64,000 bases of DNA, taken from Myxococcales bacterium (GTDB taxonomy: Bacteria; Myxococcota; Myxococcia; Myxococcales; Myxococcaceae). Positions 1-64,000 of this stretch are shown one piece after another. Position 1 is the first letter of the stretch, and each line of letters opens with the position of its first letter. The notes beneath the pieces are model-generated. The model was not told the DNA's origin. It ran no database searches and worked only from the letters and a program-made list of their open reading frames with translations. The DNA lies in the NCBI GenBank assembly GCA_016191815.1, contig JACPVI010000006.1:124001-188000 (forward strand), given 5' to 3'. Both the position numbers and the translations under genes were made by a program.

Positions 1-280
1 GAAGCAGCAGGCTCGATCGGCGAAGGCCGCCTGAGCCCACAGTTCGCCTGGGTCGCGCCGCGTGCCACATCTGCTCACCTCGGGCACCCGGCGAGGTCGG
101 GAATGACACTTTTCGGTCAGCGGTACGTACTGGCATGACGGCACCGTCGCACTGGAGCGGCGGAGGCGATTGCCGGTGCGGATGACCCGAGAACGAAAGA
201 AGAGAGCTGCCGGCGGTTTCCGCACGCGCTCTGGCGCCGGCAGGGCCCTTGCTCGAAATCGCCGCCCCGGAGGAACCCAG
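1..280. other. Window edge, no supported gene
   Basis: I see no convincing coding region here. The first 34 bases are open in + frame 2, read as a short Lys/Ala-rich tail and end in TGA, so they could be the last codons of a gene outside the window, but this is too short to support. The rest may carry upstream signals for the small gene that starts at 281. Confidence 0.4.
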
Positions 281-445
281 GTGGCGATCATCCAACCGAA
301 GGGACGCGACCAAGGCGAGGCGCCGCACCCCAACCCCCCGCAGCGCCCAGCGGGCATGCAGGCGATGGGCGAAGAGATCTACCGGGAGATCCGCCAGCTC
401 GTCCGCGAGCTGGCTTCACATAGGCGGCGCACGGCGGAAGGCTAA
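281..445 (+). CDS. Small hypothetical protein (54 aa)
   Basis: This short reading frame starts at a GTG preceded by a GGAGG ribosome-binding sequence at a normal distance. The product is about 54 residues; the last 25 look like a basic amphipathic helix (GEEIYREIRQLVRELASHRR). I do not recognise a family. It converges with the zinc-ribbon gene on the other strand, with two bases between their stops. The frame also extends upstream to a GTG at 170, but that part is Arg-rich and looks non-coding. The ribosome site and plausible helix are the only support. Confidence 0.4.
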   Translation: MAIIQPKGRDQGEAPHPNPPQRPAGMQAMGEEIYREIRQLVRELASHRRRTAEG

Positions 446-447
446 GC

Positions 448-726
448 TTAGACTTCCTCTTCCTCCCGCGCCGGCTCCTCGGCCTCCTCCTCGATGGCCT
501 CGATCTCGTCCTCTTCCTCGAACGGCTCCTCGGGCGCGATGGGCTGGACGACCTTCGGCACCGCGGTCAGGCGGCCGCGCCGCGCATCGGGCGGCCCTTT
601 CAGCGCCGGGCTCTCGCGCTGGTCCACCCCGCACTTGGGGCAGACTGGCTCAGGCCGCTTGAGGTCGTAGAACTTCGTTCCGCACTTGAAGCAGCTGAAT
701 TTGGCGCCGATGTCCTTGGCGGGCAT
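448..726 (-). CDS. FYDLN-acid zinc-ribbon protein (TIGR02300 type)
   Basis: The 92-residue product has two CxxC knuckles (Cys12/15 and Cys29/32) around the diagnostic FYDL motif, then a long acidic tail rich in Glu. This is the layout of the small TIGR02300 (FYDLN acid) family, common in alpha- and deltaproteobacteria and of unknown role; the name comes from the motif and the acidic end. The ribbon probably binds one zinc. Nothing in the neighbourhood assigns a process, though the next gene also begins with a zinc ribbon. Confidence 0.8.
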   Translation of the reverse strand: MPAKDIGAKFSCFKCGTKFYDLKRPEPVCPKCGVDQRESPALKGPPDARRGRLTAVPKVVQPIAPEEPFEEEDEIEAIEEEAEEPAREEEEV

Positions 727-880
727 GTGGTCTCACCTGTCGACGCGAAGGAGCCCGGCTCCTTAATTGGCGCGGCCCCGCAAGTCAATCGATCGGTTTG
801 GAAAGGGGGTGGTTCCGGCCCCTGATGGCGGGTACCATCGCGGAAGCTCCGCCTCTCTGTCCCAGGCCGGTGCGCTCTCC

Positions 881-2377
881 GTGACTGTCACCTGCGACCA
901 CTGCCACAAGCGCTATGTGATCGCCGACGACAAGGTCCGCGGGCGCTCGGTGCGGATCCGCTGCAAGCGGTGCCAGGGGGTCATCTCCATCGAGGGGCTC
1001 AAGGCCGAGCGGCGAGCCGCCGCTGCTCCCAAGGCGGCGTGGGAGGAGGAGCGGACCGTGGCCATGCCGGTGCTGGACCTGAGCTCGGTCTGGCACGCGA
1101 TGGTGAAAGGGAAGCAGTTGGGCCCCCTGGACGTGAAAGCCCTCCAGGCCAAGGTGAGATCCGGGGAGATCGGCCTGCGCAACTACCTCTGGCGCCAGGG
1201 GATGAAGGACTGGAAGCGGGCGGCCGAGCTGCCCGAGCTGACCCGGCTGTTCATCGGAGGCGACGGCCTGCCCGCACCGGCTGCTCCAGCTCCGGCGGCT
1301 GCCCCGCCCGTTCGCGCGGAGGCGCCGGTCGTTCGCCAGGCGGAGCCGCAGCCCGCCAAGGCGGCTGAGCCCTCTGTTACACCCAGGGCCGCGGAGGAGC
1401 CGAAGGCCACCCTCGCGAAGGCGGAGGGAGAGCGGGCGGACCCGCTGGGAGAGCTGTACTCCGACGCGAGCCACCCCGGCGCCGAACGCGACACCCTCGA
1501 CGACGAGCCGGAGGAGCGGCAGGAGGCGGCGAAGGAGACGGCGAAGAAGGAGCCGGAGGATCCGTTCGCGGCGATGGGGGACATCGACCCAGCGAAGCTC
1601 GGAGCGCCCGGCGAGGCGACTCGCTTCTTCATCGCCCAGGCGGGGGTGAACAAGCGAAACCCTCCCTGGAAGATCGCGCTCGCCATCGCCACCGCGCTGG
1701 CCGCGCCGGTGGGCGTGCTCTACTTCCTTTCCGAGCTGAAGATCGTCCCTCTGGAGGTGACCCGGGTGGACGAGTCCGGCAACGAGGTGACCGAGTCGGT
1801 CTTCTCGGCGGGAGGGGTGTCCGGGCTCAAGGATCTGCTCTCGGGAAAGAACAAGAAGAAGCCCGAGCCGCCCACCCAGGTGGCGGCCCGGCCGAAGAAG
1901 CCCGAGGCGGAGCCGCCGGAAGCTTCCCCGCCGGTGCGGCCTCCGCCGGTGCGGCCTCCGCCGCCGAACGCGCCCACCCAGGAGGAGCTGGCGGCGCTCT
2001 ACAACGACGCCTCCAAGCAGACCACCGGCCCGAGGGTGCGCAAGGACGTCGAGGAGAAGACGAAGGACACTTCCTTGGGAGGCCTCTCCGAGGAGGCGGT
2101 CTCCCAGGTGGTGGCGCAGTCGCAGAGCGCCTTCCAGCAGTGCATCGAGCAGGAGATGCGAAAGAACCCCGGCTTCAAGGGCGGGAAGATCAACATCGTG
2201 GCCACCGTGGGCAGCTCCGGGGTGGTGAAGCGAGCGGAGATCGACCGGCGGGACATCGACCTCTCGGACCTCGGGGGCTGCCTCAAGCGCAGGGCCAAGC
2301 AGATGCAGTTCTCCTCCTTCTCCGGCGACGAGGAGACCGAGGTGCACATCCCGCTCATCCTCAGCGCGACGATGTGA
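881..2377 (+). CDS. Zinc-ribbon/GYF/AgmX-like envelope protein
   Basis: The 498-residue protein begins with an MJ0042-type zinc ribbon (Cys5/8, Cys28/31). A GYF_2-like domain follows at about 65-115 (WHAMVKGKQLGPLD), then a long Ala/Pro/Glu-rich linker, one membrane span near 270-290, a Pro-rich stretch with a duplicated PPVR unit, and a C-terminal AgmX/PglI-type domain (CIEQEMRKNPGFKGG). Such proteins are widespread in myxobacteria; AgmX relatives act in gliding motility and contractility, and the C-terminal domain resembles TonB in layout. The GTG at 881 is chosen because the ribbon starts there; the upstream extension to 767 overlaps the promoter region and has no domain. Its stop lies three bases from that of the convergent lipoprotein gene. 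Confidence 0.8.
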   Translation: MTVTCDHCHKRYVIADDKVRGRSVRIRCKRCQGVISIEGLKAERRAAAAPKAAWEEERTVAMPVLDLSSVWHAMVKGKQLGPLDVKALQAKVRSGEIGLRNYLWRQGMKDWKRAAELPELTRLFIGGDGLPAPAAPAPAAAPPVRAEAPVVRQAEPQPAKAAEPSVTPRAAEEPKATLAKAEGERADPLGELYSDASHPGAERDTLDDEPEERQEAAKETAKKEPEDPFAAMGDIDPAKLGAPGEATRFFIAQAGVNKRNPPWKIALAIATALAAPVGVLYFLSELKIVPLEVTRVDESGNEVTESVFSAGGVSGLKDLLSGKNKKKPEPPTQVAARPKKPEAEPPEASPPVRPPPVRPPPPNAPTQEELAALYNDASKQTTGPRVRKDVEEKTKDTSLGGLSEEAVSQVVAQSQSAFQQCIEQEMRKNPGFKGGKINIVATVGSSGVVKRAEIDRRDIDLSDLGGCLKRRAKQMQFSSFSGDEETEVHIPLILSATM

Positions 2378-2380
2378 CGG

Positions 2381-5300
2381 TCAGCGGCAGGCGCCTCTGG
2401 CCACCGAGACCCGGTAGGCGTCCGGGTGCGCCACCACCACGTCCCACCAGGCGTCGCCGTCCAGCTTGGCCACCGCCGAGACGGTCCCGAGGTAGTTCGC
2501 GTAGTACGCTTGCTCGGGCAGGAATGAGCCGTTGCCCAGTCCTCGCAGCACGGAGAAGCCTCCGACCAGCAGGTCCATCTTCCCGTCGCCGTCGAAGTCC
2601 CGCGCTGCCACGCTGGCGGCGGCGTCGCCCGCCGTCAGCCCGGTGGTGAAGGTGCCGTTGCCGTTCCCGAGGAGGATCTGGAGGGGGTCGTACTCGCGGG
2701 CGGCGGCGATGTCCGGGCGGCCGTCACCGTTGAAGTCAGCCACCGCGAGGTCGGTGAAGTAGTAGCTGCTGCCGAGGATGGTGGGCTGGCGCCAGAGCGC
2801 GCCCCCGCCGGTGCCCAGCAGCACGGTGAGCCCGGTGCCGGCGGCGATCACGTCGTCCCGGCCGTCGAAGTTCAGGTCCGCGATGGCGACGGTGGTGGCG
2901 TTGAGCGAGAAAGTCGCGGACTTGGTGAGCGCCCCGGCGCCGGTGTTGAGGAAGACGTAGATCTCCCCGGTTCCCGAGCAGGCCACCGCGGCGTCGAGCT
3001 TTCCGTCGCCGCTGAGATCGCCCAGCGCCACTGCCTCCGGCGACGAGCCGGTCGCGTAGAAGGTCGGCGCCGAGAGCGTCCCGCTGGCGCTCCCCCTGAG
3101 CAGGTTGATTCCCGCTGACCCACCGTATAGCGAATAGGTGGTGGCCACCACGTCGCCATAGCCGTCGCCGTCGAGGTCCCCGATGGCGACCGACTCGGAG
3201 TAGCTGCCGGAGGTGACCTGGGCCCCCGTCGAGAAGCCCCCGTCGGCCTGGCCGAACAGCGGCACGCCCTTTCCTGCGGTGGTGTCGCCGGAGACGAAGA
3301 GGTCCTGCCGCCCGTCCCCGTTGAGGTCTCCCACCGCCACCGCCCGCGGGTAGGCGCTGGCGGAGTGGGAGGCGGGCTGCGGGAAGCGCCCGGTCCCCTC
3401 GCCCTTCATCACCAAGACGTTGCCGCTGCCGGTCTTGATGAGCACCTCGCGCTTTCCGTCCCCGTCGAGATCCTCGGCGAGGGTGGTGGCGACGTTGGAG
3501 CCGCCCGGGCCGACCTGGCTCAGGTAGGTGAAGGTTCCGTCTCCCTTTCCGAGGTTGACGTAGAGGGTGCCGGTCCAGTTGCTGCCCTCGGTGTTGACCG
3601 CGTAGTCGAGCTTGCCGTCGTTGTTGATGTCCGCGAGCGCGCCGCCGTTGCGGTTGGAGCCAGTGACCGTGGCCGGGGCGGAGAATCCTCCGGTCCCGGT
3701 GCCGAGCAGGGCCTGCGAGCCGTAGTAGAGGTTCACCACCAGGTCCGCCTTCCCGTCCGCGTTCAGGTCGCCCACCCGGAGGTAGGTGCCGTTGCCCGAG
3801 CCGAGGGTGGTGACTCCCGCCTGGAAGGTCCCGGCTCCGGAGCCGGGGAAGACCGTGAGGTACGGGGTGGTCGCGGAGCTGGAGCTGTTGGCGACGACGA
3901 GGTCCGGCTTCCCGTCCGCGTTGAAGTCGCCCGAGGAGATCGCCAGGGGCGTGACGGCGGTCAGGGTGGTGCCTGCCGCGAAGGTGCCGGTGCCGGAGTT
4001 GAGCAGCACGCTTATTTTTTGTGCCGACTGGCAGGCGACTGCCAGGTCCGGCTTGCCGTCGGAGTTGAAGTCCGCCGCGGTGATGCCGGACGCCGCGCCA
4101 GCCACGGCGTACAGCGAAGGGGCGTTGAAACCGCCCGCACCATTGTTGAGGAGCACGGCCGCCGAAGGGGTACCGCTGTAGGGGTTGGAGTAGGTCGCGA
4201 GGTCCGGCCTGCCGTCGCCGTTGAAGTCCGCCACCGCCAGCCGGGTGGGCGAGGAGAGGGTGGTGCCGTGGGTGGTGGCCGGCTGGAACGTGCCGTTTCC
4301 GTTTCCCCGCATCAGGTTGATGGAGTTGCCGTACCCGCTGACGGCGAGGTCCCACTTGGCGTCGCCGTCGAAGTCGGCCAGCGCCATGTCCGAGGCGGAG
4401 ATGTTGCCTGAGAGCGGCAGGAGCGGGAGCAGATCCGCGAAGCCGATGCCCGAGGCGCAGGTGGGACGGCAGGAGCCCTGCGAGCAAGCCTCGTTGGCGG
4501 CGCAGGCGGCTCCGCAGGCGCCGCAGTGCTTGGGGTCGCTCTGGAGGTCGACGCAGGTGGAGTTGCAGCTTGTGACGCAGCCGGTGCCGCAGACGCCCGC
4601 GATGCAAGTCGGGCGCTGGGGCCCAAAGCCCGATGGGGCGCAAGGCGAGCAGCTCGCTCCGCAGCTCGAGGTGCTGTCGTCGGGGACGCAGATGCCCGAG
4701 CAGAGGTGCCACCCGGCCTTGCAGGCGAAGCCACAGCTCCCGGCGTTGCAGGTGGCGATCGCGTTGGAGGGCGTCGCGCACGGCGTGCAGCTTTGGCCGC
4801 AGCTTTGCGGGCTGGCGTTGGAGAGGCACTGGCTGCCGCAGCGGTGGAAGCCGGTGTTGCAGGTGAAGTCGCAGGAGCCGCCGAGGCACACCGGCGAGGC
4901 GTTCGCCGGGGGCGTGCAGGCCGCGCAGGAGGGGCCGCACTGGGTGGTGCTGGAGTCGGAGACGCAGACGTTCCCGCACCGGTGGAAGCCGGTGTTGCAG
5001 GTGAAGTCGCAGGTGCCGCCGTTGCAGGCGGGCGAGCTGTTGGCCGGCCCCGCAGAACAGGGCGTGCAGCTTTGGCCGCAGCTATTGGGGCTGGTGTTGG
5101 AGAGGCACTGGTTGCCGCAGCGGTGGAAGCCGGTGTTGCAGGTGAAGTCGCAGGAGGTGCCGTTGCAGGTGGCGGTGCCGTTGGCGGGCGGGGAGCAAGG
5201 ATTGCAGCTCGAGCCGCAGCTGCTCACGCTGTTGTTGGGCAGGCACTGGCTTCCGCAGCGGTGGTAACCGGCGTTGCAGGTGAAGTCGCAGGAGGCGCCG

Positions 5301-6172
5301 TTGCAGGTGGCGGTGCCGTTGGCGGGCGGGGAGCAAGGAGTGCAACTCGAGCCGCAGCTGCTCACGCTGTTGTTGGGCAGGCACTGGTTGCCGCAGCGGT
5401 GGTAGCCGGCGTTGCACGCGAAATCGCAGCTACCCGAGCTGCACACCGGGCTTCCGTTGGCGGGGGCGGTGCACTGCACGCAGCTCGCTCCGCACAGCGA
5501 GGGGCTGTAGTCCGGGGCGCACTGGCCCCCGCAGCGGTGGTAGCCGGCAGCGCAGGAGCAGAGGTGGGTGGCGACGTCGCAGCTGCCGGGTTGCGGGCAG
5601 TCGGCGTTCGCGGCGCAGCCCGGCTTGCACTGGCCGCTCCCGAGATCGCAGTAGTTGCCCGAGGGGCACGGCGTCTGCCGGCAGTCCGTGGGCAGCGCCT
5701 GGCAGGAGCCGGAAGCGCAAGTCTGGGTCGCCGAGCAGGCTCGCCCGCATTGGCCGCAGTTGGCCCGGTCCGATCGGGTGTCCACGCAGGTGCCGCTGCA
5801 AGGTGAAAGGCCAGTCGCGCACCCGCTGCCTCCGCCGCCGCCGCCACCTCCTCCGTCTGTTCCGCCGCCACCGTCGATGGCTCCGCCGCCTCCCCCGTCG
5901 GCGCCCCCGCCGCCGCCTCCTCCGCCGGCATCGCCGGAGGTGCCGGCCACCATGCAGTAGCCCAGCTGACAGGTCTGCCCGAGCGCGCAGATGGTGCACT
6001 GCGAGCCGGCGCTGCCGCAGGCGTTGGCGAAGTTTCCGGCCTGACACGCTCCGGTGACGTCGCAGCAGCCGGAGCAGGTGGAGGGGCCGCAGGCAGGTCC
6101 GGAGGAATTCTCGCAGGCGGCGAGGACGCCCGAGGCGACTACCGCAACGAGGAGGGCGATAAGGTTTTTCAT
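2381..6172 (-). CDS. Cys-rich/FG-GAP repeat surface lipoprotein
   Basis: The 1263-residue protein starts with a lipoprotein signal peptide (lipobox LAAC) and a Cys module (CGPSTCSGCC). A Gly/Asp linker and several TSP/EGF-like Cys-rich units come next, then roughly seven tandem 45-47 residue Cys repeats (pattern CNAGYHRCG). The C-terminal half has many FG-GAP/VCBS repeats carrying D-x-D-G-D-G calcium-type loops, as in integrin-alpha beta-propellers. It is probably exposed on the outer membrane and could bind ligand, matrix or another cell. The ATG at 6172 is the only start giving the signal peptide. It diverges from the repeat lipoprotein at 6264, which carries the same N-terminal Cys module, so the two may be co-regulated from the 91-base gap. 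Function unknown. Confidence 0.85.
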   Translation of the reverse strand: MKNLIALLVAVVASGVLAACENSSGPACGPSTCSGCCDVTGACQAGNFANACGSAGSQCTICALGQTCQLGYCMVAGTSGDAGGGGGGGGADGGGGGAIDGGGGTDGGGGGGGGGSGCATGLSPCSGTCVDTRSDRANCGQCGRACSATQTCASGSCQALPTDCRQTPCPSGNYCDLGSGQCKPGCAANADCPQPGSCDVATHLCSCAAGYHRCGGQCAPDYSPSLCGASCVQCTAPANGSPVCSSGSCDFACNAGYHRCGNQCLPNNSVSSCGSSCTPCSPPANGTATCNGASCDFTCNAGYHRCGSQCLPNNSVSSCGSSCNPCSPPANGTATCNGTSCDFTCNTGFHRCGNQCLSNTSPNSCGQSCTPCSAGPANSSPACNGGTCDFTCNTGFHRCGNVCVSDSSTTQCGPSCAACTPPANASPVCLGGSCDFTCNTGFHRCGSQCLSNASPQSCGQSCTPCATPSNAIATCNAGSCGFACKAGWHLCSGICVPDDSTSSCGASCSPCAPSGFGPQRPTCIAGVCGTGCVTSCNSTCVDLQSDPKHCGACGAACAANEACSQGSCRPTCASGIGFADLLPLLPLSGNISASDMALADFDGDAKWDLAVSGYGNSINLMRGNGNGTFQPATTHGTTLSSPTRLAVADFNGDGRPDLATYSNPYSGTPSAAVLLNNGAGGFNAPSLYAVAGAASGITAADFNSDGKPDLAVACQSAQKISVLLNSGTGTFAAGTTLTAVTPLAISSGDFNADGKPDLVVANSSSSATTPYLTVFPGSGAGTFQAGVTTLGSGNGTYLRVGDLNADGKADLVVNLYYGSQALLGTGTGGFSAPATVTGSNRNGGALADINNDGKLDYAVNTEGSNWTGTLYVNLGKGDGTFTYLSQVGPGGSNVATTLAEDLDGDGKREVLIKTGSGNVLVMKGEGTGRFPQPASHSASAYPRAVAVGDLNGDGRQDLFVSGDTTAGKGVPLFGQADGGFSTGAQVTSGSYSESVAIGDLDGDGYGDVVATTYSLYGGSAGINLLRGSASGTLSAPTFYATGSSPEAVALGDLSGDGKLDAAVACSGTGEIYVFLNTGAGALTKSATFSLNATTVAIADLNFDGRDDVIAAGTGLTVLLGTGGGALWRQPTILGSSYYFTDLAVADFNGDGRPDIAAAREYDPLQILLGNGNGTFTTGLTAGDAAASVAARDFDGDGKMDLLVGGFSVLRGLGNGSFLPEQAYYANYLGTVSAVAKLDGDAWWDVVVAHPDAYRVSVARGACR
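5120..5400. repeat. Two near-identical 138-bp tandem units
   Basis: Inside the Cys-rich lipoprotein gene two adjacent 138-base units (46 codons) are nearly identical at DNA level, while the flanking units of the array have diverged. This points to a recent duplication or gene conversion within the array. The boundaries given are approximate. Confidence 0.7.
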
Positions 6173-6263
6173 GGGGGTGACCTGTCCCCGAAACCCCCGA
6201 AGGCAGGGAGAGGTGCAAGGGAAGATCTGCACTGTTCGGGCGGCTCGGGTGTCATGGCCCCTG

Positions 6264-8771
6264 ATGGAGCGGACCTGGATCGGCGCGGCTGCCCTCGCGG
6301 CAGTCCTGCTCTGCGCATGCGGTGCGCCGCCTTGCGGACCTTCCACCTGCTCGGGGTGCTGCGACTCCTCGGGGGCGTGCGCGGGTGGAATCTCTCCGAT
6401 GGCCTGCGGCTCGGCGGGCGGCCAGTGCCGCGACTGCGGCCCCGGCGCCGCCTGCACCCAGGGCGCCTGCGTTCCCGGCAGCGGGGGAGGCGGAGGCTCC
6501 GGCGGCGGAGGCGGAGGCTCGGGAGGCTCCGATGGCGGCTGTATTTGCAGCCTCCCCAACGCGACCACCTTCTGCGCGCCCGGCGAGTGCGTGCTGCTCG
6601 GGTGCCACCAGGGTTTCCGGGACAAGGACGGCGTCTCCGCCAACGGCTGCGAGGCCTTTTGCCAGGCGCTGTCGGTGACCTCCTCCGGGGCGCTGGACTT
6701 CAACCTGGAGGTGGTGCAGCTGTCGGGCAAGGTGACGTTGGAGGGGGCCTCGGCGCCGGTGGGCAGCCCGCGCGGGACGCTCCGGTTCCTGCTCGCCGGC
6801 TCGGGGACGGCGGTCGACGTGGAGCTGCCCACCTCGGGAGAGGCGACGTACGCGGTCGCGCTCATCGCCGGCGTCTACCGGATCGAGCTCGAGAAGGCGG
6901 GCGACTGCCGCCCCGAGGCGATTCCCTGCGGCACGCAGGTGCTCCGGGAGTCGATCTCCCTCACCACCTCGGGCTCGCTGGATCTCGACCTTCAGCGCGC
7001 CGCCGACGGGGGCTCGGCCGGGCTCGTCACCGTCTCCGGGCAGGTGCTGCTGCGCGGCTCCCCGCTTCCGGGCTCCAGCTCGCCGCGGGGCCGGGTGGCC
7101 TTCCTGTCGGCGGATGGAGGATCGGAGGTAGTCGGGGCGAACCTGCCGGCCACCGGCCCGGCGACCTACTCGGTGCAGCTGCCGCGCGGCGCCTACGACG
7201 TGTTGCTCGAGGGAGGGTTCGGCTGCACGCCCACTTCTGGCCCGCTGCCGTGCTACGGCTCGGTGAGGAAGCGGGGCTTCGCCGTCTCCACCAGCGGGGC
7301 GCTGGACATCGACGTGAACGTGCTCACCCTCTCGGGCCAGGTGAAGCTCGCCGGGCAGGCGATGCCCAACCATCCGCAGGGAGCCTCGCGCGGGGAGCTC
7401 CGGGTGGAGGATCCGGATGGCCTGGGCGTTTCGCTGGACCTCGGCGCCTCGGGGCCGGCGGTCTACTCCACTCTCCTCTACCCCGACAGCTTCGATCTGG
7501 TGCTGGAGCCCTCGCTCGCTTGCCTCACCGGGCCGCTCCCCTGTCAGCGGAGGCAGCTCCGTTCCGCCCTGCCGGTGACCGCGACCGGCTCGGTCGATCT
7601 GGATGTAAACGTGGTGTCGGTGTCCGGCTCGGTGAAGGTCAACGGCCTTCAGCTCGGCTCGAGCCCCACCGGCACCTCTCGCGGGAGCGTCATCTTCACC
7701 GATCCGGATGGCACCGTGTCGACCTCACTCCCCGCCAGCGGGCCTGCCACCCATCAGCAACGCCTCTACTCCGGCACCTACGACGTGGAGGTGGACAACG
7801 GCTCCGACTGCCCTGACGGGCCGCTCCCCTGCGAGCCGTACACTGCGAAGCAGGGGGTCGCGCTCACCACCAACGGCATTCTCGACCTGGACCTTCCGGT
7901 GGCGACGCTGGATGGCGCGGTGACGGTGAACGGCGCCGCGATGGGCGACAGCCCCACCCTCTCGCCGAGGGGCAGCGTCGTGCTCGATAGAATCGGCGGC
8001 TCCTCGAGCGCGAGGACGCTGCTCGCCACCGGCCCGGCGCGCTTCACCGCCCGGCTCTACGCCGGAACCTACCAGGTCCGATTCACCAACCAGAACGATT
8101 GTCCGCTCGGGCCCGCCCCCTGCCAATCGAGGCGCCTCGAGGCGGCACTGCCGCTCACCGCCGGCCTCTCACGCTCGTTCGATCTCCCGGTGCTCGACGT
8201 CTCCGGGACGCTCACGGTCAACGGAGCCGCGGTCGGCCAAAGCGTCACCGGGGCGTCTCGCGGGCGGGTCGGGTTCCTCCTGACGCCGATCTCGGCCTCG
8301 AGCGGCACGGCGGTCGAGGCGTCGTTGCCGCCTTCGGGTGCCGCCACCTACCGAATGCGCCTCTTCCCAGGCTCCTACCGGGTGCTGCTCGCCAACGACA
8401 CCGACTGTCCGGCTTCAGGGAGCGGCGCCCTCCCGTGCCAGGCGGCAGTGCTCAAGGAGTCGCAGTCGTTGACGGCCTCCGGCTCGCTGAACCTCGACGT
8501 GCGGGTGGCGACGCTCAGCGGCAAAGTGCGCGTCAACGGCCAGCCGATGCCGCCGAGCCCGCAGGGGCAGCCCAGGGCGGAGCTGCGCTTCGGGATGTGG
8601 GACGCGACGGGCGATCCGGCCGCGGTGAGCTTGAGCGCCTCCGGCGAGGCCACCTACCAGCTCACCCTCGTGCACGGGCAGTACGACGTCGGGCTGGCGA
8701 ACGACCTCGACTGTCCGCGCGGGGCATTGCCATGCCAGCACGCGCTGCTCACGGGTTGCCAGGTGCCGTGA
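6264..8771 (+). CDS. Repeat lipoprotein with carboxypeptidase-like beta domains
   Basis: The 835-residue protein has a lipoprotein signal peptide (lipobox LCAC), the Cys module CGPSTCSGCC that is also found in the divergent neighbour, a Gly/Ser linker, and about seven repeats of 85-95 residues. Each repeat opens with a motif like LSGKVTLEG, contains a GPATY segment and ends with DCPxGPLPC and a DLDV strand. The layout suggests a rod of beta-sandwich (carboxypeptidase-regulatory or SpaA-like) domains, each with one disulfide, displayed on the cell surface. ATG 6264 is chosen because it gives the signal peptide. No enzyme domain is seen; a structural or adhesive role is inference. Confidence 0.8.
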   Translation: MERTWIGAAALAAVLLCACGAPPCGPSTCSGCCDSSGACAGGISPMACGSAGGQCRDCGPGAACTQGACVPGSGGGGGSGGGGGGSGGSDGGCICSLPNATTFCAPGECVLLGCHQGFRDKDGVSANGCEAFCQALSVTSSGALDFNLEVVQLSGKVTLEGASAPVGSPRGTLRFLLAGSGTAVDVELPTSGEATYAVALIAGVYRIELEKAGDCRPEAIPCGTQVLRESISLTTSGSLDLDLQRAADGGSAGLVTVSGQVLLRGSPLPGSSSPRGRVAFLSADGGSEVVGANLPATGPATYSVQLPRGAYDVLLEGGFGCTPTSGPLPCYGSVRKRGFAVSTSGALDIDVNVLTLSGQVKLAGQAMPNHPQGASRGELRVEDPDGLGVSLDLGASGPAVYSTLLYPDSFDLVLEPSLACLTGPLPCQRRQLRSALPVTATGSVDLDVNVVSVSGSVKVNGLQLGSSPTGTSRGSVIFTDPDGTVSTSLPASGPATHQQRLYSGTYDVEVDNGSDCPDGPLPCEPYTAKQGVALTTNGILDLDLPVATLDGAVTVNGAAMGDSPTLSPRGSVVLDRIGGSSSARTLLATGPARFTARLYAGTYQVRFTNQNDCPLGPAPCQSRRLEAALPLTAGLSRSFDLPVLDVSGTLTVNGAAVGQSVTGASRGRVGFLLTPISASSGTAVEASLPPSGAATYRMRLFPGSYRVLLANDTDCPASGSGALPCQAAVLKESQSLTASGSLNLDVRVATLSGKVRVNGQPMPPSPQGQPRAELRFGMWDATGDPAAVSLSASGEATYQLTLVHGQYDVGLANDLDCPRGALPCQHALLTGCQVP

Positions 8772-8820
8772 CGCCTTCGCAACTGACCTGAGCCGGCGCC
8801 CTGTAGTAGACAGCTCTGCC

Positions 8821-9084
8821 ATGTACCTTGGACGGGTGATCGGCACCGTGGTCTGCGAGCGGAAGTGCGAGGGGCTCGAGGGCAAGCGGCTGCTCGTGGT
8901 GCAGCCGTTGGATCACCGCCAACAGCCCACCGGGCCGGCGGAGGTGGCGGTGGACACGGTCTCGGCGCCGCCCAAGGCGCTGGTGTACCTGGTGGGGAGC
9001 CGCGAGGCGGCGCTGGCCTGCGAGCCGTGGTTCGTCCCGGTGGACAGCGCCATCGTCGGCCTGGTGGACCAGGTGGACGCATGA
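8821..9084 (+). CDS. EutN/CcmL microcompartment vertex protein 1
   Basis: The 87-residue product matches the single-domain BMC-P family (EutN, CcmL) along its whole length: an N-terminal LGRVIGTVV strand, a KRLLVVQPLD motif, an AVDTV segment and a closing AIVGLVDQVD strand. Such proteins form pentamers that cap the vertices of bacterial microcompartments. Its stop overlaps the start of a second copy (ATGA). No hexameric BMC-H or BMC-T shell gene is in the window, so this is a satellite pair. The extra Cys residues compared with EutN are notable but unexplained. Confidence 0.9.
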   Translation: MYLGRVIGTVVCERKCEGLEGKRLLVVQPLDHRQQPTGPAEVAVDTVSAPPKALVYLVGSREAALACEPWFVPVDSAIVGLVDQVDA

Positions 9085-9359
9085 CGCTCTGCAAGGTGCT
9101 GGGGACGGTGGTGGCGACGTACAAGCACCCCGCCTTCCACGGAAGGAAGCTGTTGGTGGTCCAGCCGCTCGATCAGCAGCAGCGGCCCAGCGGCACGAGC
9201 TTCATCGCGGTGGACCACACCTCCTGTGCGGGCAAGGGGGACACGGTGCTGGTGATGCGCGAGGGCAACGGGGTGCGCCAGGTACTGGGCGACAAGATGC
9301 TGCCCATCCGCTCGCTGGTGGTGGGCGTGGTCGACCGGGTCGACCTGGCGCGGTGCTGA
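9081..9359 (+). CDS. EutN/CcmL microcompartment vertex protein 2
   Basis: This 92-residue protein is a second BMC-P family member (CKVLGTVVATYKHP, RKLLVVQPLD, SLVVGVVDRVD) made from the same message as the first copy, with a four-base ATGA overlap. Two different vertex proteins suggest hetero-pentamers or alternative vertices of one shell. The next gene downstream starts 59 bases later and belongs to a sulfur operon; whether it is co-transcribed is unclear. Confidence 0.9.
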   Translation: MTLCKVLGTVVATYKHPAFHGRKLLVVQPLDQQQRPSGTSFIAVDHTSCAGKGDTVLVMREGNGVRQVLGDKMLPIRSLVVGVVDRVDLARC

Positions 9360-9417
9360 GGGCGGGCTCCCTTTGCCCGAATGACTTTCTGCTCTCGGCG
9401 AGGTATGACCCGCCCGC

Positions 9418-10638
9418 ATGAGCTTCGATCCGAATGGTGCTCGTGCGCGCTTTCCCGGTCTCGTCACCGACTGGGTGCTGTTCGACAACGCGGGGGGGTC
9501 GCAGATCCTCGACTCGGCGATGGACCGCGTCCGCGAGGCGTTCCTCACCTCCCACGTTCAACCCGGCGGAACCTACGCCGCCTCTCAGAAGGTCTCCGAG
9601 CGCGTCGACGCAGCGACCCGCGAGTGGGCCGCATGCTGGAACGCCGCCGACCCGCGCGAGCTCGTCTTCGGCGCGTCGACCACCCAGCTCTTCCAGAACC
9701 TCTCGCGCGCGATCGAGCCCACCATCCAGCCGGGAGACGGCATCATCGTCTGCGAGGTCGACCACGAGGCGAACATCGGCCCCTGGGTGCGGCTGGCCTC
9801 GCGCGGCGCCGAGATCCGCTGGTGGCGACCCAATCGGGAGACGTTCGAGCTGTCGCTCGACGACCTGTCGCGGCTCTTGACGAAGCGGACGCGGCTGGTG
9901 AGCTTCTCCCACGTCTCGAACGTGCTCGGCCACATCAACCCCGCGCGGGAAATCGTCCGCCTCGCCCACGATGCCGGCGCCCAGGTGGTGATCGACGGCG
10001 TCTCCTATGCTCCTCACCGGCGCGTGGACGTGCGCGCCATCGGCGCCGACTTCTACGCGGCCAGCGTGTACAAGGTCTACGGCCCGCACCAGTCGATTCT
10101 CTACGGGCGCCTCGATCGGCTCGAAGCCCTGCCCCCGATCAACCACTACTTCATTCCGGCGGACAAGCTCCCCCACAAGCTGGCCCCGGGCGGTTACAAC
10201 TTCGAGCTGGTCCACGGCGCGGGGGCGGTGCCCCAGTACCTGGCCTCGCTCGGCCCACGCGGCCTCGACGAAGTGGCCGACCACGAGACGGCCCTCGCGG
10301 AGCGGGTCCTCTCCTTCCTCCGAAGCCGCAAGGGCGTGCGGATCATCGGCCTCCCCAAAGGTGCCCCCGACCGCGTGCCCACCATCAGCTTCGTGGTCGA
10401 GGGCCGCGACCCCACGGAGATCGTCCCCAAGGTAGACGCCCACCGCGTCGGGATCAAAGCGGGCGACTTCTACGCCCGGCGGCTCTGCGACGCGCTGGGG
10501 CTGACCAAGCCCGATTCCAGCTCCGTGGGGGCTGGGACATTGGCCCAGGGCGGAGTGGTTCGCGCCTCCCTGGTGCACTACAACACCCTCGCCGAGGCCG
10601 ATCGCCTCTGCGCGGTCCTAGACCAGGTGATCTCTTAA
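9418..10638 (+). CDS. Class V aminotransferase, cysteine desulfurase-like (no catalytic Cys)
   Basis: The 406-residue PLP enzyme has the class V aminotransferase layout: Asp193 in VVIDGVSYAPH for the PLP ring nitrogen and Lys219 in YAASVYKVYGPH for the Schiff base. It most resembles the cysteine-desulfurase-like TIGR01976 group. In SufS/NifS the mobile loop reads RTGHHCA; here the equivalent segment is KAGDFYA, so the persulfide-forming Cys is absent. A lyase or desulfinase-like reaction is therefore possible, and sulfur may not be carried on this protein. It is the first gene of a packed operon with DsrEFH-type proteins (15-base gap to dsrE), suggesting it feeds sulfur to that relay; this is inference. 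Confidence 0.8.
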   Translation: MSFDPNGARARFPGLVTDWVLFDNAGGSQILDSAMDRVREAFLTSHVQPGGTYAASQKVSERVDAATREWAACWNAADPRELVFGASTTQLFQNLSRAIEPTIQPGDGIIVCEVDHEANIGPWVRLASRGAEIRWWRPNRETFELSLDDLSRLLTKRTRLVSFSHVSNVLGHINPAREIVRLAHDAGAQVVIDGVSYAPHRRVDVRAIGADFYAASVYKVYGPHQSILYGRLDRLEALPPINHYFIPADKLPHKLAPGGYNFELVHGAGAVPQYLASLGPRGLDEVADHETALAERVLSFLRSRKGVRIIGLPKGAPDRVPTISFVVEGRDPTEIVPKVDAHRVGIKAGDFYARRLCDALGLTKPDSSSVGAGTLAQGGVVRASLVHYNTLAEADRLCAVLDQVIS

Positions 10639-10653
10639 AGAGGAGGCTGATCC

Positions 10654-11007
10654 ATGGCGAAGCTATGCTTCGTGCTCACCACCGGCCCCTACCAGTTCCA
10701 GGCATGGGACACGGTGTCCCAGCTCGCCTCGGCGGCGCTGGACAAGGGACATGAGGTGTCGTTCTTCATGTACCTCGACGGGGTGTACAACCTGATCAAG
10801 CATCAGAAGTATGATGACCTTCCGGTGTTGCCGCGGGACCGCTTCGCGAGCCTGGCGAAGCGAGGCGCGAAGATCGTCGCCTGCGGCATCTGCACCAACG
10901 CGCGAGGGCTGGAGGGAGGGAAGGAGTACATCGAGGGGGCAAAGGTCGGCGGACTCCCCGACTTCGCCGAGATGGTCGGCGAGGCAGACCGCGTGGTCAC
11001 CTTCTAA
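10654..11007 (+). CDS. DsrE-type sulfur-relay protein
   Basis: The 117-residue protein has the DsrE/TusD fold signature, with an N-terminal FVLTTGPYQFQAWDT strand-loop, an EVSFFMYLDGVY segment and the reactive-Cys region IVACGICTNARG. In the DsrEFH hexamer the DsrE cysteine carries persulfide sulfur in the cytoplasm. The gene is preceded by an AGGAGG site and followed at once by DsrF-like and DsrH-like genes, the dsrE-dsrF-dsrH order. Two Cys (in ACGIC) are candidates for the sulfur carrier. It may pass sulfur to, or accept it from, the lipoate-binding protein encoded downstream. Confidence 0.85.
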   Translation: MAKLCFVLTTGPYQFQAWDTVSQLASAALDKGHEVSFFMYLDGVYNLIKHQKYDDLPVLPRDRFASLAKRGAKIVACGICTNARGLEGGKEYIEGAKVGGLPDFAEMVGEADRVVTF

Positions 11008-11023
11008 CGGCGAGGATGCGCGG

Positions 11024-11374
11024 ATGAGCAAGAAGAGCATTGTGGTGAGCTTCCACCGGGCTCCCTTCGGCACCGCCCACTACCACGAAGGCTTGAGGGT
11101 AGCGGTGGGCCTCGGCGCCGGCACCGACGAGCACTCGGTGAGCGTCGTCTTTCAAGGCGAGGCCGTGTACTACGCTCTCAAGTCCACGGACCGCACCGAC
11201 ACCAAGAAGTACCTCGAGGCCCTCCGGAAAGCCGGGGTCACCCCCTGGGTGGAAGAAGAGGCGCTCGCCGCGCGCGGCCTTCGCGCCGAGGAGCTGAGCG
11301 AGGACATTCGCCCGATCCGCCGAGCGCAGGTCCTCGAGATGCTGAGAGCCGCCGACGTGAACATCGATCTGTGA
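11024..11374 (+). CDS. DsrF-like sulfur-relay subunit
   Basis: The 116-residue product follows the DsrE gene and has a DsrE/F-like layout (IVVSFHRAPFGTAHYHEG, VSVVFQGEAVYYAL, then a DIRPIRRAQVLEMLRAADV helix). It contains no cysteine, so it would be a structural partner rather than a sulfur carrier, as expected for a DsrF position. ATG 11024 is chosen; the frame is open much further upstream, but that part lies antiparallel to real coding of the DsrE gene. The family call rests on position and general fold pattern. Confidence 0.7.
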   Translation: MSKKSIVVSFHRAPFGTAHYHEGLRVAVGLGAGTDEHSVSVVFQGEAVYYALKSTDRTDTKKYLEALRKAGVTPWVEEEALAARGLRAEELSEDIRPIRRAQVLEMLRAADVNIDL

Positions 11375-11381
11375 GCGGAGG

Positions 11382-11645
11382 ATGACGATGGCGCTGTACC
11401 TCATTGACAAGCCGTTCGCCTCGGATGGCCTCGAGCTCGCGGCACTCGACCCCGAAGCGAAGATCGTCTTGATCCAAGACGGCGTCTATCTGGACGCCAG
11501 CCGGTTCCCGGGAAAGGTGTTCGCGGTCAAGTCGGACGCCGAGCGCCGCGGAGTCGCCGGCCGGCTGCCGGCTTCGGTCCGGCGCATCGACCACGCCGAG
11601 CTCGTCGATCTGATCGTCGCCGAGAAGGTCTACAACTTCGCCTGA
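11382..11645 (+). CDS. DsrH/TusB-like sulfur-relay subunit
   Basis: The 87-residue product ends in the pattern typical of DsrH/TusB proteins (DHAELVDLIVAEKVYNFA) and has the short IVLIQDGVYLDA strand-turn. DsrH usually has a sulfur-carrying Cys; none is present here, so only the DsrE-type subunit of this trio keeps cysteine. GGAGG lies just before the ATG. It completes a dsrE-dsrF-dsrH order and is followed 31 bases later by the HdrD-like gene. Confidence 0.65.
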   Translation: MTMALYLIDKPFASDGLELAALDPEAKIVLIQDGVYLDASRFPGKVFAVKSDAERRGVAGRLPASVRRIDHAELVDLIVAEKVYNFA

Positions 11646-11676
11646 CGCGACGCCCGCGTTCGCGGACTCGAGCTCG

Positions 11677-13494
11677 ATGCCGACTGGCGAGCCAACTCCC
11701 GCCGGTACACTCTTCTACGCCCTCGCGGCCGTGGCCCTGGCGGTGGCGGCGGTGGGGGCCGTCCGGCGAATCGCCCAGTGGCGCGGCGGGCCGCCGGCCC
11801 GGTCCAGCGGGAAGCCGCTCCGGCTCCTCGCCGACATCCTGTTCGCTTGGCGGCTGCGGCGAGGCTCGTGGCTCCGCATGGTGCTCCACGGCTGCATCAT
11901 GTACGGCGCGGCCACGCTGTTTTTCGTCGGCAGCCTCGGCGACCTCTTCCTCGGCTTGGGCATCTTTTCCGGGAGCAAGGACACCCCCTGGTTCGCCGCC
12001 GTGAACAACCTCGCCGGGGTGGCCCTGCTGCTCGGCGTGGCGGCGGTGGTGGTCCGCAAGTTGGTCCGGCGGCGAGGCGCACGGTTCACCCGGGAAGAGG
12101 CCGTCCTGTACGGCTTGCTCGCGGCCAGCGCCGTGACCGGGTACGCGACGCAGGCGGCGCGGCAGGCGCAGGCGGGGCAGGCCCTCTACCTCACCGTCTG
12201 GTGGATGCACGCCGCGCTGGCCCTGGCGACCATCGCCGTCGCCCCCTACACCCGGTTGTTCCACGTCGTGGCGACCCCGGCGGGCCTGGTCCGCGGCGGC
12301 CGCGGCACCCTCCTCGCCGTGCTGGACAGCTGCACCCATTGTGGCCTGTGCACCACGGTGTGCGAGGCGCACGGCGCCAGACCGGTCCGGGAGCTTTCCC
12401 CCTGCGCGCGGATGGAGCAGTTCGGCCGCCTGCTCCGGGAAGAGCGAGCCCCCTCCAGGCTCGGGCGGTTGGTGCAGGGCAAGCCGCTGGCGGGAGAGGC
12501 CCTCGCCGCCTTCGAACTGGGGACGTTCGGGTGCACCACCTGCGCCCGCTGCTCGGTGATCTGTCCGGCGGGCATCGACCTGGTGCCGTTGTGGAAGGAG
12601 CTCAGGGCGAGGTGCGCCAGCTTGGGCCGCTACCCGCCCGCCCTCGACCGGGCTCGCGAGGCGATCCGGGAGACCGCCAACGTGCTCAACTTCCCCAACG
12701 TGGACCGCTCGCTCTGGGTCGACCTGATGGACGACCCGCCTCCGGACGGCTACCGAAGGGACCGGGCGGAGGTCCTCTACTACGTCGGCTGCATGTCCAG
12801 CTTCTCGCCCGCGGCGCAATCGATACCGCAGGCGTTCGCGGGGGTTCTCGCGAAGCTGGGGTGCGACTTCAGTATCCTCGGCGACCGCGAGTCCTGCTGC
12901 GGGTTCCCCCTGCTCGTGGCGGGGAGGCCCGAGGAGGCCGAGGCTTTGAGGCAGGCCAACCTCGCCCGGGTGCGACAGATGGGTGCCCGGAGAATCCTCT
13001 TCACCTGCCCGTCCTGCTACCACACCTGGCGCACCCAGTACGCCCCGTCCCTCCCGGGGGTGTCCATGCAGCACGCGACCGAGTTCCTGGCGGAAGCGCT
13101 TCCGCGTTCCGGCCTGAAGCTCGACGGAGCACCCGGGAGGAGAACCGTGACCTACCACGACCCCTGCGACCTCGGCCGCAACGGAGGCGTCTATGCCCCC
13201 CCGCGGGAGGTCCTCTCCATGTTGATGGGGGTGGAGCTTCGCGAGCCCGGCGAGGCACGCGAGACCTCGCGCTGCTGCGGCGGCGGCGGAGATCTGGAGA
13301 TCTCCGACCCGGAGCTGACCCGGGCCATCGCCGGCCGGGCGCTGGAAGCGCTCTCCGCTCCGGGCGCCGAGGTCCTGGTCACCGCCTGCCCGCAGTGCAA
13401 GCGCACCCTCGCACCCGAGGCCACCCGGCGAGGGATGCAGACGATGGACCTGGTGGAGCTGGTGTTGGCTAGCATGCCGAAGAGCCATGGATGA
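11677..13494 (+). CDS. Membrane-anchored HdrD-like heterodisulfide reductase
   Basis: The 605-residue protein fuses three parts. Residues about 1-205 form a NarI/DsrM-like membrane domain of around five spans, with His in MVLHG, WWMHA and RLFHV as haem-ligand candidates. Residues about 215-310 hold two [4Fe-4S] ferredoxin motifs (CTHCGLCTTVC and CTTCARCSVIC). The rest contains two CCG domains (YVGCMSS...CCGFP...CPSCYHTW and HDPCDLGR...CCGGGGD...CPQCKRTL), which in HdrB/HdrD hold the non-cubane cluster that cleaves disulfides. It could oxidise a dithiol such as dihydrolipoate or a persulfide and pass electrons to quinone. It overlaps the lipoate-binding protein gene by eight bases, so LbpA is its likely partner. 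Confidence 0.9.
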   Translation: MPTGEPTPAGTLFYALAAVALAVAAVGAVRRIAQWRGGPPARSSGKPLRLLADILFAWRLRRGSWLRMVLHGCIMYGAATLFFVGSLGDLFLGLGIFSGSKDTPWFAAVNNLAGVALLLGVAAVVVRKLVRRRGARFTREEAVLYGLLAASAVTGYATQAARQAQAGQALYLTVWWMHAALALATIAVAPYTRLFHVVATPAGLVRGGRGTLLAVLDSCTHCGLCTTVCEAHGARPVRELSPCARMEQFGRLLREERAPSRLGRLVQGKPLAGEALAAFELGTFGCTTCARCSVICPAGIDLVPLWKELRARCASLGRYPPALDRAREAIRETANVLNFPNVDRSLWVDLMDDPPPDGYRRDRAEVLYYVGCMSSFSPAAQSIPQAFAGVLAKLGCDFSILGDRESCCGFPLLVAGRPEEAEALRQANLARVRQMGARRILFTCPSCYHTWRTQYAPSLPGVSMQHATEFLAEALPRSGLKLDGAPGRRTVTYHDPCDLGRNGGVYAPPREVLSMLMGVELREPGEARETSRCCGGGGDLEISDPELTRAIAGRALEALSAPGAEVLVTACPQCKRTLAPEATRRGMQTMDLVELVLASMPKSHG

Positions 13495-13954
13495 ACCCCT
13501 CGTGGTGGTGAAGGACGTCCAGCTCCCCGCCGGGGACAGCTACTACTACGACCGGACCGAGCACCTCTGGGCGCGGCTGGAGGGGGAGGGGCGAGTGAGG
13601 GTCGGGCTCAGCGCTTTCGCGCAGAAGGCCGCCGGGGCGATCGCCTACGTCAAGCTCAAGCCGGCGGGCAAGCCCGTGCAGAAGGGGCGCGCCTTCGGCT
13701 CCATCGAGGCCGGCAAGTACATCGGGCCGCTCAAGTCGCCCGCGACTGGCTCGCTGGAGGCGGTCAACGCCGAGGCGTTGGAGAACCCCGGCCTCTTGAA
13801 CACCGACCCGTACGGGCGAGGCTGGCTCGCGGTGATCGAGGCCACAGAGCTCTCGCGCGACCTCGCCGACCTGGTCCACGGCGAGGACGCGATCAGGCGC
13901 TGGATCGAGGAGGAGTACAATCGCTACGTCGCCGAGGGCCTCTTTGCCGAGTGA
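13487..13954 (+). CDS. GcvH-like lipoate-binding protein (LbpA type)
   Basis: The 155-residue protein has the glycine cleavage H fold (YYDRTEHLWAR, VRVGLSAFAQKAAGAIAYV, SPATGSLEAVN). The expected lipoyl lysine is Lys77 in EAGKYIGPLKSP, at the right distance from the P-x-x-G turn. No gcvP or gcvT is nearby. Instead it sits between an HdrD-like reductase and lipoate-assembly genes, the context known for LbpA proteins of the sulfur-oxidising sHdr system, in which bound lipoate carries the sulfur substrate. I therefore favour LbpA over glycine cleavage. It overlaps both neighbours, indicating translational coupling. Confidence 0.85.
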   Translation: MDEPLVVVKDVQLPAGDSYYYDRTEHLWARLEGEGRVRVGLSAFAQKAAGAIAYVKLKPAGKPVQKGRAFGSIEAGKYIGPLKSPATGSLEAVNAEALENPGLLNTDPYGRGWLAVIEATELSRDLADLVHGEDAIRRWIEEEYNRYVAEGLFAE

Positions 13955-14867
13955 GCCTGGGCCGGCCCGCCCGGTCGTCTTCTCCGCCCCGGGGATCAAG
14001 CGCTACGCCGCGCGGGACTTCACCCCGTGCAACCCGGAGAGCTTCCGGCCGGTGAGCCTCACTGGAGCGCGCTGTGCCCTGAGCTGCGCCCACTGCGAGG
14101 GCAAGCTGCTCCGGGCGATGGTGCCTGCCCGCCCGAGCCTGCTCGACGCGTGCGCCAGGCTAGCCCGCGCGGGGACGAGGGGAGTGCTGATCACCGGCGG
14201 ATGCGACCGAAAGGGGCGGGTGCCGCTGGCCGGCCTTGGCGAGGAGCTGCGGAGGGTGCGTGATTCCCTGGGCCTGTCGGTGGCGGTGCACACCGGCCTC
14301 TTGGACCGGGCGGCGGCGGAGGAGCTCGCCCAGGCGGGCGTGGAGCGGGCGATGCTCGATCTGATCGGCGCTCGCGAGACCGCGCGGGAGGTGTACCACC
14401 TCGAGGCTGGCCCGGAGGACTACGAAGCGTCGCTGGCGGCGCTGGTGGATTCCGGCGTCCCCACGCTTCCCCACATCGTGCTCGGGCTGCACTACGGAGC
14501 GCTGAAGGGCGAACGCGCCGCGCTGGAGATGGTTCGCCGGCACCGCGTGGCCGGGCTGGTGCTGGTGGTGCTCACCCCCCTGCCTGGAACTCCAATGGCC
14601 TCCGTCGCCCCTCCGCCCATCGGCGAGGTAGAGGAGTTCTTCCACCTCGCCAGGCGCTCGCTGCCCGAGCTGCCGGTCTGGCTCGGCTGCGCCCGTCCGT
14701 GCGGGCCGGCGCGGCGGGCGATCGATCGGGCCGCCTTGCGGGCCGGGCTGGACGGCATCGCCTTCCCCGCCGAGGGAATCGTGGCCCGGGCCAGGGCGTC
14801 CGGACGGGAGGTCGTGCTAAGCGATGCCTGCTGCGGCTTCGTGGGGGCGCCGGGGACGGACCGATGA
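13944..14867 (+). CDS. Radical SAM protein, LipS1/LipS2-type lipoyl synthase
   Basis: This 307-residue radical SAM enzyme has its CxxxCxxC cluster motif at Cys44/48/51 (GARCALSCAHC) and a GGCDRKG segment in the SAM-binding region. Further Cys occur near the C-terminus (CARPCG and DACCGF) and could hold the auxiliary, sulfur-donating cluster a lipoyl synthase needs. The start is a TTG inside the end of lbpA. Position between lbpA and the lipoate ligase matches the split LipS1/LipS2 pathway, in which two radical SAM proteins each insert a sulfur into octanoate. Which of the two this is cannot be told from sequence reading alone. Confidence 0.75.
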   Translation: MPSEPGPARPVVFSAPGIKRYAARDFTPCNPESFRPVSLTGARCALSCAHCEGKLLRAMVPARPSLLDACARLARAGTRGVLITGGCDRKGRVPLAGLGEELRRVRDSLGLSVAVHTGLLDRAAAEELAQAGVERAMLDLIGARETAREVYHLEAGPEDYEASLAALVDSGVPTLPHIVLGLHYGALKGERAALEMVRRHRVAGLVLVVLTPLPGTPMASVAPPPIGEVEEFFHLARRSLPELPVWLGCARPCGPARRAIDRAALRAGLDGIAFPAEGIVARARASGREVVLSDACCGFVGAPGTDR

Positions 14868-16042
14868 GGCGGCACGAGAAGATTCGCTACCTGGAGGACG
14901 ACGGAGTCTCCGCGGAGGCAGGGCTGGCCGAGGATGAGCTCCTGCTCGAACAGCAGGGGCTGGCGCAGCCCCCCTCGCCCACCCTTCGCCTCTACACTTA
15001 CCGCTCGCACTGCGCGCTGGTCGGGAGGTTCCAGGATCTCGACGCCGAGGTGGACGTCGCCCAGTGCGAGCGCCTGGGGGTGGCGGTCAACCGCCGGCCG
15101 ACCGGAGGCGGCGCCATCCTGATGGGTGCCGACCAGCTGGGGGTGGCCCTGGTCGGACCGGCCGCGAAAGAGCCTTCCCGGGCGATCATGGAGATGGCCG
15201 CCCGCCCGCTCCTCGCCGGCCTTGCCTCGCTGGGTGTCCACGCCCAGCTCACCGGGAAGAACGACCTGTCGGTGGGCGCGCGGAAGCTCGCCGGTCTGGG
15301 AATCTGCCGGAACGAGCAGGGGGCCTTCCTCTTCCACGCCAGCCTTCTGCTGGACCTGGACATCGAGCTGATGCTCAGGGTGCTCAGGGTGCCGATCGAA
15401 AAAGCAGGAGGGAAGGGCGTGCAGTTCGTGGAGGGCAGGCTGACCACGGTGCGCCGGGAGCTGGCGCGGCGGGTGGTGATGGCCGAGCTGCGCGCGGCGC
15501 TGCGAGCCGGAGTGGAGCGCGTACTCGGGGCCCAGCTGGAGCCGGCGGCATCAAGTGAGGCCGAGCGTGCCGAGGTGGCGCGGCTGGTCGCGGGCAAGTA
15601 CCTCACGCCGCACTGGGTGCGCGAGCGCTCCGGAGGTGGCGACTCCCTGGCCATCGGCTACGCCCGGGCCCCGGGGGGGCTCATCCGGGCCCAGGTGAAG
15701 GTCGCCGGAGGCGCGCTCCAGGCCGCGTACCTGAGCGCGGATTTCGTGGACGCGGCTCACTCGCTGCTCCCGGAGATCGAGCGGCGACTTCGCTGGTGCT
15801 CGCTCGCCGCAGATTCTCTGGCCAAGGCGGTGCGCGAGGCCTGGGAGCAGGCCTCGACGCTGCCGTGCGGTGTGGAGCCGGAGCACGTGGTCCGCGCGCT
15901 CTTGCGGGCGGTGGAGGCGGCGGCGCGCCACGAGGAGGGGAGGTACGCCTGCTTCGTGGGAAGGTTCCCCGATGGCGGCTCCGCTCCCACCGCCGCGGCC
16001 GCGGGACCCGCAGGTCGCCTCGGAGGCGGCGATGAACGCTGA
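14864..16042 (+). CDS. Lipoate/octanoate-protein ligase, sLpl(AB) type
   Basis: The 392-residue protein is an LplA-family ligase: it has the RRPTGGGAILMG substrate motif near residue 75 and GKNDLSVGARKLAGLG with the conserved lysine. The region after about residue 245 (GKYLTPHWVRE) is the LplB-like C-terminal domain, so both parts are on one chain. It would attach octanoate or lipoate through an acyl-AMP to Lys77 of the LbpA-like protein. Both ends overlap radical SAM genes (ATGA upstream, 11 bases downstream), consistent with a dedicated lipoate-assembly cassette. Confidence 0.85.
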   Translation: MRRHEKIRYLEDDGVSAEAGLAEDELLLEQQGLAQPPSPTLRLYTYRSHCALVGRFQDLDAEVDVAQCERLGVAVNRRPTGGGAILMGADQLGVALVGPAAKEPSRAIMEMAARPLLAGLASLGVHAQLTGKNDLSVGARKLAGLGICRNEQGAFLFHASLLLDLDIELMLRVLRVPIEKAGGKGVQFVEGRLTTVRRELARRVVMAELRAALRAGVERVLGAQLEPAASSEAERAEVARLVAGKYLTPHWVRERSGGGDSLAIGYARAPGGLIRAQVKVAGGALQAAYLSADFVDAAHSLLPEIERRLRWCSLAADSLAKAVREAWEQASTLPCGVEPEHVVRALLRAVEAAARHEEGRYACFVGRFPDGGSAPTAAAAGPAGRLGGGDER

Positions 16043-17132
16043 GGGCGGCCCGGCGCGGGTGAGGCTCAGCCTGGCGGCGGCCCTGGCGCTCGGGCTGCGA
16101 TCGGGGCGCACCTACCGGGGGGCGCGCACATCGTGCGTCAACCTGCTGTTGGACTACCCGGTCCCCTGCTTCTCCCGCTGTGCCTACTGCGGCCTCTCCC
16201 GCCACCGCCCGCTAGCGCCCGGAGGCCCGGAGAGCTTCATCCGCGTGGAGTGGCCGGCCTTCCCCACCGAGCTCGTGCGCGCCCGCATCGCCGAGCGCGA
16301 GCCCGCGGTGAAGCGAGTCTGCGTTTCGATGGTGGAGAACCCCCGCGCCTTCGAAGACGCCGAGCGCCTCTGCCGCAGCATCCGAACGTCCACCGGGGTG
16401 CCCATCTCGGTCCTGATTCACCCTCGAGGGCTCGGAGCTCCGGAGCTCCTGCGGCTCCGGCAGGCGGGCGCGGACATGATCGGCATCGGCCTCGACGCCG
16501 CCTCCCCCCGGCTGTTCGCGCGGGTGCGGCCCGGCCTTGAATGGGACACCTACTGGCGCACCGTCTTGGCGGCGCGGTCGGTGTTCGGTCCGGGAAAGGT
16601 GAATTGCCACGTCGTCGTGGGTCTGGGCGAGTCCGACCAAGACCTCCTCAGGCTCGCAAGCTCGCTCCGGGAGCGACAGGTGTCCACGTACCTTTTCTGC
16701 TTCTACCCTGAGCCCGGAACGCGGCTGGCCGGCCGGCGGCGCCCGCCCCTGTCGCGCTGGCGAAGACTCCAGGTCGCCACTTTCCTTTTGGGTCGAGGAC
16801 TGCCTTTGGAGGCCCTCCGTTTCCGCGCCGGGCGCCTCGCCGAGATCGCCATCGACGCTCGCGCGTTGGCGGAGGCCATCCGTTCCGGAGCGCCGTTCCG
16901 CACGCACGGTTGTCCCGACGCCCAGGGGCAGGTGGCGTGCACGCGGCCATTCGGGAGCTACCGCCCCGGCGAGCCCTTCCGCGACTTCCCATTTCCCCTC
17001 GAGGCGCAGGACGTGGCGAGGGCGGAGCGTGAAGCCCGCGCGCGTTGGTTCGAGCGGCCGCCGCGGGCGAGCTTCGGGCGCGGAAGAGCGCTGGTTCGTC
17101 AGCCCGACGGCTGTTATGGCTGCGCTCCATGA
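16032..17132 (+). CDS. Second radical SAM protein, LipS1/LipS2-type
   Basis: The 366-residue enzyme has CxxxCxxC at Cys46/50/53 (CFSRCAYCG) plus Cys35 just before it. Its core resembles lipoyl/biotin-synthase-like radical SAM proteins (ISVLIHPRGLG, GIGLDAASPRLF, NCHVVVGLGE). The C-terminus ends in a CxxC pair (GCYGC) that may help ligate an auxiliary cluster. It is the second radical SAM gene around the lipoate ligase, which fits the LipS1+LipS2 pair. The next gene starts in an ATGA overlap. Confidence 0.75.
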   Translation: MNAEGGPARVRLSLAAALALGLRSGRTYRGARTSCVNLLLDYPVPCFSRCAYCGLSRHRPLAPGGPESFIRVEWPAFPTELVRARIAEREPAVKRVCVSMVENPRAFEDAERLCRSIRTSTGVPISVLIHPRGLGAPELLRLRQAGADMIGIGLDAASPRLFARVRPGLEWDTYWRTVLAARSVFGPGKVNCHVVVGLGESDQDLLRLASSLRERQVSTYLFCFYPEPGTRLAGRRRPPLSRWRRLQVATFLLGRGLPLEALRFRAGRLAEIAIDARALAEAIRSGAPFRTHGCPDAQGQVACTRPFGSYRPGEPFRDFPFPLEAQDVARAEREARARWFERPPRASFGRGRALVRQPDGCYGCAP

Positions 17133-18013
17133 GGGTGCTGGGCTTGGCGCTGCCGCTCTTGGCGCTGGGGTGCCGCGCGGGCGCGCCCGGTGCGGCCCCG
17201 GCGGTGCCCGAGGTGTTGCGCGTCCGGCCCTACCAGCTTCACGTGCCCGCTGGTTACAGCCCGCGGCGGGCTGCCCCGCTCCTGGTGTCGCTGCATGGCT
17301 ACGGCGATCATGGCCGCGGCCTGGTCGATCACCTGGGGCTGGTGGCCCTCGCCGAGGAACGGACCCTCCTCCTCGCCTACCCGGACGGCACGCCCGATTC
17401 CGCCGGGCGCCGTTTCTGGAATGCCGGAGACGCCTGCTGCAATTTCGATCGCCTCGCGGTCGACGACGTCTCCTACCTCGACGCCCTCATCGACGACGTC
17501 AAGGCCCGGTTCTCGGTCGATGCGGGCCGGGTTTTCCTCCTAGGCCTCTCGAACGGAGGCTTCATGGCCCACCGCTACGCCTGCGTGCGAGGGAAGCGCG
17601 TGGCCGGGTTGATCAGCCTGGCGGGGGCGGCCCCTCCCCGCGCCGACTGCGCGCCCCAGGAAGCGGTGGCGGTGCTCCAGATCCACTCGGACGTCGACCC
17701 GGTCGTGCGCTACCAGGGAGGGGTGCTGGGAGGGGGGCTGCCTGCGGGGGCGCCGTACCCGTCGGCCCGAGAGTCGGTGTCCGCATGGGCGAGAGCCGAC
17801 GGCTGCACCGGAGAGCCTGAGCGTTCGCCGCACCCGCTGGACATCGATTCCGCCGTCCCCGGCGCGGAAACGATCGTAGAAAAATGGCCGGGGTGCGCAC
17901 GGGGAGCGGCGGAGCTATGGACCGCGCGCGGCGGCGGTCACGTGATCCGTCCCACCCAAGCATTCCTGCCCGCGCTTTCTGGCTTTCTCGAGGCGCGCGC
18001 TCGGCCGCCCTGA
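17129..18013 (+). CDS. LpqC/feruloyl-esterase-like secreted lipoprotein hydrolase
   Basis: This 294-residue alpha/beta hydrolase has a lipobox (LALGC) at its N-terminus, an oxyanion strand LLVSLHGYGDHG, a nucleophile elbow GLSNGG and a late GGGH histidine. It matches the LpqC / polyhydroxybutyrate depolymerase / feruloyl esterase group. The substrate is unknown. It overlaps the stop of the radical SAM gene, so it is co-transcribed with the lipoate cassette, although an extracytoplasmic esterase has no obvious role in sulfur transfer. Confidence 0.8.
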   Translation: MRVLGLALPLLALGCRAGAPGAAPAVPEVLRVRPYQLHVPAGYSPRRAAPLLVSLHGYGDHGRGLVDHLGLVALAEERTLLLAYPDGTPDSAGRRFWNAGDACCNFDRLAVDDVSYLDALIDDVKARFSVDAGRVFLLGLSNGGFMAHRYACVRGKRVAGLISLAGAAPPRADCAPQEAVAVLQIHSDVDPVVRYQGGVLGGGLPAGAPYPSARESVSAWARADGCTGEPERSPHPLDIDSAVPGAETIVEKWPGCARGAAELWTARGGGHVIRPTQAFLPALSGFLEARARPP

Positions 18014-18163
18014 CATCGCAGGGAAGATCGCCCACGTCTTTGCAGCGGTGTAGAATCGGAACCCCGCCCCAGGCATTTGCTCAGCCAACCTGTGACCGTC
18101 GATCACCTGGGCCGGGAGATGCAGAGCCACAATCACCACTGCGCGGTCCCGAGGCGGGAGAGC

Positions 18164-19918
18164 ATGCAAACGACGGAAAACAAGGGCCGTCATCTTGTGG
18201 TCTGCGGCAAGGGCGGCATTGGCAAGACGACCGTTGCCACCAACCTCGGGGAGGCCCTCGTCGCGCTGGACCAGCGCGTCGCGATCACCGGTTGTTCGCC
18301 GAAGTCGAGCCTGATCGACGTCTACGACATGGGCGATCGCATGGCGCCCATCCTCGATCTCAAGCGCCGGGAAGGGATCACGGCTCAGAACATCGGCAAG
18401 GCGGTGCAGCGGACCTCCACTGGGATCCTGCTGTGCGAGACAGGCGGCCCCGAGCCCGGGGTCGGGTGTGCGGGGGTGGGACTGCCCATCGCCTTCCAGG
18501 AGCTCGAGGAGCACAAGCACCAGCTCGACGGGTTCGACGCGGTCAACTACGCCTTCTACGACCTGCTCGGCGACGTGGTCTGCGGAGGCTTCTTCACCCC
18601 AATGAGGGGAGGCGGCCGCGAGGCCCTGGTGGTCATCAGCGGCGAGCTGATGGCCGTCTACGCCGGGAACAACATCTTGAGGGCGGTGAAGGCGCTCGGC
18701 GACGACGTCCGCGTGGCGGGGTACGTGGTGAACATGCGAGGGGTGCCGCACGAGGAGGAGGTGGTGCGTGCCTTTTCCGAGCGGACCCAGGTCCCCATCC
18801 TGGCCTCCATCCCCCGCGAGAGCGCCACGTTCAAGCACGCCGAGCGCGAGCGGAAGACCGTACTCAGCGCGCTCCCCGAGTCGCCGATCGCGGCGACCTT
18901 CAGGGAACTGGCCCGCAGGCTTCACTCCTCGGCCTCCGAGGTAGTCCCCAAGCCGATCGACCGCTACGACGAGCTCTACGACCTGTACATGGGCGTCCAG
19001 CGGGATCGAATCGAGATCGGGGACGATGGCCGCGCGCAATACCAGCGCAGCCTTCCCAAGAACCCGGTGTCCCGGGAGTTGCCCAAGCGCATCTCCATCT
19101 ACGGGACCGGTGGGATCGGCAAGTCGACCACCAGCTCCAACGTGAGCGCCGCGCTCGTCCTGATGGGAGAGAAGGTCTTCCAGATCGGTTGCGACCCCAA
19201 GCACGATTCGATCGCGAACCTGTGCGGACAACTGAAGCCCACCGTGCTGGACGAGGTGCAGAAGCTGGGCGGAACCCGGGGCATCAGCCGGGAGCTCCTG
19301 AAGAACCTCATCTTCCCCGGGGTAGGGTTCGAGGACCGCCTCTTCGGTACCGAGTGCGGCGGCCCCGCGCCCGGCAAGGGGTGCGCCGGCAAGGGGGTGG
19401 ACCTGGTGGTCAAGCTGCTCGAGGAGCACCGGCTCCCCCAGGAGTACCGCTTCACCTTCATCGTCTACGACGTGCTGGGGGACACCGTCTGCGGAGGATT
19501 CGCCCGGCCGCTGAAGTTCACTCCGCAGGCCTACATCGTCACCAGCGGCGAGGTGGCGACCATGATGCAGGCGATGAAGATCGCCCAGAGCATCAAGGCC
19601 GCGTCCGATCACGGCGTGGACGTGGGGATCGGCGGCATCATCGACAACATGCGGGGCATCCCCAAAGAGGCGGAGATCGTGGAAGCGGTCTTCGGCGCGG
19701 TGGGGCTACCGGTGGTCCACCACGTCCCGCGGTCCGAGTGGGTCCAGAAAGCCGAGAACGCGCGGGCCACGGTGGTCCAGGCCTTTCCCGCTTCGGATCA
19801 GGCCCGGCAGTACCTGGACCTGGCGCGGAAGCTCCAAGAGAAAACCTCGCGCCATTCGCTGACTCGAGAGGTCCTCTCGACCAGGGAGATCCTGGCGATC
19901 GTCAACCGATACGCCTGA
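18164..19918 (+). CDS. Fused double NifH-like Fe protein
   Basis: One 584-residue chain contains two complete NifH/BchL-like domains. Domain 1 (about 8-260) has Walker A GKGGIGKT at 15-22 and the two cluster cysteines, Cys102 (GVGCAGVG) and Cys140 (DVVCGGF). Domain 2 (about 308-560) has Walker A GTGGIGKS at 314-321, Cys407 (GKGCAGKG) and Cys443 (DTVCGGF). Usual NifH is about 290 residues and works as a homodimer bridged by one [4Fe-4S], so this chain could fold as a covalent dimer. The halves differ: the switch I motif is GCSPKSS in the first and GCDPKHD in the second, so the catalytic Asp pair is lost only in domain 1. ATG 18164 follows a GGCGGGAG ribosome site; a TTG at 18077 is less likely. 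It should reduce the NifDK-like pair encoded convergently. Confidence 0.93.
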   Translation: MQTTENKGRHLVVCGKGGIGKTTVATNLGEALVALDQRVAITGCSPKSSLIDVYDMGDRMAPILDLKRREGITAQNIGKAVQRTSTGILLCETGGPEPGVGCAGVGLPIAFQELEEHKHQLDGFDAVNYAFYDLLGDVVCGGFFTPMRGGGREALVVISGELMAVYAGNNILRAVKALGDDVRVAGYVVNMRGVPHEEEVVRAFSERTQVPILASIPRESATFKHAERERKTVLSALPESPIAATFRELARRLHSSASEVVPKPIDRYDELYDLYMGVQRDRIEIGDDGRAQYQRSLPKNPVSRELPKRISIYGTGGIGKSTTSSNVSAALVLMGEKVFQIGCDPKHDSIANLCGQLKPTVLDEVQKLGGTRGISRELLKNLIFPGVGFEDRLFGTECGGPAPGKGCAGKGVDLVVKLLEEHRLPQEYRFTFIVYDVLGDTVCGGFARPLKFTPQAYIVTSGEVATMMQAMKIAQSIKAASDHGVDVGIGGIIDNMRGIPKEAEIVEAVFGAVGLPVVHHVPRSEWVQKAENARATVVQAFPASDQARQYLDLARKLQEKTSRHSLTREVLSTREILAIVNRYA

Positions 19919-19923
19919 AGTCC

Positions 19924-20181
19924 CTACGTCTTCGAGATCGTGAACTTCTGCCCGTCGCACGCCACCCGGTGGTCCGTATCGCAGGTGTTGACGTCGCCGA
20001 TGTTGGAGATCCGCCGCATCAGGTCGACCTCGGGCTTGCTGAACGAGTAGTCGCCCCGGTTGATCTTCTCGATGATCGCGGCGCAGGCGGCCTCGTCGAT
20101 CTTGTCAACGTTGAACAGGCGGTCCGCCACGAGCTGCTTGAACGCCTCGAGCGTGCGGGGGAAATTGGGCTGGTATTCCAT
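19924..20181 (-). CDS. Small companion of the NifDK-like proteins
   Basis: An 85-residue, soluble, mostly helical protein is encoded last in the NifD-K operon, with an AGAGAGGA ribosome site before the ATG. It has three Cys (33, 67, 75); the last two lie in NTCDTDHRVAC. I do not recognise the family. Its size and place recall the small third subunits (AnfG/VnfG) of alternative nitrogenases, but I see no sequence resemblance that proves this. It could be a delta-like subunit, a cluster chaperone or a small electron carrier partner. Confidence 0.8.
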   Translation of the reverse strand: MEYQPNFPRTLEAFKQLVADRLFNVDKIDEAACAAIIEKINRGDYSFSKPEVDLMRRISNIGDVNTCDTDHRVACDGQKFTISKT

Positions 20182-20206
20182 GCTCGTCCTCTCTGTCCGG
20201 CCGGGG

Positions 20207-21466
20207 TTAACAGACGACTGAGTTCAGCGCGTCCTCGACGACGTTCAGCATTCCTCGATAGCCGAAATAGGGCCTCGCCCCCAAACTGATCCGCCTGCTC
20301 ATCGGATTGGCGATCGGGATGGCCTTGCACTTCGTCCTTCCCTCCAGAAGCTCGTCCACCCAGTCGGCGCCGAGCAGCACTCGCACCTCTGGCCTGGAGC
20401 AATGAGCGGTCAGCGAAGGGAGATCGCCCTCCGGCAGCACCTCGACGCCGCGGACCTCTTCCGGCGCGGCTTCGCCAACCCAGGTCGGGAAGATCCAGCC
20501 CCGCTTGAACTGAAGCTCCTCCATCATCGTCCGCGCCCACTGGGACGCCCGGTGGCGGTCGTCGCAGACGACGAAGGCCGACTCGCGGATGGTGTTGGCC
20601 CGGACGTGGTAGCGCTCCTCGCGAAGCCCCGGCCTCACGATGAAGAAGAACTCCGCCTCCTCCTCGTAGTGGACCTTTGAAACGGCCTCCGCCCCGATGC
20701 CGAGGAACCCGGCGACCTCGTCGAGCCAGAGCTTGGTCCCCCAGACTCCGATGGGCAGCTTCTTCGGTACGAAGAAGGGGATGTCGTGCGTGTCACTCAG
20801 GTACTGGGCGGCCTTCTTCCCGACGTCCGGATTCATCAGCAGCGTCCGGGAGGCCCGCGTCATGTCGGCGATGTCCGAAAGCTGCGACCGGCACGGGGCG
20901 ATGGAGACCGTGTACCCGAACTTGCCGAGGATCCTGGCGACCTCCGCCGCGTCCGCCCTCCACTGGGGATTGATCCCCACCTCGGGGATCAGGTTCAGCC
21001 GCTTGGGGTCACGCTCGGTCTTCTTCCGGCAGAGCCGTTGCACCAGCCGAAACACCGTTTCGTTGATCCCGTAGCGGTAGTCCCCCTTGAAGCCGGTCTC
21101 CACGTAGATGATGGGGAAATCCGGCGAGATGCGGCTCTCGATGAGCGACTCCAGGTCCTCGGAGATGAGCGCGGTCGCGTCTCCAAGGAAGAAGAACAGC
21201 GGCCCCGGGACGTTGCACCCGCGCACCATCGAGAGCAGCTGGGGCGTGACCGTGGCCATCCCATTCATCATCATGTCGGCCTGGGTGACCCGGAAGTGGT
21301 ACATGTCGTAGAGGTGGCGTTGGTTGTTGGTCGCCTCTACGACTTGGGACGAGCAGCCCCGCGGACCCCAGATGAGGATGTTCGGCTCCTCGAATTCGCT
21401 GGCGACCAGCGACGCGCCGTACAGCGAGCCCCTCTTGTAGAGCGCTCCGCCGATCGTGGTCAGCAT
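20207..21466 (-). CDS. NifK-like nitrogenase superfamily component 1 subunit
   Basis: The 419-residue protein is recognisable as NifK-like from LIWGPRGCSS (residues 31-40), FFFLGDATALISEDLESLI, and a C-terminal GYRGMLNVVEDALNSVV like the end of NifK. It is about 100 residues shorter than NifK, mainly at the N-terminus; the ATG is the first start after an in-frame stop. By eye alignment the three NifK P-cluster cysteines (70, 95, 153) correspond to Ser14, Cys38 and Asp96, so a normal eight-iron P-cluster is unlikely. A four-iron cluster shared with the NifD-like chain, as in BchNB where an Asp is a ligand, is more plausible. It lies 15 bases after the NifD-like gene. Confidence 0.9.
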   Translation of the reverse strand: MLTTIGGALYKRGSLYGASLVASEFEEPNILIWGPRGCSSQVVEATNNQRHLYDMYHFRVTQADMMMNGMATVTPQLLSMVRGCNVPGPLFFFLGDATALISEDLESLIESRISPDFPIIYVETGFKGDYRYGINETVFRLVQRLCRKKTERDPKRLNLIPEVGINPQWRADAAEVARILGKFGYTVSIAPCRSQLSDIADMTRASRTLLMNPDVGKKAAQYLSDTHDIPFFVPKKLPIGVWGTKLWLDEVAGFLGIGAEAVSKVHYEEEAEFFFIVRPGLREERYHVRANTIRESAFVVCDDRHRASQWARTMMEELQFKRGWIFPTWVGEAAPEEVRGVEVLPEGDLPSLTAHCSRPEVRVLLGADWVDELLEGRTKCKAIPIANPMSRRISLGARPYFGYRGMLNVVEDALNSVVC

Positions 21467-21481
21467 CGCCGAAGTCCGCGG

Positions 21482-22915
21482 TCAGTCCCGGACCAGGCCG
21501 GGAATCTTGTCGTTCCAATCGACATTCTCGTACTTCCTCTCCACGTAGCGGCTGAAGACCGAATGGTTCTGGCTGGCTTCGCGGTTGTACACCCCGCGGA
21601 TCTTCTCAATCAGGTTCCTCAGGCCGGTCAGGCCCACCGCGTGCTCCCGGAAGAAGTCCACGTCCACGGTGGGGAAGTTCCCCAGCCAGAACTTCTTGGG
21701 CATGAAGAACAGCGGCCTCTCCTCGTAGGGCATCTCGCCCTCCAGCTGCACCCAGCGCTTGGAGTTGCCCCGGATGATGCACCTGGGCTCGTTTCCCTCC
21801 TTGAGCATCTCGATGATGGTTTCCCGGGTGTTCTTGATCGTGTGGTAGGTGAAGCCGGCGAGGATGGGCTCCTGGCCGAGGTCGCGCGCCAGGTTGGTGA
21901 GCGCGAGCGCCTTCTCTCCCGGGTGCCAGATGTAGCACTCGTTGAGCTTCGACTTCTTGGCGATGAACGCGCGGAGCTCCTGGACCTCGGAGGTCAAGGC
22001 GGCGACCTCGGGAGAGCCGGAGAGCTTGTCCTCGGCGCCGACCAGCTCGGTCACCCGCTTCACCCAGCGGAGCGTGGCCGACAAGCCCAACGGGTAGCTG
22101 GCGGTGGAGTACTTCTGGCCGAAGCACTCGCTCAGGTGCTTCATCACCGCCTTGCCATAGGTGTAGCAGAGCGAGACGTTGGCCTCCGCCTGGGGAATCT
22201 TCAGCAGCTCCTCGTAGGTGGTCCCGATCCGCACGATCGTGTTGATCTCGATCCCGTTGATCGCGAGCAGCCGCTGGATCTCCTGGACGTCCGCGTTCTC
22301 CGACAGACGCCCGTTCACCCGCCGGAGGAAGAGGTTGACCGACCTGGGTCGCCGCTGGGTGGCGGTGCTCTTGGCCTTGACGTGGTCCACCAGCGCCTTG
22401 AGGGCGAAGTCAGTTCCCTCCCGGAAACCCTTGCAGCTGATGCCTCCGATCTTGATCGGGAGCACATCCGCTCCGATCCGGCCCTTGAGGCGCCTGGCGA
22501 CCGATGGTACGTCCTCGTTGATCATGTCGCTGACGCAAGTGGTGAGGACGGGGATCAGCTTCGGGTGGAACTCCGCGTCGGCGAGCCGCACCAGGTTTTC
22601 CAGCTTCTCGATGGCGCCGAAGACCACATCGGTCGCCTCCATCTCGGTGGCCGCGAGCGGCGGCCTGAACTTCTCTTGCAGCCGGCTGGCCACCCGGGTG
22701 GCGAAATAGGAGCTCACGCACCCGACCGGCCCGTGCACGATCGGGAGGACCCCGGGGAACATGGTGCAGGTGTCGTAGGCCCCGATGAAGGAGCAGAGAT
22801 TCTCGACATCCGTCTTGTCGGTCCCGTCCACGAACCCGAAGTCAACCCAGGTCAGAAGCTCGCTCAGTTTCCAGATCGACGGTTTCGAGTCGTACCAAGA
22901 CATGGCTGGCGGCAC
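21482..22915 (-). CDS. NifD-like nitrogenase superfamily component 1 subunit
   Basis: The 477-residue protein aligns with NifD. The three P-cluster ligands appear kept: Cys41 (for Cys62), Cys66 in HGPVGC (Cys88) and Cys127 in TTCVSDMINED (Cys154). The FeMo-cofactor cysteine also appears kept: Cys250 in NVSLCYTYGKAVMKHL matches Cys275 in LVHCYRSMNYISRHM. In contrast the cofactor His442 region (GPYHGFDG) reads EHAVGLTG with Val at the His position, and the active-site His195 segment is replaced. It thus probably holds an L-cluster-like cofactor with altered ligation and a non-N2 substrate. The GTG start at 22915 has AAGG at a good distance; an ATG four codons in is possible. First gene of the nifD-nifK-small operon. 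Confidence 0.93.
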   Translation of the reverse strand: MPPAMSWYDSKPSIWKLSELLTWVDFGFVDGTDKTDVENLCSFIGAYDTCTMFPGVLPIVHGPVGCVSSYFATRVASRLQEKFRPPLAATEMEATDVVFGAIEKLENLVRLADAEFHPKLIPVLTTCVSDMINEDVPSVARRLKGRIGADVLPIKIGGISCKGFREGTDFALKALVDHVKAKSTATQRRPRSVNLFLRRVNGRLSENADVQEIQRLLAINGIEINTIVRIGTTYEELLKIPQAEANVSLCYTYGKAVMKHLSECFGQKYSTASYPLGLSATLRWVKRVTELVGAEDKLSGSPEVAALTSEVQELRAFIAKKSKLNECYIWHPGEKALALTNLARDLGQEPILAGFTYHTIKNTRETIIEMLKEGNEPRCIIRGNSKRWVQLEGEMPYEERPLFFMPKKFWLGNFPTVDVDFFREHAVGLTGLRNLIEKIRGVYNREASQNHSVFSRYVERKYENVDWNDKIPGLVRD

Positions 22916-23000
22916 CTAACCTTGACGTGGACCCCGTTCCCGACAGTCGTCGTCGCATTGCGGGCTGGGAACCTGCCCGTAACCAGAGATGAGTCCCGAA

Positions 23001-23029
23001 ATTTTTGGCGATCCCGCCGGCACTGTCAA
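23001..23029 (-). promoter_or_regulatory. Sigma-70-like promoter for the NifD-like operon
   Basis: On the minus strand a perfect -35 box TTGACA (23024-23029) is followed after exactly 17 bases by AAAAAT (23001-23006; four of six match TATAAT). It lies in a locally AT-rich patch of the 238-base gap between the divergent NifD-like and arsA genes and points at the NifD-like gene, giving a leader of roughly 80 bases. No sigma-54 (GG-N10-GC) element was noticed there, unlike typical nif operons. Confidence 0.6.
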
Positions 23030-23153
23030 TCTCGACGGAGGCGCAGAGCGCCGCAACCGCCGCGCCGAGGCCCAGGTAAGATGAGGCGGGTAGGCTTGCC
23101 AGCGACGGCGGCGGTGTGGGCATGGTACCTTCCGCTTTCTCCCGTGGGCACCC

Positions 23154-24941
23154 ATGGACCTCACCGTCGACACACGGCACGTCTTGTTCACCGGCAAGGG
23201 CGGAGTGGGAAAGACCTCCGTGGCCTGCGCGGTCGCGGTGCGGCTCGCGGACGCCGGCAGGCGCGTGCTCTTGGTGAGCACCGATCCGGCGTCCAACCTC
23301 GATGAGGTGCTTCAAGTCCCGCTCGGTCCCCGGCCCACCGCCGTCAGCGGCGTCATGGGCCTCTCGGCGCTGAACCTCGACCCGGAGGCCGCGGCCCGCG
23401 CGTACCGGGAACGCGTGGTCGGACCATACCGATCGGTGCTTCCCGCGGCGGTGGTCGCCAGCATGGAGGAGCAGCTCTCCGGCGCGTGCGCGGTGGAGAT
23501 CGCTGCCTTTGACGAGCTGTCGCGGCTGCTCGGAGATCCATCGGCGACCGAGGGCCTGGACCACGTCCTGTTCGACACCGCTCCCACCGGGCACACCCTG
23601 CGGCTGCTGAAACTTCCCGCAGCCTGGACCGGCTTCATCGAGCAAAGCACGTTCGGCACCAGCTGCCTTGGCCCGCTCGCGGGTCTGGAGCGGCAGCGCA
23701 AGCTGTACGAGGAGACGGTGCGAACCCTCTCCGATCCTTCGCGCACCACGGTGGTGCTCGTCACTCGGCCCGAGCTCTCCGCCTTGGCGGAGGCGGAGCG
23801 CGCGCACCGGGAATTGGCGGCGCTGGGGCTACGAAACCAGCGCCTGGTGGTCAACGCGATCTTCCAGGCGCGAACCGACGATCCCACCGCGGCGGCGCTG
23901 GCAGCGCGAGGCCGAGAGGCGCTCGCCGCGATGCCCGAGCCTCTTCGCGCGCTGAGGCGGACGGAGCTGCCGCTTCGCCCCTCGGCGCTGATCGGAGTGG
24001 ATGCGCTGAGAGCCATCGCGGAGCCGGTGTCGGCGGACGCGGGCCCGTCCGAGGACCGGCGCCGGAGTTGGCCCCCGCTGGCGCCCCTTTTGGATGAGAT
24101 CGCCTCTCGCCGAAGCGGGCTCATCTTGGCGATGGGCAAGGGTGGGGTGGGGAAGACCACCATCGCTGCCGCGGTGGCCGTGGAGCTCGCTCGCCGGGGC
24201 CATCGCGTCCAGCTCAGCACCACGGATCCGGCGGCCCACGTCGCCACCGCCGTGGGAGAGCCTCCACCGGGGCTGCGCGTGAGCAGGATCGACCCCTCCG
24301 AGGAGACCCGCGCCTACGCGGCCCAGGTGCTCGCCTCGGTGGGCGCCGGGCTCGACGACCGCGGGCGTGCCCTGCTCGAGGAGGAGCTGCGCTCGCCGTG
24401 CACCGAGGAGATCGCGGTCTTCTTGGCGTTCGCGCGCACGGTCGCGGAGGCGGAGGACGGCCTGGTGGTGTTGGACACTGCGCCGACCGGCCACACCCTC
24501 TTGCTGCTCGACGCGACGGAGGCATACCACCGCGAGGTCGGCCGGAAAGGCAGCCGGATGCCAGAGGCGGTCCGCAAGCTCTTGCCGCGGCTGCGGGACC
24601 CCGCCTTCAGCCGACTTCTGCTCGTCACCCTGCCGGAGGCGACTCCGGTCCACGAGGCCAAGGCGCTCCAGCGCGATCTGGCTCGCGCCGGGATCGAGCC
24701 CTTCGCCTGGGTCGTCAACCAGGCGCTGACCTGCGTTTCCACCCGAGATCCGATCCTCCGTCAGCGGCAGCGTGCCGAGTGGCCGCACCTGGAGGAGGTC
24801 CGCGCCTGCGCGCCGAGGATGGCGGTGCTCCCGCCGCTGCCCGAGCCTCCCTGCGGCGCGCGAAGCTTGGGCCTTTTGGTGGGCCGGCCTCCGGGGGCCA
24901 CCGCCTCGCCCCGCGAAGCTTCCCAGTCGTATCGTCAGTAA
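23154..24941 (+). CDS. arsA: ArsA arsenite-stimulated ATPase (two-domain)
   Basis: The 595-residue protein has two ArsA ATPase domains, with Walker A GKGGVGKTS at 14-22 and GKGGVGKTT near 328-336, each followed by the DTAPTGHTLRLL-type signature. The three As(III)-binding cysteines of plasmid R773 ArsA (113, 172, 422) have counterparts at Cys112 (SGACAVEIAAFDE), Cys171 (TSCLG) and Cys416 (RSPCTEEIAVF). Family members power arsenite/antimonite efflux through ArsB. No ArsB or Acr3 gene is in the window. It is followed 9 bases later by an ArsD fusion and is divergent from the NifD-like operon, so it may serve the nitrogenase-like system or ordinary arsenic handling. Confidence 0.92.
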   Translation: MDLTVDTRHVLFTGKGGVGKTSVACAVAVRLADAGRRVLLVSTDPASNLDEVLQVPLGPRPTAVSGVMGLSALNLDPEAAARAYRERVVGPYRSVLPAAVVASMEEQLSGACAVEIAAFDELSRLLGDPSATEGLDHVLFDTAPTGHTLRLLKLPAAWTGFIEQSTFGTSCLGPLAGLERQRKLYEETVRTLSDPSRTTVVLVTRPELSALAEAERAHRELAALGLRNQRLVVNAIFQARTDDPTAAALAARGREALAAMPEPLRALRRTELPLRPSALIGVDALRAIAEPVSADAGPSEDRRRSWPPLAPLLDEIASRRSGLILAMGKGGVGKTTIAAAVAVELARRGHRVQLSTTDPAAHVATAVGEPPPGLRVSRIDPSEETRAYAAQVLASVGAGLDDRGRALLEEELRSPCTEEIAVFLAFARTVAEAEDGLVVLDTAPTGHTLLLLDATEAYHREVGRKGSRMPEAVRKLLPRLRDPAFSRLLLVTLPEATPVHEAKALQRDLARAGIEPFAWVVNQALTCVSTRDPILRQRQRAEWPHLEEVRACAPRMAVLPPLPEPPCGARSLGLLVGRPPGATASPREASQSYRQ

Positions 24942-24950
24942 GGAGGGACC

Positions 24951-25565
24951 ATGCCAAGAATGCAGGTGTTCGATCCGCCCATGTGCTGCTCCACCGGGGT
25001 CTGCGGCCCGTCCGTCGATCCCACGCTCGTGCGCTTCGCCGCGGATCTCGACTGGTTGAAGAACAGCGGCGTCGAGGTGGAGCGGTACAACTTGGGCCAG
25101 CAGCCGGCAGCCTTCGTGGAGAGCGTCATCGTCCGCAATGCGCTCGAGGCGGAGGGCAATGGCTGCCTGCCGATCGTGGTCGTCGAGGGCAAGATCGTCT
25201 CCCGCGGCAACTACCCGCTGCGCGACGCCCTGGCGGGCTACGTCGGCCTGCAGAGCGAGCCCTCCCTGTTCACCGAGCAGGTGAAGGAGCTGGTGGCCAT
25301 CGGCGCGGCGATCGCCGCCGGTTGCGATCCCTGCTTCAAGTTCCACTACGACAAGGCGCGGAAGGCGGGCGTCTCCAAGGAGGACATGGTCAAGGCGGTG
25401 GCCCTCGGCAAGGAGGTTCGCGAGGCGCCGGGAAGGACGGTGGTGCAGACTGCCGAGCGGTACCTGGCCGGGGGGGCGGCCCCGACCGACATCCCCTCGT
25501 CGTGCTCGCTCCAGCCCGCATCGGGCGAGGCCGCGGCCTCCGAGAAGAAGTCGAAGTGCTGCTGA
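24951..25565 (+). CDS. arsD: ArsD metallochaperone fused to an AhpD/CMD-like domain
   Basis: The 204-residue protein begins with a full ArsD domain whose metalloid cysteines match R773 ArsD exactly (Cys12, Cys13, Cys18 in MCCSTGVCG). It continues from about residue 105 with a carboxymuconolactone decarboxylase/AhpD-like domain carrying a redox CxxC (AAGCDPCFKFHYDKA). It ends in a vicinal KCC. ArsD normally is about 110-120 residues and hands As(III) to ArsA. The fused thiol-redox domain could reduce the chaperone or its cargo. AAGGAGG precedes the ATG; the gene is coupled to arsA. Confidence 0.9.
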   Translation: MPRMQVFDPPMCCSTGVCGPSVDPTLVRFAADLDWLKNSGVEVERYNLGQQPAAFVESVIVRNALEAEGNGCLPIVVVEGKIVSRGNYPLRDALAGYVGLQSEPSLFTEQVKELVAIGAAIAAGCDPCFKFHYDKARKAGVSKEDMVKAVALGKEVREAPGRTVVQTAERYLAGGAAPTDIPSSCSLQPASGEAAASEKKSKCC

Positions 25566-25598
25566 GCTTGCCAGGCGCGCCGCCTGCGAGACCTGGCT

Positions 25599-25626
25599 GA
25601 GCCGTCGCCGGCTCGGCGGCGGGCTC
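25599..25626. terminator. Possible bidirectional hairpin between arsD and nifB
   Basis: The short gap between the convergent arsD and NifB genes contains a GC-rich imperfect inverted repeat (GAGCCGTCGCCG ... CGGCGGCGGGCTC) with a short loop. It ends within the last codons of the NifB gene. There is no T-run on either side, so intrinsic termination is only possible, not shown. Confidence 0.3.
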
Positions 25627-27139
25627 AGGGTTCGACCGGACCGATGTTCGCCCGGTCCGGCTGGACGGTGGACTGGCCTCCGCCGCCCGCCTGGAGCTCC
25701 GGCGCCGGGGCCGCAGCTCGCGCGCGGGCGACGAACGTCCGGAACCAGGCCAGGGCGCCAGCCTCGATCGGTTGATGGGCGAAGGCCTCCACCGCCTCCA
25801 CGCCGGCGGCCGCCAGCTGCTCTTGCGGGCACCGGCCGATCCGCGAAACCAGAATCGCGGCGCAGTCCGAGACCGCGGCGAGGATCGACGCCATGGCCAC
25901 TTCGTCGCCCTCGCCTCCCAGGCAATAGTGATCGATCCTCCTGGGGCCGACGAAGCGCGCCGACTCCTTGGAGACTTCGTACACCTGAAACTCCCGGGCG
26001 TGGCCGAAGTGCTGGTTGATCAGGCCTCCGCCTTTGGTGGCGACCGCGACCCGGACCGAGAGGTCGGCGGGCGCGTCCTTTAGGCCCCGCAGGCTCTCCT
26101 CCCGGGCCTGGTCGATCCGCTTTCGCACGGCTTCGACCGACTCGCGGTAGGCGGCCCGCACCTCCGCGGCGTCGCGCACCGGCTCGGGCGGCAGCCGAGC
26201 CAGCGCGAATCGCTGGCCCTGATCCTCCCCCAGGAGTCCCACCGCATCGGCGCGGCACTGCCGGCAATGCCTCATCACCTGAGAGTTGGCCTCGCAAGCG
26301 CGCTGGACGGCATCGAGCTCCTCCGGGGTCGGCCCGCGCTGGCCCCCAAGCCCGTAGTAGGTGCCATGGGCGGCCTCCGAGATGAGCGGCATGAGGTTGT
26401 GAAGGAGCACTCCGAGCGCCTTCACCTCCCGGCTCACCCTGACGAGGTGGCGATCGTTGACGCCGGGGATGACGACCGAGTTCACCTTGACCAGCATCCC
26501 GGCGGCGACCGCGCGCCGCACCCCTTCGAGCTGTCGCTCCGAGAGCAAGATAGACGCCTCGGGTCCCCTCACCTTTCGCCCGTGGTGGATGAGCCACGGG
26601 TAGATCCGCTCGCCCACCGCCGGATCCACCATGTTGATGGTGACGGTGAGGTGGTCCACTCCGAGAGCCGCCAGCGTCTCGACGTGCTCCGGCAGCGAAA
26701 GCCCGTTGGTCGAGACACACAGCCGGAGGTCCGGCGCCGCCTTCCGCACGAGATCGAGCGTCTCGAAGGTCTCTTCGGGGTTGGCGAGCGGATCGCCAGG
26801 CCCGGCGATTCCGACCACCGACAGTTGAGGCACCGCCGACGCCAGCAGCAGCACCTTGCGCGCGGCTTGCTCGGGGGTGAGGCGCTCGGAGCTGACCCCC
26901 GGCCGGCTCTCGTTGGCGCAGTCGAACTTTCGATTGCAGTAGTGGCACTGGAGGTTGCAGGCGGGCGCCACCGCTACGTGCATGCGGGCGAAATGGTGGT
27001 GCGCCTCTTCGCTGAAGCAGGGGTGATTCCGAATCCGCTCCGCGACCAGTCCGGGAGTCGGCGTCTGGTCGGTGCCGCAACTCGCGCTGAACCGACAGCT
27101 TTTCGCAGGCGCTTCGGCCGCCGACCCGGAGTGCTTCAT
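25625..27139 (-). CDS. nifB: NifB cofactor-maturation radical SAM protein
   Basis: The 504-residue protein is a full NifB. It has the N-terminal HPCFSEEAHHHFARMHVAVA signature, the radical SAM motif Cys61/65/68 (CNLQCHYC), then NRKFDCANESRPG with a further conserved Cys. A C-terminal NifX/NifB-type cofactor-binding domain spans about 375-485 (VAVATKGGGLINQHFGHA). NifB makes the eight-iron L-cluster with central carbon, the precursor of all nitrogenase cofactors. Its presence beside the NifD-like gene argues that this enzyme carries an L-cluster-type cofactor rather than a tetrapyrrole site. No NifEN scaffold is nearby, so NifB product may be inserted directly. It is transcribed alone, convergent with arsAD. 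Confidence 0.95.
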   Translation of the reverse strand: MKHSGSAAEAPAKSCRFSASCGTDQTPTPGLVAERIRNHPCFSEEAHHHFARMHVAVAPACNLQCHYCNRKFDCANESRPGVSSERLTPEQAARKVLLLASAVPQLSVVGIAGPGDPLANPEETFETLDLVRKAAPDLRLCVSTNGLSLPEHVETLAALGVDHLTVTINMVDPAVGERIYPWLIHHGRKVRGPEASILLSERQLEGVRRAVAAGMLVKVNSVVIPGVNDRHLVRVSREVKALGVLLHNLMPLISEAAHGTYYGLGGQRGPTPEELDAVQRACEANSQVMRHCRQCRADAVGLLGEDQGQRFALARLPPEPVRDAAEVRAAYRESVEAVRKRIDQAREESLRGLKDAPADLSVRVAVATKGGGLINQHFGHAREFQVYEVSKESARFVGPRRIDHYCLGGEGDEVAMASILAAVSDCAAILVSRIGRCPQEQLAAAGVEAVEAFAHQPIEAGALAWFRTFVARARAAAPAPELQAGGGGQSTVQPDRANIGPVEP

Positions 27140-27329
27140 GGGGGACCGAGACGATACCAGCGCCCGCGACTACCGGTCGACTCGACCCCGCCGCGCGAGG
27201 CGGTCTTCAGAGGTGGCGTTTGGGCCTCCGATGGGGCGTGGTAATATCCGGGGTATTTTGGCGGAAGGTCGCAGGTTGGCCGAGAAGCGGTCGGCGCTCG
27301 CGGTCGTTGAGCTGGGGGCGAGGGTAGAG

Positions 27330-27953
27330 ATGGCGCTGCACACCTGGCTCTTGTACGTCGCAACGGTGCGCGTGGTGACCGCCACGCCAGGTCCGAACAT
27401 GCTGCTCGCGATGACGCACGGGATGCGTTTCGGTGTGCGGAAGACGCTGCCGACCTGTGCCGGCATGCTCGTCGCGCTCGGGCTGATCATGCTGGGTTCG
27501 GCCGTGGGCCTGGGGGCGGTGCTGGCCACCTCGGAGAAGGCGTTCAGCCTGGTCAAGTACGCCGGCGCCGCCTACCTGGTGTACCTGGGGATCAAGACCT
27601 GGCGGGCCGAGCCGGTCCCGCCGGCGGCTCCCGGCAGCGCGCCGCAGGTCCCTGCCGGCCGGTTCCGCACCGGTTTTCTGGTGGCGATGAGCAACCCGAA
27701 GGCGTTCATCTTTTTCTCCGCGCTCTTCCCTCAGTTCATGGACGCCGGGGTGCCGGAGGTACCGCAGCTGGCGATCCTGACCGCCACGTTCTACGCGTTC
27801 GAAAGCAGCTGGCAGATGGTGTACGCGACCGGGGGAGCGCGCCTGGCGCGGTGGCTTTCCAGCCCGCGCCGGATGCGCTGGGTCAACCGCCTTGCCGGCG
27901 GCGCGTTCGTCGTCGCCGGACTGGCGCTCACCACCGCGTCGCGCCACGGATGA
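27330..27953 (+). CDS. LysE/RhtB family exporter
   Basis: The 207-residue inner-membrane protein has the LysE/RhtB layout: VTATPGPNMLLAMTHGMRFG at the start of helix 1-2, a KYAGAAYLVYLGIKTWR helix end, and GFLVAMSNPKAFIFFSALFPQF. Six spans are expected. Members export amino acids or related small metabolites. The usual length (about 206) fixes ATG 27330 even though the frame is open upstream. It is divergent from nifB; a role in arsenic efflux is not supported by family. Confidence 0.85.
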   Translation: MALHTWLLYVATVRVVTATPGPNMLLAMTHGMRFGVRKTLPTCAGMLVALGLIMLGSAVGLGAVLATSEKAFSLVKYAGAAYLVYLGIKTWRAEPVPPAAPGSAPQVPAGRFRTGFLVAMSNPKAFIFFSALFPQFMDAGVPEVPQLAILTATFYAFESSWQMVYATGGARLARWLSSPRRMRWVNRLAGGAFVVAGLALTTASRHG

Positions 27954-28122
27954 GCAATCGGCGCGAGCAATGGGCGGCTTCGAGGTCGCAAAGCGAACGT
28001 TCGATCCTCGGTGCCGGAATCGCTATGTTGGAGCCCGTGCGCACCCGCCTGGTGGTCCGAAAGCCGCCGGCAATGCGCTGGGGGGCAGCGGGTGTGGGAA
28101 TGCTCAATTGGGGGTGCAAGAG

Positions 28123-28971
28123 ATGAAACGTGTGTTCTTGGCCATCGGCATGCTGGCGCTCGGCGCCTGCCGGTCGAAGGATCCGGCGTCCGGCTCCTCC
28201 GGGCCTGAGGCCGAGCGGAAGCTGGTGCTCACCGGGTCGAGCACCATCGCCCCGCTCGCCTCGGAGATCGCGAAGCGGTTCGAGGCGAAACATCCCGGGG
28301 TGCGCGTCGATATCCAGACCGGCGGCTCGGCGCGCGGGATCTCCGATGCTCTGGCGGGACTGGCCGACATCGGAATGGCGTCCCGCGAGCTGAACCCCGA
28401 CGAGGCGGCGAACGGGCTCACCGCGATCCCCATCGCCAAGGATGGCATCGGGCTCATCGTCCACCGCGACAACGCGCTCTTGGGGCTGACCAGGCAACAG
28501 CTCGTCTCCGTCTACACCGGGCAGGTGACAAACTGGAGGCAGGTGGGGGGAAAGGACGCGCGGCTGACGGTCGTCAACAAGGCCGAGGGGCGAGCCACGC
28601 TGGAGCTCTTTCTCCACTTCACCGGGCTCAAGAGCACCGACATCCAGGCCTCGGTGGTGATCGGAGACAACGCGCAGGGCATCAAGACCGTCGCCGGGAA
28701 CCCGGACGCCATCGGCTACGTGTCGATCGGCACCGCGGAGCACGACGCCAGCCTGGGAACGCCGATCCGGCTGATCTCGGTGGACGGCGTCGCCGCCTCG
28801 CTGGCGACGGTGGGCGACGGGACGTTCCCGATGTCGCGCGCCCTGAACCTGGTGGTGAAGGGCCAGCCGAACGGCCTGGCGCGCGACTTCATCGAGTACT
28901 CGCGCTCCGCGGAGGTGCACGACCTCGTGAAGGCGGAGTTCTTCGTTCCACTCGGCCCCACGGGTACTTGA
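28123..28971 (+). CDS. pstS: PstS-like phosphate-binding lipoprotein
   Basis: The 282-residue substrate-binding protein has a lipobox (LGACRSK), the phosphate-loop motif VLTGSSTIAPLA, a GGSARGISDALAG segment and GMASRELN, as in PstS and the PBP-like family. It delivers phosphate to the PstCAB importer encoded next with one-base to short overlaps. No phoU or phoR follows; a Pho box was not identified by eye. Confidence 0.88.
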   Translation: MKRVFLAIGMLALGACRSKDPASGSSGPEAERKLVLTGSSTIAPLASEIAKRFEAKHPGVRVDIQTGGSARGISDALAGLADIGMASRELNPDEAANGLTAIPIAKDGIGLIVHRDNALLGLTRQQLVSVYTGQVTNWRQVGGKDARLTVVNKAEGRATLELFLHFTGLKSTDIQASVVIGDNAQGIKTVAGNPDAIGYVSIGTAEHDASLGTPIRLISVDGVAASLATVGDGTFPMSRALNLVVKGQPNGLARDFIEYSRSAEVHDLVKAEFFVPLGPTGT

Positions 28972-29828
28972 TGCCGCACCCCGGCCGCGATCGGGCACTG
29001 CTGTGGACGCTGCGGCTGTTCGCCGTGTCGTCGGTGGCGATCGTGTTGCTGGTGGTGGCCTTCGTGTCGGGCGAGAGCGCGCCCGCGTTGGCCGAGGTGG
29101 GCCCGGTGCGTTTCTTCTCCGACCCGTCGTGGCACCCGGCCAGCGGGTTCTTCAACATGGTGCCGATGCTCGCGGGCACGGTGCTGGTGAGCGCAGGGGC
29201 GCTTCTGTTGGCCGCCCCGCTGGGAGTGCTGTCCGCGATCTTCCTTCAGTTCTACGCCCCCCCCGCTCTGCGTTCGTACTGGCGGAACCTGATCGGGTTG
29301 CTCGCCGGGATCCCTTCGGTGGTGTACGGCTTCTGGGGCCTGGTCTCCCTGGTTCCGTTGATCAACCGGCTCCATCCGCCGGGGCAGAGCCTGCTCGCGG
29401 GGATCCTGGTGCTGGCGCTCATGGTGCTGCCCACCATCGCGCTCCTCTCCGACGCGGCGCTGGAGAGCGTTCCCGCCCACTACCTGCGCTCGGCGGCGGC
29501 GCTCGGGCTCTCTCGCTGGGGAACCGTCAGCGGCGTGGTGCTGCCCGCGGCGCGCGGCGGGATCCTGACGGGCGTGGCGCTCGCCGCCGCCCGCGCCGTC
29601 GGGGAGACGATGGCGGTGCTGATGGTGTGCGGCAACGTGGTGCGGATGCCGGAAGGGCTGTTCGACCCGGTACGCACGCTGACCGCGAACATCGCGCTGG
29701 AGATGGCCTACGCCGGGAGTGCGCACCGTTCCGCGCTGTTCGTGAGCGGGCTCGCCCTCCTCGCGATCGTGGCCCTGGGGGCCGGCTTCTCGGAGGCCGC
29801 CCGGCGCAAGGTGGTGGCGAATGGCTGA
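28971..29828 (+). CDS. pstC: PstC phosphate ABC permease
   Basis: This 285-residue permease has six predicted spans and the EAA-type loop region (YLRSAAALGLSRWGTVSGVVLPAARGG). It also has the PstC-typical LLAGIPSVVYGFWGL helix. It pairs with PstA in the membrane for high-affinity phosphate uptake. The ATG overlaps the pstS stop by one base. The frame also allows a TTG one codon earlier. Confidence 0.88.
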   Translation: MPHPGRDRALLWTLRLFAVSSVAIVLLVVAFVSGESAPALAEVGPVRFFSDPSWHPASGFFNMVPMLAGTVLVSAGALLLAAPLGVLSAIFLQFYAPPALRSYWRNLIGLLAGIPSVVYGFWGLVSLVPLINRLHPPGQSLLAGILVLALMVLPTIALLSDAALESVPAHYLRSAAALGLSRWGTVSGVVLPAARGGILTGVALAAARAVGETMAVLMVCGNVVRMPEGLFDPVRTLTANIALEMAYAGSAHRSALFVSGLALLAIVALGAGFSEAARRKVVANG

Positions 29829-30708
29829 CGCCCTCACCGCTCCCGTCGCGGCCACCCCGGCGCGCGCCGACGGCGCGCTCCGAGAGACCGCGGCCCTGGT
29901 CGCCGTCTGGGGCACCGCGGCGCTCATCGCGGGGGTCTTCCTCTGGATCCTCGGCGAGCTAGTGTGGAACGGGGTGGGCGCGCTCTCGTGGGAGTACCTC
30001 ACCTCGGCGCCGCGTGAGGCGGGGCGAGCCGGCGGCATCGCGCCGATCCTCGTCTCCACGCTGGCGATTCTCGGAGTGTGCCTGGCCGCGACGGTGCCGA
30101 TCGCGTTCGGCTCGGCGGTCTTCCTCGCCGAGTACACCTCGGACGCGGGGCGCTTCGGCCGGGTGGTGCGCACCTCTCTCGACGTGCTGGCCGGGGTCCC
30201 GTCGATCGTGTTCGGGCTGTTCGGCAACGCCTTCTTCTGCCGCACCTTGGGGCTCGGTTTCTCCATCCTCTCCGGCGGGCTGACGCTGGCCTGCATGGCG
30301 CTGCCGCTGGTCATCCGCTCCACCGAGGAGGGCCTGCGCGCGGTCCCCCGGGAGTACCGGATGGGCGCGGCCGCGCTGGCCCTCTCGCGCACCACCACCC
30401 TCTTCCGGCTGCTCCTTCCGGCCGCGGTGCCTGGGCTCACCGCGGGGCTGGTGCTGGGCATCGGCCGCGCGCTGGCGGAGACGGCGGCGCTGATCTTCAC
30501 CAGCGGCTACGTCGATCGGATGCCCTCCTCGCTCCTCGACTCGGGCCGTGCGCTCTCCATCCATGTCTACGACCTCTCGATGAACGTCGCCGGCGGGGAC
30601 CGAAACGCCTACGCCTCGGCGCTCGTCTTGGTAGGGTTGCTCCTCCTCGTGAACGGCGTCGCCGGTGCGCTCAGCGCGCTCTGGCGGCGCCGCCTGGCCG
30701 CTCCATGA
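29821..30708 (+). CDS. pstA: PstA phosphate ABC permease
   Basis: The 295-residue protein is the second Pst permease: LDVLAGVPSIVFGLFGNAFF is the PstA counterpart of the PstC helix. The ATPase-contact loop reads EYRMGAAALALSRTTTLFRL, followed by LPAAVPGLTAGLVLGIGRALAETAAL. It overlaps pstC by eight bases and pstB by four. Confidence 0.9.
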   Translation: MADALTAPVAATPARADGALRETAALVAVWGTAALIAGVFLWILGELVWNGVGALSWEYLTSAPREAGRAGGIAPILVSTLAILGVCLAATVPIAFGSAVFLAEYTSDAGRFGRVVRTSLDVLAGVPSIVFGLFGNAFFCRTLGLGFSILSGGLTLACMALPLVIRSTEEGLRAVPREYRMGAAALALSRTTTLFRLLLPAAVPGLTAGLVLGIGRALAETAALIFTSGYVDRMPSSLLDSGRALSIHVYDLSMNVAGGDRNAYASALVLVGLLLLVNGVAGALSALWRRRLAAP

Positions 30709-31571
30709 CCAAGCCCGCCCAGAAACCCGTCCTCGAGTTCGGCACCGTGAAGCCCGGCGCGCGCCCCTGGGCCCCGCTGGAGGAACGCCCGAAGTGCTGC
30801 GAGCCGAGGCCCTTCGTGCGCACCGAGGGGTTGTCGGTGTTCTACGGCTCGCGCGCCGCCATCCGGGAGGTGAGCTTGTCGGTCAACCGCGGTTGCATCA
30901 CCGCGCTGGTGGGCCCCTCGGGGTGCGGGAAGACCAGCTTCCTCTGTGCGCTCAACCGGATGACCGACCTCATCCCCGGCGCGAAGGTGTACGGGCGAGT
31001 CGAGCTGAGCGGCGAGGACATCCTCGATGCTGGAGCCGACGTGGTCGCGCTGCGCCGCCGGGTGGGGATGATCTTCCAGAAGCCGAACCCCTTCCCGCTC
31101 TCCGTTCGCCGCAACCTCGAGCTGCCGCTCAGGGAGCACGGCGTGCGGGATCGCAGCGCGATCGAAGAGAAGGTGGAGCGGGCCCTTAGGGACGTAGGCC
31201 TGTGGGAAGAGGTGAAGGACCGCCTCGACGCGCCGGCGCAGGCCCTCTCCGGCGGACAGCAGCAGCGCCTTTGCATCGCCCGGGCGCTGGCCCTGGACCC
31301 GGAGGCGCTGCTCTTCGATGAGCCGTGCAGCGCGCTCGACCCACTGGCCGCCGGCGTCGTCGAGGACCGAATCGCGTCGTTGCGCGGCCGGTACTCGGTG
31401 GTGATCGTCACCCACAACCTCGCCCAGGCGCGGCGCATCGCCGACTGGGTAGCGCTGTTCTGGATGATCGACGGCGCGGGGCGGCTGGTGGAATACGGTT
31501 CGTCGAAGGCGGTGTTCGAAGCCGCGACTCACCCCATCACCGCCGCCTACATCAGCGGGATTCGCGGTTAG
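30705..31571 (+). CDS. pstB: PstB phosphate ABC ATPase
   Basis: The 288-residue ATPase has Walker A GPSGCGKTS, the signature LSGGQQQRLCIARAL and Walker B ALLFDEPCSALDP, with the long PstB-type insert (PFPLSVRRNLELPLREHG). About 40 extra residues lie before the ABC domain. Its ATG sits in the pstA stop. It energises phosphate uptake. Confidence 0.92.
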   Translation: MTKPAQKPVLEFGTVKPGARPWAPLEERPKCCEPRPFVRTEGLSVFYGSRAAIREVSLSVNRGCITALVGPSGCGKTSFLCALNRMTDLIPGAKVYGRVELSGEDILDAGADVVALRRRVGMIFQKPNPFPLSVRRNLELPLREHGVRDRSAIEEKVERALRDVGLWEEVKDRLDAPAQALSGGQQQRLCIARALALDPEALLFDEPCSALDPLAAGVVEDRIASLRGRYSVVIVTHNLAQARRIADWVALFWMIDGAGRLVEYGSSKAVFEAATHPITAAYISGIRG

Positions 31572-31574
31572 TGG

Positions 31575-32237
31575 ATGCCGTTCCTCCCGCTGCCCAAGCT
31601 GCGCTCGGAGCTGGTCCAGGTCGCCCGCCGCCTGCACCAGAACGGATGGGTGGCCAACCACGACGGAAACGTCTCGGCGAGGCTCAAGGGCGGGAGGCTG
31701 CTCATCACCTGCACCGCCATCTCCAAGCACGACGTCGACGAGGCCTCGCTCCTGGTGGTGGACATGGAAGGGAAGGTGCTCGAGGGGAGGAGAAAGCCCT
31801 TCTCCGAGCTGGAGCTGCACCTCGCCGCCTACCGCGCCCGGCCGGAGGTGGACGCGGTCTTGCACGCCCACCCTCCGCACGCCACCGCGCTCGGGCTGTG
31901 CGGCGGCGAGCTGGCTCCCGTCGCGATGCCGGAGGTGGTCGTCTCTCTGGGGAGCCGCATCCCCACGGTGCCGCGCTTCCTCCCCCGCGACGCCGAGGGC
32001 CTTGGGCTTTTCGCCGCGCAGTGCGCCGAGTACGACGCGGTGCTCCTTTCGGGGAACGGGGTGTTCACCTTGGGCGCGGACCTGAGCCAGTCGCTCTTGC
32101 GGATGGAGCTGGTCGAGCACTACGCCCGCATCCTCGCGGTGGCGCGGCTGTGGGGACCGGTGCCGCCCCTCTCCGCCCCCGAGGTGGAGAAGCTGCTCGA
32201 GGCGCGGAAGAAGGCCGGACTTGGGCCGAGGAAGTAG
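31575..32237 (+). CDS. Class II aldolase (fuculose-phosphate aldolase family)
   Basis: The 220-residue enzyme is a class II aldolase/adducin-type lyase. It has the zinc site HAHPPHATAL with a downstream His in the C-terminal part, an N-terminal GWVANHDGNVSARL motif and Glu in the FSELELHLAAYRARP helix. It cleaves a phosphorylated ketose or deoxysugar to DHAP and an aldehyde. It starts three bases after pstB, where phoU would be expected, and overlaps the first MFS gene. Relatives act on fuculose-1-P, methylthioribulose-1-P or 5-deoxyribulose-1-P; the substrate here is open. Confidence 0.85.
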   Translation: MPFLPLPKLRSELVQVARRLHQNGWVANHDGNVSARLKGGRLLITCTAISKHDVDEASLLVVDMEGKVLEGRRKPFSELELHLAAYRARPEVDAVLHAHPPHATALGLCGGELAPVAMPEVVVSLGSRIPTVPRFLPRDAEGLGLFAAQCAEYDAVLLSGNGVFTLGADLSQSLLRMELVEHYARILAVARLWGPVPPLSAPEVEKLLEARKKAGLGPRK

Positions 32238-33417
32238 CTCGCGGCTTCCCGGGGCGGTGCTCGCGCTGGGCCTGGTGAGCCTGCTCACCGATGTCTCCAG
32301 CGAGATGATCTTCCCGCTCCTGCCGGCGTTCCTCTCCGCGAGGGTGCCGGCGGCGCCTTTGCTCATCGGGGCGATGGAGGGCGCGGCGGATCTGGTGGCC
32401 GCGGCCTGCAAGCTCTGGGCGGGGAGGTGGTCGGACCGCTCGGCGAAGCTCCGGCCGCTGGTGGTGGCGGGCTACTCGGTCTCCACCGCGATGCGGCCGT
32501 TGTGGGCGGCGGTGGGCGCCTGGTGGCAGCCTTTGCTCATCCGGGTGGCCGACCGGGTGGGGAAGGGGCTCCGGGGTCCGCCGAGGGACGCGATGATCGC
32601 CTCCTGGGTGCCGCCGGGCGCGCGGGCGCGAGCGTTCGGCTACCACCGGGCGATGGACCACGCGGGAGCCGCGCTGGGGGCGCTTCTGGCGTCCGCGCTT
32701 TTGGCCTGGGGCGCTTCGGTGGAGCGGGTGTTCCTCCTCTCCGCCATCCCCGGCGCGCTGGCGGTGATGGCGATCTTCCTGGCGCGCGAGCCCGAGCGGC
32801 CGGCCCCGCCGCCCAAGGAGGAGGCGCTCGCAAGGGTTCCGGCCAGGCTCTACTTCTACCTGGGGCCGGTGGCGCTGTTCGCGCTGGCGAACGCCACGGA
32901 CGCCTTCCTCTTGCTCCGGCTCGCCGAGCAGGGAGCGCCTCCGGAGCTGTTGCCGCTCGCCTGGCTCTCGCTGAACGTGGTGAAGGCCGCGGTGTCGCTG
33001 CCGGCTGGGAGCCTGGCCGACCGCGTCGGGGCCTCCCGGGTGGTGCCGGCGGCGTGGACCCTCCACGCGCTCGCCTACGCGGGACTGGCCTTCTCGCCCT
33101 CGGCGCCCGCCACCTTCGCGCTGATCGCGGCCTACGGCCTCTACCACGCACTCTCGGAGGGAGCAGAGAAGGCGCTGCTCGCGGATCTCGCTCCCGCCGA
33201 GTCGCGCGGGAGGGCGTTCGGGCTGTACCACTCGCTCTCGGGTGTGGGCACCTTGGTGGCCGGCCTGGTCTTCGGCGCCCTCTGGTACTTCTGGACGAGC
33301 AAGGTTGCCTTCGTGGCGGCCGCGGCGGTGGCCGTCGCCGGCGCGGCGTCGCTCCTCGTGCTTCTCCCGAGCGCCCAAGCGGAGGAGAAGAGCGGCGAGA
33401 AGGGCTCGTTCCGGTGA
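32221..33417 (+). CDS. MFS transporter 1
   Basis: A 398-residue, twelve-span major facilitator is encoded from a TTG inside the aldolase end. Features are SLLTDVSSEMIFPLLPAFL, the loop 2-3 motif GRWSDRSAKLRP and RVADRVGKGLRGPPRDA. Proteins with this signature are often annotated as general MFS or fosmidomycin-like exporters. The substrate is unknown. It shares four bases with the second MFS gene. Confidence 0.85.
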   Translation: MGRGSSSRLPGAVLALGLVSLLTDVSSEMIFPLLPAFLSARVPAAPLLIGAMEGAADLVAAACKLWAGRWSDRSAKLRPLVVAGYSVSTAMRPLWAAVGAWWQPLLIRVADRVGKGLRGPPRDAMIASWVPPGARARAFGYHRAMDHAGAALGALLASALLAWGASVERVFLLSAIPGALAVMAIFLAREPERPAPPPKEEALARVPARLYFYLGPVALFALANATDAFLLLRLAEQGAPPELLPLAWLSLNVVKAAVSLPAGSLADRVGASRVVPAAWTLHALAYAGLAFSPSAPATFALIAAYGLYHALSEGAEKALLADLAPAESRGRAFGLYHSLSGVGTLVAGLVFGALWYFWTSKVAFVAAAAVAVAGAASLLVLLPSAQAEEKSGEKGSFR

Positions 33418-34661
33418 GATCTGCCGGCGCGCAGCCATCGCCCGCTCAGCCGAGGGGCTTCATCCAGTCCGCGATCGGCGGGCTGCCTGCGCCTTTCTGG
33501 TACCTGTGGCTAGGCACACTCGTCAACCGCCTAGGCGGTTTCGTGCTGCCCTTCTTGATGGTGTACCTGACCGAGGTGCAGATGCTGTCGGTCGAGGTGG
33601 CCGGCGCGGTGATCAGCTCCTACGGGCTTGGCTCCATCCTCTCCAGCCCGCTCGGCGGCTTCCTCTGCGACCGGGTGGGCCGGAAGGCGACGCTGCTCGC
33701 CAGCCTGTGCCTCGGCGCGGGCGCGATGGTCTGCCTCGGGCTCGCTCGAAACCCGGAGGAGATCGTCCTCGCCACTGTGGGCCTGGGGCTGGTGACGGAC
33801 ATGTTCCGGCCGGCGGCGAACGCGATGCTCTCCGACGTGGTGCCGCCGGAGCACCGGCTGCGGGCCTTCGGGCTCCTGTACTGGGCAATCAACCTCGGCG
33901 CGGCGGTGGCGCCGGTGATCGCCGGCACCTTGGCGCGGAGGGGCTACTTCCTGCTGTTCCTGGCCGACGCCGCCACCACCTTGGTCTGCGCCGGCTTGAT
34001 CGCCCTGCGGATCCCGGAGACTCGGCCCCGCACCGACGGCGCCGGCGAGCCGGCCAAGGTGAGTGGGCTGTTGGTCCCCTTCCGCGACGGAGTCTTTCGC
34101 GCCTTCTTCCTGCTCACGCTGGTGGTGGCGGTGGTGTTCTTCCAGTTCATCGCCTCGCTGCCGGCGGACCTGCGCGCCCACGGCGTCTCCGAGCAGCAGT
34201 ACGGCCTCGTCATCGGCCTCAACGGAGTGTTGATCATCCTCATCCAGCCCTTCGCCACCGCGTGGATGGGCCGGATACGCCGCTCCAGCGCGCTCGCGGC
34301 GGCGGCCCTCTTGGTCGGCCTGGGCTTCGGATTGAACGGGCTGGTCTCCACCGCTCCCTGGTATGCAACCGCGGTGGCGGTCTGGACCTTCGGGGAGATT
34401 CTCCTCGCCCCGGTCAACGCTTCGGTGGTGGCGGATCTCGCACCCGCACACATGCGCGGGCGGTACCAGGGAGCCTTCGCGCTCGCCTGGAGCTTCGCGC
34501 ACTTGCTCGCGCCGCTGCTCGGGGCGCTGGTCCTCGGCCGGCTGGGAGGAAGCTGGCTGTGGGGCGGCTGCGCGGTGGCGGGAGCGCTGGCCGCGGTGGG
34601 GCACCTGGCGATCGGCCCCGCCAGGAGGCGGAGGATGGCCGAGCTGGGCAGCCGGGACTAG
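33414..34661 (+). CDS. MFS transporter 2 (MdtH/YajR-like)
   Basis: A 415-residue major facilitator starts at a GTG overlapping the stop of MFS 1 (GTGA). It has the motif A loop GGFLCDRVGRKATLLAS and RAFGLLYWAINLGAAVAPVIAG, as in drug-efflux carriers of the MdtH/YajR type. It and the first carrier are only distantly alike, so this is not a recent duplication. The substrate is unknown. Confidence 0.85.
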   Translation: MRSAGAQPSPAQPRGFIQSAIGGLPAPFWYLWLGTLVNRLGGFVLPFLMVYLTEVQMLSVEVAGAVISSYGLGSILSSPLGGFLCDRVGRKATLLASLCLGAGAMVCLGLARNPEEIVLATVGLGLVTDMFRPAANAMLSDVVPPEHRLRAFGLLYWAINLGAAVAPVIAGTLARRGYFLLFLADAATTLVCAGLIALRIPETRPRTDGAGEPAKVSGLLVPFRDGVFRAFFLLTLVVAVVFFQFIASLPADLRAHGVSEQQYGLVIGLNGVLIILIQPFATAWMGRIRRSSALAAAALLVGLGFGLNGLVSTAPWYATAVAVWTFGEILLAPVNASVVADLAPAHMRGRYQGAFALAWSFAHLLAPLLGALVLGRLGGSWLWGGCAVAGALAAVGHLAIGPARRRRMAELGSRD

Positions 34662-34895
34662 TCAAAGCTCCCCGGGTGGCAGCTTCTTTCCCTGGAAGGC
34701 GCGGGCTCTTTCGGCGCGCACCTTCGAACGCAGCTCTTCGGTGGCGGCGCGGTCGACCTCCATCGCGTCGAGGTCCAGCACGTCGCCCTCTTCGGCCCCC
34801 GGAGGCAGTGTGGCGCGCGGCAGCACCTCTTGCCGGCCGTCGACCGTGAGCACCGCGCGCTCTTCCTCGAACCGGTCGATGATCGCTCGGCGCAT
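34662..34895 (-). CDS. DUF3006 domain protein
   Basis: The 77-residue protein has the DUF3006 pattern: RRAIIDRFEEERAVLTVDG, then LPPGAEEGDVLDL. DUF3006 genes usually sit beside ComEC-like metallo-beta-lactamase-fold proteins, as here, where it follows one by ten bases. The role of the domain is unknown. Confidence 0.8.
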   Translation of the reverse strand: MRRAIIDRFEEERAVLTVDGRQEVLPRATLPPGAEEGDVLDLDAMEVDRAATEELRSKVRAERARAFQGKKLPPGEL

Positions 34896-34905
34896 CGGGT
34901 CACCC

Positions 34906-36231
34906 TCAGGGGTTGCAGTCCTTCGCTGGGCGGCGCTCCCGGGCCGCCTCCTCGCGAGTCCGGAAGGTGAGGAGATTCTTCTCGGCGATCCGCTTCGCGG
35001 CGCGGCAGCCCGGCAGATGAAACACCTCGCTGTTCTTGCTCGCCACGTAGCCTGACTCTCCCTTCTGCGCGGGGGGTCGGGCCTCGCCTGGCTTGTCCTT
35101 CTTGCCGTCCGCGGCCGGCTTGGACTTGGCGTCTCGGCGGGCGGCCGGCGGCTGCGGCTTTCGCGCCGGGACGAAGGCGGCCCCGGCATCGGCGCGCGCT
35201 CCCGCGAAGCGGTGCACCGTCCCGGGGGCCTCGCCTGCCGCGGGTCGCTCGGTGGACAGGGCGAACGATTGGCCGTCGCTCACTGCGTGCAACTCCCCAT
35301 CGAGATCGGTGCGGAAGACGCGCGCGCCCTGCGCCTCCAGATCGTCCACCACCCTCCTCGCCGGCAGCCCGGCGGCGTTCCCGGCTCCGACGGACAGCAC
35401 CGCGGCCTTGGGCTGCACCGCGGCGAGGAAGTCGGCGGTGCTGGCCATGGCGGCGCCATGGGATGCGACCTTGAGCAAGGTGGAGCGGAACTCCAGCCGC
35501 TTGCCGAGCAGGTATTCCTCGGTCTCGGCCTGGGCGTCGGCGGCCAGGAGCACGGAGGTCTCCCCGTGGCTCACACGCATCACCACTGAGTTGGCCTCGG
35601 CCGAGCGCGCCCCGGCGGACAGGTGCGCCTCCGCGGGCGCCCGCGGCCAGAGGATTGCCAGCTCGGCGCCGCCCAGGCCGATCGCCACCATCTGGGCGGG
35701 CGCGGCCGGATCCGGGGCTGGCTGGGCGATCGGCGTTCCCCGTCGCCTGAGCTGCCCGAGCAGCGCCTCGGTGACCGGGTCAGCCGCGGCCTGTCCCCCG
35801 TGCAAGAAGCGCTTCGTCCCTACCGCGCGGATTGCCTGGAAGAGCCCTCCGGCGTGCTCGGGGTGAGCGACGGTGAGCACCACGAGATCGATCTGCCCCT
35901 TCACCAGCTCCGGGAGGCGGTGGGCCAGGTAGGAGCCGGCCCCCTCCGGGCCGCCGTCGATGAGGACGGTCCGGCCCGAAGGGGACACCACCAGGGCCGC
36001 ATCGCCCTGGCCCACATCGAAGAAATAGACGTGGAGGTTTCCGTCCCCCGAGGCGTGCTGCTCCCCGGCGGTGGCGAGGGCGGCGGGTGCGCTCTCCGCG
36101 CGCGGGAGGGGCGCCTCTCCCCGGCTATGGCCGGCCGGCTCGGTGCGAGGGGCTTTTGAGCGCTCACAGGCAGCCAGGGCGAGCAGCCCCAGCGCGCACG
36201 CCGACCGCAAATGATGTCGTCGGGAGGTCAA
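34906..36231 (-). CDS. ComEC-type MBL-fold lipoprotein with degenerate active site
   Basis: The 441-residue lipoprotein (lipobox LAAC) has the ComEC/Rec2-like MBL fold (VYFFDVGQGDAALVVSPSG, VLIDGGPEGAG). The metal motif THxHxDH is degenerate: TVAHPEH lacks the first His and has Glu for Asp, and the later VAHHGS is VASHGA. It ends in an Ala/Lys/Pro linker and a short Ada-like zinc-type tail (SEVFHLPGCRAAKRI...DCNP). It is a divergent paralogue of the intact enzyme just upstream, whose stop it overlaps from a TTG start. Catalysis is doubtful; a binding or regulatory role is possible. Confidence 0.82.
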   Translation of the reverse strand: MTSRRHHLRSACALGLLALAACERSKAPRTEPAGHSRGEAPLPRAESAPAALATAGEQHASGDGNLHVYFFDVGQGDAALVVSPSGRTVLIDGGPEGAGSYLAHRLPELVKGQIDLVVLTVAHPEHAGGLFQAIRAVGTKRFLHGGQAAADPVTEALLGQLRRRGTPIAQPAPDPAAPAQMVAIGLGGAELAILWPRAPAEAHLSAGARSAEANSVVMRVSHGETSVLLAADAQAETEEYLLGKRLEFRSTLLKVASHGAAMASTADFLAAVQPKAAVLSVGAGNAAGLPARRVVDDLEAQGARVFRTDLDGELHAVSDGQSFALSTERPAAGEAPGTVHRFAGARADAGAAFVPARKPQPPAARRDAKSKPAADGKKDKPGEARPPAQKGESGYVASKNSEVFHLPGCRAAKRIAEKNLLTFRTREEAARERRPAKDCNP

Positions 36232-37376
36232 GGCCGGCAGTCTCCCGCCGGCGACCGGCCGCGCGCGGCCTCGGAGCGCTGGGTGAAGACGATGCGGTTG
36301 GACTCCTTGATGCTCGCCACCGCCGGACAGCCCGCCAGGTGGAAGACGCGCGAGCGCCTGCTGGCGACGTAGCGGGGCTCCTCGGGCTTGGGCGATGGGG
36401 CCGGCCCGAGGTAGGGCTCGATGCGGCCGAGGGCGACCGCGCCCGTCCGCTCGGCCTGGAAGGCCTGCTCGCCGCGCCGCCGCTCCGCGGAGAGGGTGAC
36501 TGCCTTTCCATCGCTTTGGGCGATCACCTCGCCGTCGGCGTCCGTGCGGAAGACCGCAGCGCCCGCCGACTCCAGTCGCTTCAAGGTCTCGGGCGCGGGG
36601 TGGCCGTACTCGTTGCCCTTCCCGCACGACACCACCGCCGCTCGCGGCCTCACCCGGGCGAGGAATTGCTCGGTGGAGGAGTGGCGGCTCCCGTGATGCG
36701 CGACCTTGAGCACCGTCGCCGAGAGGTCGAGCCGGCGCGCGGCCAAGAGCTGCTCGGTGTCGGCCTCCGCGTCGCCGGAGAAGAGGAAGCTCGCCTTGCC
36801 GTGCACCAGTTTGGCCACGATGGAATTGGAGTTCGCGTCTGAACGTGTGCCAAAGAGGAACTCGTCGACCGTCTCCCCGTCGGGGCCACGGCGCGGCCAC
36901 AGCACCCACAGGCGCACTTCCTCCTCGAGCGCGTAGCTGACCAGCTCGTGCCGGCGCGATGGGTCGCCGGTGGAGAGCTTCGACAAAGTCTTCCGGGAGA
37001 GCAGCTCGAGCAAGGACAGGTAGGCGGTGCTCGGGTGATCGAAGTCCGGCTCCAGGTAGCGCCGCGCGCCCACTGCTTCGATGGCGGCCGACAGCCCGCC
37101 GAGATGGTCCAGATGCGGGTGGGTGAGCACCACCACGTCCAGAGGCTGCTTCACCAGCTCGCGCAGCCGGCGGGTGAGGTGGGAGGCGGACTCCGGCGGT
37201 CCGCCGTCGATGAGCACCGTCTTCCCCGAAGGCGTCGTCACCAGCGCCGCGTCGCCCTGGCCCACGTCGAAGAAGCGCACGGTGAGGTGGCTGTCCGCCG
37301 CTGGCGCGGCGCCGCAGAGGAGCAGGGCCAGCAAAAGGGCCGGCCAGCGCGGCCGGGCGTGGGGCAAAAGGAGCAT
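36228..37376 (-). CDS. Secreted ComEC-type MBL-fold hydrolase
   Basis: The 382-residue protein has a signal peptide, VRFFDVGQGDAALV, the intact metal motif THPHLDHLGG, a later VAHHGSRHSS, and the same Ada-like C-terminal tail (SRVFHLAGCPAV...DCRP) as its paralogue. Soluble ComEC-like MBL proteins cleave nucleic acids or other phosphodiesters; here the enzyme would act in the periplasm. It is the first gene of a three-gene set with the degenerate copy and DUF3006. Confidence 0.85.
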   Translation of the reverse strand: MLLLPHARPRWPALLLALLLCGAAPAADSHLTVRFFDVGQGDAALVTTPSGKTVLIDGGPPESASHLTRRLRELVKQPLDVVVLTHPHLDHLGGLSAAIEAVGARRYLEPDFDHPSTAYLSLLELLSRKTLSKLSTGDPSRRHELVSYALEEEVRLWVLWPRRGPDGETVDEFLFGTRSDANSNSIVAKLVHGKASFLFSGDAEADTEQLLAARRLDLSATVLKVAHHGSRHSSTEQFLARVRPRAAVVSCGKGNEYGHPAPETLKRLESAGAAVFRTDADGEVIAQSDGKAVTLSAERRRGEQAFQAERTGAVALGRIEPYLGPAPSPKPEEPRYVASRRSRVFHLAGCPAVASIKESNRIVFTQRSEAARGRSPAGDCRP

Positions 37377-37435
37377 CGGCGCCCGATTATGGCCTGTCGC
37401 TTTGCCTGCCGGCGAGATTGGAGTAGACGGACGGC

Positions 37436-38347
37436 ATGGCGGAGCAGGATCTACCCCAGCTGATCGAGGAGATCTCCGAGCGCGTCCGGCGGCGGATCGT
37501 CGCCGCGCGGGTCGGGCGGGAGGAGCCTTGCACCGCAGCGCCTTGGCGCCCAGGCGAGGCCGCCAAGGAGGAAGAGAGCTGCGGAACCGGCTGCACCGGC
37601 TGCCGCTCGGTGGACAGCTGCGCCACGGTGCTCGCGGTGCAGAGCGGAGTGGGAAGGATCTCCCCGGATCGGGTGAGGACCAGCGCGGACATCGCGCCGT
37701 ACATCGACCACACCTTGCTCAAGCCGGACGCCACCCGTGAGGACGTGGTCAAGCTGTGCGAGGAGGCCAAGCGCTTCGGCTTCGCCACGGTGTGCATCAA
37801 TTCGGTGCACGTGGGGACGGCGGCGCGGGCGCTTGCGGGCTCCAAGGTGCTGCCGATCGCGGTGGTGGGTTTTCCTTTGGGCGCGGCGTTGCCCACCGCC
37901 AAGGCCTTCGAGGCGCGGGAGGCGGTGCGGTGCGGGGCGAGGGAGATCGACATGGTGATCAACATCGGCGCGCTGAAGTCGAAGGACTACGCGCTGGTGC
38001 TCAAGGACATCGCGATGGTGGTGGAGGCCTCGCGGCCCTACCCGGTGAAGGTCATCCTGGAGACGAGCCAGCTCGGCCAAGAGGAGAAGATCGTCGGTTG
38101 CGCGCTCTCCAAGGCGGCGGGAGCGGCGTTCGTGAAAACGTCCACCGGCTTCTCCGGCGGCGGGGCGACGGCGGAGGACGTGGCCCTGATGCGCAAGGTG
38201 GTGGGCGAGGACGTGGGCGTGAAGGCCTCGGGCGGAGTGCGCTCGACGGAGGACGCGATGCAGATGCTCCAGGCGGGCGCCAACCGGATCGGCGCCTCGG
38301 CCTCGGTGGCGATCGTCACCGGGCAGAAGTCGGCGGCAAAGTACTAA
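37436..38347 (+). CDS. deoC: Deoxyribose-phosphate aldolase with N-terminal extension
   Basis: DeoC splits 2-deoxyribose-5-phosphate into acetaldehyde and glyceraldehyde-3-phosphate. The DERA barrel runs from about residue 84 ([18 protein letters not shown]) with the Schiff-base Lys in FVKTSTGFS and the second Lys in VKASGGVR. The 303-residue chain is about 80 longer than E. coli-type short forms. Residues 1-27 form a strongly amphipathic helix ([18 protein letters not shown]) like microcompartment encapsulation peptides, and residues 49-62 hold a CX3CX2CX5C cluster-like motif. With two BMC vertex genes and nucleoside phosphorylases in the window, cargo status is likely but unproven. Confidence 0.9.
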
Positions 38348-38465
38348 CTCCGACCACTGTGCAGGTACGGTGCGCGCCTCCCGTTCTGGAGGTGCCTTGC
38401 GGCCGGTCGGCGGCCTGCCCGATCGGCGCCCGCCGGGGTTCGGTTCCGGAGGGCCAGCTCGCACC

Positions 38466-39539
38466 TCACGGTCGGTGAGCCTTGGGGAACACCGGCTGCG
38501 TCCACGCCCAAAGCCCGTCGGAGCTGGTGATGCGCGCGCGCACGTACAGCTCCTTGCCGGTGAGCTTGTAGGTGGGGCGCGGCGATTCGTCGGTGTGCAG
38601 CACGCGGCCTCCGTTGCCGATGAACTCGGTGCGGTACAGCTGCGGGTTCGTTCCCGGCTGGGACCAGCCGAGGTCGCGCGTGCGATCGCTCAAACCGATT
38701 CGCACCGCGGCCGGCGTCGCCTCATACGACTCCAGGATTACTCCGGTCGTGGCGTAGAAGTCGCCGCGCTCCATCGCCTCGAGAAGGGCCTTCTGCGACA
38801 GCTCGGCCGCGCGGACCATGATCCACGCCTTGCCCGGGTTGGAAACCTGACGGGATGCCTCGCGCGGTGCGAAGTCCTCGAAGTGGTGCGCGTCGTCCAC
38901 CGCGGTGGCGTAGAGCACTCGGCCGCTGGAGAGCACCGTGTCCCAGATGGTCTCGGTGGATGGCCGGCCGCCGCCGCCCTGGTTGTTCATTCCCGGCTCG
39001 GTGTTCCACACCTCGAAGAAGCGGGCCGTGGCGACGCGGTCGGAGCCGAGCAGGTCCTGCGCGGTCACCGCGTAGGTGAGGTTGGGGTGCGCCGCGATGG
39101 GCAGGCCGCCCGCACGGCGAATTGCCTTCGCTTGGCTGTCGAGCGCCGAAGCGACATCCGCGCCCGGTGCCGCCTCGGGGAAGGACGTCACTCCGAGCCC
39201 GATGGTGTCGACGATCTTTCCGCCGGGCAGTCCTTCCTGGCTCAGCTCGATTCCGGGGATGAGCAGGAAGCGGCCCGGGGCGTCGAAGAGCCCTTTGAGG
39301 CCTTCTGCGGGTGTCAAGTAGTTGAGATCGGTGACCGAGACGAAGTGGTAGCCGTGCTCGCGGTACCACCGCACCACCCTGTCGGGGGAGGTGGTGGGGA
39401 GTTGGGGCGCGCCCCAGTTCGCGTGGGTGTGCACCGCGCCGCGGTACCAGCTCGCCGCCGGGGGCTCGGCGCGGGCGGCCCCGGTCGCTCCGAGGACAGC
39501 GAGCACGGCGAGAAAGCGCACGGCATCGGGCTGGTGCAT
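38466..39539 (-). CDS. Secreted PHP-domain metal-dependent hydrolase
   Basis: The 357-residue protein has a cleavable signal peptide (AARA|EP) and a PHP-type metal site beginning with AVHTHANWG and continuing with IPGIELS, AAHPN and a late VDDAHH. This is the CehA/McbA-like or polymerase-and-histidinol-phosphatase fold used by phosphoesterases and carbamate hydrolases. The substrate is unknown. It is monocistronic, convergent with deoC. Confidence 0.8.
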   Translation of the reverse strand: MHQPDAVRFLAVLAVLGATGAARAEPPAASWYRGAVHTHANWGAPQLPTTSPDRVVRWYREHGYHFVSVTDLNYLTPAEGLKGLFDAPGRFLLIPGIELSQEGLPGGKIVDTIGLGVTSFPEAAPGADVASALDSQAKAIRRAGGLPIAAHPNLTYAVTAQDLLGSDRVATARFFEVWNTEPGMNNQGGGGRPSTETIWDTVLSSGRVLYATAVDDAHHFEDFAPREASRQVSNPGKAWIMVRAAELSQKALLEAMERGDFYATTGVILESYEATPAAVRIGLSDRTRDLGWSQPGTNPQLYRTEFIGNGGRVLHTDESPRPTYKLTGKELYVRARITSSDGLWAWTQPVFPKAHRP

Positions 39540-39588
39540 GGGGGACCTCGCCGAGGGAGGGGACTTGCAGCGTCTTTCACGCCTGCGG

Positions 39589-39783
39589 TCATTGCCGTTT
39601 CGCGCGCGCGCGCGCGAGGAGCTTCTCGCGGATCCGCGGATGCGCCGCGCCCAGGCCCTCCTGGCAGAACGCTTTCAGTTGCTCGAGCAGCTCCAGCCGA
39701 CGCTCGGGCGTCAGCCGCAGCCACGCCCGCCGGCGCTCCCGGGCGTGCTCGCTCCAGCCACCGGGGAGGGGGTCCTCAGGCAC
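39589..39783 (-). CDS. Small helical partner of the nucleotidyltransferase
   Basis: A 64-residue basic, helical protein (ERRLELLEQLKAFCQEGL) starts inside the end of the nucleotidyltransferase gene (eight-base overlap). It is of the kind often annotated as hypothetical beside DUF6036-type nucleotidyltransferases. The pair may be a toxin-antitoxin-like unit. A (CG)7 run encodes its C-terminal ARARA. Confidence 0.6.
   Translation of the reverse strand: MPEDPLPGGWSEHARERRRAWLRLTPERRLELLEQLKAFCQEGLGAAHPRIREKLLARARAKRQ
39601..39614. repeat. (CG)7 dinucleotide run
   Basis: Fourteen alternating C and G bases lie in the last codons of the 64-residue gene. Such a run can slip in replication or adopt Z-DNA; a slip would only alter the C-terminus of the small protein. 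Confidence 0.8.
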
Positions 39784-40291
39784 TGCCTTCTTCCTTTTCG
39801 ATGCGGGCGATCTCTTCGAGCGCCGCGATGTCGTCAGCGTCCACGGGACGCCCAGCCTGGCGTTTCATCGCCACGATGTCATCGATCCCACCCACGGCCA
39901 CGGTGAGAGCGCCGAGCGTCACGCCAACGCTTCGGCGCATCATCTCATCGAACGGAAACGGCTCGCGAATGAAGACATCGACATCGGTGCCCGGCAGGGA
40001 AGGGCTCCAGAGCGTGAACACCTGCATGTTCTTCTCTTCGCTCCACCGGCGGCGCTCGTTCTCGTCCGCGAGCCTTTCAGCCGGCACCGGCGCGCGAGGA
40101 CGGTAGCCCAGCGGCAGCAGGGCTCTGAGCAAGGCGCGGACGTTCTCGGGATCGAGCGCGATCACGAGATCGAGGTCGACGGTCAGGCGTGGGTGCCCGT
40201 GGAGCACCACCGCCACGCCACCGACGACGATGAAACGAACCTTCTCCTTGGTGAGCGCCTCGAGCAGTTGGCGAATCTCGCCGGCCGGCAT
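39776..40291 (-). CDS. Nucleotidyltransferase (DUF6036/AbiEii-like)
   Basis: The 171-residue protein has the minimal nucleotidyltransferase signature FIVVGGVAVVLHGHPRLTVD followed by LDLVI, with the metal Asp pair in DLDL, and later DVDVFI. Family members occur as toxins or antitoxins (MNT/HEPN, AbiE) or in unknown roles. It precedes and overlaps a 64-residue helical protein gene. No HEPN domain was seen. Confidence 0.78.
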   Translation of the reverse strand: MPAGEIRQLLEALTKEKVRFIVVGGVAVVLHGHPRLTVDLDLVIALDPENVRALLRALLPLGYRPRAPVPAERLADENERRRWSEEKNMQVFTLWSPSLPGTDVDVFIREPFPFDEMMRRSVGVTLGALTVAVGGIDDIVAMKRQAGRPVDADDIAALEEIARIEKEEGSA

Positions 40292-40439
40292 GCGGCTGGA
40301 CTGTAGTTCGTTGTCACCTCGGTGGCATCAGCTCGACGGTATTCATCGAGGGGGCCACGACGGAACCCCGACAGAGTGACGGGCTGGCCCGCGAGCTCGA
40401 TCGGAGACATTCTCTCGGCATCCGGGAGAGGAGGTACCG

Positions 40440-42188
40440 ATGGAGGCATCCGAGCTTCGCCGCCGCGCCGAGGAGTGGCGTCAGGCGGACCCGGACCCGG
40501 AAACCGCCGCCGAGCTGGCCGAGCTGATCCGCCGCGAGGACTGGGCCGAGCTTCACGACCGCTTCGCCCAGAGGCTCGAGTTCGGCACCGCCGGCCTCCG
40601 CGGCGTCATCGGCGCCGGGCCCAACCGGATGAACCGCGCCGTGGTCCGCACCACCACGAGCGGATTGGCGCGCTACCTCAAGCGAGTCTCCCCGGACGCC
40701 TCCCGCCGCGGAGTGGTGGTCGGCCGCGACGGCCGCCGGATGAGCCGCGAGCTCGCCGAGGACACCGCCTGCGTCCTCGCCGCCGAGGGCATCCCCGCGC
40801 TCGTCTTCCCAAAGATGGCTCCCACGCCGCTCACCGCCTTCGCCACCACCCACCTCTGCGCCGCCGCCGCGGTGATGATCACCGCCAGCCACAACCCGCC
40901 CGAGTACAACGGCTACAAGGTCTACTGGGGCAACGGCGCGCAGATCGTCCCTCCCCACGATCGGGGCATCGCCTCGGAGATCGATGCCGTCGGATCCGCC
41001 CAGCGGGTCCGCCTCCTGGAGCCCGAGCAGGCCCGCCGGGCGGGGCTGTGGCGCGATCTCCCATGCTCGGTGGAGCGGGCCTACCTGGACGCCATCCTGC
41101 GACTTGGGCTCCAGCGCGGGCCCCTCGAGCTCACGGTGGTGTACACCGCCATGCACGGCGTGGGAGGCCGCCTCGCCGAAGCCGCGTTCCGGGAGGCCGG
41201 CCTCCGCTCCTTCCATCCCGTGCCCGCCCAGCAAGAGCCCGACGGCGCCTTCCCCACCGTTCGCTTCCCCAACCCCGAGGAGCCCGGGGCGATGGATCTC
41301 GCCACCAAGCTGGCGGAGGAGGTCCGCGCCGATCTGGTGCTCGCCAACGACCCGGACGCGGATCGGCTGGCGGTGATGGCGCGCGGCGCGGACGGGCGGC
41401 TGCGGCAGCTCAGCGGGAACGAAGTGGGTGTCCTGCTCGGGCACTACCTCCTCTCGGAAGGCGGTGGCGCCGGCCGGCCGCTGGTCATCACCACCATCGT
41501 CTCCTCGGCGCAGCTCGGGCAGATCGCCCGCGAATTGGGCGCGCGCTACGACGAGACCCTCACCGGCTTCAAGTGGGTCGCCAACCGCGCCATGGAGCTG
41601 GAACGGACCGAGGGCGTGCGCTTCGCCTTCGGCTACGAGGAGGCGCTCGGCTACACCGTGGGCACCGTGGCCCGCGACAAGGACGGGATCGGCTCCGCGC
41701 TGGTCTTCGCCGACCTCGCCGAGTGGTGCCGCCGCCGCGGCGCCTCGGTGCCCGGCTACCTCGAGGAGGTGCAGCGCCGATACGGGCTCTACGTCTCCAA
41801 GCAGGCCAACTTCACCTTCAAGGGAGCGGAGGGCGCCGAGGTCATCTCCCGCATCATGGAAGGCTTCCGGCTCTCGCCACCGGAACGGATCGGCGAGCTG
41901 GCGGTACTGGCCATCAACGACTACCGCACCCAGGAGCGCCGGGCGGGAGGCGAGGTCCGGCCGCTCTCGCTGCCCCAGTCGAACGTCATCTCCTACGAGC
42001 TGGAGTCGGGCTCCCGGGTGACGCTTCGGCCTTCCGGGACTGAGCCGAAGATCAAGTACTACTTCGAGCTTCGGGAGACGCCGCGCGAGGCAGAGGACAT
42101 CTCCGTCGCCAGGGGGCGCGCGGGCTCGCGGCTGCACGAGCTGGAGGAGGCATTCCTGATTCTGGCGCGCTCTCGCGGGCAGCCGTAG
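40440..42188 (+). CDS. Phosphohexo/pentomutase, PGM2-like
   Basis: The 582-residue alpha-D-phosphohexomutase has the phospho-serine loop MITASHNPPEYNGYKVY, the metal loop LANDPDADRL, the sugar loop GYEEALGY and the phosphate loop LRPSGTEPKIKYY. Its length and the N-terminal EFGTAGLRGVIGAGPNRMN fit the PGM2/PGM2L group, whose members include phosphopentomutases as well as phosphoglucomutases. In a window with nucleoside phosphorylases and DeoC it could convert (deoxy)ribose-1-phosphate to the 5-phosphate. GGAGAGGAGG precedes the ATG. Confidence 0.9.
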   Translation: MEASELRRRAEEWRQADPDPETAAELAELIRREDWAELHDRFAQRLEFGTAGLRGVIGAGPNRMNRAVVRTTTSGLARYLKRVSPDASRRGVVVGRDGRRMSRELAEDTACVLAAEGIPALVFPKMAPTPLTAFATTHLCAAAAVMITASHNPPEYNGYKVYWGNGAQIVPPHDRGIASEIDAVGSAQRVRLLEPEQARRAGLWRDLPCSVERAYLDAILRLGLQRGPLELTVVYTAMHGVGGRLAEAAFREAGLRSFHPVPAQQEPDGAFPTVRFPNPEEPGAMDLATKLAEEVRADLVLANDPDADRLAVMARGADGRLRQLSGNEVGVLLGHYLLSEGGGAGRPLVITTIVSSAQLGQIARELGARYDETLTGFKWVANRAMELERTEGVRFAFGYEEALGYTVGTVARDKDGIGSALVFADLAEWCRRRGASVPGYLEEVQRRYGLYVSKQANFTFKGAEGAEVISRIMEGFRLSPPERIGELAVLAINDYRTQERRAGGEVRPLSLPQSNVISYELESGSRVTLRPSGTEPKIKYYFELRETPREAEDISVARGRAGSRLHELEEAFLILARSRGQP

Positions 42189-42210
42189 CCTTCGGCCGAC
42201 GGGAGGGAAC

Positions 42211-42885
42211 ATGAGGCACGTCATCGGTTGGGTGGCACTCGCCGTCGCCTTCGCGGCGGCACCGGCCTGGGCGCAGGAGGTGGACGTCTCCGAGCCGGTG
42301 ATCACCCGGAGCGGCCAGGGGTGGTCAGTGCTCACCGGCCGAACCGTGGGGGCGCGAGACACCGCCATCCACGCCCAGGTGGGCTGGCCTGGCCTCTACG
42401 CCTCGCTGTTTCACGGCGCCAACGAGCGGCTCGATGTCGGCGGCCGCCTGGGCTTGCTGTACGGCTTCGAGGGCATCGCCACCTCGCCCATCGTGCCCGG
42501 CATCAAGCTGCAAGGGGCGCTCAGGCTCAAGCTCCTCGAGACCAGCCGGATGAACCTCGGGCTCGGAGTCAAGGTGGGGCCGTTCTTCTACTTCTACCGG
42601 ACCTACACCCTGGTCGGGCTCGGAATGCCGCTGGAGCTGTCCCTCGGCATCCCGGTGAGCAGCGCGCTGAACGTGGCGGTGGACCTGGAGCTGCCGATGT
42701 ACGCCGTCTTCGGCATCGGCGGCTATTTCGCCGTCCCGATCCTCCCTGGCGCTGGACTCGAGTACTTCATCGACCAGCAGCTCGCTGCGACCTTCCAGGT
42801 CCGCATGGGACCGACCCTGGCATCTCCGTACGTCTACGCCCCCTTCACCTTCGAGGGGCTGGTGGGGGTCGCCTACCGCCTGTAG
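42211..42885 (+). CDS. Outer-membrane beta-barrel-like protein
   Basis: The 224-residue protein has a signal peptide (AAPAWA|QE) and alternating strands rich in Gly and aromatic residues ending in VGVAYRL, as in small outer-membrane barrels. I do not recognise the family. It follows the mutase gene by 22 bases with a GGGAGGG ribosome site and precedes the sigma-54 activator gene. Confidence 0.65.
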   Translation: MRHVIGWVALAVAFAAAPAWAQEVDVSEPVITRSGQGWSVLTGRTVGARDTAIHAQVGWPGLYASLFHGANERLDVGGRLGLLYGFEGIATSPIVPGIKLQGALRLKLLETSRMNLGLGVKVGPFFYFYRTYTLVGLGMPLELSLGIPVSSALNVAVDLELPMYAVFGIGGYFAVPILPGAGLEYFIDQQLAATFQVRMGPTLASPYVYAPFTFEGLVGVAYRL

Positions 42886-42901
42886 CCTTGGGGCTGGCCC
42901 C

Positions 42902-44263
42902 ATGGCGACAGTCTGCATGGTCGACATCGACGATCCGTTCCTCGAGCCCGAACTCCAGCGCCACGGCCACACCGTCACGCGCGGCTCGCTGGAGGCGCTG
43001 CTCAAGGGCGGCGGCGGCGGAAGCCCCGATGTCGGCGTGGTCAGGCCCACCTCCCAGCCGGCGGTCCCCGCGGCTCGCCAGCTCGCGGTGCTCCACCCGG
43101 CCACCGCCTGGGTGCTGCTCCTGCCCGCTTCCGCCGCGGGCTCCTCGGGGGAGATCCTCGACGCCGGCGCGAGCGACGTGGCGGTCGAGCCGCTCTCCCC
43201 GGCCTCCGCGGTGGTCTTGGTGGCGCGGCTGGTTCGAGAGCAGCGGCTCAAGGTGCGCCTGAGTCGCCTGGAAGGAGAGCGCGCCAAGCAGGCCCAGCTC
43301 GAAGAGGTGATCGGCCGCTCGCCCGCGATGCGGGAGCTATTGGACAAGCTCGGCCGCCTCACCCGGCGCAGCGCTCAGGGTCCGGCGCTCTCGGTGATGA
43401 TCACCGGCGAGACTGGGACTGGCAAAGGGCTCCTCGCCCGCGTGCTGCACTTCTCCGGGCGGCGGCGCGACGGGCCGTTCGTGGAGCTGAACTGCGCCGC
43501 CATTCCCTCCGGCCTTCTCGAGTCCGAGCTGTTCGGCCACGAGCGGGGGGCCTTCACCGATGCGCGCTCCTCCCGCATCGGACTGGTGGAGGCGGCCCAC
43601 GGCGGGACGCTCTTCCTCGACGAGGTGACCTACCTGCCGCCGGAGGGCCAGGCCAAGCTGCTCACCGTCCTCGAGACGCGCCGGGTCCGCCGGCTGGGAG
43701 GCACCGCCGAGCGGCAGGTGGAGGTCCAGGTGGTCGCTGCCAGTAGCCACGATCTCCAGCGGCTGGTCGAGGAGGGCCGCTTCACCCCTGAGCTATTGCA
43801 CCGGCTCACCGCGCTGTGGCTCAAGCTCCCGCCCTTGCGCGAGCGCGGCGACGACGCGGTGTTGATGGCGGAGCGTTTCCTCGGGCGCATCGCCCAGACC
43901 TACCGGCTCCCGCAAAAGCAGCTCTCCGAGGCGGCGCGGGAGGCGATCCGCGCCCACCCCTGGCCGGGGAACGTCCGCGAGCTGTACCACGCCATCGAGC
44001 GGGCGATGCTCTTCGAGGACCGAGAGGTGGTGGAGCCGTCCGATCTCGCGCTCGCTGCGGCCGATGGGGCCGCCCGCGCCGGCCCATTTCCGCCGGAGGG
44101 CCTGGCGGTCATCGACCACGCCGAGCGAGAGCTGATCGAGCGCGCGCTCCGCGTGGAGAAGGGCAACGTCACCCGCGCGGCCGCGCTGCTCAAGGTGAGC
44201 CGCGACGTCCTGAGGACGCGGATCGAGAAGTTCGGCCTGGTGCCGGCCAGCTTCGGCGGCTAA
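42902..44263 (+). CDS. Sigma-54-dependent activator with pseudo-receiver
   Basis: The 453-residue protein has an N-terminal receiver-like domain (1-125) that keeps the fold pattern (LDAGASDVAVEPLSP) but shows no clear phospho-acceptor Asp after strand 3. A full AAA+ sigma-54 domain follows (Walker A GETGTGKG, GAFTDA in place of GAFTGA, Walker B GTLFLDEV). It ends in a Fis-type helix-turn-helix (GNVTRAAALLKVSRDVLRTR). It opens sigma-54 promoters in response to an unidentified cue. Its stop overlaps that of the kinase gene on the other strand. Confidence 0.88.
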   Translation: MATVCMVDIDDPFLEPELQRHGHTVTRGSLEALLKGGGGGSPDVGVVRPTSQPAVPAARQLAVLHPATAWVLLLPASAAGSSGEILDAGASDVAVEPLSPASAVVLVARLVREQRLKVRLSRLEGERAKQAQLEEVIGRSPAMRELLDKLGRLTRRSAQGPALSVMITGETGTGKGLLARVLHFSGRRRDGPFVELNCAAIPSGLLESELFGHERGAFTDARSSRIGLVEAAHGGTLFLDEVTYLPPEGQAKLLTVLETRRVRRLGGTAERQVEVQVVAASSHDLQRLVEEGRFTPELLHRLTALWLKLPPLRERGDDAVLMAERFLGRIAQTYRLPQKQLSEAAREAIRAHPWPGNVRELYHAIERAMLFEDREVVEPSDLALAAADGAARAGPFPPEGLAVIDHAERELIERALRVEKGNVTRAAALLKVSRDVLRTRIEKFGLVPASFGG

Positions 44264-46566
44264 TCGGCGAAGGGATCGATCACCGCGTCGCTGCTCTCCT
44301 TCTTTCTCGGCGGGCGGCTCTTCTTCTCCACCGGCCTCCGCGGTGGCTCCGGCGACAGATCCACCGAGATCTGCACGTCCCCCGAGAGCGAGACGGTACG
44401 CTCCGCCGCGCGATGCCCGGCCAGCTCGAACCTAAGGACCACCGGCGCGCCCGCGCGGGGAAGCTGCTCCGACAAAGGCGTGGCGCCCAGCACCTCGCCC
44501 GTGTCCGCCCGCACCACGCGCGCTCCCGGCGGATTCGAGCTCGCCCGGAGCCTCACCCGCGGCGGAGGCGCGGGAGCCGGTGGGGGAGCCGGCGGCAAAG
44601 AAGCCTGGGCCTGCGCCGGCACGGGCCGGGGCGGATCGAGCAAGGCGTACACCCCTCCGCCCGAAGATGCGAGCAGCACCGCGCCCGCCGCGGCCAATAC
44701 CGGCCACCTTCGCCTGGCCCCCGGGGGCAGCACCACCGAGCTTCCCGGGCCGGGCTTTTCGGGTGGCGCCACTGCCGGGGCGCGCGCCCTCGCTTCGCCC
44801 GCTGGCGCCTTCCGTGCTGCCTCGGGCAAGGACGGTAGGAGCTTCGACAGCTCGCCGGCCACCTCCGCCATCGACTGAGGACGCTCCTCCGGCTTCTTGG
44901 CCAGGCACCTCATCGCCACCTCCGCCAGCGCTGGCGGGATTGGCTCTCCCGAGGGCGTGGAAGACGGCAGCGGCGGAGGCGCCTGGGTCATGATCTGCAC
45001 GACCAACTGCCCGAACAGCGTGCCGGTGAACGGCAGCCGCCCGGACAACAGCTCGTACATCACCACCCCGAGCGCGTAGATGTCGGCGCGGAAGTCGGTG
45101 CCGGCCCCCGAGGCCTGCTCCGGCGCCATGTACGCGGGGGTGCCGATGATCGCGCCCTCCATCGTCCCCACCTTGGGCGCGTCGGAGAGCGGCACCACCA
45201 GCTTGGCGACACCGAAGTCCAGCACCTTGACGAAGTCCGAGATGCCCGAGCGCTCGGTGACGAACACGTTGTCCGGCTTGATGTCCCGGTGGACCACTCC
45301 CACCCGGTGGGCCGCGCCCAGCGCGCTGGCGATCTGCCTCGAGATGTTGACGATCCGCCGCAGCGAGAGCTGCTCGGACCGCGCCAGCTCGGTGAGCGAA
45401 GCGCCGGAGAGGAGCTCCATCACGCAGAACACCCGCTGCTCGCCCTTCGCGTCCACGTCCTCGACGAAGTCGAAGATCTCCACGATGTGCTCGTGGTTGA
45501 TCTCGTTGACGGTGCGCGCCTCCTGGAAGAAGCGCTTCACCAGCTCTCCGTTCCGGGCGTGATCCGGCCGCATCTTCTTGAGCGCCACCTGGCGGCCGAG
45601 CTTCTTGTGGCGGGCCAGGTACACCTGCCCCATCGAGCCCTCGCCCAAGAGCCGCACCGCCTCGTACGAGCCGAAGGTCTCTCCCACCGACGATCCGTCG
45701 GAGGTGCCCGGCTCCGCCCCAGGCCGGCTGATGAAGGTCCGCGAGGTCGCCAAGGACAGTGCTTCGGAGAGCGCCTGTCCCAGCTCCGCCGCGCTGCCGT
45801 ACCGATTCTCGGGCTCCTTGCACAGGCAGCGGTGCACGATCTTCTGGAGGTGGGTGGCGCTCGCCGGCAGCGCGGGCGGCGGCTGCGAGAGGTGCTTGAG
45901 GAGCAGCTCGCCGTAGTTCCCCGCCACGAACGGCGGCGCGCCGGTGAGCGCCTCGAAGAGGACGATTCCGAACGAGTAGAGGTCGCTCCGGGCGTCGGCT
46001 TTCTGTCCCTGGATGCACTCCGGAGGCGTGTACTCCGGTGTCGAGAGGATCACCCCGGTCGCGGTGCGCACCGACTTGGGCCCTTCGAAACGCGCCAGCC
46101 CGAAGTCGAGCAGCCTGGGGTCGAATGCCTGTAGCCCTCCGGCGAGGAAGATGTTGTCCGGTTTGAGATCCCGGTGGATCACCCCGTGCTGGTGCACGTG
46201 CTCCAGCGCCTCCGCCAGCGGGATGGCCAGCTTCAACAGCTCATCGGACGCCAGCGGACCGTCCCGCCGGAGCTGGGAGCCGAGGTCTCTCCCTTCCAAG
46301 AGCTCGGTCATCACGTACACCCGCCCATCTGGAAGCTGCCCCGAGCCGAGGCAGCGGACGATGTTCGGGTGCCGCATCCGCTGGAAGACTTTGGCCTCGT
46401 CCAGGAAGCGGCCCACCACCGAGGCGTCCGAGGTGAGCTCGCTCCGGAGCACCTTCACCACCACCTGCTCCCCGCTCTTGAGCTCCCTGGCGAGGAGGAC
46501 CTCCGCCGCCGCGCCGTCGGCGAGCTTGCGGATGGGCTCGAACGGGACGGAGGCCGGCCCGCTCAT
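44260..46566 (-). CDS. Transmembrane protein with two Ser/Thr kinase domains
   Basis: The 768-residue protein has two Hanks-type kinase domains in tandem. Domain 1 (about 8-270) has HRDLKPDN and LLDFGLARF but a degenerate Gly-loop (LADGAAAEV). Domain 2 (about 310-585) has LGEGSMGQVYLA, HRDIKPDN and VLDFGVAK. A Pro-rich linker, one span (PVLAAAGAVLLAS) and an extracytoplasmic PEGA-like domain (SSNPPGARVVRADTG) follow. Double-kinase chains are unusual even in myxobacteria. Its ATG overlaps the stop of the giant lipoprotein gene, so it may sense or modify that surface system. Confidence 0.88.
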   Translation of the reverse strand: MSGPASVPFEPIRKLADGAAAEVLLARELKSGEQVVVKVLRSELTSDASVVGRFLDEAKVFQRMRHPNIVRCLGSGQLPDGRVYVMTELLEGRDLGSQLRRDGPLASDELLKLAIPLAEALEHVHQHGVIHRDLKPDNIFLAGGLQAFDPRLLDFGLARFEGPKSVRTATGVILSTPEYTPPECIQGQKADARSDLYSFGIVLFEALTGAPPFVAGNYGELLLKHLSQPPPALPASATHLQKIVHRCLCKEPENRYGSAAELGQALSEALSLATSRTFISRPGAEPGTSDGSSVGETFGSYEAVRLLGEGSMGQVYLARHKKLGRQVALKKMRPDHARNGELVKRFFQEARTVNEINHEHIVEIFDFVEDVDAKGEQRVFCVMELLSGASLTELARSEQLSLRRIVNISRQIASALGAAHRVGVVHRDIKPDNVFVTERSGISDFVKVLDFGVAKLVVPLSDAPKVGTMEGAIIGTPAYMAPEQASGAGTDFRADIYALGVVMYELLSGRLPFTGTLFGQLVVQIMTQAPPPLPSSTPSGEPIPPALAEVAMRCLAKKPEERPQSMAEVAGELSKLLPSLPEAARKAPAGEARARAPAVAPPEKPGPGSSVVLPPGARRRWPVLAAAGAVLLASSGGGVYALLDPPRPVPAQAQASLPPAPPPAPAPPPRVRLRASSNPPGARVVRADTGEVLGATPLSEQLPRAGAPVVLRFELAGHRAAERTVSLSGDVQISVDLSPEPPRRPVEKKSRPPRKKESSDAVIDPFAD

Positions 46567-49500
46567 GGAGAGCAGGTCCCGCCGTCCGTCTGGCATGCCC
46601 CGCCGCAGCAGACGCCGCTGCAGCACTGGGAGTCGAGGGTGCAGGACACGGCGGAGAGGCGGCAGGTGCCGGCGTCTCCGCCCAGGCAGCAGTAGTTGCC
46701 GGAGCCGTCCACGTTGCAGGTTCCGCCGTCGGGCAGGCAGCGCGCGGTGCCTCCGTCGAGCACGCCCCCGTCGAGCAGCACGGGGCAAACCGGATTCGAA
46801 AGCGGTCCGGGCTGCGGGAGGACAGTCTCGGTCTGGCTCTCCGCCGGAAAGCCCGCTCCCGGGGAAACTGTGATGTCGATCGACTGCTTCGTGAGGACAA
46901 CCGGCTCGCCGAAGTGGAATCGCGCAGAGCGCGCGCCCTGAGCGAGCCACACCCCGCCGTCTAATCCGTTGCCGCACGTCGCGCCCGTGAAGAACTTCGT
47001 GGTCGCAGTGCTGGAGGACACCGAGCAGAAAGTATCGCTGGTCACGTCGTTGGGGTTCCCGAAGGAGTCGGTGCTCTCAATCTCTACCCTGCACGAGCAC
47101 TTGCCTCCCTCGTTGAACTGGGACGGCGTCTTGAATCGAATTCGCGAAGCAGGCGCCGGCGTGACGTTGAGGCTGGCCGAGGCGCTGCTCAGGCTGCTTG
47201 CTTGGTCGGTGCCGTTGAGCTGCTGCAGCCCGGCCTGGGTTTCCGTCAGCGAGAACGGGGCGGAGGACGTGTTCGCGGCGATGGTGATGGTGCTCGTCGC
47301 CGAAGCGCAGTTGGGGCCGTTGGAGAAGGTCCAGCCGCTCCCGGTGGAGCTCATCTGCACGTACACGTCGGAGGAGGGAGGCGATGGGTTGTTCCAGGCG
47401 TCTGTCACCTCCACCGCTCCGGGCTGGCACGCGCCCGCGGTGACGGTCGAGGCCAGGCCGGAGAAGACCAGCGCCGCAGGGAGCCCCGGATTCACCACAT
47501 GGCTCTGGACGGCGGAGCCGACGGAGGCGTTGGTCACCGTCACCGATACCGTCCCCGCCCGGGTTTCCTTGTAGAACAGGTCGACCCCGGTCTGGCCGGA
47601 CGGCACCAGGAAGTTGTTGCCAGTCGCGCCGACGAAACACGAGGCATCGCTGAACCACTGCCCGTTGATCGAGTTGGACGAAGCGGCCAACCACAGCCCT
47701 CCGGAAGGGGGCGAGGGGTTTCCATAGGTGTCCTGCAGCTCGGCCCTGATGACCTTGGCCGTCCCCGGGCAGCTACCCGCCACGAAGATGCGGGAGGGAG
47801 TGGTGAGCACTACCTTGGAAGGAGCGGCGGGGATGACGGTATGCACCTGCGGCGGAGGGACCGCCAGCGTGGGCGAGCTGAGGCTGACCGAGGGGGAGCC
47901 AGCCTTCTCGTCCTGGTAGAAGATGCCCAGGGAGCCGTTCCCCGCCGCGATGACGAAGCTTCCTCCTACCGTCTGCTGGCTACAGGTGTACAGCTTCCAC
48001 CACTTCCCGGTGGCGGAGCTGGAGGTGGCGGTGAAGGGCTCGCCTGAGGCACCAGCGTTCACCGGGTTGTCGTACTGGTCGCGCAAGGCGAGGACGATCA
48101 TCTTGGCCAGCCCGGGGCACTGGCCGGCGACGAAGGTCTGACTGCTGGTCGCGTAGACCAGCTTCGCAGGAGGTCCGGGATCGACGGTGTGGTACTGCGT
48201 CGCCGGGGCGAGCCCGCTCGCGGAGGCGGTCATCGAGCGGCTGGGGCTCGCCCGAACGTCCTTCCAGTAGAAGCTCAAGGCGTCGTTCCCCTGAGGGATG
48301 GTGGGCGAGGCGGAGATGGCGCTCGCGCAGGATGGGTCCGAGAAGTAGGTACGCCAACCATCAGTGGAGAGGGTGATCACGGTGGGCGCCACCACGCCGG
48401 ACGGGTTTCCGAACGAGTCCCGGGTCTGGATGCTGGTCTTCGGCGAGCAGGCCCCGGCGGTGACGGTGTGCTGGGGAGTGGTGAATTGCAGCTTGGTGGG
48501 AGGGGCGGCGAGGACCGTCTCTGTCTGGCTGGCCGGCACCACCCCGCTCGCCGAGGCCGTCAGCGTCACCAGGCCCGCGACGGTGTCCTTCCAGTAGAAC
48601 GTCACGTCCGTCGACCCCGGCGAGAGGGTGAAGGTGTTCGTCGTGTTTGCGCAGGCGGGGTCGCTGTGGAAACCCGCCTGGGGAGGACTGGCGGACATGG
48701 TGACGGCGGTCGAGGCCGTGGCCGGCTTCGGGTTCCCGAGGGTGTCCTGGAGCTGCACTTGAACCACCGGAGAGCAGTCCCCGGCGAAGATGGTCTGCGA
48801 AGGGGAGAGGAACTTGAGCACGCCCCCCGCGCCCGACAGCACCGTCTGCGCCTGCTGCGCCCCGGTCAATCCTGTGGCAGAGACGGTGATGGTCGGGGAG
48901 CCCACCGCCGAGTCGCGCCAGTGGAAGGTGGCCTGGCCCGCGCCGGCGGCGATGGGCACCGAGGTGACCTTGGTCGCGCAGCTCGCCGAGGAGAAGAATT
49001 CGAGTGTGCCCGTCGACAAGCTGGTGAGCGAAACCGTCAGCGGTCCGCTGGCGACGGTGGAGTTTCCGTAGGCGTCCTCGAGCCCGATAGCGGTGGCGGC
49101 GGAGCAGCTCCCGGCAGCGATGGTCTGCGCTGAGCTGAGGAACACCAACTTCTTCTCGACGCCGCCGTTGATGGTCTGCTGCTGGGAGGCTCCGGCCAAC
49201 GCCGCCCCCGCGCCGACGATGAGGTTCGGGCTGCCCGCCTTGGTGTCCACGAAGTAGAACGACGCCTTGCTCGCGGATTGGGACAGCGTCACCTCGGCGA
49301 TGGACGCCGTGCATCCTTGGTCCGAATAGAAGGTGGCGCCTAGCGAGGTGCTCTCGAGCTTCACTTGCGTGGCGCCGGACGGCGCCGAGGGATTCTGGAA
49401 CTGGTCGCGCGATTCGACCGTCAACGGCCCGGCGCAAGCCCCGGCTCGGGAAGAAAATGGCTGAGTGGTGAAGGCGAGGTGATCGGGGCTGGCGGGGAGC

Positions 49501-50849
49501 ACGGTATGGGTCTGCCCCGGAGGAAGGGCCAGTCCCCCCGCCCCTTGCAGAGAGATGCTCGGGGAGCCCGCCTTGTCATCCCAGTAGTAGAGGCTCACCG
49601 AGCCGGCCCCGGTCCCGATGGCGTAGCTTCCGCCCGCAGCCTGGGCGGCACAGGAGGGGCCCAGGTACCATTTCGCCGCGCCGGCGGAGCTCGACAGGGC
49701 GGTGAAGGCGATGCCCCCCGGCCCCGCGAGGGTCGAATTTCCGTAGGCGTCCTTCAGCACCACGGTGATGGCTTGGCTGGAGGCGCTGCACGCCCCCGCC
49801 ACGAAGATCACCTTCCCGGTCGAGAACTCCAGCCAGTCCGGCGGGCCCGGCAAGACTTCGAAGGTGCCGCTCACCGCCGAGACTCCGGCGGCGGTCGCCT
49901 TGAGCGAATAGCCCTGGCCGGCCAGCTCGATGCTCAGATTGGAGAAAGTGGCGACTCCCGCGATCGCGGTCACCGAGCTCGTTCCCTTGAGGTACCCGCC
50001 CGGGCCGGAGGCGAGCTGCACGGTCACCGCCTGGTTGAAGTCGGTCAGCGCCTTCCCCTGCGCGTCGCGGGCGCTCACCTTCACCGCCGGAGCGATGGCC
50101 GCCCCCGCCACCACCGCGATAGTGGGCTGGACCGTGAAGGCCAAGGCGGCGAAGGTAGCCGGCGCGACGTCGAACGGGTCGCTCAAGGCCTCCGTCACCC
50201 CCTCCGAGGAGGCCCGCACCCGATAGCCCGCTCCCACGCGGTCGACCTGGAGGCCGGCGAACACCGCCACGCCCGAAGGCGCGTCGAGCGGGCCGCCGCC
50301 CGACAGCCGGGCCCCGCCCGTCCCTCCTTCCAGCGCGAGCTGCACCGAAACCGGCTCGCTCACCTGGTTGCCACCGTCGTCCTGCAACGCCACCTCGACC
50401 GGCGGGGCGATGGGAGCTCCGGCGCGCGCGCCGGAGGGCTGAACCTTGAAGGCGAGCTTGAGCTGTCTCGGCCTGAGCGTCACCGGCACGTCCTCCTCGC
50501 GGCCGGCCCTGACCGTGGCGGCGCCCTTTCCGGCCGCCAGCACCTTGCCGTCGGCCAGCGCCTCCACGGTGACGGAAACCTCCTGGTCCACGAACCCATC
50601 CAGCTTCCGGAGGCGGAGGCTCTGCGGGCTCGCGAGCGCTTCTCCCGGAGAGTCCGGTAGAGCCACCGGGGCGAGCACCACCTGATCTCCGGCCTTGGCC
50701 GAGAAGCGGAGCTGCTTCACCGGGGAGGAGAGCCCCTCGAAGCTCACCACGATGTAGAGGCTGGTGCCGGCGGCGGTCCGCTCATCGCCGCAGCCCATGG
50801 CCATCGCCGAGGCGAAGGCGAAGAGGCAGAGTTTTCTGTAGGAGCTCAT
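46563..50849 (-). CDS. Giant repeat surface lipoprotein
   Basis: The 1428-residue protein has a lipobox (AMGC) and about eleven repeats of roughly 100 residues. Each has the pattern SQTIxAGxCS ... LQDxYGNP ... FYWKDTxAGxxTxxxSA, resembling Ig-like/filamin domains; most hold a Cys pair. The C-terminus is a Cys-rich knot with DGG spacers (CCLGGDAG, CCSGVCCGGAC). It probably forms a long surface filament or stalk. Translational overlaps with the TPR gene upstream and the dual kinase gene downstream suggest a three-protein surface-signalling unit. Confidence 0.82.
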   Translation of the reverse strand: MSSYRKLCLFAFASAMAMGCGDERTAAGTSLYIVVSFEGLSSPVKQLRFSAKAGDQVVLAPVALPDSPGEALASPQSLRLRKLDGFVDQEVSVTVEALADGKVLAAGKGAATVRAGREEDVPVTLRPRQLKLAFKVQPSGARAGAPIAPPVEVALQDDGGNQVSEPVSVQLALEGGTGGARLSGGGPLDAPSGVAVFAGLQVDRVGAGYRVRASSEGVTEALSDPFDVAPATFAALAFTVQPTIAVVAGAAIAPAVKVSARDAQGKALTDFNQAVTVQLASGPGGYLKGTSSVTAIAGVATFSNLSIELAGQGYSLKATAAGVSAVSGTFEVLPGPPDWLEFSTGKVIFVAGACSASSQAITVVLKDAYGNSTLAGPGGIAFTALSSSAGAAKWYLGPSCAAQAAGGSYAIGTGAGSVSLYYWDDKAGSPSISLQGAGGLALPPGQTHTVLPASPDHLAFTTQPFSSRAGACAGPLTVESRDQFQNPSAPSGATQVKLESTSLGATFYSDQGCTASIAEVTLSQSASKASFYFVDTKAGSPNLIVGAGAALAGASQQQTINGGVEKKLVFLSSAQTIAAGSCSAATAIGLEDAYGNSTVASGPLTVSLTSLSTGTLEFFSSASCATKVTSVPIAAGAGQATFHWRDSAVGSPTITVSATGLTGAQQAQTVLSGAGGVLKFLSPSQTIFAGDCSPVVQVQLQDTLGNPKPATASTAVTMSASPPQAGFHSDPACANTTNTFTLSPGSTDVTFYWKDTVAGLVTLTASASGVVPASQTETVLAAPPTKLQFTTPQHTVTAGACSPKTSIQTRDSFGNPSGVVAPTVITLSTDGWRTYFSDPSCASAISASPTIPQGNDALSFYWKDVRASPSRSMTASASGLAPATQYHTVDPGPPAKLVYATSSQTFVAGQCPGLAKMIVLALRDQYDNPVNAGASGEPFTATSSSATGKWWKLYTCSQQTVGGSFVIAAGNGSLGIFYQDEKAGSPSVSLSSPTLAVPPPQVHTVIPAAPSKVVLTTPSRIFVAGSCPGTAKVIRAELQDTYGNPSPPSGGLWLAASSNSINGQWFSDASCFVGATGNNFLVPSGQTGVDLFYKETRAGTVSVTVTNASVGSAVQSHVVNPGLPAALVFSGLASTVTAGACQPGAVEVTDAWNNPSPPSSDVYVQMSSTGSGWTFSNGPNCASATSTITIAANTSSAPFSLTETQAGLQQLNGTDQASSLSSASASLNVTPAPASRIRFKTPSQFNEGGKCSCRVEIESTDSFGNPNDVTSDTFCSVSSSTATTKFFTGATCGNGLDGGVWLAQGARSARFHFGEPVVLTKQSIDITVSPGAGFPAESQTETVLPQPGPLSNPVCPVLLDGGVLDGGTARCLPDGGTCNVDGSGNYCCLGGDAGTCRLSAVSCTLDSQCCSGVCCGGACQTDGGTCSP

Positions 50850-51571
50850 TGGGCCTCCACCTGTCCGAGGGTGGTGGGCCTCTCCTTCGGCGAGCCGACG
50901 ATCGCGGCGGTGGTCCCAGCCGCGGCGACCGCGCCCACTCCGGCCCAGAACCACCACTTCTGGAGCAGCGAATCCTGCTTGGGCGGAGGTCCGGCCTCCA
51001 AGAGCGGCGGCGCGGCGACCTCGGGCGAGGGCGCGTAGGCCTCGATCGCCCTGGCCTGGGCAGGCGGCGGCACCAGGTCGGCCTTGCGGAGCGCCTCCTC
51101 GTTCACGGCCGCCTCCTCCGGACGCTCCTTCTCTGAGCGCTCTCGGTCAGCCGCCTGTTTCGCCAGCCGTTCCTGCTCCTCCGCCTCCTTGCGCCTTTGG
51201 GCCGGCTGCGCCGAGAGCTTCGCCTCCACCTGCGCGAGCAGCGACTCGACCTGCTCGGCGTTCTTCGGGCGGGTGGGCGAGGTGTCCAGGTAGCGCTGGT
51301 AGAAAAAGCGCGCCTTCTCGTAGTCGCCCAGCTGCCGGTGACACTGGGCGATGTTGAAGAGGAACCCCGGCAAGGGCTTGAGCTGGTAGGCGTCGGAGTA
51401 GAGTTTCAGCGCCTCCTGGAAGCGGGCGAGATCGTACGCCTTCTGCGCCTCCTCGAAGCGAGCCCGCGCCTGCTGCTCGGCAGGATCCGCCTTTGGCTTC
51501 TTCGCCAAGGCGGGAAGTGCCACCACCGCCGCTACGAGCACGGCGGCCCATTGAACTCGGAGTGAGCGCAT
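50846..51571 (-). CDS. Exported TPR protein
   Basis: The 241-residue protein has a signal peptide (ALPALA|KK). TPR-like helices follow (ARARFEEAQKAYDLARFQEA, LFNIAQCHRQLGDYEKARFF), then a charged coiled stretch and a C-terminal span (WWFWAGVGAVAAAG). This design is frequent in myxobacterial kinase neighbourhoods. It is the first gene of the coupled TPR-lipoprotein-kinase set and probably acts in periplasmic assembly; function inferred. Confidence 0.8.
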   Translation of the reverse strand: MRSLRVQWAAVLVAAVVALPALAKKPKADPAEQQARARFEEAQKAYDLARFQEALKLYSDAYQLKPLPGFLFNIAQCHRQLGDYEKARFFYQRYLDTSPTRPKNAEQVESLLAQVEAKLSAQPAQRRKEAEEQERLAKQAADRERSEKERPEEAAVNEEALRKADLVPPPAQARAIEAYAPSPEVAAPPLLEAGPPPKQDSLLQKWWFWAGVGAVAAAGTTAAIVGSPKERPTTLGQVEAQ

Positions 51572-51727
51572 GTCCTGCCCCTCTCCCGGCCTGGGGGTGA
51601 GCTGGACCGGCCTGCAAGCTCACGGCCAGCTCTCTCCGGCGCGACCTCAGGGGGTTGGAACGGTGGAGCGCGGAGGCCTGGGGATTTCGGCCCAGCGGGG
51701 CGGGGAGGAGTCCCCGCTGAGCGCCCG

Positions 51728-52657
51728 CTAGCGCGTCTCCGGATCGTAGGGCACTCCGAGGGCGGCGGGTGCGGCGCCGCGCCGCCGCTGCAGGCCGAGC
51801 ACCAGCAAGGTGAGCGCGTAGGGAAGGGCGAGCAGGAAGCCCTGGGGCACCACCTGCAAGACGGCAGGAGCGGAGGACGCCACTCCGATGCGGAGCGCGT
51901 TGCCGAGGGAGAAGAAGGCCGAGGCCGCGAAGGCTCCGAGCGGCGTCCAGCGGCCGAAAACCATCGCCGCCACCGCCATGAAGCCCAATCCGGCGGGCAT
52001 GTGGTGCTCGAAGCGGTCCAGGGTGGAGGTGGAGAGCGTCGCTCCCCCGAGTCCGGCGAGCAGCCCGGCACCGACGACGCAGGCGTAGCGAACGCCCGAG
52101 ACGGAAACGCCCAGCGTCTCCGCGGCCGCCGGCTTCTCCCCGGCCGCGCGCACCCGGAGGCCGAAGGCGGTCCTCCACAGGGCGAGGTGGAAAGCCAGCG
52201 GCAGCGCGAGGGCGAGGTAGGTGAGGGCGGAGTGGCCGGAAGCCGCTCGGACAATCGGCACCTCCTTCAAGAGCGGCAGCGACCAGCGTTCGAGCTGCGC
52301 GATGGGAGGAGTTCCGGTGGGGGCGAAGAGCGCCTCGAGGAGGAAGGTGCCCGCCGCCAGCGCCACCAGGTTGATCGCCATCCCGGAGACGACCTGCTCG
52401 CTCCGCCAGCGGATGCAGAGGTAGGCGTGCACCGCCCCCAGGCAGGCTCCGGCGAGCATTCCCAGCACCACTCCGAGCGGAGTCGGGACGACCAGGGCGC
52501 CCACCGCGGCGGCGAAGGCCCCTGCTCGCATCATCCCTTCCACTCCGACGTTCACCACCCCGGCGCGCTCGGAGAGCACCGCTCCGAGCGAGGCGAACAC
52601 CAAGGCCGGCGCGTAATCGAAGGCGAGGAAGAGGAGGGCCTCCAGGACTTCAAGCAC
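51728..52657 (-). CDS. Nucleoside ABC permease (NupQ/YufQ-like)
   Basis: The 309-residue permease starts at a GTG and has the BPD_transp_2-type layout, with GVVNVGVEGMMRAGAFAA near the N-terminus as in NupQ-like proteins of BMP-type nucleoside importers. It is last in a four-gene operon with overlapping ends. Confidence 0.88.
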   Translation of the reverse strand: MLEVLEALLFLAFDYAPALVFASLGAVLSERAGVVNVGVEGMMRAGAFAAAVGALVVPTPLGVVLGMLAGACLGAVHAYLCIRWRSEQVVSGMAINLVALAAGTFLLEALFAPTGTPPIAQLERWSLPLLKEVPIVRAASGHSALTYLALALPLAFHLALWRTAFGLRVRAAGEKPAAAETLGVSVSGVRYACVVGAGLLAGLGGATLSTSTLDRFEHHMPAGLGFMAVAAMVFGRWTPLGAFAASAFFSLGNALRIGVASSAPAVLQVVPQGFLLALPYALTLLVLGLQRRRGAAPAALGVPYDPETR

Positions 52658-53768
52658 GGGGCGCCTCCTCGGCCGGGCGCTTCCTCTTGGAGAGCGCGAG
52701 GAGGTGGTCCCACACCATCCGGCCGGCGACGAAGAGCAGGGCGAGGCCCTGGATCAGCTCGGGGAAGCTCTTGTGCACGCCGAACAGCTGCATGCGAGTG
52801 CCCCCTGCCCTGAGCGCGCCGAACAGCAGCGCGGTGGCGAGCACGCCCAGCGGGTGGTTTTGGCCTATCAGGGCGATGGCGATGCCGTCGAAGCCGTAGG
52901 GTGCGCCGATGGTGGCGGGGAACTTGTGCTCGGTGCCCAGCACCAGGAGCGCGCCCGCCATCCCCGCAAGCGCGCCGGAGAGCGCCATCGCCTGGTAGAT
53001 GCGCCCGTGCACCGGGATGCCCGAGGCGCGAGCGGCCTCCGGAGCGAGCCCCACCGCCCTGGTCTCGAACCCCAGCCGGGTGCGGGAGAGCCAAAGGTGC
53101 AAAAGCACCGCCGCCGCCACTGCCACGAGGAAGCCGGCGTGGAGCCTGGAGGTCTCGCCCAAGAGCCGCGGGAGCTGAGCGGTGGCGGCGATCTCGTCGG
53201 TGCCAGAGATGGAGAGATCTCCGCTGGCGCGCGCTCGCAAAGGGCCTACCACCAGCCAGTTCTCGACCAGGCTGACGGCGATCCAGTTGAGCATGATGGT
53301 GGAGATGACCTCGTGCACCCCGCGCCGGAGCTTGAGCGCCGCCGGCAAGAGGCCGTAGAGGCCCCCCGCCACCGCCGCGCCGCTGATGCAGAGGAGGGGG
53401 TGCACCAGCGCCGGCAGCTCGAGCTGGGCTCCCAGGAACGCCGCGGCGATGGCGCCGAGGATCATCTGCCCCTGGGCGCCGATGTTGAACAGGCCGGCCT
53501 TGAAGGCCACTGCCACCGAGAGCCCGGTGAGCGCGAGAAGGCCGGCCTTGGTGGCGGCTTCTCCCCAGGGCCGGGCGAGCACGGCGACGCCGGCTCCGTC
53601 GAGGAAGCGCGGGAGATCGCCCAGGCCGCCCCACACCATCGCGAGATAGGCGTCGAGGGCGACTTTAGCGCTTGCCGCCACGACCGCGATGGCGGCGAAG
53701 CACAACAGGAGCGCCGCGGCCACCGAGAGGACCGAGGGAAGCGCGCCGCGGATGAGCCGCTCACGCAA
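52650..53768 (-). CDS. Nucleoside ABC permease (NupP/YufP-like)
   Basis: The 372-residue permease has the companion signature FNIGAQGQMILGAIAAAFLG and YGFDGIAIALIGQNHPLG, typical of NupP-like subunits. The TTG start lies within the end of the ATPase gene. It forms the membrane channel with the NupQ-like subunit. Confidence 0.88.
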   Translation of the reverse strand: MRERLIRGALPSVLSVAAALLLCFAAIAVVAASAKVALDAYLAMVWGGLGDLPRFLDGAGVAVLARPWGEAATKAGLLALTGLSVAVAFKAGLFNIGAQGQMILGAIAAAFLGAQLELPALVHPLLCISGAAVAGGLYGLLPAALKLRRGVHEVISTIMLNWIAVSLVENWLVVGPLRARASGDLSISGTDEIAATAQLPRLLGETSRLHAGFLVAVAAAVLLHLWLSRTRLGFETRAVGLAPEAARASGIPVHGRIYQAMALSGALAGMAGALLVLGTEHKFPATIGAPYGFDGIAIALIGQNHPLGVLATALLFGALRAGGTRMQLFGVHKSFPELIQGLALLFVAGRMVWDHLLALSKRKRPAEEAPRA

Positions 53769-55278
53769 AGGTGGCCTCCTCCGCGCCGAGCATCAGCCGG
53801 CCGATTCGCCGCTCGTCGAACGACGCTCGCTCCAGCTCCCCGGTCACCCGGCCGCCATAGAGAACGTAAATGCGATCGGAGAGGGCCAGCACCTCGTCGA
53901 GGTCGAGCGAAACCAAGAGCACCCCGCAGCCTCGCTCCCGCTCCTTGGCGAGCCGCCGGTGGACCAGCGCCACCGAGGCCACGTCCAGCCCGCGCGTGGG
54001 TTGGACCACCACCAGGAGCCTCGGCGCACAGTCCAGCTCGCGCGAGACCACTACCTTCTGCTGGTTTCCACCAGAGAGGCGGGAGAGCGCGGCCTGCGGA
54101 TCCGGCGGCCGGATGTCGAAGTCACGGATGAGCGAGCAGGCCCTCTGCCGGCGGCCGCGGGAATCGACCAGCCCTCCGTGCGAGAAGGGCGGCAAGTGCT
54201 GCCGTCCCAGCGAGATGTTCTCCTCGACCGACATCGGACCCACCACTGCCCACAGGAGCCGGTCTTCCGGGACGTGGGCCACTCCCATCCGCCGGGCGAG
54301 GGAGGGATCCAGCCGCCGCACCTCCTCGGCGCAAAGCCGGAGCTTTCCTCCCTCCAGCGGCCGGAGGCCAGTCACCAACTCGGCGAGCTCCTGCTGGCCG
54401 TTGCCGTCCACTCCGGCGATGCCGACCACCTCTCCCTCGCGAACCGAGAGCGTGACCTCGAGCAGGGCCTTGCGGCCGTCGGCTGTTCGGCAGGTGGCGC
54501 GCTCCAGTTCGAGCACCGGAGCGCCCGGCTTCTTCGGCCCACGCGCGCCGTTGGTTTCGCGGGAAAGCTCGGAGCCCACCGTCAGCGCGGCCAGCTCCTC
54601 GGGAGTCGTCTTCTCGGCGGGCACCTCGGCTACCTTCTTTCCGCGCCGCATCACCGCCACCCGCGTGGCGAACGAGAGCACCTCCTTGAGCTTGTGGCTG
54701 ATCAGCACCACCGCGTGGCCAGCGGATGAAAGCTCGCGGGCCACCTTGAACAGCTCGTCTGACTCCTGGGGCGTCAGGACCGCCGTCGGCTCGTCGAGGA
54801 TCAGCGTCTTCGCCCCTCGGTGCAGCGCCTTGACGATCTCCACCTTCTGCTGCGAGCCCACGGTGAGCGACTCGATGCGGGTCCTGACCTCCAGCCCGAA
54901 CCCGAAGCGGCGGCAGGTCTGCTCCACCTCCGCGCAGGCGCGGTCGAGGTCCAAGAGGCCGCGGCGGGTGGGTTCGCGGCCGAGCACCACGTTCTCCGCC
55001 ACCGTCAGCGAGGGCACCAGCATGAAGTGCTGGTGGACCATTCCGATGCCCAGGGCGATGGCGTCCTTCGGGCTTCGGAGGCGGACCGGCCGGCCGTCTG
55101 CCGAGATGGTGCCCCGGTCGGGTTGGTAGAGCCCGTAGAGCACGTTCATCAGGGACGACTTCCCAGCGCCGTTCTCGCCCACCAGCGCCAGCCGGTCGCC
55201 CGGAGCGATCTCCAGCGAGACGCCGTCCACCGCCACCACCGGGCCAAAAGACTTGGTGATGTCGCGGAGGGAGATCAG
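53761..55278 (-). CDS. Nucleoside ABC ATPase, two ABC domains (NupO/YufO-like)
   Basis: The roughly 505-residue protein has two ABC modules as in RbsA/NupO. The first has Walker A GENGAGKS, signature LTVGSQQK and Walker B LILDEPTAVL. The second has GVDGNGQQ in place of Walker A, LSGGNQQK and LLVVVQPTRGLD. The start is uncertain: homology begins at a CTG overlapping the stop of the binding-protein gene, and no ATG, GTG or TTG fits nearby. Confidence 0.85.
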   Translation of the reverse strand: MISLRDITKSFGPVVAVDGVSLEIAPGDRLALVGENGAGKSSLMNVLYGLYQPDRGTISADGRPVRLRSPKDAIALGIGMVHQHFMLVPSLTVAENVVLGREPTRRGLLDLDRACAEVEQTCRRFGFGLEVRTRIESLTVGSQQKVEIVKALHRGAKTLILDEPTAVLTPQESDELFKVARELSSAGHAVVLISHKLKEVLSFATRVAVMRRGKKVAEVPAEKTTPEELAALTVGSELSRETNGARGPKKPGAPVLELERATCRTADGRKALLEVTLSVREGEVVGIAGVDGNGQQELAELVTGLRPLEGGKLRLCAEEVRRLDPSLARRMGVAHVPEDRLLWAVVGPMSVEENISLGRQHLPPFSHGGLVDSRGRRQRACSLIRDFDIRPPDPQAALSRLSGGNQQKVVVSRELDCAPRLLVVVQPTRGLDVASVALVHRRLAKERERGCGVLLVSLDLDEVLALSDRIYVLYGGRVTGELERASFDERRIGRLMLGAEEATFA

Positions 55279-56435
55279 GGCGCTGCCTGGAAGGCCTCTA
55301 GCTCGGCCGAGTTCGAGGGAACGTCGATCTCGCCAGCGACGATTCGCCTCCGCAGCTCCTCGATCTTGGCGAGGGCCTCGGCCTTGCCGGGGAACTCCGC
55401 CCGGACCAAGGCGTAGCCGACCCCGCCCTCCTTGAGGCCGAGCACCACGTCGGTCGCGGCGAGCTTCCCCTCCACCAGGTCCCGCGCAGCCTGGTAGACC
55501 GCCAGGTCGACCCGCTTGATCATCGAGGTGAGCATCGCCTCCGGGGCGAGGTGGTGCTGGTCCGAGTCCACGCCGATCCCGTAGACCTCCTTCCCGCTCG
55601 AGCGCGCTTCCTTGACGGCTTGGATGACGCCCAGCCCGTCCGAGCCCGCGGCGTGGAAGATGACGTCCACCCCCTTGGCCAGCATGTCCTGGGCGATCTG
55701 CTTGCCCGCCGCCACATTGTCGAAGGTGCCGGTGTAGCTCGAGAGAACCGCGGTCTTCGGAGCGGTGCTCTTCACTCCCGCCTTGAAGCCGGCCTCGAAC
55801 TTCTTGATGAGCGGAATCTCCATGCCACCGACGAAGCCCACCTGCTTCTTCGAGACCAGGCCCGCCAGCGCCCCGACCAGGAAGCTTCCTTCCTCTTCGC
55901 GGAACACCACCGTGCGCACGTTGGGAAGCTTCACCGGGTTTCCCTTTGCGTCGAGCAGCGGGCTGTCGATGAGCAGGAACTTCGAGCCAGGGTTGCGGCG
56001 GGCGACCGCCTCCACCGCGTTCTCGAGCATGAAGCCCACCCCCACGGTGAGCGCGGCGCCCTGGTCTACCAGCAACTGGAGATTCGGCTCGTAGTCCTCC
56101 TGGGCCTTGCTCTGCACCACCAGCGGGCGGACGCCGAGCGGCTCGACGGGGGGCTCGAGTCGCGCCACGTCTTCGGCCAGCGAACGGCGGACCTCCTCTC
56201 GAGTCACAGGCTTGTAGGCGCTTCCCTCGAAGGCCACGCCTGCCGCCCACAGCTCCAGGCCCCGAAGTGCGGAGTCGTTGAACGAGTGATCGCCCCGGCC
56301 TCCCACGTCGGTCACTAGCCCGACGGCGTGCTTCTTCGGCTCGGCGGGGCGCGGCTGCTCCTGGGCCGGCTCGCTCTTCTTGCAACCGGCGACGGCCAGC
56401 GCGGCCAAGAGGATGTTCAGGCGGTAGTGCTTCAT
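55275..56435 (-). CDS. BMP-family nucleoside-binding lipoprotein
   Basis: The 386-residue lipoprotein (lipobox VAGCKKS) matches the BmpA/Med/PnrA family: VGLVTDVGGRGDHSFNDSAL at the ligand-binding N-terminus, then FLVGALAGLVSKKQVGFVGG and DVIFHAAGSDGLGV. It captures purine or pyrimidine nucleosides for the importer encoded downstream. The first gene of the operon, divergent from the nucleoside phosphorylase gene. Confidence 0.9.
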   Translation of the reverse strand: MKHYRLNILLAALAVAGCKKSEPAQEQPRPAEPKKHAVGLVTDVGGRGDHSFNDSALRGLELWAAGVAFEGSAYKPVTREEVRRSLAEDVARLEPPVEPLGVRPLVVQSKAQEDYEPNLQLLVDQGAALTVGVGFMLENAVEAVARRNPGSKFLLIDSPLLDAKGNPVKLPNVRTVVFREEEGSFLVGALAGLVSKKQVGFVGGMEIPLIKKFEAGFKAGVKSTAPKTAVLSSYTGTFDNVAAGKQIAQDMLAKGVDVIFHAAGSDGLGVIQAVKEARSSGKEVYGIGVDSDQHHLAPEAMLTSMIKRVDLAVYQAARDLVEGKLAATDVVLGLKEGGVGYALVRAEFPGKAEALAKIEELRRRIVAGEIDVPSNSAELEAFQAAP

Positions 56436-56608
56436 CACGGCTCCATGGCCCCGAGGGGGGCGTCCGGCACGCGTTCGTACCTCGCCGCCCGCCCGCCGAG
56501 AAGCGTCCTCCGCTCGCCAGCGGCCAAGCTCGAGCCTGGCCGCTCTTTCGCGCGCGGCTCGCTCCGCTTGAGCGCCGGCCCGCCGGTTTTTCTGCTATCT
56601 GCCGCCTG

Positions 56609-57913
56609 GTGACTCCCTACGAGACCATCAAGGCCAAGCGCGACGGGCGGCAGCTCGATCCCGAAGACATCCGCCGCTTCCTCGAGGGCTACACCACCGG
56701 CACCGTCTCCGACTACCAGATGGCCGCGATGTGCATGGCAGTCTTCTTCCGCGGCCTCGACCCGCGCGAGCTGGGAGCATGGACCAGGGCGATGCTCGAG
56801 TCGGGCGAGGTGCTTGAACTCTCGGACACGCCAGGAATCAAGGTGGACAAGCACTCCACCGGGGGAGTGGGCGACAAGGTGTCGCTGGCGCTCGCGCCGC
56901 TCGCCGCCGCCTGCGGGGTGCCGGTGCCGATGATCTCCGGCCGCGGGCTCGGACACACTGGCGGCACCCTGGACAAGCTCGAGTCCATCCCCGGCTTCAA
57001 GGTGGACCTGCCCATCTCCGAATACCGGAGGCTGGTCCGCGAGGTCGGCGCCTGCCTCATCGGCCAGACCGCCACGCTCGCGCCCGCGGACAAGAAGCTC
57101 TACGCCCTGAGGGACGTCACCGCCACCGTGGACTGCCTGCCGCTCATCGCCAGCTCCATCATGAGCAAGAAGCTCGCGGAGGGGATCGACGCTCTGGTGC
57201 TCGACGTCAAGGTCGGCTCCGGCGCGTTCATGAAGGAGCTCGATGATGCCCGCGCGCTCGCCCGGACGATGATCGGCATCGGCGCGGAGATGGGCCGCAA
57301 AGTGGTAGCCCTGATCACCGACATGGATCAGCCACTCGGTCGCGCGGTGGGCAACGCGCTGGAGGTCGAGGAGGCAGTGGCCATGCTTCGCGGAGGCGGC
57401 CCGCCGGACTTCGCCGAGGTGACTCTCGCTCTCACCGCCGAGATGCTGGTGCTCGGTGGCCGCGCCCCGGACCCCGCGCAGGCTAGGCAGCGCCTCGCCG
57501 AGGCGATCCGCGACGGCTCTGCCTTCCGCAAGCTCCAGGAGATCATCCGCCACCAGGGCGGAGACCCCCTGGCGGTGGAGGACTTCTCACGGCTGCCTCG
57601 CTCCCGCGCGAGCCTTGCGGTACCCGCGCGCTCGTCGGGCTTCGTCTCCGCGATCGACTGCGAGGCGATCGGGCTCGCCGCAGTCGCGCTCGGGGCCGGA
57701 AGGTTGAGAACGGGCAGCACCATCGACCCCGCCGTCGGCTTCACCCTCGAGCGCAAGCTCGGCGACGCCGTTGGGGTCGGCGAGACGCTCGTCACCATCC
57801 GCTACAACGACGACCGAGGCCTGGACGACACCCTCCGGCGCGTGCAGTCCGCGTACACCATTTCTCCCGCCGCCCCCGCCCGGCGACCGCTGGTGGTCGA
57901 GAGGATCGAGTAG
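56609..57913 (+). CDS. pdp: Pyrimidine-nucleoside phosphorylase
   Basis: The 434-residue enzyme has the thymidine/pyrimidine nucleoside phosphorylase signature (KHSTGGVGDKVSLALAPL, ISGRGLGHTGGTLDKLES). It splits (deoxy)uridine or thymidine with phosphate to base and (deoxy)ribose-1-phosphate. Start is a GTG. It is divergent from the nucleoside importer, so uptake and phosphorolysis are likely co-controlled from the 170-base gap. DeoA (thymidine-specific) is an alternative name. Confidence 0.92.
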   Translation: MTPYETIKAKRDGRQLDPEDIRRFLEGYTTGTVSDYQMAAMCMAVFFRGLDPRELGAWTRAMLESGEVLELSDTPGIKVDKHSTGGVGDKVSLALAPLAAACGVPVPMISGRGLGHTGGTLDKLESIPGFKVDLPISEYRRLVREVGACLIGQTATLAPADKKLYALRDVTATVDCLPLIASSIMSKKLAEGIDALVLDVKVGSGAFMKELDDARALARTMIGIGAEMGRKVVALITDMDQPLGRAVGNALEVEEAVAMLRGGGPPDFAEVTLALTAEMLVLGGRAPDPAQARQRLAEAIRDGSAFRKLQEIIRHQGGDPLAVEDFSRLPRSRASLAVPARSSGFVSAIDCEAIGLAAVALGAGRLRTGSTIDPAVGFTLERKLGDAVGVGETLVTIRYNDDRGLDDTLRRVQSAYTISPAAPARRPLVVERIE

Positions 57914-58282
57914 TCCCCGTCTCCAACCAGGACACCTCGAGCCAAGCCGCCGGCCCAAAACCGGACAGCCAAGCGGCAGTTGTTGCCATTTCGGTCGTCA
58001 TCGTCCTCGCTTGATACACAAGTGAGACTATCCGTTACCGTAGCGAAACGCCGAGGTTTTTGGCTTTTCGCCCGCCTCAAAGCAATGTGTATTTACATCT
58101 GCCGGGATGATGCGCTCCTGGTGGCAGATGTAAGGCGCTGACGGTCCCGTCAATGATTCCGCCGCGTTGAGTTTGGCGGGGCGATTGCTAGAGGACGGGC
58201 GGCTCCCGACAGGCCTTCGCGGCACGCCGGCACGAGGGCATCTCTGCCCTCGAAGGGGATTTTGCCGGGTGCTCCAATCAGC
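57914..58282. other. Intergenic region, relatively AT-rich, with inverted repeat
   Basis: This 369-base gap between the phosphorylase and protease genes is clearly less GC-rich than its surroundings and carries no supported gene. It contains a perfect 11-base inverted repeat (annotated separately). It probably holds the protease promoter. Confidence 0.6.
58093..58133. repeat. Perfect 11-bp inverted repeat
   Basis: TTACATCTGCC (58093-58103) is repeated in reverse complement at 58123-58133 with a 19-base spacer. There is no T-run after either arm. It could be a two-site operator, a transcript hairpin or the scar of a mobile element. Confidence 0.8.
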
Positions 58283-59743
58283 ATGTCTAATAAAGCGCTC
58301 TTCGGTTTGGCAGTTTTCTCATCGGTGTTGAGTGGGGCGTGCGGAGTGAGCGGGGACCTCTACGTCGAGATGGGCGAGGGAGAGTTGGGCCAGCCGGTCA
58401 CCTGGGAAGAGTTTTCTGCCGGCGTCTACCGGGAGCCGACCAATGGGGTCTACCTGGTGGACGGCGACACGCCGGTGGAGGACTTGAAGCAACTTCGCGA
58501 GTTCTACGAGGTGCACGTCCTTTCCGGGCAGCTCGCGGTGTACCGCTCGGGCGGCTCGGACGTTCGCTGGAGCAACACCCAGAAGCGCAACCTCACCTAT
58601 TGCGTCAGCACCAACTTCGGCACCCGGCACGGCCAGGTGGTGCAGGCGCTGAACGACGCGGCGGCTTCCTGGGAGGCAGCGGCGGACATCGACTTCATCC
58701 ACCTCGCGGCGCAGGACGGAAGCTGCACCGCCTCCAACAGCAGCGTCCTCTTCGACGTGCGTCCGGTGAACGTGAATGGCGAGTACATGGCGATGGCCTT
58801 CTTCCCCAACCAGGGCCGCTCCACTCGGAACGTGTTGATCGACGGCAGCGCTTTCAGCTCCGGGCAGACGGTGCTCACCGGCGTCTTGCGGCACGAGCTG
58901 GGCCACGCGTTGGGGTTCCGGCACGAGCACACCCGCCCCGAGGCGGGGGCCTGCTTCGAGGACAGTCAGTGGCGGGCGCTCACTCCCTACGACTCCTCCT
59001 CGGCGATGCACTACCCCCAGTGCAACGGCACCAACAACTGGACCCTCCCCCTCACCGCCTACGACATCTCCGGCGCGGCTAGCCTCTACGGCGCTCCGGG
59101 CACCACCCAGCCTCCGCCGAGCGGGCAGTCCACCCAGACTTTCAGCGGCAGCCTCTCGCAGGGGCAGAGCCGGAGCCATGGGCCGATCGCCGTCGCCCCC
59201 GGCTCGCTCTTCGAGGTGGAGATGACCGGCACCGGAGATCCCGACCTCTACGTCAGGTTCGATTCGGCACCGACGCTCAGCGCCTACGACTGCCGGCCCT
59301 ATCTCACCGGCGCGACCGAGCGCTGCAGCCTCACCGTGCCGTCCTCCCGCTCGATGGCGTACATCACCGTCCGCGGCTACTCGGCGGGCAGCTACAAGCT
59401 GGTGGTCCGCTACACGCCAGGGCAGCCGGGGCCCTCGGGCACCTCGCGTACCGCGCGGTACACCGGCACGGTCGCCCAGGGAGCGCAGAATTACCACGGG
59501 CCTCTCTCGGTGGTCGCCGGCACGACCTTCCAGGTAGTGATGAGCGGCAGCGGGGATCCGGACCTGTACGTCCGCTTCGGCTCGCAGCCGACGACCTCCG
59601 CGTACGACTGCCGGCCCTACCTCGACGGCCCGGCGGAGAGCTGCCTGGTGACCGTGCCCTCCGGGGCCTCGTCGGCCTACCTCATGGTCCGCGGCTACGC
59701 CGCTGCCACCTACGCGTTGGACGTCGCCTACACCGGGCCGTAG
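58283..59743 (+). CDS. Astacin-like zinc metalloprotease lipoprotein with two PPC domains
   Basis: The 486-residue protein has a lipobox (LSGAC) and a catalytic domain with HELGHALGFRHEHTRPE and a Met-turn SAMHYP, the astacin (M12A) zinc signature. Two pre-peptidase C-terminal (PPC) domains of about 100 residues follow, each with DPDLYVRF and SAYDCRPYL. It is probably an outer-surface protease used in nutrition or predation. ATG 58283 gives the signal peptide. Confidence 0.88.
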   Translation: MSNKALFGLAVFSSVLSGACGVSGDLYVEMGEGELGQPVTWEEFSAGVYREPTNGVYLVDGDTPVEDLKQLREFYEVHVLSGQLAVYRSGGSDVRWSNTQKRNLTYCVSTNFGTRHGQVVQALNDAAASWEAAADIDFIHLAAQDGSCTASNSSVLFDVRPVNVNGEYMAMAFFPNQGRSTRNVLIDGSAFSSGQTVLTGVLRHELGHALGFRHEHTRPEAGACFEDSQWRALTPYDSSSAMHYPQCNGTNNWTLPLTAYDISGAASLYGAPGTTQPPPSGQSTQTFSGSLSQGQSRSHGPIAVAPGSLFEVEMTGTGDPDLYVRFDSAPTLSAYDCRPYLTGATERCSLTVPSSRSMAYITVRGYSAGSYKLVVRYTPGQPGPSGTSRTARYTGTVAQGAQNYHGPLSVVAGTTFQVVMSGSGDPDLYVRFGSQPTTSAYDCRPYLDGPAESCLVTVPSGASSAYLMVRGYAAATYALDVAYTGP

Positions 59744-59864
59744 CTGAAAGGTTGCTCAGCGCCCCCTCCCGGTGGGGGAGGAGCCGCGGACAGCAAGCCG
59801 GCAGGCGCTCACCGTCACGCAGGCCCTTCTCCCCCGCTGCTAGCGTGGACAGAGGTTGGGGGCA

Positions 59865-60959
59865 ATGCCCGCCAACTTCACGAGGCGGCGGGACCTCCTG
59901 GCCGAGGCCGGAGTGCCCGAGCCCGACGCGGCCCTCTCGGAGCTGACCCGCGAAGTCTCGGCGCTGGGCTTGCCGGCGGAGTGGAGCACCACCCCCCCTC
60001 CCTCCGGCCTCGGCGCCGTCCGCGAGGCGCTGTCCACCCGCCTCTTTCGCGTTCCTGCGGAGCAGCGCCGCCTGGCGCGCCTGGTGCCCGAGTGGATAAT
60101 AAAGAGATCCGGAGACCTGGCGAGTGCGCTCTGGCTGCCGCTCGCCGAGCACGGCGCGGCGCTGGACCTGAGCGGCTACCTGCTCGCCATTCTCGGCGCG
60201 CTGGCCGACGAAGGCAGAGAGCGCGAGTCCCAAGCCTACGCCCGCTTCATGCTCGACCTGCAATTCGACTGGCGGAGGATGTATGCCGACCCGCGGCTCG
60301 CGTATGGCTTCATGCGGGAGCGCGAGCCCAACCCGCTGGTATGGCGCCTGCTCGAGGAGCTGCGCCCAAGGGGCTTGCGCCTGGGCGTCCTCGAGCTGGG
60401 CTGCGGTATCGGCAATGACGCCCTCGGGCTGCTCGGCTCGGAGCTGGTGGACTCCTACACCGGCATCGACATCTCCGAGCGGGCCCTAGAGGCCTTCGAG
60501 AAGCGGGTGGCCCGCGAGCGGCCGCGGGTTCCGCCCCGCCTCATCCGGAGCGACTTCCTCGAGCTGCTCGAGCGACTCACTGTGCCCGAGGCGGAAGCCA
60601 ACCTCGTCTACTCCTATTCCAGCCTGCACTACTTCTCATCGGGAGAGCTGCGGCGCATCCTCCAGCTGGTCCATCGTCTCCTCCGTTCGCGGCAGAGCGG
60701 GCAGGCCTTCTTCTGCTTCGGCATCAAGGGGGCGGGCTCGGTGTGGGACGGGCAGGGGCTGCCCCTGTACCGGCCGGACGTGTGGATCAACTGGGATGGC
60801 CAGTCGCGCTGGTTCCCAACCCGGGGCGCGCTGGCCCACCAGCTCGACGAGGCCGGCTACGAGATCCGCTTCCACGAGCTGCACGACCACTGGGGCTACA
60901 GCGAGCTGGGGAGGAGGGACGTCTTCCACTACGTGCTTTGCTCCCCGAGGAGGGTCTGA
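59865..60959 (+). CDS. SAM-dependent methyltransferase
   Basis: The 364-residue protein has a class I methyltransferase core from about residue 165 (motif I VLELGCGIGNDALG, YTGIDISERALEAF) preceded by a roughly 160-residue helical domain that I do not recognise. The acceptor is unknown. The frame also allows a TTG three codons upstream. Confidence 0.8.
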   Translation: MPANFTRRRDLLAEAGVPEPDAALSELTREVSALGLPAEWSTTPPPSGLGAVREALSTRLFRVPAEQRRLARLVPEWIIKRSGDLASALWLPLAEHGAALDLSGYLLAILGALADEGRERESQAYARFMLDLQFDWRRMYADPRLAYGFMREREPNPLVWRLLEELRPRGLRLGVLELGCGIGNDALGLLGSELVDSYTGIDISERALEAFEKRVARERPRVPPRLIRSDFLELLERLTVPEAEANLVYSYSSLHYFSSGELRRILQLVHRLLRSRQSGQAFFCFGIKGAGSVWDGQGLPLYRPDVWINWDGQSRWFPTRGALAHQLDEAGYEIRFHELHDHWGYSELGRRDVFHYVLCSPRRV

Positions 60960-60962
60960 GTC

Positions 60963-61793
60963 TCAGGCCCGAGCTGCCGCCGGGAGGAAGCTCCCGAGCA
61001 GCCGGCAGAAGACGTCCCGCATGCGGTTGGCGGTCTCGGCGACCTCCTCGTGGGTGAGGGGCTTGTCACCGATGCCGGCGGCCAGGTTGGTGATGCAGCT
61101 GATGCCCGCCACCTTCACTCCCATGTGCGCCGCCGCGATCACCTCCGGCACGGTGCTCATCCCGATCGCGTCCGCTCCAAGGACCCGGAGGGCGCGGATC
61201 TCCGCCGGCGTCTCGTAGGACGGCCCGGAGAGAATCGCGTACACCCCCCGCTTGAGCTCGATGCCCAGTCCTCCAGCTGCCTCGGCCAGCGTTTCGGTGA
61301 GGCCAGGGTGGTACGCCTTGCTCATGTCCGGAAAGCGCGGACCCAGCCGCTCGTCGTTCGGCCCGGCCAGCGGGTTCCAGCCCGCGAGGTTGACGTGGTC
61401 GGTGATGGCCATCAAGTCGCCCGGCGCCAGGTTGGGGCTGATCGCCCCTGCCGCGTTCGTCACCACCAGCGAGCGGATTCCCAGCCTGCACAAGACTCGC
61501 GCCGGGAGCGCCACCTGCCAGGGCGGGTACCCCTCATAGAAGTGCACCCGGCCCTGCATCGCCACCACGGGCTCGCCGCCGCAGTCACCCAGCACCAGCC
61601 GCCCGGCGTGACCGGGGACCGAGGAGCAGGGGAAATGCGGCAGCTCGGAGTATGGGATGACCACCTTTCGCTCGAAGGTGTCGGCGAAGGCGCCGAGTCC
61701 GCTGCCCAGGATGACTCCCGCCCGCGGCTTGACCTCCGGCGCTCGCGCGCGGACCGCGGCGGCGCACTCCTCGAGCACCTCGAACAGGCCCAC
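60963..61793 (-). CDS. punA: Purine-nucleoside phosphorylase
   Basis: The 276-residue enzyme is a trimeric-type PNP: GVILGSGLGAFAD, PGHAGRLVLG, the phosphate/ribose-site GRVHFYEGY, VTNAAGAISP, GPSYETPAEIR with the catalytic Glu, and SCITNLAAG with the base-binding Asn. The Glu and Asn favour 6-oxopurines (inosine, guanosine and deoxy forms) over methylthioadenosine. It completes the nucleoside breakdown set. Confidence 0.92.
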   Translation of the reverse strand: MGLFEVLEECAAAVRARAPEVKPRAGVILGSGLGAFADTFERKVVIPYSELPHFPCSSVPGHAGRLVLGDCGGEPVVAMQGRVHFYEGYPPWQVALPARVLCRLGIRSLVVTNAAGAISPNLAPGDLMAITDHVNLAGWNPLAGPNDERLGPRFPDMSKAYHPGLTETLAEAAGGLGIELKRGVYAILSGPSYETPAEIRALRVLGADAIGMSTVPEVIAAAHMGVKVAGISCITNLAAGIGDKPLTHEEVAETANRMRDVFCRLLGSFLPAAARA

Positions 61794-61969
61794 CCCGCCA
61801 TCATAAGGGAACGGCGGCTAGCGCCCACTTTCCGCCTCGGTTCTGGCGCGCCGCGTCGTGCCGCAAGGCCAGGCGCAGACGGACTTTCAGCGAAGCGCGA
61901 GCGAAAGGTGAATGGTTCGCCTATCGTGGCGTCCACTCGCCTGCTTCGACGCCAAGAAAGGAACCGAAG

Positions 61970-62251
61970 ATGATCCGCAAGTTCGCCATCGCTCTCACTG
62001 TCGCCCTCGCCGTGCCCTCGGTCGCCCTGGCCTGCGAGGCACACCGCGGGAAGAACGCGGCGAAGGAGAACGCGGAGAAGGTCCAGTACGCCCAGGCCGG
62101 CTCCGCCGCGCCCGCGGACGCCAAGCCGGAGGAGAAGGCGGCGGCCCAGGTGGCGCCAACCGGGACCAACGCTCCCGCCCCGGCGGCGAAGAAGGCCAAG
62201 CCGAAGGCGAAGGCGCTCTCCACTCCCAAGGCGGCAGAGGCCGCGAAGTAG
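61970..62251 (+). CDS. Small exported Ala/Lys-rich protein
   Basis: The 93-residue protein has a signal peptide (SVALA|CE) and a low-complexity Ala/Lys/Pro tail. GGAAC... and GAAAGGAACC precede the ATG. No family recognised; such small basic periplasmic proteins are common in myxobacteria. Confidence 0.65.
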   Translation: MIRKFAIALTVALAVPSVALACEAHRGKNAAKENAEKVQYAQAGSAAPADAKPEEKAAAQVAPTGTNAPAPAAKKAKPKAKALSTPKAAEAAK

Positions 62252-62313
62252 GCCTCGGAGCCAGCGCCGTTTTCAAAGACGGAGAGCGGCGCTTGGGTAT
62301 AGTCGCCGTCGCC

Positions 62314-62718
62314 ATGGCGGAAAGACGCAGCGAAGAACGTCGGCTCGCGGAGCGGGCGCCGGAGGCCAGAGGGCGGCGCGATCGGCGAGGCAACGAGCGA
62401 AGGGAGTCTCCCCGGGTGCCGATGCACTTCTTGGTGCGCGACATCGCCGAGGGAGGCTCCTACGTCGAACGCGACGGAGATCTGGCTCTGGGCGGCATCT
62501 ACTTCAAGGGCAAGTACCCCTCGGTCGGCAAGGAGGTGGAGGTGCGCTTCCGCCTTCCAGGCGTCCCCAAGGAGGTGCGGGCCAAGGGGGAGATCATCCG
62601 GGTGGCCGACCAGGGCGGAAAGGGCATCGACTTCCACGTCCGCTTCGTGGAACTGGACGTGGAGAGCGAGCTGGCCATCGCCAAGCACCTCGACGACCAG
62701 CTTCTTACGGAGCGCTGA
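62314..62718 (+). CDS. PilZ-domain protein
   Basis: The 134-residue protein has an Arg/Glu-rich start and a PilZ domain from about residue 30: an Arg-rich RRESPRVPMHF lead, then DLALGGIYFKG standing for the D/N-x-S-x-x-G motif, then VEVRFRLPG. PilZ domains bind cyclic-di-GMP; the second motif lacks the usual Ser, so binding may be weak. TIGR02266-like PilZ proteins of this form are typical in myxobacteria. Confidence 0.8.
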   Translation: MAERRSEERRLAERAPEARGRRDRRGNERRESPRVPMHFLVRDIAEGGSYVERDGDLALGGIYFKGKYPSVGKEVEVRFRLPGVPKEVRAKGEIIRVADQGGKGIDFHVRFVELDVESELAIAKHLDDQLLTER

Positions 62719-62766
62719 AGGGCAAACTGGCGCCACGGCCCGCTCGTGCGACACTTTCGCGGCGCG

Positions 62767-63168
62767 ATGCCCGGCGTTCCCTGGGAGAAGCTGTTCGAGG
62801 CCGCCCAAGCGGCCCGGGCTTTGGCCTACGCACCCTATTCCGAGTTCCGGGTGGGAGCGGCGGTGCTCTCCGAGGGCGGCGGCGTCTTCGCCGGGTGCAA
62901 CGTGGAGAACGCCTCCTATGGGCTCTCCGTCTGCGCCGAGCGGAACGCGATCGCCCGGATGGTCGCCGAGGGGCGGCGCCGCCTGCTGGCGGTGGCGATC
63001 GTGGTCGACACCGAAAGGCCCACCCCTCCCTGCGGGATGTGCCGGCAGGTGATGGCCGAGCTGGGCGCCCCGGCGTTGCCGGTGCGGAGCCGGACCCTGG
63101 CTGGACGCGAAGCGCGATGGAAGCTGGCGAAGCTCTTGCCGCATGCGTTCACGAAGAGGTCCATGTAG
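62767..63168 (+). CDS. cdd: Cytidine deaminase
   Basis: The 133-residue enzyme has the zinc sites CAERNAI and PPCGMCRQV and the substrate motif YSEFRVGAAVL of homotetrameric cytidine deaminase. It converts (deoxy)cytidine to (deoxy)uridine, which the pyrimidine phosphorylase can use. A GTG seven codons upstream is an alternative start. Confidence 0.9.
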   Translation: MPGVPWEKLFEAAQAARALAYAPYSEFRVGAAVLSEGGGVFAGCNVENASYGLSVCAERNAIARMVAEGRRRLLAVAIVVDTERPTPPCGMCRQVMAELGAPALPVRSRTLAGREARWKLAKLLPHAFTKRSM

Positions 63169-63198
63169 GGTCGACCCTCGACTCTCGACCGAGCCAAG

Positions 63199-64000
63199 TC
63201 ACTGGCGAACGGCCACCGAGAGCCCGAGCAGGTGCGCCGTCCCCCGGTAGCGAGCAGGGAAGGCGTCTCCTGTCGTCTCACGCGGCAACACCAGCACCAA
63301 CAGGTAGCCTAGATCGCCGCTCAGGTTTCCCATCCGGTAGCCCGCCCCAGCCGAGAAGAGCAGCCGGTTGCCGTCCGGTAGGGACGGCGAAACCGTGTCG
63401 GAGGGAGAGGGGCTGGGATCGTAGCCGGCTCCCGCCCGGAGGGAGAGCCCTTCCAGCGCCAGCTCCGCCCCTAACCTCACCGTGACCGTGTCGCGCCAGT
63501 CGCGCCTCAAGTCCTGGTCCAGCTCCTCGCTCTCCTGGAAGTCGATGTGCAGCGCATCGAGAGACGACCACGCGGTGTAAGCGGCGTCGGCGACGAGCCT
63601 CAGGCGAGCGGTTGCAAGAAAGGACGCTCCCAGCGTGAGCTGATGCGGGAGCGTGAGATGCGTCAGGACGTCCTGGTCGCGCAGCTTCGATTGGAACTCG
63701 GTCGGCGCGGTGAAGTCCGCCCGCCCCCGAAATACCAGCGGCGTGGCGCTGCGGTACGCAAGCCCAAGCCCCAGGCGCTCCTCCAAGAGCCGAGCAGAGA
63801 CTCCTGCGTTGAATCCGACCCCGTAGGTGCCTCCACCCATCCGAAGGCTGCCCTCGCTGTCCACGAAGTTCAGCTTCTGCGATAGCTCCACCGTCGCCCT
63901 CACCAGACTGACACCCCCGCCGAAGGAGAGCTGATCGCTCATCCGGTAGGCGGAGCACGGGTTCACCGTGAAGGTCGTGATGTTCGCCGCACTCGATTCG
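63199..64000 (-). CDS. FadL/TodX-family outer-membrane porin, partial
   Basis: The gene runs off the window end at its 5' side. The visible 267 residues are the C-terminal barrel of a FadL/OmpP1-type channel for hydrophobic compounds (FTVNPCSAYRMSDQLSFGGG, ARLRLVADAAYTAW, then SLSVAVRQ at the end). The N-terminal plug and signal peptide lie outside. Confidence 0.8.
   Translation of the reverse strand, partial: ESSAANITTFTVNPCSAYRMSDQLSFGGGVSLVRATVELSQKLNFVDSEGSLRMGGGTYGVGFNAGVSARLLEERLGLGLAYRSATPLVFRGRADFTAPTEFQSKLRDQDVLTHLTLPHQLTLGASFLATARLRLVADAAYTAWSSLDALHIDFQESEELDQDLRRDWRDTVTVRLGAELALEGLSLRAGAGYDPSPSPSDTVSPSLPDGNRLLFSAGAGYRMGNLSGDLGYLLVLVLPRETTGDAFPARYRGTAHLLGLSVAVRQ

Follow-up and report, generated by a model that had tools for sequence, protein, structure and literature searches.

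We identified in a myxobacterial genome an operon that is best explained as a pared-down version, acquired by horizontal transfer, of a gene module that spans several phyla, is built on the lipoyl carrier LbpA and differs from sHdr; for this reading in full, including the mechanism proposed below, we estimate a probability of about 0.55. The window, the whole stretch of DNA that was analyzed, is 64,000 nucleotides long. As a preliminary description had claimed, positions 9418-17132 form one operon of nine intact, co-directional frames on the forward strand that mostly overlap, with spacings in gene order of +15, +16, +7, +31, -8, -11, -4 and -11 bp:

9418..10638, + strand: PLP fold-type I enzyme (operon gene 1), TIGR01976 and UstD-FGM3-like, without the SufS catalytic cysteine and outside the conserved module
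10654..11007, + strand: DsrE (TusD-like), assigned by HMM, with Cys77, the candidate active residue, inside a CGIC motif that is invariant
11024..11374, + strand: DsrF (TusC-like), assigned by HMM, recurring in module loci
11382..11645, + strand: DsrH (TusB-like), assigned by HMM, recurring in module loci
11677..13494, + strand: HdrD-like membrane Fe-S protein with N-terminal TM helices, conserved His196, two 4Fe-4S and two CCG sites
13487..13954, + strand: LbpA, a GcvH-like lipoyl carrier with lipoyl Lys77 in EAGKYIGP
13944..14867, + strand: radical SAM lipoyl synthase LipS1, read from a TTG start, assigned by HMM and cysteine pattern
14864..16042, + strand: probable sLpl(AB)-type lipoate/octanoate-protein ligase, assigned by HMM and clustering with cassette-linked Lpl
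16032..17132, + strand: probable LipS2 radical SAM lipoyl synthase, assigned by HMM (below cut-off) and part of the cysteine pattern
17129..18013, + strand: predicted secreted esterase, PHA-depolymerase-like, with a 4-bp overlap with LipS2
18164-27139: nitrogenase-like locus (NifB, tandem NifH, NifE/BchB-like) adjoining the operon on the same contig

The esterase is probably co-transcribed with the operon, and no functional tie between them is evident. The codon usage of the operon matches the host, and its GC3 (0.85-0.94) matches that of the window, which makes contamination an unlikely source; an assembly error keeps a small probability.

Searched by motif, 85,000 species genomes yielded a DsrEFH-TusA-LbpA-LipS1-Lpl-LipS2-HdrD module in at least 12 loci, with sHdr-type loci under-sampled. 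To make [IV]E[AS]GK[YWF][VIA]GP the sole part scored as conserved, the search alignment included synthetic rows derived from the LbpA of the window; confirmation was done with real LbpA. The loci fall in five lineages (Desulfobacterota, Nitrospirota, Desantisbacteria, Actinomycetota and one unassigned), and this recurrence in other phyla places the gene set beyond chance. All 12 listed loci combine LbpA with TusA, and 11 of the 12 have DsrEFH; where genes for HdrD, LipS or Lpl are missing, the locus is in most cases truncated by a contig or stretch end. The fuller module often carries an HdrB/HdrC-like pair besides TusA, and among the matches listed 11 of 12 genomes have dsrA, most of them together with DsrC. 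The sHdr core was absent at the listed loci, and no true sHdrA was found in the listed genomes (at most 163 bits, compared with 278-782 in sHdr controls). A single-protein LipS1 scan of genome contigs gave 69 pattern matches, none of them a relative, a trial motif scan of viral contigs gave no match, and tblastn against plasmids found no LipS1, displayed HdrD matches of about 31% identity or less, and LbpA matches that were mostly GcvH. A CCG protein near a GcvH-like gene on an A. ferrooxidans plasmid was rejected, as it is not homologous over the full length.

The myxobacterial version lacks TusA, LipT and HdrBC, which are common in its relatives; two TusA-family genes lie elsewhere in the genome. 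This genome is 98.8% complete, and a search of it for the sHdr core (hdrC1B1AhypC2B2), proposed in the preliminary description, found none: no HdrB occurred among the CCG matches, which comprise only three proteins, and no sHdrA was detected at E<=1e-30 (Acidithiobacillus and HR28 controls, 782 and 278 bits). Neither DsrC nor DsrA was found, and no sulfite-forming enzyme was identified.

The DsrE/F/H-like trio holds up as three adjacent homologous subunits, assigned to the Pfam families DsrE, DsrE and DsrH and with TusD, TusC and TusB as best NCBIfam models, all below cut-off. The window DsrE is 54-59% identical to its module-locus counterparts, and in an alignment its Cys77 falls on Cys78 of the A. 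vinosum protein. The gene heading the operon fared differently. SufS and IscS cysteine desulfurases carry the motif RxGxHC, at which the C-terminal loop of the PLP protein reads RVGIKAGD, so the catalytic cysteine is missing. The protein matches Aminotran_5 and TIGR01976 (324 bits, below the cut-off of 352), and the nearest solved structures are FGM3 and UstD, both fungal natural-product enzymes. As its gene is also absent from all 12 listed loci in other phyla, the label "desulfurase-like" is not borne out, and the protein is neither a canonical desulfurase nor a module component.

The HdrD-like protein combines hydrophobic N-terminal helices with two CCG domains (Cx31-38CCx..CxxC) and Fer4_8, comprising two 4Fe-4S sites; all cluster ligands and His196 are invariant across the module, and the protein probably binds heme b. 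In fold it resembles M. smegmatis EtfD (best solved match, 9ojn) as well as HdrB, with the membrane domain predicted at low confidence. ETF:menaquinone oxidoreductase (EMO/EtfD) likewise joins a membrane domain to an HdrD-like domain, and this relationship suggests a quinone as the partner of the window protein. The operon contains no Etf genes, however, and we rejected the possibility that its HdrD is a lineage-specific EMO/EtfD, because the genome has a separate paralogue on that branch (L005) and the tree splits the two. In the same tree, the window protein groups with module HdrD proteins (SH-aLRT 91-92), a placement that rests on a long branch. The suggestion that a single membrane HdrD-like enzyme replaces the sHdr complex thus survives in part: no sHdr was found in the genome, the Fe-S ligands are complete, and among solved structures the quinone-linked EtfD is nearest. 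A simple swap is too simple an account, since in other phyla the fuller module includes TusA, often the HdrB/HdrC-like pair, and coexists with Dsr. The adjacency of HdrD and LbpA recurs in module loci but is not diagnostic alone, because Etf-type sHdr clusters share it with an HdrD of the other, EMO/EtfD-like branch.

LbpA belongs to the Pfam family GCV_H, is 33% identical to the GcvH of the same genome, and has a lipoyl domain fold predicted at pLDDT 93. These features could also describe a plain additional GcvH, or a protein that relays lipoyl groups to glycine cleavage or to 2-oxoacid dehydrogenases and has incidental neighbors, which we consider very unlikely. The genome's GcvH adjoins GcvT on another contig, so the operon protein is no GcvH that has moved away from its partners; a glycine cleavage set without an H protein, one of the two outcomes named in advance as refuting the preliminary inference, was rejected. 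The lysine motif is EAGKYIGP rather than ESTKAVSE, the DsrEFH and HdrD neighbors recur in other phyla, and the operon LipS1 is the only one among 195 Myxococcota genomes. The LbpA tree agrees, grouping the window protein with module LbpA (support 88, within a set at 98) and not with the genome's GcvH.

The other such outcome, radical SAM proteins falling outside LipS1/LipS2, was not what HMMs and residues showed. NF053742 is by far the best HMM for LipS1 (223.4 bits, just under the curated cut-off of 230), and C44/48/51, H177, C249, C296 and C297 occur at offsets matching the Cx3Cx2C, conserved His and three auxiliary Cys of T. kodakarensis (C27/31/34, H159, C230, C276, C277). LipS2 scores 196 bits against a cut-off of 270 and has C46/50/53, C97 and H193, corresponding to Cx3Cx2C, C85 and H178 in T. 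kodakarensis; its last pair, C294/C303, has a longer spacer than the Cx2C of the reference (C276, C279). The ligase has a clear LplA-B_cat domain and a weak C-terminal LplB match (22.9 bits), and clusters with cassette-linked Lpl. A dedicated LipS1/LipS2/Lpl set is thus supported, in a genome that encodes, at other sites, its own LipA and two more members of the ligase/transferase family. The three operon proteins fall with the cassette found in sHdr clusters of the Etf type, so that the window version is a mosaic, its DsrEFH, HdrD and LbpA matching the module.

We did not find the module described in the literature searched, although several known systems resemble it. The sHdr-LbpA pathway of Hyphomicrobium, Acidithiobacillus and Sulfolobaceae likewise has LbpA with a lipoyl lysine, LipS1/LipS2/sLpl(AB) and nearby DsrE/TusA-type sulfurtransferases (PMC6067878, PMC10332631), but with an HdrC1-HdrB1-HdrA-hyp core and single DsrE proteins in place of the DsrEFH trio and HdrD-like membrane protein. 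In Actinobacteria and Chloroflexi, group III (Etf-type) sHdr clusters (PMC6067878), which hold the nearest relatives of LipS1/Lpl/LipS2 in the window, have an HdrD-like membrane protein of about 700 aa adjoining LbpA, as here, but carry EtfAB, and HdrA in about half of the loci fetched. The DsrEFH type II/YTD cluster similarly combines DsrEFH and TusA in Dsr-bearing Desulfobacterota and Nitrospirota; its described partners are YeeE/YedE and DsrC (PMC13293266, PMC12998232), and lipoate or glycine-cleavage H proteins are not mentioned (PMC13293266). The DsrMK/DsrC relay follows the same logic, from DsrEFH via a dithiol carrier to a membrane HdrD-like enzyme, with DsrC as the carrier instead of lipoyl LbpA and with the membrane and HdrD parts that form one chain here.

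By this analogy, LbpA would play towards the HdrD-like protein the part of DsrC towards DsrMK in the Dsr pathway. LipS1, LipS2 and Lpl would build its lipoyl group in place, and DsrEFH would carry sulfane sulfur on DsrE Cys77 and hand it to the reduced lipoyl dithiol. The HdrD-like protein, with its two CCG-type noncubane clusters, two 4Fe-4S clusters and probable heme b, would then re-oxidize dihydrolipoyl or persulfidated LbpA and pass the electrons to menaquinone. We somewhat favor this oxidative direction, in which sulfane sulfur might be oxidized to sulfite. As the module elsewhere resides in DsrAB genomes, it may need Dsr for sulfite, and the myxobacterium has none.

A reductive direction is possible, though rather doubtful: menaquinol would reduce the lipoyl disulfide of LbpA via the HdrD-like enzyme, and dihydrolipoyl-LbpA would reduce DsrEFH persulfides to sulfide, to detoxify persulfides or to reduce sulfur or polysulfide. 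In its favor, dsrA and DsrC occur in most module genomes, whose lineages include many sulfate reducers, authentic HdrD draws on a membrane cytochrome b for the electrons with which it reduces disulfides, and sulfide is a simpler end product for an organism with no known sulfite-making system. Against this, every characterized LbpA system is oxidative, and menaquinone has a higher potential than lipoamide. With lipoamide at -0.29 V (PMC6067878), transfer from dihydrolipoyl-LbpA to quinone would therefore be downhill and the reverse uphill. It is very unlikely that the operon works for the adjacent nitrogenase-like locus instead of respiration, providing the sulfur or the low-potential electrons that its cofactor needs: the two are direct neighbors on one contig, NifB requires sulfide and a UstD-like PLP enzyme heads the operon, but a quinone-coupled membrane HdrD has the wrong potential for a nitrogenase donor, and no nitrogenase-like gene was recognized at the listed module loci (flanks of at most 10 kb, with some of the flanking ORFs annotated). 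A degenerate, nonfunctional import is very unlikely; the missing TusA, HdrBC and LipT would fit such a remnant, but none of the nine frames is broken, the catalytic residues that were tested are in place, the codon usage is that of the host, and the lipoylation cassette of another lineage now sits in the same operon, which argues for selection on it.

More broadly, we give even odds to the module being a third sulfur system that uses lipoate and works without sHdr. In it, Desulfobacterota, Nitrospirota, Desantisbacteria and Actinomycetota with Dsr would use LbpA, in the manner of DsrC, to carry sulfur from a DsrEFH relay to an HdrD-like enzyme linked to quinone, and a reduced form would have been transferred to a Dsr-free myxobacterium. 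Lipoate in sulfur metabolism has so far been tied to the sHdr complex, yet sHdr is missing from more than half of the bacteria with LipS1/LipS2 (PMC10332631); the module would offer one concrete role for such carriers and predicts that lipoate functions in the sulfur metabolism of organisms with Dsr. With neither Dsr nor sHdr, the compact version of the myxobacterium would be a clean system for asking whether a DsrEFH trio, LbpA and a single HdrD-like enzyme are enough.

The operon in the window consists of nine closely spaced genes, all of whose assignments were backed by HMM scans:

9418-17132, + strand: nine-gene operon (ORFs, HMM scans) of PLP enzyme, DsrE, DsrF, DsrH, HdrD-like, LbpA, LipS1, Lpl and LipS2
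8821-9359: CcmL/EutN-family microcompartment vertex gene (HMM match) immediately upstream, with a second look-alike directly after it (by eye)

Between neighboring operon genes the distance varies from a 31-bp gap to an 11-bp overlap, and at the 3' end the last gene shares 4 bp with an esterase gene. The base composition of the operon matches that of the surrounding DNA. The HMM scans agree with the preliminary description in assigning the two radical SAM proteins to LipS1 and LipS2, with scores below the NCBI cut-offs (223 vs. 230 and 196 vs. 270 bits, respectively). The ligands mapped in Thermococcus kodakarensis LipS1 (C27/31/34, H159, C230, C276, C277; PMC9585515) all recur with matching offsets in the window LipS1 (C44/48/51, H177, C249, C296, C297); LipS2 has C46/50/53, C97 and H193, its final cysteine pair being more widely spaced. 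LbpA retains the lipoyl lysine K77, within EAGKYIGP, in a hairpin of the lipoyl domain (AlphaFold model, pLDDT 93). The DsrEFH trio matches TusDCB weakly; in the alignment, Cys77 of DsrE falls opposite Cys78, the active cysteine of the A. vinosum protein.

We searched GTDB species genomes with the lysine motif of LbpA, confirmed at least 580 relatives and kept the best 80. Among these 80, at least 12 loci (L071-L080, L083, L084) carry the same module, their hosts being Desulfobacterota, Nitrospirota, Desantisbacteria, Actinomycetota and one bacterium left unassigned. TusA and LbpA are present in all 12 listed loci and DsrEFH in 11, and most contain LipS1, Lpl, LipT-like, LipS2 and HdrD-like genes, with gaps mainly at contig or stretch ends. 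An HdrB-like gene occurs in six and an HdrC-like gene in several; HdrB1/HdrC1 were found in none of the 12, and one has generic HdrA-like genes upstream. Whole-genome searches of the module hosts returned generic HdrA-like proteins only (≤163 bits vs. 278 and 782 in sHdr controls), a dsrA match in 11 of 12 genomes (one a partial gene below the cut-off) and DsrC in nine. The module HdrD-like proteins at L075 2-1687 and L076 7482-9608 carry a CxxCH (heme c-type) insert inside the membrane domain, and that of the Nitrospirota locus L077 (3606-6232) is a soluble 383-aa chain adjoining a GlcD-like FAD oxidase (by eye). We found no description of the DsrEFH-LbpA-HdrD module in the literature searched, which leaves out most subscription journals; a study of type II DsrEFH covers Desulfobacterota and Nitrospirota and is silent on lipoate and glycine-cleavage H proteins (PMC13293266).

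Of the remaining loci kept, some were sHdr clusters that lack Etf, as in Acidithiobacillus and Hydrogenobaculum among others, some were Etf-type clusters of Actinobacteria and Chloroflexi, and the rest belonged to neither type. The adjacency of HdrD and LbpA, proposed for survey in the preliminary description, does recur in other loci but is not diagnostic alone, since in Etf-type sHdr clusters, too, a membrane HdrD-like protein of ~700 aa adjoins LbpA (≤700 bp apart in 16 of 28). In the HdrD tree, the latter proteins are placed with EMO/EtfD-like proteins, including the separate paralogue of the myxobacterial genome, whereas the window protein groups with the module HdrD-like proteins (SH-aLRT 91-92) on a long branch. 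The window LbpA likewise groups with module LbpA (support 88, nested in a set at 98), whereas its LipS1, Lpl and LipS2 join those encoded in Etf-type cassettes (support 96-100). Given these split groupings, the operon is, as judged from its sequence, a mosaic with reduction, combining the DsrEFH-HdrD-LbpA of the module with the lipoylation cassette of another lineage, minus TusA, LipT and HdrBC. LbpA of the same broad clade adjoins HdrA- and HdrB-like genes in three loci of Odin- and Baldrarchaeota (L081, L082, L088). On the Acidithiobacillus ferrooxidans plasmid NZ_CP040512 (L070, 13983-14429), a protein that resembles GcvH and bears the LbpA-like motif LESGKW neighbors hemerythrin, DUF2249, Hcp, NnrS and an Hdr-related gene, which suggests use of LbpA in nitrosative stress.

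Within the phylum, LipS1 is present in 1 of 195 genomes, that of the window, which is also the only one with module-type DsrE; other DsrE matches reach at most 34% identity and the best other HdrD-like matches at most 36%. The simplest reading of the origin is transfer followed by amelioration. In another phylum genome, G192, which belongs to a different family, LbpA and HdrD genes lie side by side where a contig ends (C52, 659-3277; L173), and neither LipS1 nor module DsrE was found with them.

The window's own assembly (6.77 Mb, 98.8% complete), placed in Myxococcota by its gene content and its relatives at family level, contains a second GCV_H protein directly after GcvT on contig C75, so that the glycine-cleavage genes have an H protein of their own. 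Neither this result nor the HMM placement of the radical SAM proteins, the two points on which the preliminary description could have failed, spoke against it. Canonical LipA, two further LplA/LipB-family genes and, elsewhere in the genome, two TusA-family genes are also present. Its three CCG-domain proteins are the operon HdrD-like protein and two in open frames of ~700 codons, with no HdrB among them, and searches of the genome found no sHdrA, DsrA or DsrC.

The operon PLP enzyme, earlier called desulfurase-like, loses that label: it matches TIGR01976 below the cut-off, among solved structures it is closest to FGM3 and UstD, its sequence lacks the loop that bears the catalytic cysteine in true desulfurases, and its gene was found in none of the 12 module loci. 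As a speculation, it may be a local source of sulfur or sulfinate.

Further loci in the window were:

18164-27139: nitrogenase-like locus right after the operon, with a 584-aa protein in which two NifH/CfbC-like domains stand in tandem (nearest solved structure, nitrogenase iron protein 9fmg_D), a full NifB (616 bits vs. cut-off 344) and, encoded on the opposite strand, NifE-like and BchB-like proteins
23154-25565: ArsA pump ATPase, then an ArsD-AhpD domain fusion
34906-37376, - strand: two neighboring metallo-beta-lactamase-like ComEC-type proteins (by eye, ORF list)

The operon encodes a carrier together with enzymes dedicated to its maturation, a trio of sulfurtransferase subunits, and an HdrD-like protein that keeps every ligand needed by two CCG clusters and two 4Fe-4S clusters. 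His196 of the latter is conserved next to the membrane helices, and the modeled fold, of low confidence in the membrane part, resembles EtfD and HdrB. DsrEFH would hand sulfur to dihydrolipoyl-LbpA, with the HdrD-like protein exchanging the electrons with menaquinone. The preliminary description had a single membrane HdrD-like enzyme reduce quinone in place of the soluble sHdr complex; the complete cluster ligands and the searches of the genome without sHdrA or HdrB are partly in line with this, but a simple replacement is not the whole account, since the fuller module of other phyla also has TusA and often HdrB/HdrC-like genes and occurs alongside Dsr. The exchange with menaquinone stays a prediction. 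As the myxobacterium has no known sulfite-forming system, we keep the reductive direction as a less likely alternative. Oxidation towards quinone would be the downhill direction because the potential of lipoamide is low (-0.29 V; PMC6067878).
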